Source: an uncultured Campylobacter sp. (GTDB taxonomy: Bacteria; Campylobacterota; Campylobacteria; Campylobacterales; Campylobacteraceae). Taken from it: a stretch of DNA of 47,606 bases. This document shows, in pieces, positions 1 through 47,606 of the stretch. Within the stretch, counting starts at the first letter, position 1; the number at the start of each line of letters is the position of its first letter. A program made the position numbers and the translations under genes. The notes under the pieces were generated by a model. That model worked only from the letters and a program-made list of their open reading frames with translations, did not search any database and had not been told where the DNA came from. The stretch covers positions 1 through 47,606 of the forward strand of contig CAKVAF010000015.1 in assembly GCA_934718785.1 (NCBI GenBank). The letters are read 5' to 3'.

Positions 1-266
1 TTTTCTTGCTGCTTTTAATCTTAAGCGGCGGGGCGATGATAAGCCGCTGGGTCGGTGCTGAAAAGGGCTTTTTTGATAGCACTTTGCAACAACTTTTAAT
101 GCTAAAAGTGGCTTTAGTGCTTGTCATTGCGTGCTTGGTGGTGTTTTCACTTTTTTACCGCTTTGTGCTAAAGCGCGCAAATCCTTTAGGCAAAATCATC
201 CACCCCATCGCCCTAATACTTGGCTTTTGTATAGTCATTTTAGCTAAATTTGCATTTTATCTTTAA
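1..266 (+). CDS. Integral membrane protein, C-terminal part (5' end outside window)
   Basis: The reading frame is open from the first bases of the window to TAA at 264-266, so only the last ~88 residues are seen. They hold two to three hydrophobic segments: a short one at the left edge, one around LMLKVALVLVIACLVVFSLF, and a C-terminal one ending in FAFYL, joined by a basic loop (YRFVLKRANPLGK). A TTG at position 6 could be read as a start, but nothing supports initiation there. The pattern resembles small CopD/DUF2269-type membrane proteins, but this is a guess from topology. No catalytic motif is visible. The gene converges on mqnE. Confidence 0.6.
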   Translation, partial: FLLLLILSGGAMISRWVGAEKGFFDSTLQQLLMLKVALVLVIACLVVFSLFYRFVLKRANPLGKIIHPIALILGFCIVILAKFAFYL

Positions 267-351
267 AATTTAAAAAGAAATTTAAAGTCTAAAAAAGCTT
301 CGTTGCAATAGCGAGCTTTAAATTTCTTTAAAGATTTTTAATATTTAATTT

Positions 352-379
352 CAAAACTCGCACCGCAGTTTTAAAAAAT
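352..379 (+). repeat. Family A short repeat, copy A1
   Basis: Variant AAACTCGCACCGCAGTTTT of the family A core CGCGCCGCTGTTTT. The AAACT/AGTTT ends are self-complementary. It lies between the convergent 3' ends of the membrane protein gene and mqnE. Confidence 0.7.
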
Positions 380-385
380 TGAAGC

Positions 386-1450
386 TCAATAAACTTCTAA
401 TTCATTATACAAACTATCCCTTTCCACAGGGATTAAATTTGAAGTTTTGATCATATCGATAAAGTTTTTAAGGCTTTGTCCCTTTGCAGAAGCCGCCCCA
501 CCCGCACTTTGAATGCTTTCTTTTTCTATGGTACCATCAATATCATTAGCCCCAAATTCTTGCGCGACCATAGCCAGATTAAGCCCCATCGTCGCCCAGT
601 AAGCCTTGATATTTTTAAAATTATCCAGCACTAAACGCGAAATGGCAATGGTTTTTAAAATCTCCTCACTATCCATAGGCTCTTTAGTCTGCAAAAAAGA
701 ATTATTAACCTGCCACACAAGCGGGATAAAGGCATTAAAGCCCCCCGTTTCATCTTGCTGGGCGCGAAGTCTTAAAAGATGATCGATGCGGTGCTTTTTT
801 TCTTCAATATGCCCAAAAAGCATAGTCGCGTTACTTTGTCTGCCTTTTTTGTGCCACAAAGCGTGAATTTTAAGCCAGTTCGTGCTACTTACTTTGCCTT
901 TGCAAATTTTAGCGCGTACTTCTTCATCAAAAATCTCAGCCCCACCTCCAGGCATGGAATCCACGCCATATTCAAGCATTTTTTCAATCACTTCTTCATA
1001 GCTAAGCTTGTGGCGGCGGTGTAAAAAATCCACCTCAGCCGCGGTGAGAGCTTTAACATGCAAATGCGGGTATTTTTCTTTAATCATCTTAAAAATCTCT
1101 AAATACCATTGCCAAGGCCTATCTTTATTATGCGCTGAGACGATATGCACTTCTTTTGTGCCGCGCAAAACGGTCTCATCAACGATACGCATAATTTCTT
1201 CATGGCTCATAAAATAAGGATTTGGATTTTTTCTATGCGCGCTAAAGGCGCAAAATTTGCAAGTGTCCGCGCAAATATTTGTAGGATTGATATGGCGGTT
1301 TATGTTAAAATAGACCTTTTTGCCATGAAGTTTAGTTCGCTTTAAATGAGCGTATTTTGCCAGCGTAAAAAGATCTAAATCATAGAGTTTATAGACTTGT
1401 TTCTCGCTTAATCTTTCTTCGTTTTCTAAGGCTTTTAATAAATCTTTCAT
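386..1450 (-). CDS. mqnE: Aminodeoxyfutalosine synthase MqnE (radical SAM)
   Basis: This radical SAM enzyme of the futalosine route to menaquinone joins the chorismate-derived enolpyruvyl-benzoate to SAM, giving aminodeoxyfutalosine. The 354-residue protein has the CxxxCxxC iron-sulfur motif at C60-C64-C67 (CADTCKFC), preceded by INRHINPTNIC and followed by HIVSAHNKDRPW and a SMPGGGAEIF segment, all typical of the MqnE/MqnC/CofH group. Length is normal for the family. The ATG at 1450 is preceded by AAGAAAAACA, a weak Shine-Dalgarno. From memory it corresponds to C. jejuni Cj1368, and the next two genes match its neighbours there. It is transcribed divergently from the GlnD-like gene. Confidence 0.92.
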   Translation of the reverse strand: MKDLLKALENEERLSEKQVYKLYDLDLFTLAKYAHLKRTKLHGKKVYFNINRHINPTNICADTCKFCAFSAHRKNPNPYFMSHEEIMRIVDETVLRGTKEVHIVSAHNKDRPWQWYLEIFKMIKEKYPHLHVKALTAAEVDFLHRRHKLSYEEVIEKMLEYGVDSMPGGGAEIFDEEVRAKICKGKVSSTNWLKIHALWHKKGRQSNATMLFGHIEEKKHRIDHLLRLRAQQDETGGFNAFIPLVWQVNNSFLQTKEPMDSEEILKTIAISRLVLDNFKNIKAYWATMGLNLAMVAQEFGANDIDGTIEKESIQSAGGAASAKGQSLKNFIDMIKTSNLIPVERDSLYNELEVY

Positions 1451-1624
1451 TGTTTTTCTTTACGATATTTTTATAAATTTTTCTAAATCAAGGAGTGATT
1501 ATAGGATGATTTTACTAATGAAAGGTTTTAAATTTATTGGGTAAAAATTTTAAATTCTTTACTATTTTATTCTTTTCAGTTTAAATTTATATATTTTCTA
1601 AGCCAAAAGCTATAAAAAATTTGC

Positions 1625-1630
1625 TAAAAT
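1625..1630 (+). promoter_or_regulatory. Extended -10 box for the GlnD-like gene
   Basis: TGC-TAAAAT (TG at 1622-1623 region, TAAAAT at 1625-1630) lies about 25 bases upstream of the TTG start at 1655. This is the usual Campylobacter sigma70 arrangement with an extended -10 and no clear -35. Assignment is by pattern only. Confidence 0.5.
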
Positions 1631-1654
1631 GGCTCAAAAATTTTAAGGATTATC

Positions 1655-4051
1655 TTGCTGGATCTTTCTTCTTTAAAGCACGAACTTGAGCTTTATCAAG
1701 GCTCTTACACCAAGCATTTTTTAAAGCAGGGTGCTTTTTCTTTGTATCATTCAAAAGAAATGGATAAATTTGTTAAAAAGACTTTTGTGCTTGTTTTGAA
1801 AGATTTTTTTGAGGACTTTTTGCCTGAAAATGTCCCCCTTTGTATCATCGCAACGAAGCAGTATAGTGATTTTAAGCTTTGTGCGAATGAAGGGCTTCAT
1901 TTACTTTTCATCTACAAAGATATCAAGGCTTTTAATCTTAAGCCCATGATTAAGGCTATAATTGCTGTTTTGAATGATTTAGGTCTCATTACATACACTC
2001 AAATTTGCGAGCTGGGTGGGCTTTTGAGTAAAGATGAGCTGGATATTTTTGGTACACGCTATATTTGTGGCTCAAAAGCTTTGTTCAAGCAGGCTAAGGA
2101 TAGCTTTAAGCTTATTTTAAGTTCTAAAAAAGATATATTTGCCAAAAATCTTTTAAGCCATTTTAGCCAAAAAACTCCGCCTTTTATCAAGCAAGAGTTT
2201 AATATCGAGCGGGGCTTTGGAAGTCTTAGCGATTATGCGAGATTAGATACTCTTTTAACCCTTTTTAAAGAAGGTGCAAAAAATTATGCCCTTAATTTTT
2301 TAAGCGAAAAAGAGCTTAGCGAGCTTCGTTTGGCTATGGACTTTTTACTTTCTTTAAAATCAGCGATGAATATACAAAGTGCCAAAGATAGCGATATTCT
2401 GGCTTTAAACGAGCTTGAAAATCTCAGCGCTTTAATGCAAAAAAAGGACAAAAAGCATTTACAAGCCAAAGAAAGTTTACTTCAAAAGGCTATGCAAAGC
2501 CTTCATTGTGTGGGCATTTACACGCATTTTTTAGCCCACTTGATTGAAGAAAAGCATTATAAAACTAACACTCAAAATGAGTCATTAAATGCTTATTTTA
2601 AGGCTTTAAATGAAGCTTTAATGATGCAAGAAAATGCAAGATTTACTTCTCTTAAAAACGCCTTGCAATCTTTAAACGCACTTGAGGATAAGCCTTTTAT
2701 TTTTGATTTTAGCGTGATTTTTGCTTTAAAAAGGGCTAAATTTAGCAAAAAAGAGCTTGAAACTAGCTTTAAGGAGTTTAAACAAATTTTTTATAAAAAG
2801 CACAGCTTCGCTCTTTTTAAAGTGCTAAATGACAGCTCTTTGCTTGAAATTTTATGCAAGCCTTTTAATGAAAGTAAATTTTTACTCGATGAAGAAAATG
2901 TTTATAGTAGTGATGAAAACGCGCTTTTATGCCTTGAAAGCCTTGAAAAAAGCGTGGATGAATTTGAAGAGTTAAAGGTTTTAAATGCCGATGAAATGGC
3001 GGCTTTAAAGCTTTGTGTTTTAATGAGTGGCATAAGAGAGGAAAATGAAATTTCTTTGGCAAATATTTACCGCGCTTATGCTTTGAAATTAGAGTTTAAA
3101 AACGAGGCTTTAGAGCTTGGAATTTGCTTGTTTAAGAACTTTTATGCGATGAGTGATTTGATTTTAAAAGAAGATATTTATAATGAGACTATTATTTTTA
3201 CTCTCATTTCAAAGCTTGAAAAGCCCCAAATTTTAAAGCTTTTGTATGTTTTAACAAAGCTTCGTGCCAAAGCTTTGAAAAATGAAAATGACTTTTTTAA
3301 AAGAAGCCTTGATAAGCTTTTAAACAATGCCGAGCAGGGCTTTTTAGACGCAAGCTTTTTAGATGAAAGCTCGCGCAGGGTTAAAAAAGAGCAAACCCTG
3401 CGCCGCAGTAAGCCTTTTTTAGAAGTAAATTCTGCTTTGCAGGATAAAATCTTGCATATAAAATCAAATTTATTTTTTATTAAAAACAGCTTTGAAGACA
3501 TCGTAAAAATCGCTAAAATCGCTGATGAAAACAAACTTAAATTTTGGTTTAACAACGATAAAAATTTAATCTTTGAAATGACGGCGACAACGGGGCTTAA
3601 CTTAGAAAATATCTTGCAAGCGAGTAGTCATTTAAACTTAATCTTTATGAGCTTTTTTCCACTTTTTGATGATAAAATTTATCTTAAATTTGAATATGAT
3701 AATATCATTAGCGATGCGCAAAAAAGGCAGCTTGAAGAGCTTTTACAAAGTGCGCTAAACTCTCAAAAAAGCCTGCAAAAAAAGAAGCTTAAAAAACCAA
3801 GCATTAAAAAAGATGAGTTAAAATTTGACTTTGAGTATTCAAAAACTTACGTCAAGCTTAATCTTAACACCAAAGACAGCCAAGGATTAATGGCGTATTT
3901 GATGAATGTTTTTAACGAATTTAAGCTCGTTTTAAGCGCAGCTAAAATTCAAACCATAAGGCAGCGCACGAGAAATACCTTTTATTTTCTCAAAACGCCA
4001 AGCCTTTTAGAAAATGAGCAAAAGCTCATCAATACCCTAACAAGTGAGTGA
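1655..4051 (+). CDS. GlnD-like nucleotidyltransferase-family protein, apparently degenerate
   Basis: The 798-residue protein has the layout of GlnD, the PII uridylyltransferase. A segment NIERGFGSLSDYARLDTLL matches the GlnD stretch usually reading KEGPGGLRD. The C-terminus (from about residue 715: DSQGLMAYLMNVF...AKIQTIRQRTRNTFYF) looks like an ACT domain. However, the N-terminal catalytic signature (GGxGRxE followed by DxD) is not recognisable: the equivalent region reads ATKQYSDFKLCANEGLHLLFIY, with no paired aspartates. No HD-domain His-Asp motif was found either. Role is therefore unknown, perhaps a ligand-sensing pseudoenzyme. The start is TTG with AAGGAT six bases upstream. Its stop lies two bases before the glmS start, so the two are co-translated. 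From memory it matches Cj1367c. Confidence 0.75.
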   Translation: MLDLSSLKHELELYQGSYTKHFLKQGAFSLYHSKEMDKFVKKTFVLVLKDFFEDFLPENVPLCIIATKQYSDFKLCANEGLHLLFIYKDIKAFNLKPMIKAIIAVLNDLGLITYTQICELGGLLSKDELDIFGTRYICGSKALFKQAKDSFKLILSSKKDIFAKNLLSHFSQKTPPFIKQEFNIERGFGSLSDYARLDTLLTLFKEGAKNYALNFLSEKELSELRLAMDFLLSLKSAMNIQSAKDSDILALNELENLSALMQKKDKKHLQAKESLLQKAMQSLHCVGIYTHFLAHLIEEKHYKTNTQNESLNAYFKALNEALMMQENARFTSLKNALQSLNALEDKPFIFDFSVIFALKRAKFSKKELETSFKEFKQIFYKKHSFALFKVLNDSSLLEILCKPFNESKFLLDEENVYSSDENALLCLESLEKSVDEFEELKVLNADEMAALKLCVLMSGIREENEISLANIYRAYALKLEFKNEALELGICLFKNFYAMSDLILKEDIYNETIIFTLISKLEKPQILKLLYVLTKLRAKALKNENDFFKRSLDKLLNNAEQGFLDASFLDESSRRVKKEQTLRRSKPFLEVNSALQDKILHIKSNLFFIKNSFEDIVKIAKIADENKLKFWFNNDKNLIFEMTATTGLNLENILQASSHLNLIFMSFFPLFDDKIYLKFEYDNIISDAQKRQLEELLQSALNSQKSLQKKKLKKPSIKKDELKFDFEYSKTYVKLNLNTKDSQGLMAYLMNVFNEFKLVLSAAKIQTIRQRTRNTFYFLKTPSLLENEQKLINTLTSE

Positions 4052-4053
4052 AA

Positions 4054-5847
4054 ATGTGCGGAATAGTAGGCTACATAGGCGATAAAGAGAAAAAAAGTTT
4101 AATCATCAATGGGCTTAAAGAGCTGGAATACAGGGGCTATGATAGTGCTGGGCTTGCTGTTTTGAAAGACGGCGAGCTTGATTTTTTCAAGGCTGTGGGC
4201 AAATTAAGCAATTTAGCGCATAAATGCGAAAACTACGAAAGCAAGGGCTTTGGACTGGCAATCGGGCACACCAGATGGGCAACGCACGGCAAACCCACAG
4301 AAATCAACGCTCATCCACATTTAGGCGCTTATTCTTGCGTGATACACAACGGAATTATTGAAAATTACAAGGAGCTTAAGGGCTTTTTAGAAGCTGAGGG
4401 TGTGAATTTCTTAAGCCAAACGGACACTGAGGTTATCGTGCAGCTTTTTGAGTTTTACGCTGCTTCCTTGCCGCCTTTTGAAGCCTTTAGAAAATGCGTG
4501 CAGGATTTAAGGGGCGCTTTTGCGATTTTACTCATCACAAAGGCTGCGCCTGATGAGATATTTTTTGCTAAAAACGCTGCGCCTTTAATCATCGGTAAAA
4601 AGGGTGATGAGCTATTTTTTGCTTCAGGGGATGCGCCTATGATAGGGCATTGTGAAGATGTGATTTATTTAGAAGATCTAAGCTATGGGCGTGCAAGTAA
4701 AAAAATATTTGAAATTTATGAAAACGATAAGCTTGTAAGTCCTAAATTTAGCAAACTACCTCAAGATAAAAATTATGCGCAAAAAGATGGCTTTCGCTTT
4801 TTTATGGAAAAAGAAATTTACGAGCAAAGCCGCGTTTTAAGCGAGGTTTTAATGGGGCGCATTGACGGGGGCGAGGTCGTTTTTGACGAGCTTAAAAATG
4901 AAGATTTGACCCAGTTTGATGAAATCACTCTTTGTGCTTGTGGCACGAGCTATCACGCCGCGCTTGCGAGTGCTTATTTGTTTGAAAGAGTGGCAAAAAT
5001 CAGGGCAAAAGTAGAAATTGCGAGCGAATTTCGCTACCGAGACGCTTTGATAAAGCCAAATTCCCTTTTCATCGTCATTTCTCAAAGTGGCGAAACCGCA
5101 GATACTTTAGAAGCGCTGAAAATAGCCAAACAAAAGGGCGCAAAGACCTTTGCGATATGCAATGTAGATAATTCAAGCATAATTCGTTTGGCTGATTTGA
5201 GCATACTCACGCGTGCTGGCATTGAAAAGGGCGTGGCTTCGACTAAGGCTTTTGCTTCTCAAATGCTGACTTTATGGATGCTTGCCTTGTATATCGCTAG
5301 AAAAAAGGGCTTTGAAATCACGCAGGATTTAGAAGCGCTTTTACACACGCCAAATGTTGTTGTGGTGCAAAATGCCTTGCACGAGAAGATCAAAAGGCTT
5401 TCAAAGCGCTATTTAGACGGGCACGGCTTTTTCTTTATAGGGCGCGATATCTTTTATCCGCTGGCTTTAGAGGGCGCTTTGAAGCTTAAAGAGCTTTCAT
5501 ATTTGCACGCTGAGGGCTATGCAAGCGGAGAAATGAAGCACGGCCCCATTGCCCTAGCTGATAGCAAGCTTTATACTGTGGCTTTAATGCCTGAAAATTT
5601 ACTCTATGAAAAGGTAAAATCAAATGTTGAAGAACTCATCGCTAGAGATAGCACACTGCTTTGTATATCGCCACTGGAGTTTGATTTAAGCGATGATTTT
5701 ATTAAAACAAGCTCACAAAAGCATTATATGTGTGAATTTTTTGAGATGATGCTTGTTTTACAGCTCTTTGCGCTTGAAATTTCAATCAGACTTGGAAATG
5801 ATGTAGATATGCCACGAAATTTAGCCAAAAGCGTCACGGTGGAGTGA
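4054..5847 (+). CDS. glmS: Glutamine-fructose-6-phosphate aminotransferase GlmS
   Basis: GlmS makes glucosamine-6-phosphate from fructose-6-phosphate and glutamine, the first step to UDP-GlcNAc for peptidoglycan, LOS and glycans. The 597-residue protein starts MCGIVGYIG, so removal of Met exposes the N-terminal nucleophile Cys. This fixes the start at ATG 4054 rather than the in-frame GTG at 4048. The glutaminase domain shows GHTRWATHG and HNGIIENY. Two SIS sugar-isomerase domains follow (CACGTSYHA, SQSGETADT, GVASTKAF). The C-terminus PRNLAKSVTVE is the classic GlmS ending. It directly follows the GlnD-like gene (two-base gap). No glmS ribozyme is possible in so short a leader. Confidence 0.97.
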   Translation: MCGIVGYIGDKEKKSLIINGLKELEYRGYDSAGLAVLKDGELDFFKAVGKLSNLAHKCENYESKGFGLAIGHTRWATHGKPTEINAHPHLGAYSCVIHNGIIENYKELKGFLEAEGVNFLSQTDTEVIVQLFEFYAASLPPFEAFRKCVQDLRGAFAILLITKAAPDEIFFAKNAAPLIIGKKGDELFFASGDAPMIGHCEDVIYLEDLSYGRASKKIFEIYENDKLVSPKFSKLPQDKNYAQKDGFRFFMEKEIYEQSRVLSEVLMGRIDGGEVVFDELKNEDLTQFDEITLCACGTSYHAALASAYLFERVAKIRAKVEIASEFRYRDALIKPNSLFIVISQSGETADTLEALKIAKQKGAKTFAICNVDNSSIIRLADLSILTRAGIEKGVASTKAFASQMLTLWMLALYIARKKGFEITQDLEALLHTPNVVVVQNALHEKIKRLSKRYLDGHGFFFIGRDIFYPLALEGALKLKELSYLHAEGYASGEMKHGPIALADSKLYTVALMPENLLYEKVKSNVEELIARDSTLLCISPLEFDLSDDFIKTSSQKHYMCEFFEMMLVLQLFALEISIRLGNDVDMPRNLAKSVTVE

Positions 5848-5924
5848 GTTTAAATTTAAAATAGCTTAAGCGAATTTAAAGATTAAACGCACTTAAGAAT
5901 TTAAAAGCTTAGGCTGATAAAAAT

Positions 5925-6674
5925 TTAGTCTTTGACATTTTCATTCACCCACAGCATGACCCAAATATCAGGCATACTAGGCATTCTATCGATACTAAAA
6001 ACCTTTGTCGCTTTAAGATTAAAAGGCGGCTTTGTAAGATCAAGCGCCCTATAACCTGAGGCTAAAATGTTTTCATTGACGCGTTCATTTATGTCATTTG
6101 TAATGAGAGCGTATTTAAAACGCGGCAAAATCTTTAAAAACTCCTTGATTTTATCATTTGGCAATGCTGCAAAACATCCTTGCAAATGAGCAAGTCCGCA
6201 CTTTTTATCTTATCAAAATCCCCATCATAAAGCACAAATTTGACATTTGGCTGAGCGTATGCCTTTTGATTTCGTTCTATCACATAAGAAGCCACATCAT
6301 AACTTGTGTATGAAATGCCTGTAAAATCGATATTTTTAGAAAATTGCCAGTCACCACAGCCCACATCAGCGATACTTTTAATGTGTTTTTGCTTGAAAAA
6401 ATCCTGCAAAAATTTCACATAATCCTTAGTCACTTCCGCATTTGAGCCAGGACCTGAGCCACAGCCCCAAGTATTTGTTTGATAAATCGTATCAAAAAGA
6501 GCGTTGAGATTGTTTTTATTAGAGTTTAAAAGCAGAGTTTTGATATAATTAAGCTCGTGCAAGCTTGCATGTAAATTTGACACAAGAATGTCAATTTTTT
6601 ATTCAACTCATCGGTGTAATGCCCCCCCCCCTGAGCCTTTTTCTAAGCTTTTTAAAGTCTTTTATTAAATTCAT
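5925..6674 (-). pseudogene. Broken SAM-dependent methyltransferase gene with G9 tract
   Basis: An ATG at 6674 with AAAGGA upstream opens a short frame (MNLIKDFKKLRKRLR) that runs into a nine-G tract (C9 on the plus strand, 6622-6630) and stops soon after. The body of the protein, from about 6583 to 6134, is a class I methyltransferase: IADVGCGDWQFSKNI is the SAM-binding motif and YDGDF and LLICKDVLQH follow. At LQHC the frame breaks, and the continuation (LPNDKIKEFLKILPRFKYALITNDIN) is one frame away, as if a T were missing from CATTGCC. A third disturbance lies in the A6 run near 6595. No single tract length restores an intact protein. It resembles, from memory, phase-variable methyltransferases of Campylobacter flagellar or surface glycan loci. 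Decayed gene, or assembly errors. Confidence 0.75.
6622..6630 (-). repeat. Homopolymeric G9 tract (phase-variation type)
   Basis: Nine consecutive C on the plus strand, G9 in the coding sense, near codon 15 of the methyltransferase frame. Such tracts are the standard Campylobacter contingency switch. Here downstream frameshifts mean slippage alone cannot repair the gene. Confidence 0.85.
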
Positions 6675-6733
6675 TTTTATCCTTTTAAAAAATTAAAATA
6701 AAATTATAGCATTTTCTTAAACACAAATGCAAA

Positions 6734-7414
6734 CTAAAACGCGTAGGCTGTTTTTTTCTCATAATAGCGCACCAAAACTGAAAGCGTAAAACAAATAATA
6801 AAATAAATGCCCGCGACAAGTCCTAACATGAGTAAAATTTCTTCAAAGGTTTTAAGCTGAGCGAGCAAGATTTTTGACTGATAAGTAAGCTCTGCAATTT
6901 GAAGCCCGGCTAAAAATGAAGTATCTTTAACTGTGGTAACGATTTGAGAAAGCATGGATGGGATCGCTTTGCGAAAGGCTTGAGGCAAAATGATATAAAA
7001 AAGCGTGAAAAAGTGCGAAAAGCCTTGAGAATAAGCAGCTTCAAATTGCCCTTTTGAAACGGAATTTAAGCCGCCGCGAATGATCTCAGCCATAACCGAG
7101 CTTGTATAAAGTGAAAAGCCTATGGTCCCCCAAAACGCGCTTGCGTAGTTGCTTGGGATAAAACTTGGCAGGCTAAAAAAGCTAGGCAACACAAAAACAG
7201 CAGCGAGCATCCATAAAAGCAGGGGCGAGTTTCTAAACACCTCGATATAAAAGGCGGAGAGCTTTTGGCTGATTTTATCCCCATAATTTCTCGTAATCGC
7301 CAAAAAGGTGCCTAAAGCCACTGAAATCACGCAAGTTGCTAGCGAGATGATGAGCGTTAAATAAAGTCCGTGCAGTAAAAAATCTAAATTTTGTGCGTTA
7401 AATACTCGATTCAT
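6734..7414 (-). CDS. Amino-acid ABC transporter permease (PEB1 system, second permease)
   Basis: This inner-membrane permease of the polar amino-acid family (HisM/GlnP type) partners the PebC ATPase and PEB1 binding protein for aspartate/glutamate uptake. The 226-residue protein has about five hydrophobic segments and the EAA loop EAAYSQGFSHFFTLFYIILPQAF that contacts the ATPase. EVFRNSPLLLWM near the N-terminus is typical of this family. It is the last gene of the minus-strand operon pebC - peb1A - permease - permease. It is separated from the other permease by a 375-base gap filled with repeats A, B and C. From memory it matches Cj0919c. Start ATG at 7414 with AAAGGATAATT upstream. Confidence 0.9.
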   Translation of the reverse strand: MNRVFNAQNLDFLLHGLYLTLIISLATCVISVALGTFLAITRNYGDKISQKLSAFYIEVFRNSPLLLWMLAAVFVLPSFFSLPSFIPSNYASAFWGTIGFSLYTSSVMAEIIRGGLNSVSKGQFEAAYSQGFSHFFTLFYIILPQAFRKAIPSMLSQIVTTVKDTSFLAGLQIAELTYQSKILLAQLKTFEEILLMLGLVAGIYFIICFTLSVLVRYYEKKTAYAF

Positions 7415-7435
7415 AATTATCCTTTACAATTTATT

Positions 7436-7464
7436 TCAAAATTCGCGCCGCTGTTTTTGAATTT
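7436..7464 (+). repeat. Family A short repeat, copy A2
   Basis: TTCGCGCCGCTGTTTTTGAA core, flanked by AAAA and AATTT. It lies 22 bases upstream of the downstream permease start codon and just before a family B unit. Confidence 0.8.
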
Positions 7465-7480
7465 AAAAACATTAAAACTT

Positions 7481-7565
7481 CGTCATTACAAAAAGGCCCA
7501 AGCAATCTATATTTTAATGATAAAATCAAAGAATAGATTGCCACGCCTTGATTTGCTCGTAATGA
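7481..7565. repeat. Family B palindromic unit, degenerate
   Basis: Arms CGTCATTAC...AAGCAATCTAT and ATAGATTGCC...CTCGTAATGA face each other around an AT-rich centre. The inner stem of the right half is poorly conserved, suggesting an older copy. Confidence 0.7.
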
Positions 7566-7608
7566 AACACTACCAAAAACCAGAATAAATTTCCTTACAT
7601 ACCCTTAA

Positions 7609-7765
7609 GGCAAAGTATTTTTGAGTGGCTTTGCGGGTTGCGTAGGATTTTTCGAGCGTAGGCTAGATAAATAATCTGCCGAGCAAGAAAAATTCAAGCT
7701 CCCACAAAGACACCAAAAAGACGAGCCACTTTCAAACTTCCTTAAAAGCACTCAAAAGACAAGCC
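7609..7765. repeat. Family C 119-bp hairpin element (C1) plus extra half arm
   Basis: 7609-7727 is 119 bp with imperfect complementary ends (GGC...GCC). Its core GGCTAGAT...ATCTGCC matches C2. A second, partial right arm follows at 7731-7765 (TTCAAACTTCCTTAAAAGC...), so this copy is one and a third units long. A T bulge in the core helix is shared with C2. Confidence 0.75.
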
Positions 7766-7789
7766 TTTTTACGAATTCTTGCAAACATC

Positions 7790-8515
7790 TTACCTTGCCA
7801 AATGCGCCCTTTTCAACCTATCCTCATAAAATTTAGCAAAATACGCCAAAGGATAACAAATGATAAAATACAAAATCGCCGCGATAATATAAGCAGGCGC
7901 GTAATTTAGGCTATCTCCTGCGTAAATATCGGTTTGATACATCAAGTCCCCGCCCGCGATGATGAGCAAAACAGAGGTGTTTTTGATTAAATTTACCATT
8001 TGATTTGTAAGCGGGGGCAAGATGATTTTAACCGTTTGAGGCACGATGATATAGCGCATTGCCTGAGTGTAAGTAAAGCCTTGCGAAGTCGCTGCTTCAA
8101 ATTGACCTTTTGGCACGGATTGAATGCCAGCGCGCACCACTTCGCTCACATACGCCCCATGATAAGCGCCAACGCCTAAAACACCGACTAAAAACACATC
8201 TAAATTTATACCTAAAGGTGGCAGGGCAAAATACAAAAAGAAAATTTGTATCACTAAAGGTGTGTTTTGAAAAATTTCAACATAGGTGCGCGTGTAAGCC
8301 TTGAGAATCTTGCTTTTGCTTGTCGCCATCACTCCGCCTATCGTGCCAAAAATAAGAGCGATAGTAAGGGCTAAAAAGCTCACCGCTAAAGTGTAGCCAA
8401 AGCCACTTAAAAAATACTCGCTGTGATCGAGCGTGTTTAAAAATTTAGCGATGGCAAAGGGATTTGCGCTTGTTTCATCGACTAAACCCCAGTTTGTTAA
8501 AAGCTCTCTAAGCAT
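7790..8515 (-). CDS. Amino-acid ABC transporter permease (PEB1 system, first permease)
   Basis: A 241-residue HisM/GlnP-type permease with several hydrophobic segments, EIFQNTPLVIQIFF near residue 80 and the ATPase-contact loop EAATSQGFTYTQAMRYIIVPQTVKIILPP. It should form a heterodimeric channel with the next gene product, fed by PEB1 and powered by PebC. From memory it matches Cj0920c. It sits 365 bases downstream of peb1A, a gap occupied by a composite A-B-C repeat, where a short gap would be expected in a transporter operon. Start ATG at 8515, with AAAGGTG upstream. Confidence 0.9.
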   Translation of the reverse strand: MLRELLTNWGLVDETSANPFAIAKFLNTLDHSEYFLSGFGYTLAVSFLALTIALIFGTIGGVMATSKSKILKAYTRTYVEIFQNTPLVIQIFFLYFALPPLGINLDVFLVGVLGVGAYHGAYVSEVVRAGIQSVPKGQFEAATSQGFTYTQAMRYIIVPQTVKIILPPLTNQMVNLIKNTSVLLIIAGGDLMYQTDIYAGDSLNYAPAYIIAAILYFIICYPLAYFAKFYEDRLKRAHLAR

Positions 8516-8571
8516 TCATTCACCTTTATTTTCATAAGAAAAACTGTAATTTTTATTTTATTTACTCAAAT

Positions 8572-8600
8572 TTAAAACCCGCGCCGCTGTTTTTGAATTT
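8572..8600 (+). repeat. Family A short repeat, copy A3
   Basis: AAAACCCGCGCCGCTGTTTT followed by TGAATTT, directly abutting a B unit. Confidence 0.8.
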
Positions 8601-8700
8601 GTCATCGCTTGGCTTTGAAAACGCGAAGCCATCCATAAATTAACAATAAAAATAAATTATAAATTGCCACGCCTTTGCTACGAAAATTCTTGCAATGACG
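8601..8700. repeat. Family B palindromic unit
   Basis: GTCATCGCTTGG...GCGAAGCCATCCATAA on the left and AAATTGCCACG...TTGCAATGACG on the right, with an AT-rich centre of about 30 bases. Confidence 0.75.
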
Positions 8701-8728
8701 CAATTTAAATTCTAATTAAAAACTTTAA

Positions 8729-8847
8729 GGTGTAGGATTTTGAGATGATTTTAAGGGTTGTGCAGAAAAAATCGACTAAGGCTAGACAAGAAGTCTGCCG
8801 CAGGAGATTTTTTCAAACTCCCTTAAAAGCATCCAAAAGCCAACACC
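8729..8847. repeat. Family C 119-bp hairpin element (C2)
   Basis: Ends GGTGT/ACACC. Outer arms 8729-8757 and 8820-8847 pair along TTTTG-GATG-TTTTAAGGG. Inner arms GAAAAAATC/GATTTTTTC pair, and the core GGCTAGAC...GTCTGCC forms a helix with a one-base T bulge. It has the same length as C1. Confidence 0.8.
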
Positions 8848-8880
8848 GTTTTAAACTTTACTAAAAATTAAGCTTATTTA

Positions 8881-9693
<813 letters not shown>

Positions 9694-10422
9694 TTAGTGT
9701 TTTAAAATTTTACCCAGAAAGGCCTTCGTCCTTTCATTTTGCGGATTTTCAAAGAAATTTGCCGGTGTATTTTCTTCAATGATCGCCCCATCTTCCATGA
9801 AAACAACTCTATCAGCCACTTCCTTGGCAAAGCCCATCTCGTGCGTTACCACGACCATAGTGGTGTTGCTTTGATGAGAAATCTCGCGCATAACATCTAA
9901 AACTTCTTGTATGGTTTCAGGATCAAGTGCAGAAGTGGGCTCATCAAAGAGCATATAAGGTTTGTTTGAACAAAGGCTTCTAGCTATAGCCACGCGCTGT
10001 TGCTGTCCGCCTGAAAGTGTGGCTGGATAGACATTTGCCTTATTTTCTAAGCCCACGACTTTAAGGTATTTATAAGCGATTTCTTCGGCTTCTTTCTTGC
10101 TCTTTTTTTGAAGCTTCATCGGTGCTAGGGTTAAGTTTTGCAAAACGCTCATATGTGGGTAAAGATTAAAGTGCTGAAAGACCATAGAGCAGTATTTGCG
10201 ACAAATTTCAGTCTTTGTTTTAGGCGTGAGTTTGACCCCACCCACGATGACCTCGCCACTGCTGACATCTTCAAGTCCGTTCATACAGCGAATCGTCGTG
10301 CTTTTACCACTGCCACTAGGCCCTATGATGACGAGCTTTTCGCCGTCTTTAACACTCAAGTTTATATCTTTTAAAACATGGTGTTTGCCGTAGTATTTAT
10401 TTACATTTTTGAGTTCTATCAA
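9694..10422 (-). CDS. pebC: PebC, ATPase of the PEB1 amino-acid transporter
   Basis: A 242-residue ABC ATPase of the polar amino-acid class (GlnQ/HisP). It has Walker [11 protein letters not shown]-loop [12 protein letters not shown], signature LSGGQQQR, Walker [14 protein letters not shown] and H-loop [16 protein letters not shown]. The [10 protein letters not shown] and [14 protein letters not shown] stretches are diagnostic of amino-acid importers. It is the first gene of the minus-strand operon, read from a short AT-rich leader after znuB. It supplies energy to the two permeases. Confidence 0.95.
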
Positions 10423-10504
10423 TGTTTAGCCTTTACTTTGAAATTATATAAAATTTAAGCTAAGAAAAAACTTATTTAAATAAATTTTAATATATTTTTT
10501 TAAC

Positions 10505-11305
10505 TCATTTAAATTTTTTAAAAAATAAAGACAGCACAAAGCCTGTGCAAGCGACCATGATAATGCTTGCCCCACTGCTTAAATCAAAAATTATGCTTAA
10601 AATCAGCCCCAAAAGAGAAAAAACCACGCTCAAAAAGCAAGAAAAAAACATCGTCATCCCAAGCTTTTTCGTAAATTTCTCCGCGATAAAACAAGGTATG
10701 CTAAGAAGTGCGATAACTAAAATCAGCCCCACAACGCGAATGCTAATGACTATACAAAAAGCGATCATAATGATGAGTAAATAATAAAAAAAGCCCGTGT
10801 GAATGCCCCTAAGCCTTGCAAACTCAGCATCATAACTCAACGCTTCAAATTGGCGGTAAAAAAGACCTGCAAGCAAGACAAAAGCCGCGCTCACAGCACC
10901 CATAAGCCACAAATCTTCGCTACTGACTGCTAAAATGCTGCCAAACAAATAAGCCATCAAATCATTTTGATAACCCGGGCTAAGATCGATCAAAATCAGC
11001 CCCAAAGCCATACCAAAAGCCCAAAGCACCGCGATGATATTATCACTTCTGTGAGGAAATTTTTGACTTAAATACGCCGCGATGAGAGCTAAAAAAAGCG
11101 TAAAAGCGCTTGTAGCCAGCAAAAAATTAATCCCAAAAAATACACCTATGCCCACACCCCCAAATGCGCCATGCGTAATGCCTCCAGCCATTGAAAAAAG
11201 GCGGTTTATTATCACTAAAGAGCCTATAATGCCACACGCTATACTCACAAGAAGCGCGGCGATTAAGGCGTTTTGAAAAAACGAAAAAGAAAGCATTTCA
11301 AGCAT
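10505..11305 (-). CDS. znuB: Zinc ABC transporter permease ZnuB
   Basis: A 266-residue ABC-3 family permease (ZnuB/MntB type) with about eight hydrophobic segments. Motifs include SIACGIIGSLVIINRLFSMAGGITHGAFGGVGIGVFFG near the N-terminus and FLFxRQFEALSYDAEFARLRGI in the middle. It would take zinc from ZnuA through the inner membrane, driven by ZnuC. From memory it corresponds to Cj0141c. It is the last gene of the znu cluster and is separated from znuC by 243 bases holding a B half-unit and A4. Confidence 0.88.
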   Translation of the reverse strand: MLEMLSFSFFQNALIAALLVSIACGIIGSLVIINRLFSMAGGITHGAFGGVGIGVFFGINFLLATSAFTLFLALIAAYLSQKFPHRSDNIIAVLWAFGMALGLILIDLSPGYQNDLMAYLFGSILAVSSEDLWLMGAVSAAFVLLAGLFYRQFEALSYDAEFARLRGIHTGFFYYLLIIMIAFCIVISIRVVGLILVIALLSIPCFIAEKFTKKLGMTMFFSCFLSVVFSLLGLILSIIFDLSSGASIIMVACTGFVLSLFFKKFK

Positions 11306-11418
11306 AAATTTCCTTTTTTAAAGTGTATTTTTAAAAATTCATTTCAAAATTTTATCTTTGTTTTTGAAATTTTGCCTTAAATTGATTGAAATTTTTAATT
11401 TTGCTTTTGTAAATTATA

Positions 11419-11457
11419 GATTGCCGCGCAAGGATAAATCCTTGCTCGCAATGACGG
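11419..11457. repeat. Family B half-unit with 8-bp stem
   Basis: GATTGCCGC, then GCAAGGAT (11428-11435), AA, ATCCTTGC (11438-11445), then TCGCAATGACGG. The stem is perfectly complementary and its sequence differs from the other copies. Confidence 0.8.
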
Positions 11458-11486
11458 ATATTAAAAATTTTCTCAATATAAATTTA

Positions 11487-11514
11487 CAAAACTCGCGCCG
11501 CTGTTTTATGATTT
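11487..11514 (+). repeat. Family A short repeat, copy A4
   Basis: AAAACTCGCGCCGCTGTTTT followed by ATGATTT, 35 bases beyond the znuC stop codon in the znuC-znuB gap. Confidence 0.8.
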
Positions 11515-11548
11515 TCTTAAAATTTAGCAAATTTTTAAATTTAAACTT

Positions 11549-12316
11549 CTACGAAATTCTGTAATCTGTTTTCTGCAATCCGTTGTCCGTATCGCAAAGG
11601 CAGGTTTTAAGGCTCATTTCCACATCACAAAAATGCGAATGATTTTCATATAAATGCTTTAAAAATGCTGAATTTTGCCTTGAGTTTTCATGCAAAACAA
11701 GCTCTTTGTTGAGATAAGCGATTTTGTTCGCGTAGGCAAGGGCGAGATTGATATCGTGGCAAATAACGATGATACCGATATTTTCAGCGTGTAAGCACGC
11801 TAAAAGCTCGAAAATGGCGACTGCGGTTTTGCTATCCACGCTTGCGGTAGGCTCATCCAAAATCAAAAGCTTGCAATCACTTATGAGTGCGCGCGCGATA
11901 AAGGCGCGCTGTCTCTCGCCGCCGCTAAGCTGGCTCACGCGCTTTTCTTTAAGCCTTAAAATGCCCATTTTATCAAGCATTTGCTCTGCTTTTTCTCTGT
12001 CTTTTTTGCTGTAAAAGCCGAAAATCTTTTCGTCCACAAGCCCCATTAAGACAAGTTCTTCTACGCAAATGTCAAAATTTAAATTAGGCTCTGTGTTTTG
12101 TGAGACATAAGAAATTTCGGTGTTTGAAATGAATTTATCAATGCCTTTTTTAAGGGGCAAAATACCCAAAATAAGCTTCACAAGCGTGGATTTACCGCCC
12201 CCATTAGGTCCTATGATGGCTAGAAAGTCCTTGTTATCATAGCTCAGGCTTACATTTTCAAGTACTTTTTGAGCGCCATAACTAAAGTTTAAGCTCTTTA
12301 TCTCTAAAAGTTTCAT
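11549..12316 (-). CDS. znuC: Zinc ABC transporter ATPase ZnuC
   Basis: A 255-residue ABC ATPase with Walker A GPNGGGKST, signature LSGGERQR, Walker B LLILDEPTASVD and switch His in VICHDINLAL, the pattern of the Zn/Mn importer class. The last ~35 residues (CDVEMSLKTCLCDTDNGLQ) carry several Cys and form a tail of uncertain role. Start ATG at 12316 with AAAGGATATGA upstream. It lies 56 bases after the NicO-type fusion gene in the same orientation. From memory it matches Cj0142c. Confidence 0.9.
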   Translation of the reverse strand: MKLLEIKSLNFSYGAQKVLENVSLSYDNKDFLAIIGPNGGGKSTLVKLILGILPLKKGIDKFISNTEISYVSQNTEPNLNFDICVEELVLMGLVDEKIFGFYSKKDREKAEQMLDKMGILRLKEKRVSQLSGGERQRAFIARALISDCKLLILDEPTASVDSKTAVAIFELLACLHAENIGIIVICHDINLALAYANKIAYLNKELVLHENSRQNSAFLKHLYENHSHFCDVEMSLKTCLCDTDNGLQKTDYRIS

Positions 12317-12372
12317 TCATATCCTTAAAAGCTTTATTATAGCAAATTTTGTTTTTGAAATAAATTTATGCC

Positions 12373-13863
12373 TTAAAAAACTGCCATTTTTGCATTAAAA
12401 AAGATAAAAAATCCCAACAAAATCATAAAAATAAGCGCGATGTATTCTAAAAAAATCCTATATTTTGTCCTTAGAGCTAAATTTATCCTAAGGGCAAAAA
12501 GTCCGCACACAAAAAGCACAAAAGCCATTCCAAGTGCTATAAAAACAGCACTTAAAAGAGCCTTACTAGTGCCAAATTCAAAGGCTAGGCTAAATACAAG
12601 CACCATAGTAGGACAAGGCACAGCTCCAGCTGCTATGATAAGGGCAATTTCGCTAAATTTATTTTTAGCTTTTAAATTAAGCTTAATGATTTTTTGATTT
12701 TTCTTTGCAAAAATGATTGAATTTTTATTTTTCATTTCATTATTTTTAAAAATGAGTTGAGAATGTCTATCACAACTTAGGCATTTTTTATCATTTTTTA
12801 AAATCTTTTTACTTAAAAGATAAAGAGAAATAAAGATGATTAAAATACTTGAAAACTGCGTTACAATAAGGCTTGAGTTCGCATTTAAATTTCTAGCTAA
12901 AGTTTTTAGTATAAAAAAGGCGGTGAAAACCAGCAAAAAAGCACTCATTATATGCACTAAAGCCACTTTAAAAGCAAAGCTTAAAGCCTTAAGATAAGAG
13001 CCGCCAAAGGCTAGAAAATACGAGCTTACAAGCAGTTTTGAATGACCCGGTGCAGCCGCGTGAAACATACCATAACAAAGACTTAATATCATAAGAATAA
13101 GTATGCTAAAAAAGCTATTTGAATGAATTTCATCTTTCAAAAGAGCTATAAAATAAGCATTTAAAGTTCTAAGTTTTATTAAAATACTTTGTAAAAAACT
13201 TTCATTTTTGTTTAAATTTTCTTGTGAAATTTTTTGAGTATTTATATCATTATTTTTATATAAATTATCATCATTTATGCTATTTGTATAGCTTAAAAAA
13301 CTCACATTTAAATTTGCATTATTTAAAAGATATAAATTTTCTTTAAGCTTCAAAGGCGCAGTATTTAAAAAGAAAAAATCAAAAAAGCCCTCATCATCAA
13401 AGATTTTAATGGCTAAAGGGCTTTTTAAATCAGCATCTAAAATAAGGGTGTATTCATAAAGCAAAGTGGCGTTACTCTCTTTATTTTCAAGGCTTAGACT
13501 TTGTTGATCAAGCTTAAATTTAAGAGCCTTTGCCTGCTTTAAATTATTTTTTGCACTTTCATAGATAAAGCTTAGCTGATTTTTCGCATTCACATAGTCT
13601 TTTAAGGCTTTTTCTATGCCCTTAAATTCTACTTCATCAAATTTTAAATTGCCATTCATATCATAATTTTGAAGCAAAATTTCACTAAACTGGGGCGAAA
13701 AACTCCAAGCCAAACTCAGCTTTTTTAGCCTTAAATTTTCATCCACGCTAGCATCTTTAATGAAAACATGCGCACTAGGCGTATAAGCAGCACATAAAGC
13801 ACAAGCCTTAGCAAAATTTGCAAAGCAAAAAATAAGAGCAAAAATTTTAATAATATTTTTCAA
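12373..13863 (-). CDS. DUF1007 / NicO-type (RcnA-like) metal transport fusion protein
   Basis: The 496-residue protein has two parts. After a signal-like N-terminus (to about residue 20, then CALC) comes a ~200-residue soluble part resembling DUF1007, with an EF-hand-like loop DMNGNLKFDEVE at residues 68-79. The C-terminal half is a membrane transporter of the NicO/RcnA nickel-cobalt type. It has HAAAPGHSK (268-276), the counterpart of the usual HxxxPGHGK, then further hydrophobic segments and AAGAVPCPTMVLVF. Its place between znuA and znuC suggests a part in divalent metal handling, perhaps zinc, though the family is best known for nickel or cobalt. The coding sequence is AT-rich and Asn/Lys-rich in the linker (residues 190-225). 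I do not recall this gene inside the C. jejuni znu cluster. Confidence 0.75.
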   Translation of the reverse strand: MKNIIKIFALIFCFANFAKACALCAAYTPSAHVFIKDASVDENLRLKKLSLAWSFSPQFSEILLQNYDMNGNLKFDEVEFKGIEKALKDYVNAKNQLSFIYESAKNNLKQAKALKFKLDQQSLSLENKESNATLLYEYTLILDADLKSPLAIKIFDDEGFFDFFFLNTAPLKLKENLYLLNNANLNVSFLSYTNSINDDNLYKNNDINTQKISQENLNKNESFLQSILIKLRTLNAYFIALLKDEIHSNSFFSILILMILSLCYGMFHAAAPGHSKLLVSSYFLAFGGSYLKALSFAFKVALVHIMSAFLLVFTAFFILKTLARNLNANSSLIVTQFSSILIIFISLYLLSKKILKNDKKCLSCDRHSQLIFKNNEMKNKNSIIFAKKNQKIIKLNLKAKNKFSEIALIIAAGAVPCPTMVLVFSLAFEFGTSKALLSAVFIALGMAFVLFVCGLFALRINLALRTKYRIFLEYIALIFMILLGFFIFFNAKMAVF

Positions 13864-13906
13864 AATTTTTCTTTATTTTTTATCATTTTAAAGCCTTTAA
13901 TAAAGC

Positions 13907-14815
13907 TTAATTTTTACTTAAAATCTCAGCACTTTTTAAAAGCTCATTTTCACAGTCCGCGCTTAAATGATCAATTTCTAAAACCTGTGCGTCAAGCTCT
14001 TTAGTTAAGGCTCTTGCAGCATTTTGAGCAAAGCCTTTTTGCACGAAAATCGTTTTAATCTTTTCTTTTTTAGCCATCTCAATCAAAGCTTTCAAATCCC
14101 TTGCTTTAGGCTCTTTGCCCTCAAGTTCTACAGGAATTTGCACTAAGTTATAGCGCGCGGCAAAATAGCCCCAGCTTGGATGATAAACGATGAATTTTTT
14201 GCCCGCTTTATCCTTTAAAAGTGCCGCGATTTTAACATTTAAGGCGTCAAGTTCTTTGTTAAATTTTTCTAAATTTGTTTGAAATTTAACCCTTTCTTGC
14301 GGATATTTTGCGCTAAGCGTGTTAGCTATGGTGCTTGCCTGCGTTTTTACTAAAATAGGATCAAGCCAAATGTGCGGGTCGCTGCTTTCATGGGCGTGTG
14401 AATGCGCTTCGTGGTGTGCGCTAGGGTTTTCATCGTTTTGGTGTTCGTGTTTTTTATGAGAATGCGCTTCGTGCGAATGTTCAGCAAAGCCTAAAAGTTT
14501 GATATTTTTTCTCAAATCCACTATTTCAAGGTGCTTAAAAAGGCTTTGAAATTTATGCATCATAGGCTTTTCAAACTCAAGTCCGGTGGTAAAATAAATA
14601 TCGCTTTTTTCAAGCTTTGATATGGTAGCGGGCTTGAAATCGATATTGTGCTCATCTGTATTTGGCGGCACGATGACATTAATTTCAGCAAAATCGCCGG
14701 CGATTTTTTTTACAAAAAAAGCTTGCGGGGGAATGCTCACGCTAATGATAGGCTTAGCAAATAATATGAGATTAAAACTCATTAAACTAGCTAATAATAT
14801 GAAAATCTTTTTCAT
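13907..14815 (-). CDS. znuA: Periplasmic zinc-binding protein ZnuA
   Basis: A 302-residue cluster A-I solute-binding protein for zinc. It has a signal peptide (MKKIFILLASLMSFNLILFA), the first ligand region PNTDEHNIDFKPATISKLEKSDIYF, and a His/Glu-rich loop at about residues 112-142 that is the zinc-chelating hallmark. DPHIWLDP and VYHPSWGYFAARY follow, with the remaining His ligands. Start ATG at 14815 has AAAGGAGAAAA upstream. It is the first gene of the zinc cluster and reads away from zur. A perfect palindrome (14911-14927) sits directly upstream of its -10 box, so Zur repression is likely. Confidence 0.93.
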   Translation of the reverse strand: MKKIFILLASLMSFNLILFAKPIISVSIPPQAFFVKKIAGDFAEINVIVPPNTDEHNIDFKPATISKLEKSDIYFTTGLEFEKPMMHKFQSLFKHLEIVDLRKNIKLLGFAEHSHEAHSHKKHEHQNDENPSAHHEAHSHAHESSDPHIWLDPILVKTQASTIANTLSAKYPQERVKFQTNLEKFNKELDALNVKIAALLKDKAGKKFIVYHPSWGYFAARYNLVQIPVELEGKEPKARDLKALIEMAKKEKIKTIFVQKGFAQNAARALTKELDAQVLEIDHLSADCENELLKSAEILSKN

Positions 14816-14900
14816 TTTTTCTCCTTTGAAGTTTAAATTTAAAGGCTCTAAATGCCTTAAACAAGTGATTTTAAAGCCTTTAAAATTTTTAAGATTTGAA

Positions 14901-14906
14901 ATTATA
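14901..14906 (-). promoter_or_regulatory. -10 box of the znuA promoter
   Basis: On the minus strand the sequence reads ATGT-TATAAT, a full extended -10, 86 bases before the znuA ATG. It abuts the palindromic operator. Confidence 0.6.
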
Positions 14907-14910
14907 ACAT

Positions 14911-14927
14911 GTGCAACTTAGTTGCAC
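14911..14927. promoter_or_regulatory. Probable Zur operator
   Basis: GTGCAACTTAGTTGCAC is a perfect palindrome of two 8-base arms around one central base, in the spacer between znuA and the Fur-family regulator. A further half-site AAGTTGCAT follows at 14938-14946. Its position next to the znuA -10 box fits repression. Confidence 0.75.
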
Positions 14928-15086
14928 CTTAAAAAATAAGTTGCATTAAAAATTTTTGATTTTCTTAAAAACGCTTGATTTTAAGGAGTAAATTTTGAAA
15001 AAATATTATAATTTTGCCTTAAATTTAATGAAAAAAGTGTAAAATAAAGCAAAAAATTTTAAGATTTTTACCTAAAAAGGCGAGCG

Positions 15087-15428
15087 ATGAAAGCTTTAAA
15101 TTTGCTTAAAGATAACGACATAGCCATTACAGATTTGCGCCTTCAAATGCTTGAGATTTTAAGCAAAGCAAGCAAGCCCTTAAGCCTTGATGATTTCAAG
15201 CTTGAAGCGAACAAAACGACATTTTACCGCAATATGCAGCTTTTTGAAGAGCGTGGCATAGTCAGCAAAAGCACCTTTGAGCGCAAGAGTTTTTACGAGC
15301 TGAGCTCGCATTCAAAGGCGCATTTTATCTGTGATGTGTGCCATAAAATCACGAATTTTCAAATGCCAAAGATCAAAGGCAAGATTAAAAGTGTCGTGGC
15401 TAAGGGCGTTTGCGAGGATTGCGGCTGA
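15087..15428 (+). CDS. zur: Fur-family regulator, probably the zinc repressor Zur
   Basis: A compact 113-residue Fur-family protein. The N-terminal winged helix contains the recognition-helix region NKTTFYRNMQLFEERGIVSK. The C-terminal part has HSKAHFICDVC and VCEDCG, the paired CxxC motifs that hold structural zinc. It is shorter than Fur and lacks the His-rich tail, as many Zur proteins do. Zinc as the ligand is inferred from its divergent place beside znuA and the palindrome between them. Start ATG at 15087 follows the weak AAAAAGGCGAGCG. Confidence 0.8.
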   Translation: MKALNLLKDNDIAITDLRLQMLEILSKASKPLSLDDFKLEANKTTFYRNMQLFEERGIVSKSTFERKSFYELSSHSKAHFICDVCHKITNFQMPKIKGKIKSVVAKGVCEDCG

Positions 15429-15454
15429 GTTTTAAAATGATTAATTAATCAATT

Positions 15455-15484
15455 TAAAAAACAGCAGCGCGAGTTTTGGAATTT
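15455..15484 (-). repeat. Family A short repeat, copy A5
   Basis: Reverse orientation, AAAACAGCAGCGCGAGTTTT, 20 bases upstream of a B unit. Confidence 0.8.
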
Positions 15485-15504
15485 GAATAAATTTAAAAGG
15501 TCCT

Positions 15505-15617
15505 GTCATTGCGAAGTCTTTTTGTCATTGTAAGTCGCAGCGAAGCAATTCATAATTTAATAGCAAATTCAAAGAGTGGATTGCCACGACTTGACAAAGT
15601 CAAGTCTCGCAATGACG
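15505..15617. repeat. Family B palindromic unit
   Basis: The left arm GTCATTG...GCGAAGCAATTCAT is partly duplicated. The right half is GATTGCCAC + GACTTGAC (15588-15595), AAA, GTCAAGTC (15599-15606) + TCGCAATGACGG, with a perfect 8-bp stem. Confidence 0.8.
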
Positions 15618-15626
15618 GGGCTAGTT

Positions 15627-15743
15627 TCGTCATTGCGAGAAGCGAAGCGACGAAGCAATCCATAGTTTATTTTTAAATTTTATTTTTATTTTCGTAAAAT
15701 TTTAATGGATTGCCGCGCGAGCAAAGCTCGCTCGCAATGACGA
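15627..15743. repeat. Family B full palindromic unit (117 bp, best copy)
   Basis: Left arm TCGTCATTGCGAG...CAATCCATAG, AT-rich centre, right arm AATGGATTGCCGC + GCGAGC (15717-15722), AAA, GCTCGC (15726-15731) + TCGCAATGACGA. The outer arms are exact inverted repeats, and the centre is nearly identical to that of the unit at 20988. Confidence 0.85.
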
Positions 15744-15907
15744 GTTGGTAGGATAGATTGGCACGCCAAAACTGCGTTTTATCTCGCAAGAACGGCTATT
15801 TAAATTATCGACACATTCAAGTTTTCGCGCAATGACGAATGCTTATTTTAAAATTTACACTCAATTCACACAAAAAGAGCAAAATTTCGCATATTAAAGG
15901 AGAAAAA

Positions 15908-16576
15908 ATGGCGGCTAAAATTCTTTTATTAGAAGATGATTTAAGCATTAGCGAGATTATGGAAGAATATTTAAGTGATGAGGGCTTTGAAGTGAGCTTA
16001 GTAAATGACGCGCAAGAAGCCTTAAATGAGGCTTATGAGAAAAACTATGATCTTTGGATTTTAGATGTAAAAGTGCCTTTGGGAGATGGATTTTCCTTGC
16101 TTAAAGAGCTTCGCGCTGCTGGCAAAAGCACGCCGGCTATATTTTTAACCTCGCTAAATACGGCTGAGGATCTAAAACAAGGCTTTGATACAGGCTGTGA
16201 TGATTATATTAAAAAGCCCTTTGAGCTAATTGAGCTTAAAGCGCGCATTGAAAGCATTTTGAAGCGAAATTTTTCGCATAAAAATGAAGATTTTGAAGAT
16301 TTAAAAAATGGCTATAAATTTGCGCTAAATTCACAAATTCTTTATCACAATGACAAAGCCTTACCCCTGCCAAGCAAGGAAATTAGATTATTAGCACTAC
16401 TTTTAAAGCATAAAAATGAATTTTTAAGCACAGAGAAAATTTTTAACGAGCTTTGGGACTATGATGAAGAGCCTAGCGAGCTTTCATTAAGAGTGTATGT
16501 AAAAAATTTGCGTAAAATTTTAGGCAAGGATAATATCATCAATCAGCGCGGCAGGGGCTATAGCTATGTTTACTAA
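15908..16576 (+). CDS. OmpR-type response regulator
   Basis: A 222-residue two-component regulator. The receiver domain has acidic pocket D10-D11, phospho-acceptor D53 (LWILDVKVP), the Thr in IFLTSLN and the Lys in DYIKKPF. The C-terminal winged helix (residues ~130-222) ends RVYVKNLRKILGKDNIINQRGRGYSYVY, a typical Trans_reg_C ending. I chose ATG 15908, preceded by AAAGGAGAAAAA. The upstream in-frame ATG at 15839 lies in repeat DNA and would add an unrelated 23-residue leader. It overlaps the kinase gene by 11 bases. It resembles the DccR/CrdR group, but I cannot place it certainly. Confidence 0.9.
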   Translation: MAAKILLLEDDLSISEIMEEYLSDEGFEVSLVNDAQEALNEAYEKNYDLWILDVKVPLGDGFSLLKELRAAGKSTPAIFLTSLNTAEDLKQGFDTGCDDYIKKPFELIELKARIESILKRNFSHKNEDFEDLKNGYKFALNSQILYHNDKALPLPSKEIRLLALLLKHKNEFLSTEKIFNELWDYDEEPSELSLRVYVKNLRKILGKDNIINQRGRGYSYVY

Positions 16577-17789
16577 AAAGGTCATCGCACAAATTTTAGC
16601 TCTTTATTTAACGACAACTGGCATTTTTCTTATCATTTTTTTTGTGATTTGGCATCAAAAACTTTTGGATAATCTCACAAACGAGCACACCAGAGTGCTT
16701 AAAGATGCCCATAGAAACATAGTCTTAAGTATATTAAATGCTAAGCAAACTCCTATAGAACAAACTTGCAAAAATATAGCAAGCGTTTCAAGTATTAAAT
16801 TTGCGATACTTGATGAAAGGCAAGTTTTATGCTCGGATCTAGATTTTGCACTCGATGATATCAATGTAAGTCTCAGGCAGCAGGGCATTTACAAGGAGCA
16901 TATTTTTTATTTGGCGGCGATGAATCCAAGTGCTTATTATCTCAACACACTTAAGGATAGAAAAGAATTAAGCATACAAAATGGGGCTTTAAGAACCTTT
17001 ATTCAAGGCCAAGATGTGAGCAAAGAGCTTCTTTATATCAGGCTTTGGCTGGGCTTTGCTCTGCTTTTTAGCTTTTTGATTTTGGCTTTGGTGAGCTTTT
17101 TTTTGGTGAAAATCGCGCTCAAGCCCTTAAATGAGAAAATCAGCACTTTAAATTCTTTCATCAAGGACTTCACACACGAGATAAACACGCCTTTAAGCGT
17201 GATTTTACTAAGCATTGAACAAATTGAGCAAAATGATGGTAAGGTCGCTGAAAACAAGCTTAAAAGAATGAAACTGGCTTCAAAAACACTCTCACAAACT
17301 TATTCTGATTTAATCTTTTACACCTTCCCAGATACGATAGCTTCGCAAGATGAAGAGCTTAAAATGAAAGATTTAATCCAAGAAAGACTAGAATATTTTA
17401 AACTCTTTTTTGAGCAAAAAAAGCTTGAAATCAGCGCAAATTTAGATGATAGCACACTTTTTGCAAGCAAAAATAAAATCAACAAACTCCTTGATAATCT
17501 CATCAGCAACGCGATAAAATATAATAAAAAAGGCGGTTTTATCAAAATCAATTTATATCAAAACTGCCTAAGTATCCAAGACAGCGGCTGTGGGATAGAA
17601 GAAAAAAATTTAAAAGCCATATTTAGCCGCTACGCAAGGTTCAATCAAGATCAAGGTGGCTTTGGCATAGGGCTTTCTTTGGTGCAAGGCATTTGCAAGG
17701 AGTATCATATCGAGCTTGATTGCACTTCAGCACTCAATAAGGGCAGCAAATTTGAACTAAAATGGCAAAAAAAATTCGTAAAAGCTTGA
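16566..17789 (+). CDS. Sensor histidine kinase
   Basis: A 407-residue membrane kinase. Transmembrane segments lie at about residues 8-29 and 159-181, bounding a ~130-residue periplasmic sensor region. No clear HAMP domain follows, only a short linker. H-box is FTHEINTPLSV with phospho-His H204. ATPase motifs: N-box DNLISNAIKYN, G1 IQDSGCGI, F-box IFSRYARF, G2 GFGIGLSLV. It is translated from an ATG inside the regulator gene, so the two form a coupled pair. The signal is not deducible. Confidence 0.9.
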   Translation: MFTKKVIAQILALYLTTTGIFLIIFFVIWHQKLLDNLTNEHTRVLKDAHRNIVLSILNAKQTPIEQTCKNIASVSSIKFAILDERQVLCSDLDFALDDINVSLRQQGIYKEHIFYLAAMNPSAYYLNTLKDRKELSIQNGALRTFIQGQDVSKELLYIRLWLGFALLFSFLILALVSFFLVKIALKPLNEKISTLNSFIKDFTHEINTPLSVILLSIEQIEQNDGKVAENKLKRMKLASKTLSQTYSDLIFYTFPDTIASQDEELKMKDLIQERLEYFKLFFEQKKLEISANLDDSTLFASKNKINKLLDNLISNAIKYNKKGGFIKINLYQNCLSIQDSGCGIEEKNLKAIFSRYARFNQDQGGFGIGLSLVQGICKEYHIELDCTSALNKGSKFELKWQKKFVKA

Positions 17790-17867
17790 TTTATTTGCTG
17801 AAATTTGCTAAAATGAAGCTTAAAAATTTCAAAAATATTTTTAAAATTTAGCATTTTTTGATAAAAG

Positions 17868-17885
17868 TTGGAACGGCTTTTGCTT
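17868..17885 (+). promoter_or_regulatory. Sigma54 (RpoN) promoter of the flgB operon
   Basis: TTGGAACGGCTTTTGCTT matches the Campylobacter sigma54 consensus, with GG at 17870-17871 and GC at 17882-17883 (12-base register). It lies 35 bases before the flgB start, as expected for rod genes under RpoN and FlgR. Confidence 0.85.
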
Positions 17886-17919
17886 ATAACTTGGCAAGAA
17901 TTAAACGAAGGATTAAAAA

Positions 17920-18354
17920 ATGATGGTCGAACCTTTTAAGTCTAAAGAGCTTGTTACAAGGGCTTTAGCGGGTAGAAATCTTAGAAACCAGCTTATCAAT
18001 TCAAACCTTGCAAATGTTGATACTCCTTTTTATAAGTCAAGGGACATCGAGTTTGAAACCGCTTTAGTCAAGCGCTCGGGCGAGATTTTTAAAACAGGCA
18101 GGGACTTTGAACTTAAAATGGCGCAGACTAGCGAGGGACATCAAGAGCCGTGGAAATTCCCAGATCCAAATAAGTCTATCATTTATCTAAGAGATGGGCA
18201 TTTGGCAAGAAATGACGCCAACACGGTGGATTTAGATGTCGAAACGACAGAACTTAGCAAAAATACAGCGATGATTAACGCCCTTGATGGCGTGCTTAGA
18301 AGACAAGGCAATATCTTTACAGCCATTGTCGATGCGAGCTCGAAGCTGAGTTAA
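17920..18354 (+). CDS. flgB: Flagellar basal-body rod protein FlgB
   Basis: A 144-residue proximal rod protein. It has the SNLANVDTPFYKSRDIEFETAL motif near the N-terminus that marks rod/hook proteins, and the C-terminal amphipathic helix ELSKNTAMINALDGVLRRQGNIFTAIVDASSKL. It is exported by the flagellar type III apparatus. First gene of flgB-flgC-fliE, ten bases before flgC. A second ATG follows immediately at 17923, so the start is uncertain by one codon. The leader carries AAGGATTAAAA and a sigma54 promoter. Confidence 0.95.
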   Translation: MMVEPFKSKELVTRALAGRNLRNQLINSNLANVDTPFYKSRDIEFETALVKRSGEIFKTGRDFELKMAQTSEGHQEPWKFPDPNKSIIYLRDGHLARNDANTVDLDVETTELSKNTAMINALDGVLRRQGNIFTAIVDASSKLS

Positions 18355-18364
18355 GGAGTGAAAG

Positions 18365-18862
18365 ATGGCTTATTTAAGTGATTTTGATATCAGCGGGTAT
18401 GGCTTAAGCGCGCAACGCTTTAGGCTCAATGTCATCAGCTCAAATATCGCTAATGCTAACACCACGCGCACGGCTGAGGGCGGACCTTACAGACGCCGCG
18501 AAGTGATTTTCAAAGCGACTGAGTTTAATGAAATTTTAAATAAACAGATTAAAAATGACAATAATATGCTAGAATATGAAAATCCACTCAACGATCCAAG
18601 CTCGCAAAAGACGGCTGATCCTAGCATTATGAGCGTGGTTGTGGATAAGGTGGTGCGCGATGATAAAGAATTTCGTATGAAATACGATCCTAGCCACCCA
18701 GACGCTAATGCTGAGGGCTATGTGGCGTATCCTAATATCAATCCTGTGATTGAAATGGCGGATTTGATCGAAGCCACGCGCGCTTATCAAGCTAATGTCG
18801 TGGCGTTTAACAGCACAAAGCAAATCGCAAACAGCGCGATTGATTTATTAAGGGGACAGTAA
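18365..18862 (+). CDS. flgC: Flagellar basal-body rod protein FlgC
   Basis: A 165-residue rod protein. It has an N-terminal SGYGLSAQRFRLNVISSNIANANTTRT motif and C-terminal MADLIEATRAYQANVVAFNSTKQIANSAIDLLRG, both characteristic of FlgC. It follows flgB after ten bases with AAGGAGTGAAAG as ribosome binding site, and leads into fliE with a one-base gap. Confidence 0.96.
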   Translation: MAYLSDFDISGYGLSAQRFRLNVISSNIANANTTRTAEGGPYRRREVIFKATEFNEILNKQIKNDNNMLEYENPLNDPSSQKTADPSIMSVVVDKVVRDDKEFRMKYDPSHPDANAEGYVAYPNINPVIEMADLIEATRAYQANVVAFNSTKQIANSAIDLLRGQ

Positions 18863-18863
18863 G

Positions 18864-19160
18864 ATGATCAATAATATAAATAATATAAACAACACAAGCG
18901 GTGCAAACAACAGCACTTCAAAGACAAATTCAAACATAGGTGATGAATTTGCTAAAATGCTCAAGCAGTCTATTAGTGATTTAGATAAAACGCAAAAAAC
19001 AGGCGAAGCGGCGATGAGCGATATCGCCACAGGTCAGGTTAAAGACTTGCACCAAGCAGCCATTGCGATCAACAAGGCTGAAAGCTCGATGAAATTTATG
19101 CTTGAAGTGCGCAATAAAGCCATCAATGCTTATAAAGAAATCACCAGAACACAAATTTAA
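18864..19160 (+). CDS. fliE: Flagellar hook-basal body protein FliE
   Basis: A 98-residue protein linking the MS ring to the rod. The C-terminal half (GQVKDLHQAAIAINKAESSMKFMLEVRNKAINAYKEI) is the conserved FliE signature. The N-terminus is low-complexity (Asn/Ser/Thr), as common in this family. The start overlaps the ribosome-bound region of the flgC stop (GGGGACAGTAAG). Confidence 0.94.
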   Translation: MINNINNINNTSGANNSTSKTNSNIGDEFAKMLKQSISDLDKTQKTGEAAMSDIATGQVKDLHQAAIAINKAESSMKFMLEVRNKAINAYKEITRTQI

Positions 19161-19166
19161 TCCTTA

Positions 19167-20954
19167 ATGAATGATAGCAACGACACTAGAGCCCCAAAGC
19201 TTCTTTTTGCTTTTGCTATGGTTCTAGTTTTTATGTGCCTTTTTTTAAGCTCGACTTTTTTTCTCACTTCCAAAAGAGCCATTCCCAACACCGAAAAAGA
19301 CCAAACCGACATCGCCTTAAGAGGCTCTATCATCACAGCGGATAATTTTGCTATTGCAAGCTCAAAGAAAATTTACCGCGCAGAAATCGATCTAAGAAGC
19401 ATTGATTTAGGCAAGCTTGAGCTTTTTTTAAAACTTTTTGAAATTTATAGTGGAGCCAATAAAGCTCAAATGACAGACATCAAAAAGCGCCTAGAAATTG
19501 CTTTTAAAAAGAAAAATTATAATTTTATTTTACTGCAGGATTTAAATTCCAAAGAAGCAAATTATCTTAAAGAACTTTCTAAAAAGCTCTATGTGCAGGG
19601 CTTTTTCAAGGCTTTTACCAACTCAAATGATAGGGTGGAAACAAGGGGCTTAAGTGTCATCGAGCATAAAGAAGATCGAAGCTATATGTCAAAAGACGCG
19701 CTCACACCAGCCATAGGCTACACGCGCGCTGTTTTAGATGATGGTATTTTAAAAAATATCGGCGTTAAAGGGCTTGAAAAATACTATGATGAGTGCTTGC
19801 AAGCCTTTCAGGATGAGAAAATTCAAGGGCTTAAAGACATAGGTGGTAATATCATTTTAAGTCTAGACTCGCTTAAGCAGCAAAAAATCAATGGCTGTAA
19901 TTTGCATTTAAATGTCTATTTAAAGCTTCAAAAAAGCATTGAAAAGATGATCGATCTTAAAAATGTGGATTTAAACGCCAGTGAAATTATCGTCGGCGTT
20001 ATGCAAAGCAGCACTGGAAAGCTCATAGCGCTAGCAAGCTCAAGGCGCTATGATCCAAGTAACCGTGGCAAGGATTTATCCGTGCTTAATGCAAGTGCTA
20101 TAGAATATGGCTATGAGGTAGGCTCAGTCATCAAGCCCTTTATTTTTACCACAGCTTTAAGCTTAAATAAGCTTAATTTAAATGAGACTATAAACACAAA
20201 CAACGGCGTTTTCAAGCTTGGACGCTTTACTATAAAAGATGATCATCCTGCCAAGCAAATGAATCCTGAAGAAATTTTAATGTATTCTTCAAATGTGGGA
20301 ATGATACAAATTGCTAGAAGACTCAGCGGCTTTGAGCTCATCTCAGGACTTAAAATCTTTGGCTTTGGAGAAAAAACGGGCGTTGATTTACCTTATGAGC
20401 AAAAGGGCGAGCTGCCAAGTTCTAATATCAGAGAGATTGAAAAGTCTGTTTTAAGCTATGGTTATGGGCTTAAAGCTACCTTTATGCAACTACTTGCAGC
20501 CTATAATGTCTTTAATAATAATGGCTTTTATATAGCTCCTCACTTAGGCGATAAATTTTATCAAAATAATAAATTCACAAGCCTAGAAGAAGGCTTTAAG
20601 CCTCAAAAAATTCTCTCATCAAGCGTGGCAAAGCAAATTCAAAGCATACTCATATCCACTATTGAAAAGGGCACGGGACGCAAAGCCTATACCGAGGGTC
20701 TTGTAATAGGTGGCAAAACAGGCACAGCACGCATCGCTCAAAAGGGCGGTTACTCATCCACGCGCTACAACGCAAGCTTTTTTGGCTTTGCAAATGATAG
20801 CTCAAACGCCTATACCATAGGAGTTTTAGTGCGTACACCCAAAAAGGCTTATAGTTACTACGCTGCACAAAGTGCCTTGCCAATTTTTAAAGAAACTATT
20901 AATATACTTGTAAAAGAAGATTTTTTAAAGCCTGAAACAGCGGCGCAAAATTAA
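19167..20954 (+). CDS. pbpB: Class B penicillin-binding protein (FtsI/PBP2-type transpeptidase)
   Basis: A 595-residue peptidoglycan transpeptidase. It has an N-terminal membrane anchor (residues ~10-32), a PBP-dimer region starting near RGSIITADNFAIASS, and a transpeptidase domain with S320-V-I-K323 (nucleophile Ser), S374-S-N376 and K517-T-G519. Together these identify a division- or elongation-type class B PBP. It follows fliE after six bases with almost no Shine-Dalgarno, so it is probably translated by coupling from the flagellar transcript. From memory the same neighbour relation exists in C. jejuni (Cj0526c-Cj0525c). No SEDS partner is in the window. Confidence 0.92.
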   Translation: MNDSNDTRAPKLLFAFAMVLVFMCLFLSSTFFLTSKRAIPNTEKDQTDIALRGSIITADNFAIASSKKIYRAEIDLRSIDLGKLELFLKLFEIYSGANKAQMTDIKKRLEIAFKKKNYNFILLQDLNSKEANYLKELSKKLYVQGFFKAFTNSNDRVETRGLSVIEHKEDRSYMSKDALTPAIGYTRAVLDDGILKNIGVKGLEKYYDECLQAFQDEKIQGLKDIGGNIILSLDSLKQQKINGCNLHLNVYLKLQKSIEKMIDLKNVDLNASEIIVGVMQSSTGKLIALASSRRYDPSNRGKDLSVLNASAIEYGYEVGSVIKPFIFTTALSLNKLNLNETINTNNGVFKLGRFTIKDDHPAKQMNPEEILMYSSNVGMIQIARRLSGFELISGLKIFGFGEKTGVDLPYEQKGELPSSNIREIEKSVLSYGYGLKATFMQLLAAYNVFNNNGFYIAPHLGDKFYQNNKFTSLEEGFKPQKILSSSVAKQIQSILISTIEKGTGRKAYTEGLVIGGKTGTARIAQKGGYSSTRYNASFFGFANDSSNAYTIGVLVRTPKKAYSYYAAQSALPIFKETINILVKEDFLKPETAAQN

Positions 20955-20987
20955 GACGGTGTTATTTTTCGTGTCGCTTTTTTGCTT

Positions 20988-21110
20988 GTCATTGCTGGGC
21001 TTTTAAAAACGCGAAGCAATCCATAGTTTATTTTTAAATTTATAGTTTTATTTTCGTAAAAATTTAATGGATTGCCGCGAATTTGCTTTTGTAAATTCTC
21101 GCAATGACGA
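20988..21110. repeat. Family B full palindromic unit
   Basis: Left arm TGTCATTGCTGGG...GCGAAGCAATCCATAG, then an AT-rich centre nearly the same as in 15627-15743. Right half: GATTGCCGC + GAATTTGC (21079-21086), TTTT, GTAAATTC (21091-21098, one G-T pair) + TCGCAATGACGA. Confidence 0.85.
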
Positions 21111-21119
21111 AACTATCCC

Positions 21120-21230
21120 TGTTATTGCGAGCGCAGCGAAGCAATCCATTCTTTACTGAGTCATTTAAATTTTTTCTAAAGTAAATTTTGTAGATTGCCA
21201 CGACAAAACTGCGTTTTGTCTCGCAATGAT
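21120..21230. repeat. Family B full palindromic unit
   Basis: Left arm GTTATTGCGAGCGCAGCG then AAGCAATCCATT. Right half: GATTGCCAC + GACAAAAC (21202-21209), TGC, GTTTTGTC (21213-21220) + TCGCAATGATG. The stem is a perfect 8 bp. Confidence 0.85.
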
Positions 21231-21240
21231 GCAGAGTTAA

Positions 21241-21280
21241 GATTGTCACGAAAATTCTACGAATTTTCTCGCAATGGCGG
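21241..21280. repeat. Family B half-unit
   Basis: GATTGTCAC + GAAAATTC (21250-21257), TAC, GAATTTTC (21261-21268) + TCGCAATGGCGG. The stem is perfect and again has its own sequence. Confidence 0.8.
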
Positions 21281-21350
21281 CTAAATTTAATTATCAACAC
21301 ACTCAAGCAACGTTCGCAATGACGAAATTTCTACACTCTATTTTCTAACT

Positions 21351-21373
21351 CAAAACTCGCGCCACAGTTTTCG
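21351..21373 (+). repeat. Family A short repeat, copy A6
   Basis: CAAAACTCGCGCCACAGTTTT, where the AAAACT/AGTTTT ends are complementary. Adjacent to the 3' end of the radical SAM gene. Confidence 0.75.
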
Positions 21374-21388
21374 TATACTTTAAAGCTC

Positions 21389-22420
21389 TCAAGGCTCAAG
21401 TGTCAAAGGCTCAGCAGTTTGCACCGCTACATTGATAGCCTTTTTAGGCGCATCCATATCATGACAATAATCACAGGCTTTGAAAAAATCCTGCGCATAA
21501 AAGCTAAAAAATCTTTCTTTTTTATCTTCTAAATTGATAAAATCACCCTTAAATTCATCAAGCCCTTTAAGCCTTGAGAGTGAGCTTGCCACAGGACATA
21601 CGAAAACCGCGCCTTTTGAAGCATTTTTAAGAAATTTTCCCTCATCAGCGCGCACGCCCTCGGCACTCATCAAGCTTACACAAGGCATTTTACAGGCTAT
21701 GAAATTTTTAATAATATCTTTTTTAGAACGTCCTCTTTTATAAATCTTACCCGGATCGCTCCATTTAGCATCCGCCCCACTTGAATCCAGCGAATAAGCG
21801 ATTTTGTATTTTTTCAAATTTGTAAAAATACTTTTGTGTTGAAGCTTAAGCTTTAAATTCGGCGATAAAGAATAATCAGAAATTGTAATTTTCCTAAGCT
21901 TTTTAGCCTTTGAAAGAGCCTTTAAAAGCTCTGTGCTAAAATCAATCGTGCCATTGCTTACGAGAGTGAAAGTTTTAATTTGCTTTTGTTGATTCAAAAA
22001 CTCGACAAGTTCGGGCAAAGGCTGGAATAACAAAGGCTCACCGCCGATAATCCTTAGCCTTTGAACGCTATCTACACGTTCAAATAAAGCCTCAAGCGCA
22101 TTTTTAAGCCCATCAAGTGTGGCGGCGTATTGATTTGTAGGCTGAAAATACTGCATTAAGTTATTGCAAGAAACGCAGCACATCGTGCATTTGGTCGTTA
22201 AAACAAGCTCTAAATAAGGGATATCAACTTTTCCTTTAAGCACACGTTTTTGAAAATAAGACTTAAGAAAGAATTTTTTCATCAGCGCAGCATAGGGCAA
22301 TTTAAAAATTCTCAAAAAGCCCCTTTTACCGCTTAAATAAGAGCTATGCCAAGCGATATTTGGCTTGATATAGCGCTCATTAAAAAGCTCATTTTCTATG
22401 TATTTTTGATAATTAGACAT
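21389..22420 (-). CDS. Radical SAM protein of unknown function
   Basis: A 343-residue radical SAM enzyme. The cluster motif CxxxCxxC is C78-C82-C85 (CTMCCVSC), followed by RIIGGEPLLF, the GGE motif that contacts SAM, and FTLVSNGT. The C-terminal part holds more cysteines (FIACKMPC, FVCPVA, ACDYCHD), consistent with an auxiliary SPASM/twitch-type iron-sulfur site. I placed the start at ATG 22420, which has TAAGGAATTTT before it. The upstream in-frame ATG at 22447 overlaps GATATAAT, more likely the -10 box. Substrate unknown. It stands alone between two family B repeat arrays, and no peptide precursor gene was seen beside it. Confidence 0.85.
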   Translation of the reverse strand: MSNYQKYIENELFNERYIKPNIAWHSSYLSGKRGFLRIFKLPYAALMKKFFLKSYFQKRVLKGKVDIPYLELVLTTKCTMCCVSCNNLMQYFQPTNQYAATLDGLKNALEALFERVDSVQRLRIIGGEPLLFQPLPELVEFLNQQKQIKTFTLVSNGTIDFSTELLKALSKAKKLRKITISDYSLSPNLKLKLQHKSIFTNLKKYKIAYSLDSSGADAKWSDPGKIYKRGRSKKDIIKNFIACKMPCVSLMSAEGVRADEGKFLKNASKGAVFVCPVASSLSRLKGLDEFKGDFINLEDKKERFFSFYAQDFFKACDYCHDMDAPKKAINVAVQTAEPLTLEP

Positions 22421-22504
22421 AAAATTCCTTAAATTTAAAAGACTCATTATATCTAAATTTAATTAATTTTAAAGCCTTAAATGCTGATTTTAATCTTTAA
22501 AAAT

Positions 22505-22533
22505 CCTAAAACTGCGGCGGGCGTTTTGAAATT
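22505..22533 (-). repeat. Family A short repeat, copy A7
   Basis: AAAACTGCGGCGGGCGTTTT then GAAATTT, reverse orientation and a diverged core. Confidence 0.65.
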
Positions 22534-22550
22534 TAAAAGAATAAAAATTA

Positions 22551-22655
22551 CGTCATTGCTGGGCTTTTAAAAAACGCGAAACAATCTATAGTTTAATGGC
22601 AAAAATAAAGAGTGGATTGCCACGAATTTGCTTTCGCAAATTCTCGCAATGACGA
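22551..22655. repeat. Family B full palindromic unit
   Basis: Left arm CGTCATTGCTGGG...GCGAAACAATCTATAG. Right half: GATTGCCAC + GAATTTGC (22624-22631), TTTC, GCAAATTC (22636-22643) + TCGCAATGACGA. The stem is a perfect 8 bp. Confidence 0.85.
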
Positions 22656-22678
22656 GTTTTCGATAATATTTAATTATA

Positions 22679-22715
22679 GATTGCCGCGTGTTGCAAGCAA
22701 CGCTCGCAATGACGG
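22679..22715. repeat. Family B half-unit
   Basis: GATTGCCGC + GTGTTGC (22688-22694), AA, GCAACGC (22697-22703, one G-T pair) + TCGCAATGACGG. Confidence 0.8.
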
Positions 22716-22845
22716 CTAAATTTAATTATCGACACATTCAGGCTCGTTCGCAATGACGCAGAGTTAAGATTATCGCGCAAATTCTCGCAATGACGAGTGC
22801 AAAACTTTATCGCAAAAACCCTTATTTTGCAACGGTAAGTCCTAG

Positions 22846-25601
22846 TCAATATCTATACCCCACTTCAAGCCAAAATTGTCTGCCTGTTTCGTAGCTCAAG
22901 CTTGAAGAACGACTTAAATTTTTTGTATTTTGCTTAACATTTAAATTTACTTTATCCAAAACATTAAAAACATCAATATTGGCATAAAGGGTATTTTTCT
23001 TATATACTTCTTTTTCGATGCCTAGTCTTAAGTCCCAAGTAAAGCGCGTTGGGATACGATAATCTTCATAAACGCAAGCTGTTGCTTGTGTTGCACCACA
23101 AGGGCTAGGATTGTCAGGCGATTCTGTAGTTGCATTATAAGGCATTCTTACTCTAAAGAAATTATTTAGTGTCCAGTCTGTGTTTAAAAGTTTGATAGTA
23201 TGTGTGGTTGAAAATCTAAAGCTTAAAGGCTGAGCAAAATTTGTAACTGAAAGCTCACTTCTTCGCTGGACTGTGCCATTGTATTTAATCCAAGAATCTT
23301 GTGAAGGTGAAATTTTTTCATCCTTGTAATTATTATAAGATCTTTTTACATCTGTATAATCAAAAGCAAAATTAAAATAATTTAACATTGAACCTGACAT
23401 AAAAGGTGTATTGTTGCCAATAGTTAAAGTGATTACATCAGTATCTGACTCATCACTATTATCATAAGTGTAATATAAACAAGTACTTGAGCTATCTCTT
23501 TTACCACACTTATAACGCACTTCATCGCGTCCAAAACGATGAATATATTTGCTACTTACATTAAAAAGTCCCACTTCTTGTATCACGCCAAACATCAGCT
23601 CATCCGCATAAGGAATTTTAAGCTGCCTAAAGTCAAAACTATTTGCATGGCTATAATGATAATTCATATCCCCATTTGGATCGTCACCCCAAGGCAAAGA
23701 TTCTAAAGTTTTGCTCGCATCCGAGCGCATATAAAAACTTTCCAAGGCACTTTTACCTTGCGAAAGCTTATAAGCATACATATTGCGCCCATAGTAGCGG
23801 TTTGCTCCAAATGTAAATTGTGTGTTATATTTAAAATCTTCTTTTCCCCAAGGTGCTGTATAATTTGTACTAAAGCGCGGTGCAATAGGAGCTTTTTGCA
23901 TATAAGTATCATAGTCCATTCTAAGACCTAATCTTGTGGCTACGTCACCTTTGTTGCCTAAATCAAACCTGCTCTCATTTTCGATAAAAAAAGCAGTTTG
24001 AAAATTATCCATATCAATTTCACCTGCTTTATATTCTTCGATAGTGCTAAAAAATTGCCCATTATTAGAACCCCATTTATTTTCATCGGGCTTAGAATTT
24101 GAACACCAAATATCGCCTGCTTGGCAAGTGTAATTCGAGTTATCAAAACCTGTTGAGACATTATCCAATAATATAGCCTGCCCGCCTTGCCAAGAGTCTT
24201 TAAGCCTTTTAAAATAAGCGTAAGTATAAGAAAATTCAGTACCTATATTAAAGCCTGTTTCCCAAGTATCATCATAATAAGGTTCAAAATTTTGCGTGAG
24301 TTTAAGACTTAAATCTTGTTGTTTATTATCCTCATCCCCAAAACTTCCATAAGCTGAAGTAAAGCCATCACCCCAACTTTTTTCAGGTGAATAAATCCAG
24401 TTTTGAAGAATAGAACTTTCACTGCGACGTGATTCTTCCATATACGAAAAAAAACTTGTAATACTTGCAAAACCGAGCGAATTATTTATCGTGCCATCAA
24501 GTCCTAGCTGATGACCGCCATTTTTCATCGTAGTTTGTGAATTAATAGCATAATCTCTATAATAAACTCCAAGTTGTGGCATATAAGCATAACTTGCTTC
24601 TAAAGCCACATCATCACTCGCTTGATAATTTGTCTTAATGAAAAAATTATAGCTTTCGCGCTTTTGTGTTCTTTCTTCGCGTGCGAATTCTGAGTCTAAT
24701 TCACTTGAAACTTTAAGTGGGATAAAACTTTGTGTTGTGGTAAAGCTTGCGATGACACCTAGCTTATCATTGATTTTACTCTCTAAGCTTGAGCGAAAAG
24801 AATGTTTGATGAATTTGGGCTGATAATCTGTATTGCCTGAATTCAAAAAGTCTTCTTTTTTAAAAGTCGCTGTTTCATAAATGTGATACTTTGTAAGTGA
24901 AAAAGCGCCATCATTAGCATTTCCTTGCGAAATTTGATAGGCAAAATTGGCTCCAAAGTCCTTTTCAGCGCTCCTTGTCTCAGCTTCTACGACCCCGCCC
25001 GTAAAGCCCCCATAACTTGCGCCCACATTGCTATCTTGCACTTTTACGCTTTTAAGCAAGAAAGTATCGATATTTAACCCTTGAGAGCGTCCCATGGTAG
25101 AATCTCGAACATTTCCGGGATCACTACCTTCTGAAACTCCACTTAGGTCATTATTGATACTTTTGCCATCGAGTAAAAAAGAGTTTTGATAATAAAGTCC
25201 GCCAGAAATGCTGATATTTGGCGGAGTGATTTCGCCCGGAGTATTTGAACTCATCGCCCTTGTATCAAATTGTACATTGGGAGTCATTTTTAAAAGTGAA
25301 GTGATGTCGCCGTTACCATTTGGAGTGGTAGTAAGTTGTCTTTCGTTGATTTCTTCGCCACTTTGAAAAGGAAAGGTATTGGCTGTAATGACCGTTGCAT
25401 CAAGCCTGTAAGGCTCGTTGCTTGAATTTGTATCCAAGCTTTTTTGCGCGCTGATGCTTGAAGCATTAGAATTTGAAGCGCTGGTGCTTAAAACGCTATT
25501 TTTTAAATGCCCCCCCCCTGCGAATTTGCCGTGCTGTTTGTCTCAGCCAAAAGCAAACTTGAAAGCACAAAGGAAAGATAAATTTGTCTTTTAAATTTCA
25601 T
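22846..25601 (-). CDS. TonB-dependent outer-membrane receptor, phase-variable, OFF in this sequence
   Basis: The main frame (from 25437 down) is a 22-strand-type TonB-dependent receptor. It has a TonB-box-like YRLDATVIT, a plug domain (TSLLKMTPNVQFD, ISISGGLYYQNSFLLDGKSIN) and a long beta barrel ending in the aromatic RQFWLEVGYRY. The frame stays open upstream to a G9 tract. Beyond that, in another frame, lies ATG 25601 with AAAGGAT upstream and a signal peptide (MKFKRQIYLSFVLSSLLLA). With G9 the signal frame stops two codons after the tract. Ten Gs would join both into 918 residues. So expression switches by slippage. Cargo is probably an iron compound, because the divergent neighbour is ChaN-like. 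From memory it resembles Cj0178. Confidence 0.88.
25510..25518 (-). repeat. Homopolymeric G9 tract controlling the TonB receptor
   Basis: Nine C on the plus strand, G9 in coding sense, 29 codons after the ATG. A length of 7, 10 or 13 keeps the frame. Nine leads to GGC-ATT-TAA. The flanks (ATG before the C run, TG after it) match those of the tract at 6622. Confidence 0.9.
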
Positions 25602-25623
25602 AGGGCTAAAATCCTTTAATTTT

Positions 25624-25646
25624 GATAATTATTTTAAATAATAATA
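25624..25646. promoter_or_regulatory. Possible Fur box upstream of the TonB receptor
   Basis: GATAATTATTTTAAATAATAATAGG contains inverted ATTATTT/AAATAAT arms and resembles the Fur consensus of GATAAT repeats. It is 23 bases upstream of the ATG. AT richness makes chance matches likely. Confidence 0.4.
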
Positions 25647-25742
25647 GGTGATATTATATCTTTTTTATCTTAAATTTTACTTAGAATAATATTATTTTTT
25701 AAAGCCGAATTTTAATTTAAAGACTGAAAATAAAAAGATTTG

Positions 25743-25776
25743 AAAAATTTAAATTTTAATTAAAATTTAAATTTTT
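25743..25776. repeat. Perfect 34-bp AT palindrome
   Basis: Two exact 17-base arms (first arm AAAAATTTAAATTTTAA) meet with no spacer, in the middle of the divergent region between the TonB receptor and the ChaN-like gene. Confidence 0.8.
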
Positions 25777-25841
25777 AAGCTAGGATTTATCAAAAAAATG
25801 ATAATATTTTACAAATTTAATTTTAATTTTAAGGCTAAAAT

Positions 25842-26666
25842 ATGAAAAAAATTTTAAGTTTTTTGATGATCGCATTCATTTTTGTGGGCTGTTCTTTAAA
25901 ACAAGGACCAAAAACTCAAGCTCCCTTCGAAATTACAGAAGTCAGCACACAAAAAAAGCTCACTTACACGGCTTTGATAGACAGGCTAAAAGACTATGAT
26001 GTCGTGATTTTAGGCGAATATCATGATAATGTCGATCATCATTTAATGCAGCTTGCTATCGTTAAAGATTTATCTAAATTTCACAACTACGCCTTAGCCT
26101 TTGAAATGCTAAATACCGATTTACAAGGCTTTATTGACGAGGCTAAAAAAAATAAGCAAAATGTAAAAAAAGAAGAGTTAGAAAAGACTATAAGATGGCA
26201 AGATGACTGGTATTATGATGATTATAAGGACTTGATCGAGTATGCTTTTTATGAAGACAATGCGCTCGTGGCGGCAAATTTCAGCGTAAAAGAAGTGCAA
26301 AAAATTTATGATGGCGAAAAACTTGCCCCTTTAAAAGAAGGTAAATCCACAACAAATGCTGTAAAATCAAAGATAAAAGAGCTTGTCAATAGCTTTCATT
26401 CAATGTCTGATGAAGCCTCAGCCGTATTTGTCGAAGTGCAAATGCGAAGGGACCGCTCTATGGCTGAGGTCTTAGCAAGCTTAAATCAGCCGAGCATACT
26501 CATTACGGGGATGTTTCACGCAAGTAAAGATATAGGCGTGCCGCTTCATTTAAAGGACTTAAAGCCTGATAAAAAGGTCGCTGTCGTGGCTTTAGATAAA
26601 GATGGAATGAACGATACGAGCAAAGAAGCTGACTTTATCTTTACTTTTGAATATAAAGAAGAATGA
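25842..26666 (+). CDS. ChaN-like lipoprotein (haem/iron-associated)
   Basis: A 274-residue lipoprotein: signal MKKILSFLMIAFIFVG with lipobox Cys17. It belongs to the ChaN/DUF399 family, shown by VVILGEYHDNVDHHLMQLAIVKDL, YALAFEMLNTD, RWQDDWYYDDYKDLIEYA and ITGMFHASKDIGVPLHL. ChaN of C. jejuni (Cj0177 from memory) is iron-responsive and binds haem at dimer interfaces. Its gene sits beside a TonB receptor there as here, though in this window the receptor is divergent. A GATAATATT sequence (25800-25808) serves as a candidate -10 or Fur half-site. It is followed 17 bases later by the Sel1 gene. Confidence 0.88.
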   Translation: MKKILSFLMIAFIFVGCSLKQGPKTQAPFEITEVSTQKKLTYTALIDRLKDYDVVILGEYHDNVDHHLMQLAIVKDLSKFHNYALAFEMLNTDLQGFIDEAKKNKQNVKKEELEKTIRWQDDWYYDDYKDLIEYAFYEDNALVAANFSVKEVQKIYDGEKLAPLKEGKSTTNAVKSKIKELVNSFHSMSDEASAVFVEVQMRRDRSMAEVLASLNQPSILITGMFHASKDIGVPLHLKDLKPDKKVAVVALDKDGMNDTSKEADFIFTFEYKEE

Positions 26667-26683
26667 AATTTAAAGGATAAAAT

Positions 26684-27559
26684 ATGAAAAAAATTCTAAT
26701 CTTTGCTTTATTTAGCGCAGTTTTAATGGCTGTAAAAATGCCAACACAGCAAAGCAAGCAACAAATTTTAGAAAATCAATGCGCTAAAAATGATATGAAA
26801 GCTTGTAGCGAGCTTGGTTTTTTGCTCGTAAATTTGGATGTGGGCTATAATGAAAATGTCAAAAGAGCAAACGCTTTATGGCAAAAAGCTTGTGATAAAA
26901 ACGAAGCTAAGGCTTGCACCTTTTTAGGCGTTTCTTATATCAATGGCGATGGCTTAAAGCAAGACAGTAAAAAAGCAGCGAGCCTTTGGAAAAAGGCGTG
27001 TGATAAGAAAGATGGCTTTGGCTGCTATAATTTAGCCGTTTTGAATGATAATTTAAAACTTACGCAAAATGCGGCAAATTTTTATCAAAAAGCGTGCGAA
27101 AATGATTATGATCTGGGGTGCTATTCTGTGGGACTTTCTTATTTAGAAGGTGTTAAAAAGGATGAAAATAAGGCAAGCGAATTTTTTAACAAAGCTTGTG
27201 AGGCAGGGAGCGCAGCAGCTTGCAATGATTTGGCTTTGCTTTTAGAACAAAATAAGCAAGATTTCACAAAAGCAAGCGAGCTTTATGGAAAGGCTTGCGT
27301 GCAGGACTTTGCCCTAGCTTGCAACAATTTGGCAAATTTGTATTACAAAGGGCAGGGCGTGAAGCAAGATTATGAGCTGGCTAAAAGGCTTTATGTAAGG
27401 GCTTGCGATGAGAATGAGGCTAAGGCTTGTGTGAATTTGGCGAATTTGTATTTTTCTTGGCAAAAATTAAAAAGCGATAAAGAAGAAGCCAAAAAGCTTT
27501 ACGAAAAGGCGTGTAAACTAGAAGACAAAGAAGCCTGCGAGAAATTCAAAGAGCTTTGA
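26684..27559 (+). CDS. Sel1-repeat cysteine-rich protein (Hcp-like)
   Basis: A 291-residue exported protein with signal MKKILIFALFSAVLMA, then about seven Sel1-type helical repeats of ~36 residues. Each repeat carries a pair of cysteines (for example KACDKNEAKACTFLGVSYINGDG, KACENDYDLGCYSVGLSYLEG). This matches the Helicobacter cysteine-rich protein (Hcp) architecture, in which disulfides staple each repeat. The family serves as periplasmic or secreted interaction scaffolds. Function here is unknown. It lies 17 bases after the ChaN-like gene with AAAGGATAAAAT upstream and is probably co-transcribed. Confidence 0.88.
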   Translation: MKKILIFALFSAVLMAVKMPTQQSKQQILENQCAKNDMKACSELGFLLVNLDVGYNENVKRANALWQKACDKNEAKACTFLGVSYINGDGLKQDSKKAASLWKKACDKKDGFGCYNLAVLNDNLKLTQNAANFYQKACENDYDLGCYSVGLSYLEGVKKDENKASEFFNKACEAGSAAACNDLALLLEQNKQDFTKASELYGKACVQDFALACNNLANLYYKGQGVKQDYELAKRLYVRACDENEAKACVNLANLYFSWQKLKSDKEEAKKLYEKACKLEDKEACEKFKEL

Positions 27560-27577
27560 AAACTTGATTTGCACAGC

Positions 27578-27616
27578 TTGGCTTTTGGATGCTTTTAAGG
27601 GGGTTTGAAAAATCTC
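27578..27616. repeat. Family C half element (C3)
   Basis: TTGGCTTTTGGATGCTTTTA then AGGGGGTTTGAAAAATCTC is the reverse complement of the right arm of C2 (8808-8845). The other arm has been lost or diverged. Confidence 0.75.
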
Positions 27617-27723
27617 ACTACCACCTTATATAGCTTCTTAATTTTTTTGGCACATCTTTTAAAACACCATCAAAATCCCGCGCCTAAAATTTGAGTAAAT
27701 CATTGCATTGCGGAGCAATTACA

Positions 27724-27749
27724 AGACAGCGGCGCGGGTTTTAAAATTT
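27724..27749 (-). repeat. Family A short repeat, copy A8
   Basis: GACAGCGGCGCGGGTTTTAA then AATTT, reverse orientation. A fragmentary B half (CATTGCGGAGCAATTAC, 27706-27722) precedes it and another B arm (GTCATTGCGAG, 27769-27779) follows, so the order C-B-A is the reverse of A-B-C at 7.4 and 8.6 kb. Confidence 0.75.
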
Positions 27750-27797
27750 AAAAGGAAATTAAACTTTGTCATTGCGAGATTTGACGCAGTTAAATTA

Positions 27798-27817
27798 TCT
27801 GGCGCTGTTTTAGAATT
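27798..27817 (+). repeat. Family A fragment, copy A9
   Basis: CTGGCGCTGTTTTAGAATTT matches only the right half of the family A consensus. Confidence 0.5.
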
Positions 27818-27843
27818 TTTAAATTTTATTCTTTCAAATTGAT

Positions 27844-28443
27844 TTAACTCCAAAAAGTTTTTACAAGCAAATTTATCGCAAAGTATTCTATAATCAAGGC
27901 TGAAGCTAGGTTGATGAAAAATAAAATTTTAGGCGTAACAAAGCCTTTGAGCTTAGCAGCGATAAAGCTTAGAGAAAACACCCAAATCAAAATCGCACAC
28001 ACAAGCCCAGCAAACATAAAATAAGCAAACTCATCACTTGCCACAAGCACACTCATACTCAGCCAAAAGCCCACGACAAAGGGGTTTGTAAGATTGAGCA
28101 AAAAGCCTTTGAAAAAGCTTTTTAAAGCACTTTCTTGCTTGCTTTCTTTGTCTAAATTTAAATCCTTAGGTTTTTTTCGTATCATCAAAAACGCAACATA
28201 GCTCAAAAAACAAAAGCCAAAAATCGCAAAGCCTTGTTCTAAGGTCTCATTTTGCAAAAAAGCAAGCGCGCCAAAGCTTAAAAGCACTAAATATAAAAAA
28301 TCCGCGCTCATCGCGCCAAAGCCTATAGCAAGGGCGTTTTTAAAAGATTTTAAAGCCACACTTAAAATCAAAATATTAATAGGTCCAAAAGGCACGCTCA
28401 CGCCAAAGCCCAAAACCACGCCTTGAATAAAACTCTCAATCAA
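27844..28443 (-). CDS. LysE/RhtB-family amino-acid exporter
   Basis: A 199-residue membrane protein with about six hydrophobic segments and the LysE-family N-terminal motif GFGVSVPFGPINILILSVALKSF, followed by GFGAMSADFLYLVLLSFGA and LLNLTNPFVVGFWLSM. Family members export amino acids or related small molecules; the substrate is unknown. Its start overlaps the end of the sirtuin gene by four bases, so the two are coupled. From memory these are Cj1049c and Cj1050c. Confidence 0.88.
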   Translation of the reverse strand: MIESFIQGVVLGFGVSVPFGPINILILSVALKSFKNALAIGFGAMSADFLYLVLLSFGALAFLQNETLEQGFAIFGFCFLSYVAFLMIRKKPKDLNLDKESKQESALKSFFKGFLLNLTNPFVVGFWLSMSVLVASDEFAYFMFAGLVCAILIWVFSLSFIAAKLKGFVTPKILFFINLASALIIEYFAINLLVKTFWS

Positions 28444-29144
28444 GCCAAATCCCCACTTTTCATAAACGCTTCAATATCTTTTGCGATTTTATCGATAGCA
28501 ATTTCGGCACTTTCATAATAACACTTATCAAAAAAACTATCGATATAATCATCTTTATGGATATTGTTTAAAATGCTTTTTTGAGCATATTGCATGTAGT
28601 GAGCTATGGGTAAAACCTGCCCGCTGGTGCCTATGCAAATGAGTAAATCAGTTTTTTGCAAAAGCTCGTAAAGCCTTTGATACATAGGGGCTGGCTCTTC
28701 AAACATAACGATATGTTGGCGCACTTTATTGCTTTTGCAATTGGGGCAAGTTTTATTTTTTTGACTTTCATAACCCACATGAAAAATCTTGCCACAATTC
28801 ATACATTCTAAATCAGGCAAAAAGCCATGCAAATGAGTGACATCCTTGCAATTTGCCCGCTCTAGCAAATCATCGACATTTTGAGTGAGGACAAAAAGAT
28901 TTTCGCCGTATTTTTGTTTGAGATTTGCTATCATTTTATGAGCGTGATTGGGCTTGACATTTGCCAGCTCTAAGCGCCTTTTATCAAAAAAATCAAACAC
29001 TTTTTGCGGATTTTTAGCAAAGCCAGTAGCTGAGCAAACTTCCATCACATTTTCATTATCCCAAAGACCGTCTGAGCCTCTAAAAGTCTTAAGCCCACTT
29101 GGAGCACTTAGCCCAGCCCCACTTAAAATCATCACATTTTTCAT
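28440..29144 (-). CDS. cobB: Sir2-family NAD-dependent protein deacylase
   Basis: A 234-residue sirtuin. NAD-binding motifs are GAGLSAPSGLKTFRGSDGLW and TQNVDDLLERANC. The catalytic His is in THLHG. The zinc ribbon is CMNC...CPNC, and the fold closes with CIGTSGQVLPIAHY. It removes acyl groups from protein lysines using NAD. Length and motif order are normal for bacterial CobB-type enzymes, although the usual Ala-Tyr-Arg acyl-selectivity motif is not obvious. Start ATG at 29144. The downstream exporter is translationally coupled. Confidence 0.92.
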   Translation of the reverse strand: MKNVMILSGAGLSAPSGLKTFRGSDGLWDNENVMEVCSATGFAKNPQKVFDFFDKRRLELANVKPNHAHKMIANLKQKYGENLFVLTQNVDDLLERANCKDVTHLHGFLPDLECMNCGKIFHVGYESQKNKTCPNCKSNKVRQHIVMFEEPAPMYQRLYELLQKTDLLICIGTSGQVLPIAHYMQYAQKSILNNIHKDDYIDSFFDKCYYESAEIAIDKIAKDIEAFMKSGDLA

Positions 29145-29214
29145 TTTCGCCCTTAATTTTATGGGTTTGATTTAAATTTAAGCTTTGAATTTAAATGAAG
29201 CTTGAAATTTAAAT

Positions 29215-30012
29215 TTATTCTTTTAAAAATTTGCGCTCTATCTTATCAAAGCTCCATAATTTTCTCGCTTCATTTGCTTTTTGTGGCTCGCAAATGAGCA
29301 TTTCTTCTTTATCGCTTAATGTGTCAATGACTTGCCCATAGGCATCTATAAAGAGTGTATCGCCGTAAAATAGCCACTCATCATCGCTTAAAGGACTTTT
29401 TGAAACACCTATGCGGTTTATCCTTAAAATGCTTACCGAGTTTAAAAAAGCACGCGTTTTCAAAAGCTCTAGCCATCTTTTATCACTTTGAAAGGTCGAA
29501 GCTGTGGGTACTATGACAAGATCGATTTTTTTATTTCTCACTTCTTGCCAAAAAAAATCAAAATGCACCTCAAAGCCCATCATTAAGGCGCATTTAAGCC
29601 CTAGATGTGTGAAATGAAAAAGTTTTAATTTTTGACAATTATTTGCAAAAAATTTCGCTTCATTCCAGTGTGCATAAGGCATTAAAATCTGCTGCTCGTA
29701 AGTTTTTAACCCCTCTTTATCCACCTTTAAACACACTTTTTTAAAGCCCTTTGTGCCCACTTCAATAAAAGGCGCGATAATGCCTATATCATAGTGCTTT
29801 GCAAGCTCTAAAATATCTTTTTTCTTTTTTTCACTTTGCTCTTTAATCATAGAACGAGGCATTGAAAGAAGCTCTGTAAAAAAGCTATTGAGCACATATT
29901 CACCCATACCTACAAGGCTTGCGCCGCTGTCTTTAGCCGCTTTTAAGTAATAATCAAGCCTTGAGCGACTTAAAGAAAGGGTTGGAAGCTGCAGGGCTGC
30001 GATTTTAATCAT
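29215..30012 (-). CDS. Carbon-nitrogen hydrolase (nitrilase) fold protein lacking catalytic residues
   Basis: A 265-residue nitrilase-superfamily protein. The fold is recognisable: KIAALQLPT at the start, the Glu region [13 protein letters not shown] (E38), [42 protein letters not shown] and LVIVPTAST. In active members the second region reads RKxHL and the third (I/L)CYDxRFPE. Aligned by eye, the catalytic Lys is Gln107 and the nucleophile Cys is Gly146 here. Only Glu38 remains; a Cys at 141 is five positions early. It may be a non-catalytic member. From memory it matches Cj1056c. Start ATG at 30012 has AAAGGAGCAACA upstream. Confidence 0.8.
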
Positions 30013-30039
30013 TGTTGCTCCTTTTTAAATTTTATCTTA

Positions 30040-30060
30040 AAAACCCCTGTCGCTGTTTTA
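30040..30060 (+). repeat. Family A short repeat, copy A10
   Basis: AAAACCCCTGTCGCTGTTTT, a diverged core, 28 bases upstream of the nitrilase-fold gene start. Confidence 0.6.
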
Positions 30061-30145
30061 AATGATACAAATTTAAAACAGCTTTAAATGAGTGCTTCAT
30101 AGACTTTAATTTTTAAATTAAAACTTAGGAGCGAAAGTAGGGCGC

Positions 30146-31833
<1,688 letters not shown>

Positions 31834-31911
31834 TTATGGATTTAACACTAAGGATTTGATTTTGAAAAATTAGAATTTTTTAAATTTAAATCTTTAATGA
31901 GTGATTTTAAA

Positions 31912-31937
31912 TTTCAAACCCCGCGCCGCTGTTTTAT
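31912..31937 (+). repeat. Family A short repeat, copy A11
   Basis: CAAACCCCGCGCCGCTGTTT then TAT, ending five bases before the EamA gene's stop codon region. Confidence 0.8.
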
Positions 31938-31942
31938 AAGCT

Positions 31943-32806
31943 TTAAGAAGCTTTTTTCTCATAATAAGCGATGATTTTATAATGAAGCCACAAAGAAAAA
32001 GCCATAATCAAAGAGCCTATAATCAGCCTTTTTGGCTCAAAATCAATGTGCCAAAATACCGCATTGACTAAAATCGCAGCTGGGATTAAGGCATTGTGCA
32101 TTAAGGCTAGAACTCCGCTATCTACAAGGGTTGCGCCTTTGTTGTATAAAAAATAGCCAAGCCCAGAAGCGATAAATCCAAGATAGATTAAAATGCTCCA
32201 AGAAAGGCTGGTTTTAGGTAAATTTGAAATATCGCCAAGCAGGAAAAAGGCTGGCAAGGTTATCAAAACTGCGCCTAAATGAAAATAGCCAAAAATTTCA
32301 CTTTGTTTATAGACATTTTGCTTTTCAAGCAAGATTTTATAAAGACTTTGCCCAGCGCCAAAGCTTAAATTTGCCATTTGTATGAGAAAAAAGCCCATTA
32401 AAAAATGAGAGCTGATTTCATTAAATTTAATAATTACAGCACCAAGGGTGCAAATAAAAATGCTGATAAAATAAAGCGGACGAAAACGCCGTGCAAAAAT
32501 GTCATAAACAATGGCGATATAAAAGGGTGTAAATATCGTAAAAAGGGCAATCTCGCTCACGCTTAAATAGCTAAAAGAATGATAATAAAACAAATACATA
32601 ATGCCAATTTGCATCGCGCCAATGCCCATAAGCTTGAGCTTTAAGCTAAGTTTAACGCGCCAATTTAAAAAGGGCAAAAAGACTAAAAAAGCTAAAAACA
32701 CGCGAAAAAATGCCGCAAAAAAAGCATCCATTTGACCATTAATATAATAGCCTATCAAAGGAAAAGAAAAAGCCCAAATAAAGGTGGATAGGATAAGATA
32801 AAGCAT
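31943..32806 (-). CDS. EamA/DMT-superfamily transporter
   Basis: A 287-residue membrane protein with about ten hydrophobic segments in two homologous halves, as in drug/metabolite transporters of the EamA family. Recognisable stretches are STFIWAFSFPLIGYYI near the N-terminus and GLGYFLYNKGATLVDSGVLALMHNALIPAAILVNAVF in the second half. The substrate cannot be told from sequence. It stands alone. TATATAAT on the minus strand (about 32836-32843) is a candidate -10 box. Confidence 0.85.
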   Translation of the reverse strand: MLYLILSTFIWAFSFPLIGYYINGQMDAFFAAFFRVFLAFLVFLPFLNWRVKLSLKLKLMGIGAMQIGIMYLFYYHSFSYLSVSEIALFTIFTPFYIAIVYDIFARRFRPLYFISIFICTLGAVIIKFNEISSHFLMGFFLIQMANLSFGAGQSLYKILLEKQNVYKQSEIFGYFHLGAVLITLPAFFLLGDISNLPKTSLSWSILIYLGFIASGLGYFLYNKGATLVDSGVLALMHNALIPAAILVNAVFWHIDFEPKRLIIGSLIMAFSLWLHYKIIAYYEKKAS

Positions 32807-33079
32807 ATTTTACCTTTGTAAAAATGTGGCTTAATTATATAATAATGAACTTAAATGAAACTAAAATTTGTTTTATAAAATACTTAAAAGACAGGGTGAA
32901 ATTCAAACTTTGATTTTTTAAGTTTTTAATTAGTTTATTAAAAAAAGTTTAAGAATTTAAAAATATTTTTGAAGTTAATTTTTAAAAAATAAAATTTTAA
33001 AATTTGAGTAATTTCAATGATTGTTAAGCATTAAAATAAAATTTTGTTACAAAATTTCACATTTGGCTCATAAATGAAA

Positions 33080-33697
33080 TTATTTTTTATCTTCATCTAT
33101 GCTAAATACAGGCAAGCTCCACTCAAAGCGAATGGCTAAAAGACGAAAGCTCACACCTATAAAAAGCGTGATTAAAGTCGCTAAAAGCTCGCTTAAATTA
33201 AGTTTTATCAAAGCATAATACAAAGCCCCTGAAACTATCGCCACGCCAGCATAAATTTCTTTTTGAAAGACAAGGGGAATTCTAGCACAAAGTATATCTC
33301 TAAAAATACCACCAAAAACTCCTGTAATCACAGCCGCACTCACAGCAATTACAAGCCCTAAGTCCTTTTCAATCGCAACAATAGCTCCTAAAATGCTAAA
33401 AACAACAAGTCCTATGGCATCAAGGGTAAGAAAGAGCCTTTCAAGCTGGGTAACTATTCGAGGAATTTGAGTCGTTAAAAGTGCGCAAATGCAAATTAAC
33501 AGCACATAACTAGGATGCGCTACCCATGTGAGCGGATAATGAGCTAGTAGCATATCTCGTATACTGCCGCCACCTATGGCTGTAACAAGGGCGATGAACA
33601 TCACGCCAAACAAATCCATTTTATGCCGTCCAGCAGCTATAGCTCCCGTCATCGCTTCGGCTGAAATTCCTATGATATAAAGCACGCTTAAGAGCAT
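33080..33697 (-). CDS. TRIC/UPF0126-type membrane protein
   Basis: A 205-residue membrane protein with about seven hydrophobic segments and an internal duplication: GGGSIRDMLLAHYPLTWV in the first half and GVFGGIFRDILCARIPLVFQKEIYA in the second. This double glycine-rich motif followed by RD is the hallmark of the UPF0126/YadS family, related to trimeric intracellular cation channels. Some members are linked to glycine uptake. Role here unknown. It stands alone between AT-rich spacers. Confidence 0.85.
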   Translation of the reverse strand: MLLSVLYIIGISAEAMTGAIAAGRHKMDLFGVMFIALVTAIGGGSIRDMLLAHYPLTWVAHPSYVLLICICALLTTQIPRIVTQLERLFLTLDAIGLVVFSILGAIVAIEKDLGLVIAVSAAVITGVFGGIFRDILCARIPLVFQKEIYAGVAIVSGALYYALIKLNLSELLATLITLFIGVSFRLLAIRFEWSLPVFSIDEDKK

Positions 33698-34073
33698 TTA
33701 AATCTTTCTTAAAATTTTTTCTCAAATAAAAGCGTTTTAATTTCGCTTATTTCTAAAAGTGCTTGTGTTTAAATTAAGAACTTATTTTACTTTAAGGATA
33801 CAATGTTTACGTTTAAAAGAATTTAATAAAAATATCTTTAATGTCTTCAATATCTCTTTTATAATGTTTTAAATTTACACAAAATTGCATTTTTTAAGCA
33901 AAATATTATCATCAAATTTTTAAATTTAGTTTTAAATTTAAGGGCTTTTTAAAATTTTAAGCCAGTTTTTTAAAATTTATCAAGTGAATTTTTAGCAAAT
34001 TTGCAAAGCAAAACTAGAATTTCAAACCCTTAAATTTTTTAATTTCACACGAATTCTTTAGCTTCGCACAAAT
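33698..34073. other. 376-base AT-rich spacer without a recognised gene
   Basis: No open frame of note, no repeat of families A-D. It contains the upstream region of the TRIC-like gene and the 3' flank of fqrB. Runs of TTTAAATTTA dominate. Confidence 0.5.
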
Positions 34074-35021
34074 TCAGCCCTGATTTTTCAAATATTCATT
34101 GATAATCACGCCATCATTTAGTCCCACTACAATGCTTGCTCCATTTTTAGTCGCTATATCGCCTGCGACAAAAATGCCTTTTACATTTGTTTCTTTATGT
34201 TCATCAAATTTAGGGATACCCTTATCATCGACTTCTACGCCACATTTTTGTAAAAAATCCACAGGCGTTGAGCCGCCAATCGCATAAATCACCCTATCAT
34301 AAACTTCACTTGAGCCATCATTAAATTTAAGCCTTGCCTTGCCATTTTCATCTTCAACTTCTGTGATATCAAAGCCGAGTTTAAGCGTGATTTTACCACT
34401 CTTTGCGGCTTCTTCGACATCTTTTAAATTAATATCATTCAGCCTTGTGAATTTATCGCGCCTGTAACATAAAGTAACATTATTTTTATCCGCTAAATCC
34501 ACCGCGTATTCAGCCGCGGAGTTGCCCCCACCTACGATGATGATTTTCTCGCCCGCTTGAACGGAATTTGCATTGAAATTAATCACCTTTGAAAGCGAGC
34601 TAGGAAGCTTGTAATCAGGCTTGTTTGGCTTGCCCATGCGCCCGATTGCGATGATGATATTTTTGCATTCAAAAGTATCTTTTGGAGTGGTTACGATGAA
34701 ATGAGTGTGTAAATTCTTCACACTTTCAACCTCGCTATTGTATTCAAGTTCAATAGAATGGTCCTTCACAGCCTTTGCAAAAGTCTCAAGCGCACTTTCT
34801 TTTGTGCCATCTTCTAAAGGAATATGTCCGCGGTTATTGCTATCATGTCCTTTATACTCCTTATCCACGCGCTTTCCGTCCTTATAAAAGACGCGAAAGG
34901 TTTGACAGCTCTCATTTGCTTTCTCAAGCACCACGACTTTTTTGTCCGCAAGCTTTGCTTCAACTGCTGCGCCAATGCCTGCAGGTCCTGCTCCTACAAT
35001 CACAATATCCACATTTTTCAT
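34074..35021 (-). CDS. fqrB: NAD(P)H:flavodoxin (quinone) oxidoreductase-type flavoprotein FqrB
   Basis: A 315-residue thioredoxin-reductase-like flavoprotein. It has FAD motif DIVIVGAGPAGIGAAVEA, NADPH motif IIIVGGGNSAAEYAVDLA and C-terminal FAD motif GIFVAGDIATKNGASIVVGLNDG. The redox CxxC of true thioredoxin reductase is absent, so it should pass electrons directly to a small carrier. The C. jejuni homologue, from memory Cj0559, is FqrB, which couples flavodoxin from pyruvate oxidation to NADP. It is divergent from proA across 68 bases, the same arrangement I recall in C. jejuni. Confidence 0.82.
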   Translation of the reverse strand: MKNVDIVIVGAGPAGIGAAVEAKLADKKVVVLEKANESCQTFRVFYKDGKRVDKEYKGHDSNNRGHIPLEDGTKESALETFAKAVKDHSIELEYNSEVESVKNLHTHFIVTTPKDTFECKNIIIAIGRMGKPNKPDYKLPSSLSKVINFNANSVQAGEKIIIVGGGNSAAEYAVDLADKNNVTLCYRRDKFTRLNDINLKDVEEAAKSGKITLKLGFDITEVEDENGKARLKFNDGSSEVYDRVIYAIGGSTPVDFLQKCGVEVDDKGIPKFDEHKETNVKGIFVAGDIATKNGASIVVGLNDGVIINEYLKNQG

Positions 35022-35052
35022 TGAATTTCACCTCGTTTTTAAGAATTTTTTG

Positions 35053-35058
35053 TATAAT
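35053..35058 (+). promoter_or_regulatory. Extended -10 box of proA
   Basis: TG-TATAAT within TTTTTTGTATAATTTAAC, 31 bases before the proA ATG; a textbook Campylobacter -10. Confidence 0.65.
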
Positions 35059-35089
35059 TTAACAAATTTTTGATAAATAAAGGATTAAA

Positions 35090-36319
35090 ATGCGCTCAAA
35101 GCTTGTAAATCTTAAAAAAAACTCTACAAATTTACTCAATTTAAGTCCTTTGAAAAAAGAGCAAATCATCCTTGAAATCGCGTCCAATTTAAGAAAAAAT
35201 TTTGCTGAAATTTTAAAGGCTAATGATAAAGATATAAAAGCTTTTAAAAAAGATAACGCGCTTAAAGATAGGCTTTTGCTGAATGAAAACCGTCTTAAAA
35301 ACCTGTGTGATAGCCTTGAAATTATCGCAAGGTTTGATGATCCTATCGGTAAAATTTCACAAGGCTGGATTAATTATGCCGGGCTTAAGATTGAAAAAAT
35401 CAGCATTCCATTAGGTGTTTTGTGTATGATTTATGAGGCCCGCCCAGCTTTGAGTGCTGAGATTGTCGCTTTAATGTTAAAAAGTAGCAATGCTTGTGTG
35501 TTTAAAGGCGGCAGCGAAGCTATAAATTCAAATGCTGCTTTTTTTAAAGTGATACAAAGTGTGTTGAAAAAGCACAATTTAGACAAATGTTACTTAATGT
35601 TACAAAGCAAAGATGAAGTGAATGAGCTTTTAAAATTTGATGATTTGATAGACGCAATCATTCCGCGCGGCAGCTCGGCGATGATAAAAGCCATCAGTGA
35701 ACGCACGAAAATCCCACTCATTAAGCAAGATAAAGGCTTGTGTCATATTTTTGTCGATGAAAGTGCAAATATCAAAAAGGCTATAAAGATCATCATCAAC
35801 GCAAAGTGCCAGCGTCCAAGCGTTTGTAACGCCGTTGAAACCTTGCTCGTGCATAAAAATATCGCAAGCAAGCTTTTTAAGGCTTTAAAGCCTAAACTTG
35901 CTAAATTTAAGGTAAAAATTCACGCCCACAAAAACGCGCTTGACTTTTTCAAAGACTATGAAAACGCAGTTTTGGCTACTCAAAAAAGCTTTGAAAGCGA
36001 GTATTTAGACTATGAACTTAATGTTAAAACCGTCTCAAATACCGATGAAGCCATAGCTCATATCAATGAATTTAACTCACAGCATAGCGAGAGCATACTC
36101 TCAAATGATGCAAGAAATATCGCTCAATTTCAGCGTGAAATCAACTCCGCCTGCGTTTATGCCAATGCTTCGACGCGCTTTAGTGACGGGGGCGAATTTG
36201 GCTTTGGTGGGGAAGTGGGCATTTCGACAAATAAACTTCACGCACGAGGTCCTATGGGGCTTAGTGAGATGACGACTTATAAATATATCATCAGTGGCGA
36301 TGGACAAATTAGAGAATAA
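35090..36319 (+). CDS. proA: Gamma-glutamyl phosphate reductase ProA
   Basis: A 409-residue enzyme of proline synthesis that reduces gamma-glutamyl phosphate to glutamate semialdehyde with NADPH. Typical motifs are IPLGVLCMIYEARPALSAEIVALMLKSSNACVFKGGSEA, IIPRGSSAMI, HIFVDESANI and the active-site region NAKCQRPSVCNAVETLLVH, with the nucleophile Cys in SVCNA. The C-terminus FGGEVGISTNKLHARGPMGLSEMTTYKYIISGDGQIRE is standard. Start ATG has AAAGGATTAAA upstream. proB is not adjacent. Confidence 0.96.
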   Translation: MRSKLVNLKKNSTNLLNLSPLKKEQIILEIASNLRKNFAEILKANDKDIKAFKKDNALKDRLLLNENRLKNLCDSLEIIARFDDPIGKISQGWINYAGLKIEKISIPLGVLCMIYEARPALSAEIVALMLKSSNACVFKGGSEAINSNAAFFKVIQSVLKKHNLDKCYLMLQSKDEVNELLKFDDLIDAIIPRGSSAMIKAISERTKIPLIKQDKGLCHIFVDESANIKKAIKIIINAKCQRPSVCNAVETLLVHKNIASKLFKALKPKLAKFKVKIHAHKNALDFFKDYENAVLATQKSFESEYLDYELNVKTVSNTDEAIAHINEFNSQHSESILSNDARNIAQFQREINSACVYANASTRFSDGGEFGFGGEVGISTNKLHARGPMGLSEMTTYKYIISGDGQIRE

Positions 36320-36489
36320 GGCTGAAAATTAAGATAGATTGTAAAAAAGTAACAATTTGATTTTTACAATAAAATTAAGAAAATTTATAAATTTATTCAA
36401 TATTTTTTTATAATAAAAGAAAATTTAATTTTTGTCTTTCATCAGCGCTGGTATTAATTAGGATGTAATTTTGAGAAAGTAGAGTTTAA

Positions 36490-36519
36490 ATTTCAAATCC
36501 GCGCCGCTGTTTTAAAAAT
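36490..36519 (+). repeat. Family A short repeat, copy A12
   Basis: CAAATCCGCGCCGCTGTTTT followed by AAAAATT, an intact core, alone in the spacer between proA and htpG. Confidence 0.8.
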
Positions 36520-36679
36520 TTTTTAAATAAAATATGAGAATAAATTGGAAATTATCTTTAGAAATTCATCCTTATATAACATTATAAATTTACAAAATTT
36601 ATTTTTAAGAATTTTATTCTTAAAAATTTAAATTAAAATTTAAAAAGCTCTCATTTAACACAAATTTTAAATTCTTTGC

Positions 36680-36685
36680 TAAAAT
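36680..36685 (+). promoter_or_regulatory. Extended -10 box of htpG
   Basis: TTTGC-TAAAAT, 45 bases before the htpG ATG. A sigma70-like box assigned by pattern. Confidence 0.5.
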
Positions 36686-36729
36686 ACGCGTTAAAATTTC
36701 AAAAAACAAAACAATAAAAAGGATATAAA

Positions 36730-38571
36730 ATGCAGTTTCAAACTGAAGTCAATCAGCTTTTAAAGCTAATGATTCATTCTTTGTATTCAAACAAGGAGAT
36801 TTTTTTACGCGAGCTTATTTCAAATGCTAGCGACGCTCTTGATAAGCTAAATTACCTCACAATTAGCGATGATAAATTTAAAAGCTTAAATTTCACGCCA
36901 CGCATTGATATAAAATTTGATGACAAAGCTAAAACGCTTACGATTAGCGATAATGGTATAGGTATGAATGAAGAGGATTTAAAGGCAAATTTAGGCACGA
37001 TTGCAAAAAGTGGCACAAAGAGCTTTTTAGAAAGCTTAAGCGGGGATGCAAAAAAGGACTCTCAGCTCATCGGTCAATTTGGCGTGGGCTTTTACTCAGC
37101 CTTTATGGTGGCTAGCAAGGTCGAAGTTTTAAGCAAAAAGGCGCTTGAAAATGAGGCTTATTTATGGAGCAGCGATGCAAACGGCTATGAAATCACAAAA
37201 TCTAGCAAACAAATGCAAGGCACGAGCATTACTTTACACCTTAAAGATGAGGAGTTTTTAAGCCCTTACCGCATTGAAAATATAGTCGAAAAATACTCAA
37301 ATCACATTCAATTTCCTATTTTTATGGAAAAAGAAGAGTATTTGCCTTTAAGCGAAGAAGAACAAAAGCAAAACAAAGAGCCTAAAAAAGAGCTTAAAAT
37401 AGTGCAAATTAACACAGCCACAGCACTTTGGAGACAAAATAAATCTAAGCTTAAAAGCGAAGATTATGAGAAATTTTACGAGCAAAATTTCAACGACAAC
37501 AACAAGCCGCTTTTATATATCCACACTAAAAGCGAGGGTAAATTCGAGTATAACACGCTTTTTTTCATACCAAGCTTTGCGCCTTATGATTTGTTTCGCG
37601 TGGATTATCAAAGCGGGCTAAAGCTTTATGTAAAGCGCGTTTTTATAAGCGATGATGACAAAGAGCTTTTGCCGACTTATCTTCGTTTTATAAGAGGAAT
37701 TGTCGATGTCGAGGACTTACCTTTGAATGTAAGCCGTGAAATTTTACAAGAAAATATCATCTTAAAAGCGGTTAAAGAAGCTAGCGTAAAGAAAATTCTA
37801 AGCGAATTAGCAAGGCTTAAAGAAAAAGAATTTGACAAATACAAGCAGTTTTTTAGCCTATTTGGCAAGGTGCTTAAAGAAGGACTTTATGGCTTTAGTA
37901 CTGAAAAGGACGCCTTGCTTAAGCTTATGCTTTTTAAAAGCACGCATTCAAAGGAACTTACGAGCCTAGTTGATTATAAGGCACGTATTAAAGAGGGACA
38001 AAAAGAGATTTTTTATATCACAGGAAGCAATGAAAGCTTACTTCGCAACTCCCCACTACTAGAAAGTTACAAAGAGCAAAATATAGAGGTTTTACTGCTT
38101 GATGATGATATTGATAGCATTATTGCGCCGAGTTTGCCTGAGTTTGAGGGTTTGAAATTTGCTGCTATTAATCAAGTTGAAGAAAGTATAGAGCTCGGCG
38201 ATGAAGAAAAGAAAAGCTTTGCGCCTATTTTAGCTAAATTTAAGGAGCTTTTAAAGGATGAGGTGGAGGATGTGCGCCCTACTTCAAGGCTCAAAGACGC
38301 CCTTTCTTGCATAGTTTATGATAAAAATAAGCCTGATTTTGCTATGCAGCAACTTTTAAAGCAAATGGGACAAGAACAAAATATCAAGCCTATTTTAGAG
38401 CTCAATCCAAAGCACGAAATTTTCACGCTTTTAAAGCAAAATGAAAGCTTTACGCCAGATATTGCAAATTTAGTGCTAGGTATGGCAAAACTAAGCGAGG
38501 GCATAGGGCTTGATGAGCCTAGCGAGTTTAACAAGGCTTTGAATAAAATTATCATAAAGGCTTTGAAATGA
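36730..38571 (+). CDS. htpG: Chaperone HtpG (bacterial Hsp90)
   Basis: A 613-residue Hsp90 ATP-dependent chaperone. The GHKL ATPase motifs are in order: [61 protein letters not shown] and GTSITLHL. The middle domain shows [10 protein letters not shown] and [23 protein letters not shown]. Length is normal. Start ATG has AAAAAGGATATAAA upstream. The stop overlaps the start of the rhodanese gene by four bases. Confidence 0.97.
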
Positions 38572-38924
38572 TAATGAGCGTGCCCGCAAGCGAAGCGATT
38601 TTAAGTGATTATCAAATTTTTGATGTTAGAAGCAAGGCTGAGTGGCGCGATACGGGCGTGATTAAAGGAAGCGTGCTTTTAAGCTTTAATTTAAGCAATG
38701 GCTCGCCAAATCCTGATTTTTTAAGCGAGTTTAAAAGGCTTGCCGATACGAGCCGCCCCATCGCTATCATTTGCGCTGCAGGGCTTAGAAGCGCAGCAGC
38801 TGCAAATTTAATCAAAGCAAAGCTTGGCATAGAAACGACAAATTTAAAAGGCGGTATGTATAAGCTTTTAGAAGAAGGCTTTCAGGGCGAAAGCTACCAC
38901 GGACAAGACCTTTCGCAAGGCTAG
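38568..38924 (+). CDS. Single-domain rhodanese-like protein
   Basis: A 118-residue rhodanese domain. The active-site loop is C69-AAGLRS, with the catalytic Cys followed by the small-residue cradle, and [18 protein letters not shown] is the CH2A region. It likely handles sulfane sulfur in the cytosol, as no signal peptide is present. Translation is coupled to htpG (ATGA overlap). From memory it matches Cj0519. Confidence 0.92.
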
Positions 38925-38928
38925 GTGC

Positions 38929-39387
38929 ATGAACTCTACAATTTTATTTTATCTTCTTTTAGCCACGCTTGCTTTTTTAACGCTTTTTTATGCACTTAAA
39001 AAGCTGACCTTGCAAATTGATATACAAGAAGAAAACGAGGATCTAAAGGCTCCTAAGGCTGAAATTTATCCTGAGTTTTGCGATATCATCTCAAATCAAA
39101 TTTCAAATTTAAAAGAGCGAGTAAATGCTGATAAATTAGAGCTTTTAGAAGAAGATAAAAAGGATAAATTGCTAGAAAGCTTGAGCGATTTAAACCGCAA
39201 ACTCACCTTCATTCAAACTATGAATTTAAGTAAAAAAAGCGATGAAATTTGGCAAAAAGAGCTTTTTTCTTTTTTAAAAGAACTTGAAGATTTACTTCTT
39301 GAAAATTTAAAAGAAGGCGAAAAAGAAGCAGATGGCCTACGCACCTTTTTAATGAATGCCTTTGAAAATTTACAAAAAAAGGCTTAA
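38929..39387 (+). CDS. Small membrane-anchored protein of unknown function
   Basis: A 152-residue protein with one N-terminal hydrophobic segment (residues 3-22, ILFYLLLATLAFLTLFYAL), then a Glu/Lys/Leu-rich, probably helical coiled cytosolic part. It starts five bases after the rhodanese gene with CAAGGCTAGGTGC upstream and is the third gene of the htpG operon. I recognise no domain. From memory it corresponds to Cj0520. Confidence 0.8.
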   Translation: MNSTILFYLLLATLAFLTLFYALKKLTLQIDIQEENEDLKAPKAEIYPEFCDIISNQISNLKERVNADKLELLEEDKKDKLLESLSDLNRKLTFIQTMNLSKKSDEIWQKELFSFLKELEDLLLENLKEGEKEADGLRTFLMNAFENLQKKA

Positions 39388-39404
39388 AATTTCAAAATTA
39401 ATTT

Positions 39405-39432
39405 TTTAAAACTCGCGCCGCTGTTTCAAGAA
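39405..39432 (+). repeat. Family A short repeat, copy A13
   Basis: AAAACTCGCGCCGCTGTTT followed by CAAGAATTT, between the convergent ends of the htpG operon and the acetyltransferase gene. Confidence 0.8.
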
Positions 39433-39455
39433 TTTATTTAAATGATTTAAAAAGC

Positions 39456-39878
39456 TTAAATTTTAGCTTTGAAAACAAAGCCTGTTTTTTCAAATTTCAT
39501 CTTCTTTTCATAAAATTTATGTGCTTTTGTTCTAAAAAAGCTTGAGCTTAATTCAATCTCATCAAAACCTTGTTTTTTAGCATATTTTAAAAAGTTTTTC
39601 AAAGCTTTTTCTCCCAAACCCTTGCCACGCAAGCTCTCATCTATCACAAAATCACACAAATAAAGGCATTTATTATGATAAAGCACAAAAAAGCTCATAA
39701 AGCCTAAAAGCCCTATGATTTGTCCTTTTTGTAAAATGGCTAAAAGCTTGTAATCTGAGCTCTTTCTAGCCTTTTTAAAGCGGGCTAAAAACTCATCAAA
39801 GCTCAAATGACGAAATTCTTTCATTAAAAAATACACCTTTTCAAGCTCTTTTTTCTTTTTAAGCTCTATAAATTTCAT
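39456..39878 (-). CDS. GNAT-family acetyltransferase
   Basis: A 140-residue GCN5-type acetyltransferase. The acetyl-CoA site is LCDFVIDESLRGKGLGEKALKNFLKYAKKQGF, with the RGKGLG pyrophosphate loop, followed by IELSSSFFRTKAHKFYEKKMKFEKTGFVF, the usual C-terminal part. Substrate unknown. It follows the CinA-like gene after eight bases in the same direction, so they form an operon. From memory it is like Cj1063. Confidence 0.88.
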   Translation of the reverse strand: MKFIELKKKKELEKVYFLMKEFRHLSFDEFLARFKKARKSSDYKLLAILQKGQIIGLLGFMSFFVLYHNKCLYLCDFVIDESLRGKGLGEKALKNFLKYAKKQGFDEIELSSSFFRTKAHKFYEKKMKFEKTGFVFKAKI

Positions 39879-39886
39879 TATTTGCC

Positions 39887-40993
39887 TTAAAGAGTGAAAT
39901 TTTCAAAAATTTCATTTTTAAGCTTAGGCAAAAGCATAAAGGCTGCAAAAAGGGCTTGTTTACGGATGAAGTTTCTATCTCCTTTTAAGCTTAGTTTTTC
40001 TTGTAAAAAAGTGCCATCTTTATACATCGCTCCGATAAAGATTTCCCCAGCTCTTACGCCCTCATTCATCCCGCTAGCTACTCCGCTAATAGCAATGGCA
40101 AAATCAGGATTTGCCGTCTTAAAAAGCCCCTTAAGCATAAAATAAATACAACGCTCGCTATAAACGCCTCCGCCATCAAGCACAGCTTCGCTAACACCCA
40201 GCCATTCGTGCTTTAATCTTTTACTATAAGTTACAAGCGAGCCCTCAAATATAGCACTCACTCCCTCAATACTTGTAAGCTCACTTGCTAAAAGCCCACC
40301 CGTGCAGCTTTCTGCAAAGGAAATTTTTAAATCTTTTTCCAAAAGCCTTGAAATGACAAAGCTTACAGGATTATCATTTAAGAAAAATTTAGAGCCAAAG
40401 AGCTTTGAAACGCCTTGTAAAAAGCTTTCAAGCTCGTTTTGATTAAAAGCACTTGCCTTAATTAAAACTAAATCACTTAAAAGCTCACTCACGCAAAGGC
40501 CTATACGGTAGGTGCTGCTTAAAGTTTGCAAAAGTAAATTTGCACTTTCACTGTCCATAGAATAAAGGCAAAAATAAGCTTCATTTAAGTTTATATCGCC
40601 AAGTAAAGCGGGTAAATCATCATTTAAACTCACAGATAAAACATTGATTTTACAAGGCTTTTGCTCAAGCTCAAATTCACAAAGATAGCTATTTTTCGTA
40701 AAACTAGCTTTATCAGGCACTAAAAAATCATCTTTAAGCACTAAATTATCATCGCTTAAGGTAGAAAGTATCTTAGCAATAGTAGCGTGATTTGCTTGCT
40801 GGCTAAAAAGCGTGATAAAATCGTATTTTAAAAGCAATTCTTCAAGGATAAAGGGGAAATTTTTATCAATTTTTGTGCTAAATCTAAGCTCTTTCAACTC
40901 CTTAAATTTAGCCTTGTAAGTCCTTATGATATAATCCTTAAAAGGTTCATTTATAAGAATTTCTTCACCTAAAATGAAAAGCAGATGATTCAT
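39887..40993 (-). CDS. CinA/PncC-like protein with divergent N-terminal half
   Basis: A 368-residue protein. The C-terminal half is a CinA/PncC (NMN deamidase) domain: SFAESCTGGLLASELTSIEGVSAIFEGSLVTYS, LGVSEAVLDGGGVYSER and FAIAISGVASGMNEGVRAGEIFIG. The N-terminal half occupies the place of the MoaB-like CinA domain but lacks its usual motifs (no GxGPTxDD), so it may be degenerate or another fold. Likely role is salvage of nicotinamide mononucleotide, by family. It is the first gene of a pair with the acetyltransferase and diverges from ileS. Start ATG 40993. Confidence 0.82.
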   Translation of the reverse strand: MNHLLFILGEEILINEPFKDYIIRTYKAKFKELKELRFSTKIDKNFPFILEELLLKYDFITLFSQQANHATIAKILSTLSDDNLVLKDDFLVPDKASFTKNSYLCEFELEQKPCKINVLSVSLNDDLPALLGDINLNEAYFCLYSMDSESANLLLQTLSSTYRIGLCVSELLSDLVLIKASAFNQNELESFLQGVSKLFGSKFFLNDNPVSFVISRLLEKDLKISFAESCTGGLLASELTSIEGVSAIFEGSLVTYSKRLKHEWLGVSEAVLDGGGVYSERCIYFMLKGLFKTANPDFAIAISGVASGMNEGVRAGEIFIGAMYKDGTFLQEKLSLKGDRNFIRKQALFAAFMLLPKLKNEIFENFTL

Positions 40994-41073
40994 AATTGTC
41001 CTTGTTTTAATGTTTTAATTAATTTTAAGTTAAATTTAAATTTTTACTTATAAATATCAGGCTGGGTTTAAAA

Positions 41074-41191
41074 CTAAATTTTATAAAGCTTTAACGCTCG
41101 GCGCAGTTTTTCACAAAAGAAACTTGAAAGGCTTGCGCCTTTCTTTTCTTTTGGAAAAAAGCGTCTCGCTTTTAAACTCTATAAAATTTAG
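41074..41191. repeat. Family D 118-bp inverted repeat (cruciform)
   Basis: Ends CTAAATTTTAT and ATAAAATTTAG are exact complements. Inward, the arms keep pairing (GCTTTAACGCTCGGCGC against GCGTCTCGCTTTTAAAC, imperfectly), then AAAAGAAA against TTTCTTTT. The tip is GAAAGGC-TTGC-GCCTTTC followed by T-rich sequence. The tip alone would work as an intrinsic terminator in both directions. Confidence 0.85.
41129..41154 (+). terminator. Terminator-like hairpin at the tip of element D
   Basis: Stem GAAAGGC / GCCTTTC with a TTGC loop, flanked by A-rich sequence on the left and TTTTCTTTT on the right, so it can act on either strand. It lies 200 bases before ileS and beyond the cinA-like start, an odd place for ordinary termination. 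Confidence 0.5.
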
Positions 41192-41357
41192 CTTAAAATA
41201 TAAGTTTAAATTCCAAATTTAATTTTTAAATTTAACTTAAATTTAAAAAATTTTGTTTTTAAAACTTAAATTTTTCTCAAATTATAGCTAAATTTAAAGT
41301 CAAATTTAAAGCATTTTAAAGTAAAATTGTGATTTTAAAATCATTTTGAGGTTGAAA

Positions 41358-44132
41358 ATGGATTATAAAGAGACTTTGTTGTTGCCACAAACGACTTTTG
41401 CGATGAGGGCAAATTTAAGCGAGGGCGAAAAAACGCGTTTTGAAAAATGGTTTAAGCAAAATTACGTTTATGAAAAGATGAAAAAATTGCGTGAAAAAGC
41501 AAGCAAAAGCTTCACTTTACACGATGGTCCGCCCTATGCAAACGGCCATATTCACTTAGGACACGCTCTTAATAAAATTTTGAAAGAAACGATTATAAAA
41601 ACGCATTTTTTTAATGGAGAAAAAGTGCGCTTTACTCCGGGCTGGGATTGTCACGGCCTTCCTATAGAACAACAAATTGAGATTAAATTAGGCGATAAAA
41701 AGAAAAATTTAAGCAAAAAAGAGATAAGAAAGCTTTGCCGCGAGCACGCAAGCGAGTTTATCGACATTCAAAGGGCTGAGTTTAAGGCTCTTGGTATTAT
41801 AGCTGATTGGGATAAGCCTTATGTTACGATGGACTATGCTTTTGAAGCCTCAATTTACCGCGTTTTGTGCGAGGTGGCTAAAAAGAAGCTTTTGGTACAG
41901 CGCTCTAAGCCTGTATTTTGGAGCTGGGCGGCTAAAACGGCTTTAGCAGAAGCTGAGGTTGAATATGAGGATAAGGAAGATTACTCCATTTTTGTAGCTT
42001 TTGATTTGAGCGAAGAAGCCTTTAAAAAACTAGAGCTTGATAAAACGCCGCTTAAAAAAGCTGCTGCTGTGATATGGACGACCACGCCTTGGACCTTGCC
42101 GGCTAATCAAGCTATATCTTTAAATCCTAATGAAAAATACGCACTCACTAGCGAAGGTCTCATTTTAGCAAAGCCTTTGATTGAGAGTTTAACTCAAAAA
42201 GGACTGACTAAGGGCGAAATTTTAAAAGAATTTAAAGCAAGCGAGCTTGAAAATTTAAACGCGATAAATCCTTTAAATTCCCATCCTTCGCGCTTTATCT
42301 TAGGCGAGCACGTTTTAATGGACGGAGGCACAGGGCTTGTGCATACGGCGCCAGGGCACGGCGAGGATGATTATTATGTGTGTTTGAAATATGGCATTGA
42401 AGTGCTTATGCCTGTTGATGATGCGGGGCTTTATGATGAAACTTTGCGCGAAAAAAAGCTTTTGCCTGAGAATTTGTTAAACGAGTTTATAGGGCTTCAT
42501 ATCTTTAAGGCAAATGAGCGCATTTTAGAGCTTTTAGGCGAAAATTTGCTGATGAGTTCTAAATTTATACACTCCTATCCTTTTTGTTGGCGCACGCACA
42601 AGCCCGTGATTTTTAGAGCTACAAAGCAGTATTTCATTGCTATGGATGAGACAAATTTAAATGGAAAAAGTCTAAGAGAGCTAGCTTTAAATGAGATTGA
42701 AAAGACAAAATTTTATCCACAAAGTGGCATTAAACGCATAGGCTCTATGGTTCAAAATCGCCCTGATTGGTGCATTTCAAGGCAGAGAAATTGGGGTGTG
42801 CCTATTGCTTTTTTAAAGGATAAAAAAAGCGGGAATTTAATCTTAGATGATGAAGTTTTAGAGCACATCGCAAGCCTTTTTGAAAAAGAGGGCGCAGATA
42901 TTTGGAGCGAAAAAAGCGTGAGCGAGCTTTTGCCTGTAAATTCTAAATTTAGGGCTGAGGATTTAGAAAAGATTGAGGATATTTTAGATGTGTGGTTTGA
43001 TAGTGGCAGCACCTGGGCGGCTGTGCTAAAAAGCACTCATTATGATGCGGGCGAGTTTCCAGCAAGTATATATTTAGAAGGAAGCGATCAGCACCGTGGC
43101 TGGTTTCAAAGCTCCTTGCTTTTAAGCACGGCTATCAATTTAAAAGCCCCTTACAAAGCCATTTTAACGCACGGTTTTACCATAGATGAAAAGGGACGCA
43201 AAATGAGCAAATCCCTTGGCAATGTCATCGACCCGCAGCAAGTGGCTAAGGAATACGGCGTTGAAATCTTAAGGCTTTGGATTATGCTAAGTGATTATAG
43301 TAGCGATTTAAAAATCTCGCAAAATATCCTTAAACAAGTCGCCGAGCAATACAGAAAGATTAGAAATACCATAAGATTTTTGCTTGCTAATACAAATGAT
43401 TTAGAGTTTTTAGAAACGAAGCATTTTAAAATGCTTGATTTGTGGATTTTAAGCAGGGCAAGCGAAGTTTTTAAGGCAGTTCGAGCTAGCTTTAATGCTT
43501 ATGAATACGCCAAGGGTTTTAATGTGCTTTTAAATTTTCTCATTAGCGATTTAAGCGGAATTTATCTTGATGTGAGTAAGGATAGGCTTTATTGTGAAGC
43601 AAAAAATGCAGATAAAAGAGTGGGCGCTCAAAGTGCGATGGCTATCATCGCAAAAGAGCTTTTAATCTTGCTTGCGCCCGTTTTAACTTATAGCGTCGAT
43701 GAAGCGCTCGAGCATGCAAACGCTGTGATTAAAGGTAGTGCAAAAGATGTTTTTGACCTTGTTTTTAAAAAAGAATTAGAGTATGAATTTAAGGACAATG
43801 CGCCTCTTTTGCTTGAAAGCAGAAGCAAATTCTTAGAACTCGTTGATAGTTTAAAAAAAGAAAAGATCATCAAATCCACACTTGAACTTGAGCTTGAAAC
43901 TTCATCAAATGAGCTTTTAAGCTATGATTTGGACGAGCTTGAGGACTGGTTTTTAATCAGTTCTATCAAAAGCTTGGATAAAAACAGCGAATCTTTAGGC
44001 GAGTTTAAAATAGGCGATGCGCATTTTAAAATCACTAAAACCAAGCTTTGCAAATGTCCAAGATGCTGGAAATTTAAGGCTAAAAATGAAAATGAGCTTT
44101 GCTTGCGCTGTGAAAAGGTGCTTAAAAACTAA
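41358..44132 (+). CDS. ileS: Isoleucyl-tRNA synthetase IleS
   Basis: A 924-residue class I synthetase charging tRNA-Ile. The first signature is [16 protein letters not shown] (HLGH at 66-69), the editing domain has [13 protein letters not shown], and the second signature [10 protein letters not shown] is near residue 615. The C-terminal zinc finger is CPRCW...CLRC. The start is ATG 41358, preceded by TTTTGAGGTTGAAA; the TTG at 41346 in frame would add four residues and has no better support. It is first in the operon ileS - small membrane peptide - gatA, as in C. jejuni. Confidence 0.97.
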
Positions 44133-44168
44133 ATTTTAATCGTTTTAAAAATCAAATAAAGGATAAAA

Positions 44169-44273
44169 ATGCTTCAAACTCAAATCCCCACTTGGCTCGT
44201 TCTTACGACAATTATTGCCGTTTTTGCTGTAAGTTTTATCTTTGCCATTATCATTAAAAAAGGAAAAAAATGA
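44169..44273 (+). CDS. 34-residue single-span membrane peptide
   Basis: ATG 44169 with AAAGGATAAAA upstream encodes 34 residues: a short polar start (MLQTQIPTW), one hydrophobic span ([20 protein letters not shown]) and a basic tail (KKGKK). The stop overlaps the gatA ATG by ATGA. From memory C. jejuni has a small gene (Cj1060c) in exactly this place, so it is probably real despite its size. Function unknown; it may serve translational coupling to gatA or act as a small membrane protein. Confidence 0.8.
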   Translation: MLQTQIPTWLVLTTIIAVFAVSFIFAIIIKKGKK

Positions 44274-45640
44274 TCACTTTAAAAGAAGCTTTAAACTACT
44301 CACAAAACGAGCTTGACGCGCTTAAAAAAGAACTCAATTTAAAAGCAAAAGAGCAAAAGCAAATGGGCGCTTATGTGGAGCAGTTTTTAAATTTACCTTT
44401 AAGCGAGATTGAAAATGCTAGCGGCGTGCCAGTAGCCATTAAAGATAATATCAATGTCAAAGGCTGGGCGCTTACTTGTGCGAGCAAGATTTTGCAAGGC
44501 TATATCGCGCCTTATGATGCCACGGCGATTGTAAATTTAAAGCAAAATGGCTTCACTCCTTTTGGGCGCACAAATATGGATGAATTTGCTATGGGAAGTA
44601 GCACGGCGACATCTTTTTATGGAAAGACCTTAAATCCTTTAAACTCAAACCGTGTGCCAGGTGGTAGTAGTGGCGGAAGTGCTGCTGCGGTGGCAAGTGG
44701 GCTAGCCTTGGCAAGCTTGGGTAGCGATACGGGCGGTTCTGTGCGCCAGCCTGCTGCATTTTGTGGCTGCGTGGGCTTTAAGCCAAGCTATGGGCGCGTA
44801 AGTCGCTACGGCTTAGCTGCTTATTCATCAAGTTTAGATCAAATCGGCGTTTTAGCGCAAAATGTTGAAGATGCGGCACTTTTATACGATGCAATTGCAG
44901 GATATGATGAAAAGGACAGCACCAGCGCAAAGCTTGATTCTATCAAAACTGCACCAAATTTAAACGCTCAAAAAAAGCTTAAAATCATCGTCATTGAAAA
45001 TTATATCAACGAAGTAAGCGATGAGGTTAAAAAAGCTCTTTTAAGGGCTGTTGATATGCTTAAAACAGCAGGTCATAGCATAGTTTATAAAAATCTTAAT
45101 GATTTTAAATACGACATCGCGGCTTATTATATCATCGCAACAGCTGAAGCGAGCGCGAATTTAAGCCGCTATGATGGGGTGCGTTATGGGCGCAGAAGTG
45201 AAAATGTGAAAAATCTTAAAGATATGTATGTAAATACTAGAAGCGAGGGCTTTGGCGATGAGGTGAAGCGGCGTATTTTGCTGGGCTGCTTTGTGTTAAG
45301 TAGCGGTTATTATGATGCTTATTATTTAAAGGCTTTAAAGGCGCGCGCTTTAATCAAGTCAAAATATGAAGAGCTTTTAAGCGAGGGCGATTTAATCTTT
45401 ATGCCAGTTACCCCAACGACAGCCTTTGAGTTTGAGAGTAAAAAAAGCCCTATGCAAGCGTATTTAGAAGATATTTATACCATTTCTGTAAATTTAGCAG
45501 GACTTGGGGCTATTTCTGTTCCTATAAGCAAGGATAAAAGCGGCTTAAATATCTCAGCTCAGCTCATTTGCAAAGCATATAATGAGCAAACTTTGCTTGA
45601 CGGGGCGCTAAGCCTTGAAAAAGCGGTGCAAAATGCTTAA
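44270..45640 (+). CDS. gatA: Glutamyl-tRNA(Gln) amidotransferase subunit GatA
   Basis: A 456-residue amidase that releases ammonia from glutamine for the GatCAB complex, which turns Glu-tRNA(Gln) (and often Asp-tRNA(Asn)) into the correct amide form. The Ser-cisSer-Lys triad is K58 (VAIKDNINVKG), the Ser pair at 133-134 (PGGSSGGSA) and S157 (GSDTGGSVRQPAAF). GatB and GatC genes are not in this window, as usual in Campylobacter where the genes are scattered. Translation is coupled to the upstream peptide. Confidence 0.96.
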   Translation: MITLKEALNYSQNELDALKKELNLKAKEQKQMGAYVEQFLNLPLSEIENASGVPVAIKDNINVKGWALTCASKILQGYIAPYDATAIVNLKQNGFTPFGRTNMDEFAMGSSTATSFYGKTLNPLNSNRVPGGSSGGSAAAVASGLALASLGSDTGGSVRQPAAFCGCVGFKPSYGRVSRYGLAAYSSSLDQIGVLAQNVEDAALLYDAIAGYDEKDSTSAKLDSIKTAPNLNAQKKLKIIVIENYINEVSDEVKKALLRAVDMLKTAGHSIVYKNLNDFKYDIAAYYIIATAEASANLSRYDGVRYGRRSENVKNLKDMYVNTRSEGFGDEVKRRILLGCFVLSSGYYDAYYLKALKARALIKSKYEELLSEGDLIFMPVTPTTAFEFESKKSPMQAYLEDIYTISVNLAGLGAISVPISKDKSGLNISAQLICKAYNEQTLLDGALSLEKAVQNA

Positions 45641-45671
45641 ATTTATCTATAAATTTATCTATAAATTTATA
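45638..45671 (+). repeat. 12-bp tandem repeat after gatA
   Basis: TAAATTTATCTA twice, then a partial third copy. The first copy includes the gatA stop codon. Confidence 0.75.
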
Positions 45672-45715
45672 TTTTATAGCCACCCAAGATGATGAAGTAG
45701 AATTTTAGAAAATTC

Positions 45716-45745
45716 CTAAAACAGCGGCGCGTATGAAGTTTAAAT
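45716..45745 (-). repeat. Family A short repeat, copy A14
   Basis: CTAAAACAGCGGCGCGTATG, reverse orientation, in the convergent spacer between gatA and lnt. Confidence 0.75.
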
Positions 45746-45793
45746 AAAATTTTTCGCTGCTATCAAAATGCGAAATAGGGCAGAGTTGTAAAT

Positions 45794-47146
45794 TTATGCG
45801 CTTTGTTTGTGGTAAAACTCTTTTAAAGTGTTATAAATTTTTTCCAAATCCGCTTGCAAAGTCTTTATTAGCGGATATTTGGGTAAAATCTCGCCTGTAA
45901 AATTGCCATTTGTGGCGTGATATACGCTGACATTGTATTTTGAAGCATAAAATTTAATTAACAGTCTTTGCAAATTTGGCTCTATAAAATCATCAAACCA
46001 AGCGTTATTTGAAAGAGCGATGATGATATTTTTTTCTTTAAAAAGAGCTTCTTTTGTGGCTTCATAACAAATGGCGTTAGTGATTTTTTGCCCTGCTAGC
46101 TCGTAAGTGTTTAAGGGCGCGCCCCTTGAAAATTCTCCAAAATTGATTAAATATTTTTTAAAAAAGTCTTTTAAAAAGGGAATTTCTTCTCCAAAAGGCA
46201 CCAAATAATGCTTGTTTAAGATTTGATCCTTGCCCTTTATGAAAACATAAGTAGAATTATAAACTTCATTTTCTTTACTGCTAAATGCTCCTGCAATGAT
46301 ATTAATTTGATAAGAAAGCTCTTGTAAAATCGCGTAATATCGCCCCTCAAAATCACGCTCTAAATCAAAAGCAAAGGCACTTTCAGGTAAAATTATAAGC
46401 TCTTTTTTAGCCTCAATCGCCTTTTTAATTTCAAGCACTAAATCATCGGCATTTTTTTGCATATTGAGATTTAAAAATTTTTGATCCTGTGAAATATTTG
46501 TTTGAACTAATTCATAATTTAGGCTCAAACGCTCAAATTTAGGCTCGTCCTTTTGAAGCCCTATATAACAAAGTATTAAAATAATAGCGATTTTATAATA
46601 TCTTGAAATGTATTTTTCATAGTAAAAATAAGAGATTAAAAATAAGCAAATGATGCCTTTAGTGGAGCATTCAAAAAGACCTGGCACCACTAAAACGCCC
46701 CAGTTTAGCCAGTCAAAGCCAAGCGGATGAATATAGCTTAAGCCAAAAATAGCCCCTAATCTTAATAAATCAAATTTAAAAAGATAGCAAATTCTAAACA
46801 ACACCCCATAAAATAAGCCCACGCCAAGCATAATCAAAGGCACTAGATAATGAAGATTGAAATAAATCGATGAAAGTCCCAGCCAAAAAAACCAAAAAAG
46901 CCCCAGAAAAAATCCCGTAAAAAAATACCCCCATTTATCGCTTCGAAGCAGCAACACAAGCCCATAAATAGCGATAAAGGGCGATAAAATTTCAAGGCTT
47001 AAACTTTGATATTTTGAAATATAAATTGAATTTGAAATGAAAAATGCGCAAATAAAGGCTTTTATTATTTTAAAAATGCTAGAATTGTGATTTAATTTTT
47101 TCAAAAAAGGAAAAGAAAATGGAACAAAACTCAGTGCTGACCTCAT
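45794..47146 (-). CDS. lnt: Apolipoprotein N-acyltransferase Lnt
   Basis: Lnt adds the third acyl chain to lipoproteins at the inner membrane. The 450-residue reading has several N-terminal membrane spans, then a periplasmic nitrilase domain with the intact triad E255 (IILPESAF), K312 (NKHYLVPFGEEIP) and C360 (NAICYEA). The ATG at 47146 has TTAGAGGTAATA upstream but lies 28 bases inside the divergent yajC gene. A TTG at 47104 is an alternative without a ribosome binding site, so the start is uncertain. From memory it matches Cj1095, divergent from yajC there too. Confidence 0.92.
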   Translation of the reverse strand: MRSALSFVPFSFPFLKKLNHNSSIFKIIKAFICAFFISNSIYISKYQSLSLEILSPFIAIYGLVLLLRSDKWGYFFTGFFLGLFWFFWLGLSSIYFNLHYLVPLIMLGVGLFYGVLFRICYLFKFDLLRLGAIFGLSYIHPLGFDWLNWGVLVVPGLFECSTKGIICLFLISYFYYEKYISRYYKIAIILILCYIGLQKDEPKFERLSLNYELVQTNISQDQKFLNLNMQKNADDLVLEIKKAIEAKKELIILPESAFAFDLERDFEGRYYAILQELSYQINIIAGAFSSKENEVYNSTYVFIKGKDQILNKHYLVPFGEEIPFLKDFFKKYLINFGEFSRGAPLNTYELAGQKITNAICYEATKEALFKEKNIIIALSNNAWFDDFIEPNLQRLLIKFYASKYNVSVYHATNGNFTGEILPKYPLIKTLQADLEKIYNTLKEFYHKQSA

Positions 47147-47394
47147 TATTACCTCTAATCGTGCTTTTTGCGATTTTTTATTTCTTGGTGATAAGACCTC
47201 AACAAAAGCAAGCCAAAGCTCATAAAAAGATGATTTCAGAACTTGCCAAAGGCGATAAAATTATCACCACAGGCGGGCTGATTTGCGAGGTGGTAAAACC
47301 AGAAGAAGATTTTATCAAAGTTAAGCTTAATGATGAGAATGTTATTGCGAAAATTTCAAAAGAATTTATTGCAAAAAAAATCAGCGAACAATAA
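47119..47394 (+). CDS. yajC: YajC, accessory subunit of the Sec translocon
   Basis: A 91-residue protein with one N-terminal membrane span (SLLPLIVLFAIFYFLVI) followed by the family signature RPQQKQAKAHKKMISELAKGDKIITTGGL. It joins SecDF at the inner membrane. Start ATG 47119 has AAAAAGGAAAAGAA upstream. It is followed 15 bases later by secD. Confidence 0.96.
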   Translation: MEQNSVLTSLLPLIVLFAIFYFLVIRPQQKQAKAHKKMISELAKGDKIITTGGLICEVVKPEEDFIKVKLNDENVIAKISKEFIAKKISEQ

Positions 47395-47409
47395 ATTTCT
47401 TTTGGATAA

Positions 47410-47606
47410 ATGGCGATGAATCATAAAAAATTCACTTACAAAACGGCTGTTTTCGCCCTTGTACTCATCTTTGGCGTTGCTTTTTCTCTGCCTTCGTTTT
47501 TACAAAGTGAAACAGGCAAGAAAATCAATCTAGGGCTTGATTTGCAAGGTGGGCTTTACATGCTACTTGGCGTTGATAACGCTGAAGCCGTAAAATCAAA
47601 GATTAA
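47410..47606 (+). CDS. secD: Preprotein translocase subunit SecD, N-terminal part (3' end outside window)
   Basis: The frame from ATG 47410 runs off the window after about 65 residues. After the first membrane span (TAVFALVLIFGVAFSLPSF) it reads INLGLDLQGGLYMLLGVD, the conserved SecD motif at the start of the periplasmic domain. A second in-frame ATG at 47416 is equally possible, since TTGGAT upstream fits either. SecD helps complete export using the proton gradient. Confidence 0.93.
   Translation, partial: MAMNHKKFTYKTAVFALVLIFGVAFSLPSFLQSETGKKINLGLDLQGGLYMLLGVDNAEAVKSKI

What the first reader, a model, noticed from the sequence alone, without database searches (positions are those of the whole stretch)
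15579..22715. Family B half-units: conserved flanks around stems that differ in sequence yet stay self-complementary
At least eight half-units share GATTGCC(A/G)C on the left and TCGCAATGACG on the right. Between them lies a stem of 6-8 pairs whose sequence differs nearly every time: GACTTGAC/GTCAAGTC, GCGAGC/GCTCGC, GAATTTGC/GTAAATTC, GACAAAAC/GTTTTGTC, GAAAATTC/GAATTTTC, GAATTTGC/GCAAATTC, GTGTTGC/GCAACGC, and at 11428 GCAAGGAT/ATCCTTGC. Both arms change together while the flanks do not. This needs either strong selection on a hairpin or a copying mechanism that writes one arm from the other, such as hairpin-templated repair.
Basis: seen in the sequence. Interest (0 to 1): 0.75.

Follow-up and report, generated by a model that had tools for sequence, protein, structure and literature searches.

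The report
REP hairpins with interchangeable tips
This bacterial chromosome carries short repeated DNA hairpins (REP-type repeats) that keep the same base but mostly carry different, still self-complementary tips; the tips likely move between copies as whole hairpins, and an as yet unknown hairpin-reading enzyme is predicted to need the folded shape of the tip rather than its letters.

Summary
Ten half-units share the flanks (six exactly) and their inner stems covary: 24 cells with both arms changed against 9.3 in shuffles, 0 of 500 as high. The flanks recur in 73, 45 and 91 viral-contig stretches and 20 of 192 Patescibacteria genomes, where tips pair with their own arm far above shuffles. By tag, layout and base these are CGTC-tagged REPs, a described class without a known transposase (PMC3733652). 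Beyond the finding: (1) tips can be exchanged whole: two window dimers share 63 of 66 columns of base and spacer yet differ in both tips; other genomes show the same. (2) The loop is strand-specific: GNA on the CGTC strand 39 against 1, and 39 against 4; short halves are GCGNAGC in 67 of 89. (3) Orientation towards genes is only weakly biased (78:60 and 111:77). Best reading: a DNA hairpin read on one strand, probably by a TnpAREP-like enzyme, whose upper stem need only pair. The enzyme is unidentified and the window's genome was not held.

The parts
7480..7568 (.). diverged dimer: partner half (-, 7480-7510) and long half (+, 7533-7568)
   Evidence: covariance model R1, E 0.056 and 0.0086; dimer scan
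8662..8700 (+). half-unit, tip only partly paired
11419..11456 (+). half-unit, tip GCAAGGAT/ATCCTTGC, outside the stated interval
15503..15553 (-). degenerate partner half of the dimer ending at 15617 (spacer type 2)
   Evidence: weak model match, E 0.75; alignment
15579..15617 (+). half-unit, tip GACTTGAC/GTCAAGTC
15628..15660 (-). partner half; CGTC strand carries the GCGAAGC mini-hairpin in its tip
15661..15707 (.). spacer type 1
   Evidence: alignment with 21021-21069
15708..15742 (+). half-unit, tip GCGAGC/GCTCGC
15756..15794 (+). degenerate half-unit, tip GCCAAAAC/GTTTTATC (5 apical pairs)
20988..21020 (-). partner half, tip shared with 22552-22589
21021..21069 (.). spacer type 1, second copy
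21070..21109 (+). half-unit, tip GAATTTGC/GTAAATTC
21120..21146 (-). short partner half; CGTC strand carries GCGCAGC
21193..21231 (+). half-unit, tip GACAAAAC/GTTTTGTC, loop GCA on the CGTC strand
21241..21279 (+). half-unit, tip GAAAATTC/GAATTTTC, loop GTA on the CGTC strand
22552..22589 (-). partner half, nearly the same tip as 20988-21020 on a different spacer
22590..22614 (.). spacer type 2
   Evidence: alignment with 15545-15578
22615..22654 (+). half-unit, tip GAATTTGC/GCAAATTC, loop GAAA on the CGTC strand
22679..22714 (+). half-unit, tip GTGTTGC/GCAACGC
22768..22795 (+). short or decayed half-unit
   Evidence: E 0.0011

Best explanation
These are CGTC-tagged REP dimers whose hairpins have a conserved base and a variable, mostly paired tip, and they likely serve as single-stranded DNA substrates of a still unidentified TnpAREP-like (HUH) nuclease that is predicted to read the CGTC tag, the basal stem, its internal loop and the tip loop, but not the letters of the upper stem. 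Shown: the half-unit on its CGTC strand reads CGTC, then ATTGC, a small uneven internal loop, a tip, and GCAAT; two halves stand tag-out around a spacer; tips covary; the loop obeys a one-strand rule in the large sets. Shown for a few pairs: tips differ wholesale while base and spacer stay nearly identical. Inferred: tips pass between copies by recombination or conversion through the conserved base, and selection at each mobilisation removes tips that do not fold. Not shown: the enzyme, and any movement in this organism.
For: Covariation in the window. Own-arm pairing above the best of 300 foreign-arm draws in 12 of 13 unit sets and above all 1000 shuffles in each of four sets. Reversed control pattern 0 matches in 192 genomes. 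Strand rule: GNA on the CGTC strand 39 against 1 among 130 distinct tips with an apical stem, mainly viral contigs, and 39 against 4 among 127 in Patescibacteria; counted per place, 121 of 165 odd-length tips GNA and 0 TNC, short halves GCGNAGC 67 of 89 with all four N, the reverse 0. GCGAAGC-type hairpins are known as extraordinarily stable DNA hairpins (PMC10527192, passages). The same mini-hairpin stands on the GTAG strand in REPs listed for Citrobacter, Enterobacter, Salmonella and Klebsiella in PMC2817692 (passages; the comparison is mine). E. coli TnpAREP: upper stem or loop swapped to its complement is still bound and cut, its removal abolishes binding, the unpaired bulge matters (PMC8266576). 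S. maltophilia TnpAREP: the first loop base G is critical, the reversed loop fails, stem letters have a moderate effect, a mismatch hurts. Tip exchange.
Against: No enzyme is tied to the repeat: of 34 loci of 1.7-3.4 kb around Y1_Tnp genes (30, 4), one holds a good unit (L293) and two hold doubtful matches; no transposase domain was found in 29 window ORFs by Pfam or in 7 more by NCBIfam. Tip swaps are rare: of 32 pairs with at least 90% flank identity, 23 have identical tips and 3 differ wholesale. A donor tip is visible in two cases only. Perfect palindromes are not the rule in every class: 51 of 78 CAC, 19 of 61 CGC and 20 of 111 TTC units. In the window the loop rule is weaker: 6 of 14 halves have GNA or GAAA, none TNC, the rest TT, TTT, AA or ACA; a looser cut over 60 distinct tips gives first base G in 26 and last base A in 33. 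The CGTC strand is also the more stable one under RNA parameters (159 of 176 units; DNA 140 of 176), so energy does not separate DNA from RNA. The CGTC strand is weakly biased to the coding strand: 78 to 60 between co-directional genes and 111 to 77 inside called ORFs, pooled p 0.005.
Confidence: 0.47

Rival explanations
1. Arm-from-arm copying: replication slips into the hairpin and writes one arm from the other (template switching), so any mutation in one arm is copied to the other and tips drift while staying paired.
For: L008 tandem array: a C-G to G-C flip in both arms with 60 of 60 flank bases identical. Double transversions inside otherwise identical tips, e.g. GGACTTCAGAAAGTCC against GGCCTTCAGAAAGGCC in G020. 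The mechanism is documented for RNA genes (PMC8794818, abstract and outline).
Against: It does not explain whole-tip and length changes at nearly identical flanks, nearly the same two tips on different spacers, or the strand-specific loop.
Confidence: 0.2
2. Slow compensatory drift alone: hairpin function is selected and paired changes accumulate one at a time; the units are simply old.
For: Most close pairs differ little or not at all in the tip; single mismatches and G.T pairs occur.
Against: Window dimers with 63 of 66 identical columns of base and spacer have unalignable tips on both sides; two L109 copies share 106 identical bases next to a tip that differs.
Confidence: 0.15
3. RNA-level element: a terminator or mRNA-protecting hairpin in which transcript pairing is selected.
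For: Window units lie between the main genes; the CGTC strand folds more stably as RNA too; a weak excess of the CGTC strand on the coding strand, 189 to 137 pooled, p 0.005. Di Nocera et al. hold that many REPs are plausibly transcribed.
Against: Terminator-like sites in 14800-22900 are at chance level, 9 against 8.4 in shuffles, and one overlaps a unit. The orientation excess is small (about 55-60%, also with ORF cut-offs of 80 to 200 aa) beside a loop rule that is nearly absolute on one strand, and the ORF caller is crude.
Confidence: 0.15

Closest known systems
CGTC-tagged REPs (Di Nocera, De Gregorio, Rocco 2013, PMC3733652)
   Same: CGTC at one end, A-T pairs at the foot of the stem, tag-out (HH) dimers often made of unlike halves, no linked transposase, spread over several phyla.
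   Different: In the text read here (parts 1-3 of 8, section 16 and passages) loops of 4-5 bases with some variant loops and stems are described; hypervariable paired tips, whole-tip exchange and a one-strand loop rule are not. Figure 2 itself is not held.
GTAG REPs / REPINs with RAYT (TnpAREP)
   Same: Single-strand hairpins with an unpaired tag, often a mismatch or bulge in the stem, compensated stems; some enterobacterial GTAG REPs also carry GCGNAGC.
   Different: Different tag, no RAYT neighbour found here.
IS200/IS605 hairpin ends and integron attC sites
   Same: A folded single DNA strand is read by structure with few fixed bases (discussed in PMC8266576).
   Different: No transposase or integrase gene linked.
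Neisseria dRS3 and Rickettsia RPE-4/RPE-6
   Same: Filed in the CGTC class by PMC3733652.
   Different: Not compared here.

Membership tests
CGTC-tagged REP | unpaired CGTC (or TGTC, CCTC) at one end | tested here: met
   CGTC in 7 of 10 long halves and in the partners at 15628 and 22552; others CGTT, CATC, CGCC, TGTT, TGTC (sequence)
CGTC-tagged REP | stem of 8-9 bp starting with two A-T pairs, loop of 4-5 | tested here: inconclusive
   A-T pairs at the foot are met; the stem is 5 bp, an uneven internal loop, then a tip of 2-8 pairs. The paper notes that it may view some paired bases as loop; its figure is not held
CGTC-tagged REP | short unpaired tail at the other end, mostly CCA | tested here: inconclusive
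   CCA in 4 of 10 long halves; CTA or similar in the rest
CGTC-tagged REP | HH dimers with 20-100 bp spacer | tested here: met
   pairing the model matches gives six dimers in the window, tags outward, one of them with a weak partner (E 0.75); four appear in the dimer listing
CGTC-tagged REP | high copy number in the genome | not testable with these tools
   no genome held for the window
GTAG REP with RAYT | GTAG tag | tested here: not met
   tags listed above
GTAG REP with RAYT | RAYT gene flanked by the repeats | tested here: not met
   no Y1_Tnp in 29 window ORFs by Pfam, none named in 7 more by NCBIfam; 1 of 34 Y1_Tnp loci elsewhere holds a good unit
intrinsic terminator | T run after the stem | tested here: not met
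   9 sites against 8.4 by chance in 14800-22900, one at a unit

The most novel reading that the evidence does not exclude
Each round of mobilisation rewrites the tips: the element is copied with its base and spacer intact while both hairpin tips are rebuilt as new self-complementary sequences, so that CGTC REPs are small diversity-generating elements driven by an undiscovered single-strand nuclease.
Probability: 0.07. Interest if true: 0.85.

Novelty: new variant of a known kind. Interest (0 to 1): 0.5.

Why it matters
CGTC REPs are spread over many phyla and have no known mover. A paired but letter-free tip with a one-strand GNA loop says what the missing protein should recognise, namely a folded single DNA strand, and so makes the search for it testable. 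It also gives natural series of copies in which whole-hairpin exchange, template switching and slow compensation can be told apart.

Tried and rejected
Finding the host genome: none is held; the one genome-contig scan with the PBP2 protein gave a distant Patescibacteria locus only. The window is called Campylobacterota-like from the flgB-flgC-fliE-PBP2 order (recalled) and is named by no call.

Rfam: no family at gathering score.

Link to replication strand: in viral and other loci the GATTGC strand of CRC-type units lay on the locally G-rich strand 153 to 63, but in three genomes with larger windows it was 33 to 38 (p 0.64), so I dropped it.

Link to Y1_Tnp: 16 of 20 genomes with the repeat have PF01797 against 77 of 172 without (p 0.004; tallied by me, test), but kinship and genome size are not controlled, and 1 of 34 gene loci has a good unit near it.

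Counting one-arm against two-arm changes over all tip pairs compares unrelated tips; I use single examples from it only. Plasmid records gave few units (4 in one Novosphingobium plasmid, 1 in a Methylosinus one, 0 in a Sinorhizobium one), too few for a strain comparison.

Full report
What is there. The flanks GATTGCC(A/G)C and TCGCAATGACG with up to two mismatches each mark ten half-units with full-length tips on the + strand of the window, and an eleventh short one. Written on the other strand, a half-unit is CGTC, ATTGC, a short uneven internal loop, a tip, GCAAT. A covariance model built from the ten finds partner halves on the - strand at 7480, 15627, 20986, 21119 and 22550 at E < 0.1, a weak one at 15503 (E 0.75), and nothing beyond 22.8 kb at E < 1. 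Pairing these gives six dimers, with the tags outward and the long-tip half on the + side in each.

Is it more than chance. On the alignment of ten units, covariation is 0.467 against 0.127 in shuffles and 24 cells are changed on both sides against 9.3, with 0 of 500 as high for both. The number of pairs with a two-sided change, 6 against 5.0, does not separate (159 of 500). All six lie in the tip helix of 8 pairs; the basal helix has none in 5 pairs.

How far it reaches. Patterns that fix only the flanks match 73, 45 and 91 stretches of viral contigs (some loci occur in two lists) and 20 of 192 Patescibacteria genomes, with 0 matches of the reversed pattern. For distinct tips of the viral CRC class, 36 of 83 form all four tested inner pairs, against a mean of 1.5 and a maximum of 6 in 1000 shuffles; for the TTC class 14 of 69 against 0.6. 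Over 13 unit sets, own-arm pairing exceeds every one of 300 foreign-arm draws in 12; the exception has four units. Not every class is a clean palindrome: loops of at most 4 in 51 of 78 CAC, 19 of 61 CGC and 20 of 111 TTC units. Many of the rest hold two unpaired positions (GTC...TCC) that read as tandem G.A on the CGTC strand.

The strand rule. Among 130 distinct tips with an apical stem in the set, which is mainly viral contigs and includes the window, three-base loops of the form GNA stand 39 times on the CGTC strand and once on the other; in Patescibacteria 39 against 4 among 127. Counted per place, 121 of 165 odd-length tips are GNA and none is TNC; short halves are GCGNAGC in 67 of 89, with N = A 41, C 13, G 9, T 4. 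In the window, 6 of 14 halves have GNA or GAAA, none TNC. GCGAAGC-type hairpins are known as extraordinarily stable DNA hairpins (PMC10527192, passages). REPs listed for several enterobacteria in PMC2817692 show the same motif on their GTAG strand (passages; the comparison is mine). Folding energies favour the CGTC strand under RNA parameters as well, so the rule alone does not prove DNA.

Orientation towards genes. With a crude ORF caller the CGTC strand is the coding strand in 78 and the template in 60 of 138 co-directional settings (p 0.15), and lies on the ORF strand in 111 of 188 places inside a called ORF (p 0.016); pooled 189 to 137, p 0.005. Over 473 places with ORF cut-offs from 80 to 200 aa the share stays near 55-60%. 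This is a weak excess, in favour of an RNA role or of spurious ORFs that the repeat itself makes; it is far from the near-absolute loop rule.

Tips exchanged whole. Window dimers at 15.6 and 21.0 kb share 63 of 68 aligned columns of base and spacer, 63 of 66 without the two edge columns, but differ wholly in both tips. The dimers at 21.0 and 22.5 kb share nearly the same two tips but have different spacers. In L064 two dimers share a 28-base spacer and differ in both tips. In G154 (L383, L386) 98.4% identity over 64 bases goes with unlike tips. In L014 95.8% over 143 bases does (90% over the nearest 60). In L109 106 identical bases lie next to a tip that differs and that in one copy equals the tip of the neighbouring unit. 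Against this, of 32 pairs with at least 90% flank identity 23 have the same tip, 3 differ wholesale, 1 has a two-arm flip, 1 differs in the loop, and 4 have one-sided changes, two of these out of register. So exchange happens but is not the rule for young copies.

How it probably works. E. coli and S. maltophilia TnpAREP show the matching recognition rules in vitro: upper stem needed but not its letters in the first, loop G and pairing in the second (PMC8266576, sections 13, 17 and 27). I infer that CGTC REPs are read in the same style by a protein not yet known. PMC3733652 states that CGTC repeats are not associated with transposase genes, and near 34 Y1_Tnp genes I found one good unit.

What is known already. 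Preserved palindromes suggesting complementary mutations are stated in PMC2817692 (passages), compensatory changes in REPIN hairpins in PMC3116915 (passages). PMC3733652 (parts 1-3 of 8, section 16, passages) defines the CGTC class and notes variant stems and loops; it names Sulfurovum but not Campylobacter. Paper searches returned none; one listed two, of which PMC10117815 was not opened; one listed 20 of 26 and 78 listed 15 of 811, by their titles none on these repeats. The library is partial, so absence from print is not shown.

Noticed in passing
G108 (L319-L331, L332-L349): All 14 pattern matches on this unnamed Patescibacteria chromosome lie on one strand, and G-C skew is negative at all 18 sampled points counted from 1 to 941 kb, as if the chromosome had a single replichore.
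   Followed up: partly
window 7480-22796: The repeat units found at E < 1 all lie in this stretch and none in the remaining 25 kb to the right; the long-tip halves all have the same orientation.
   Followed up: no
L057 2343-2455 and 3904-3995: Two dimers with near-identical spacers; one tip holds a hairpin-forming insertion of about 20 bases inside the tip of the other.
   Followed up: no
Patescibacteria genomes: Genomes with the repeat carry Y1_Tnp (PF01797) more often, 16 of 20 against 77 of 172, though of 34 gene loci looked at one has a good unit nearby.
   Followed up: partly
L111 2616-6302: Units with a non-palindromic repeated tip GTATATGCCCC, two of them in head-to-tail order, an exception to the pairing rule.
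   Followed up: no
viral-contig loci L006-L195: The GATTGC strand of CRC-type units lies on the locally G-rich strand 153 to 63 in a set that also includes other loci; three Patescibacteria genomes do not show it.
   Followed up: partly
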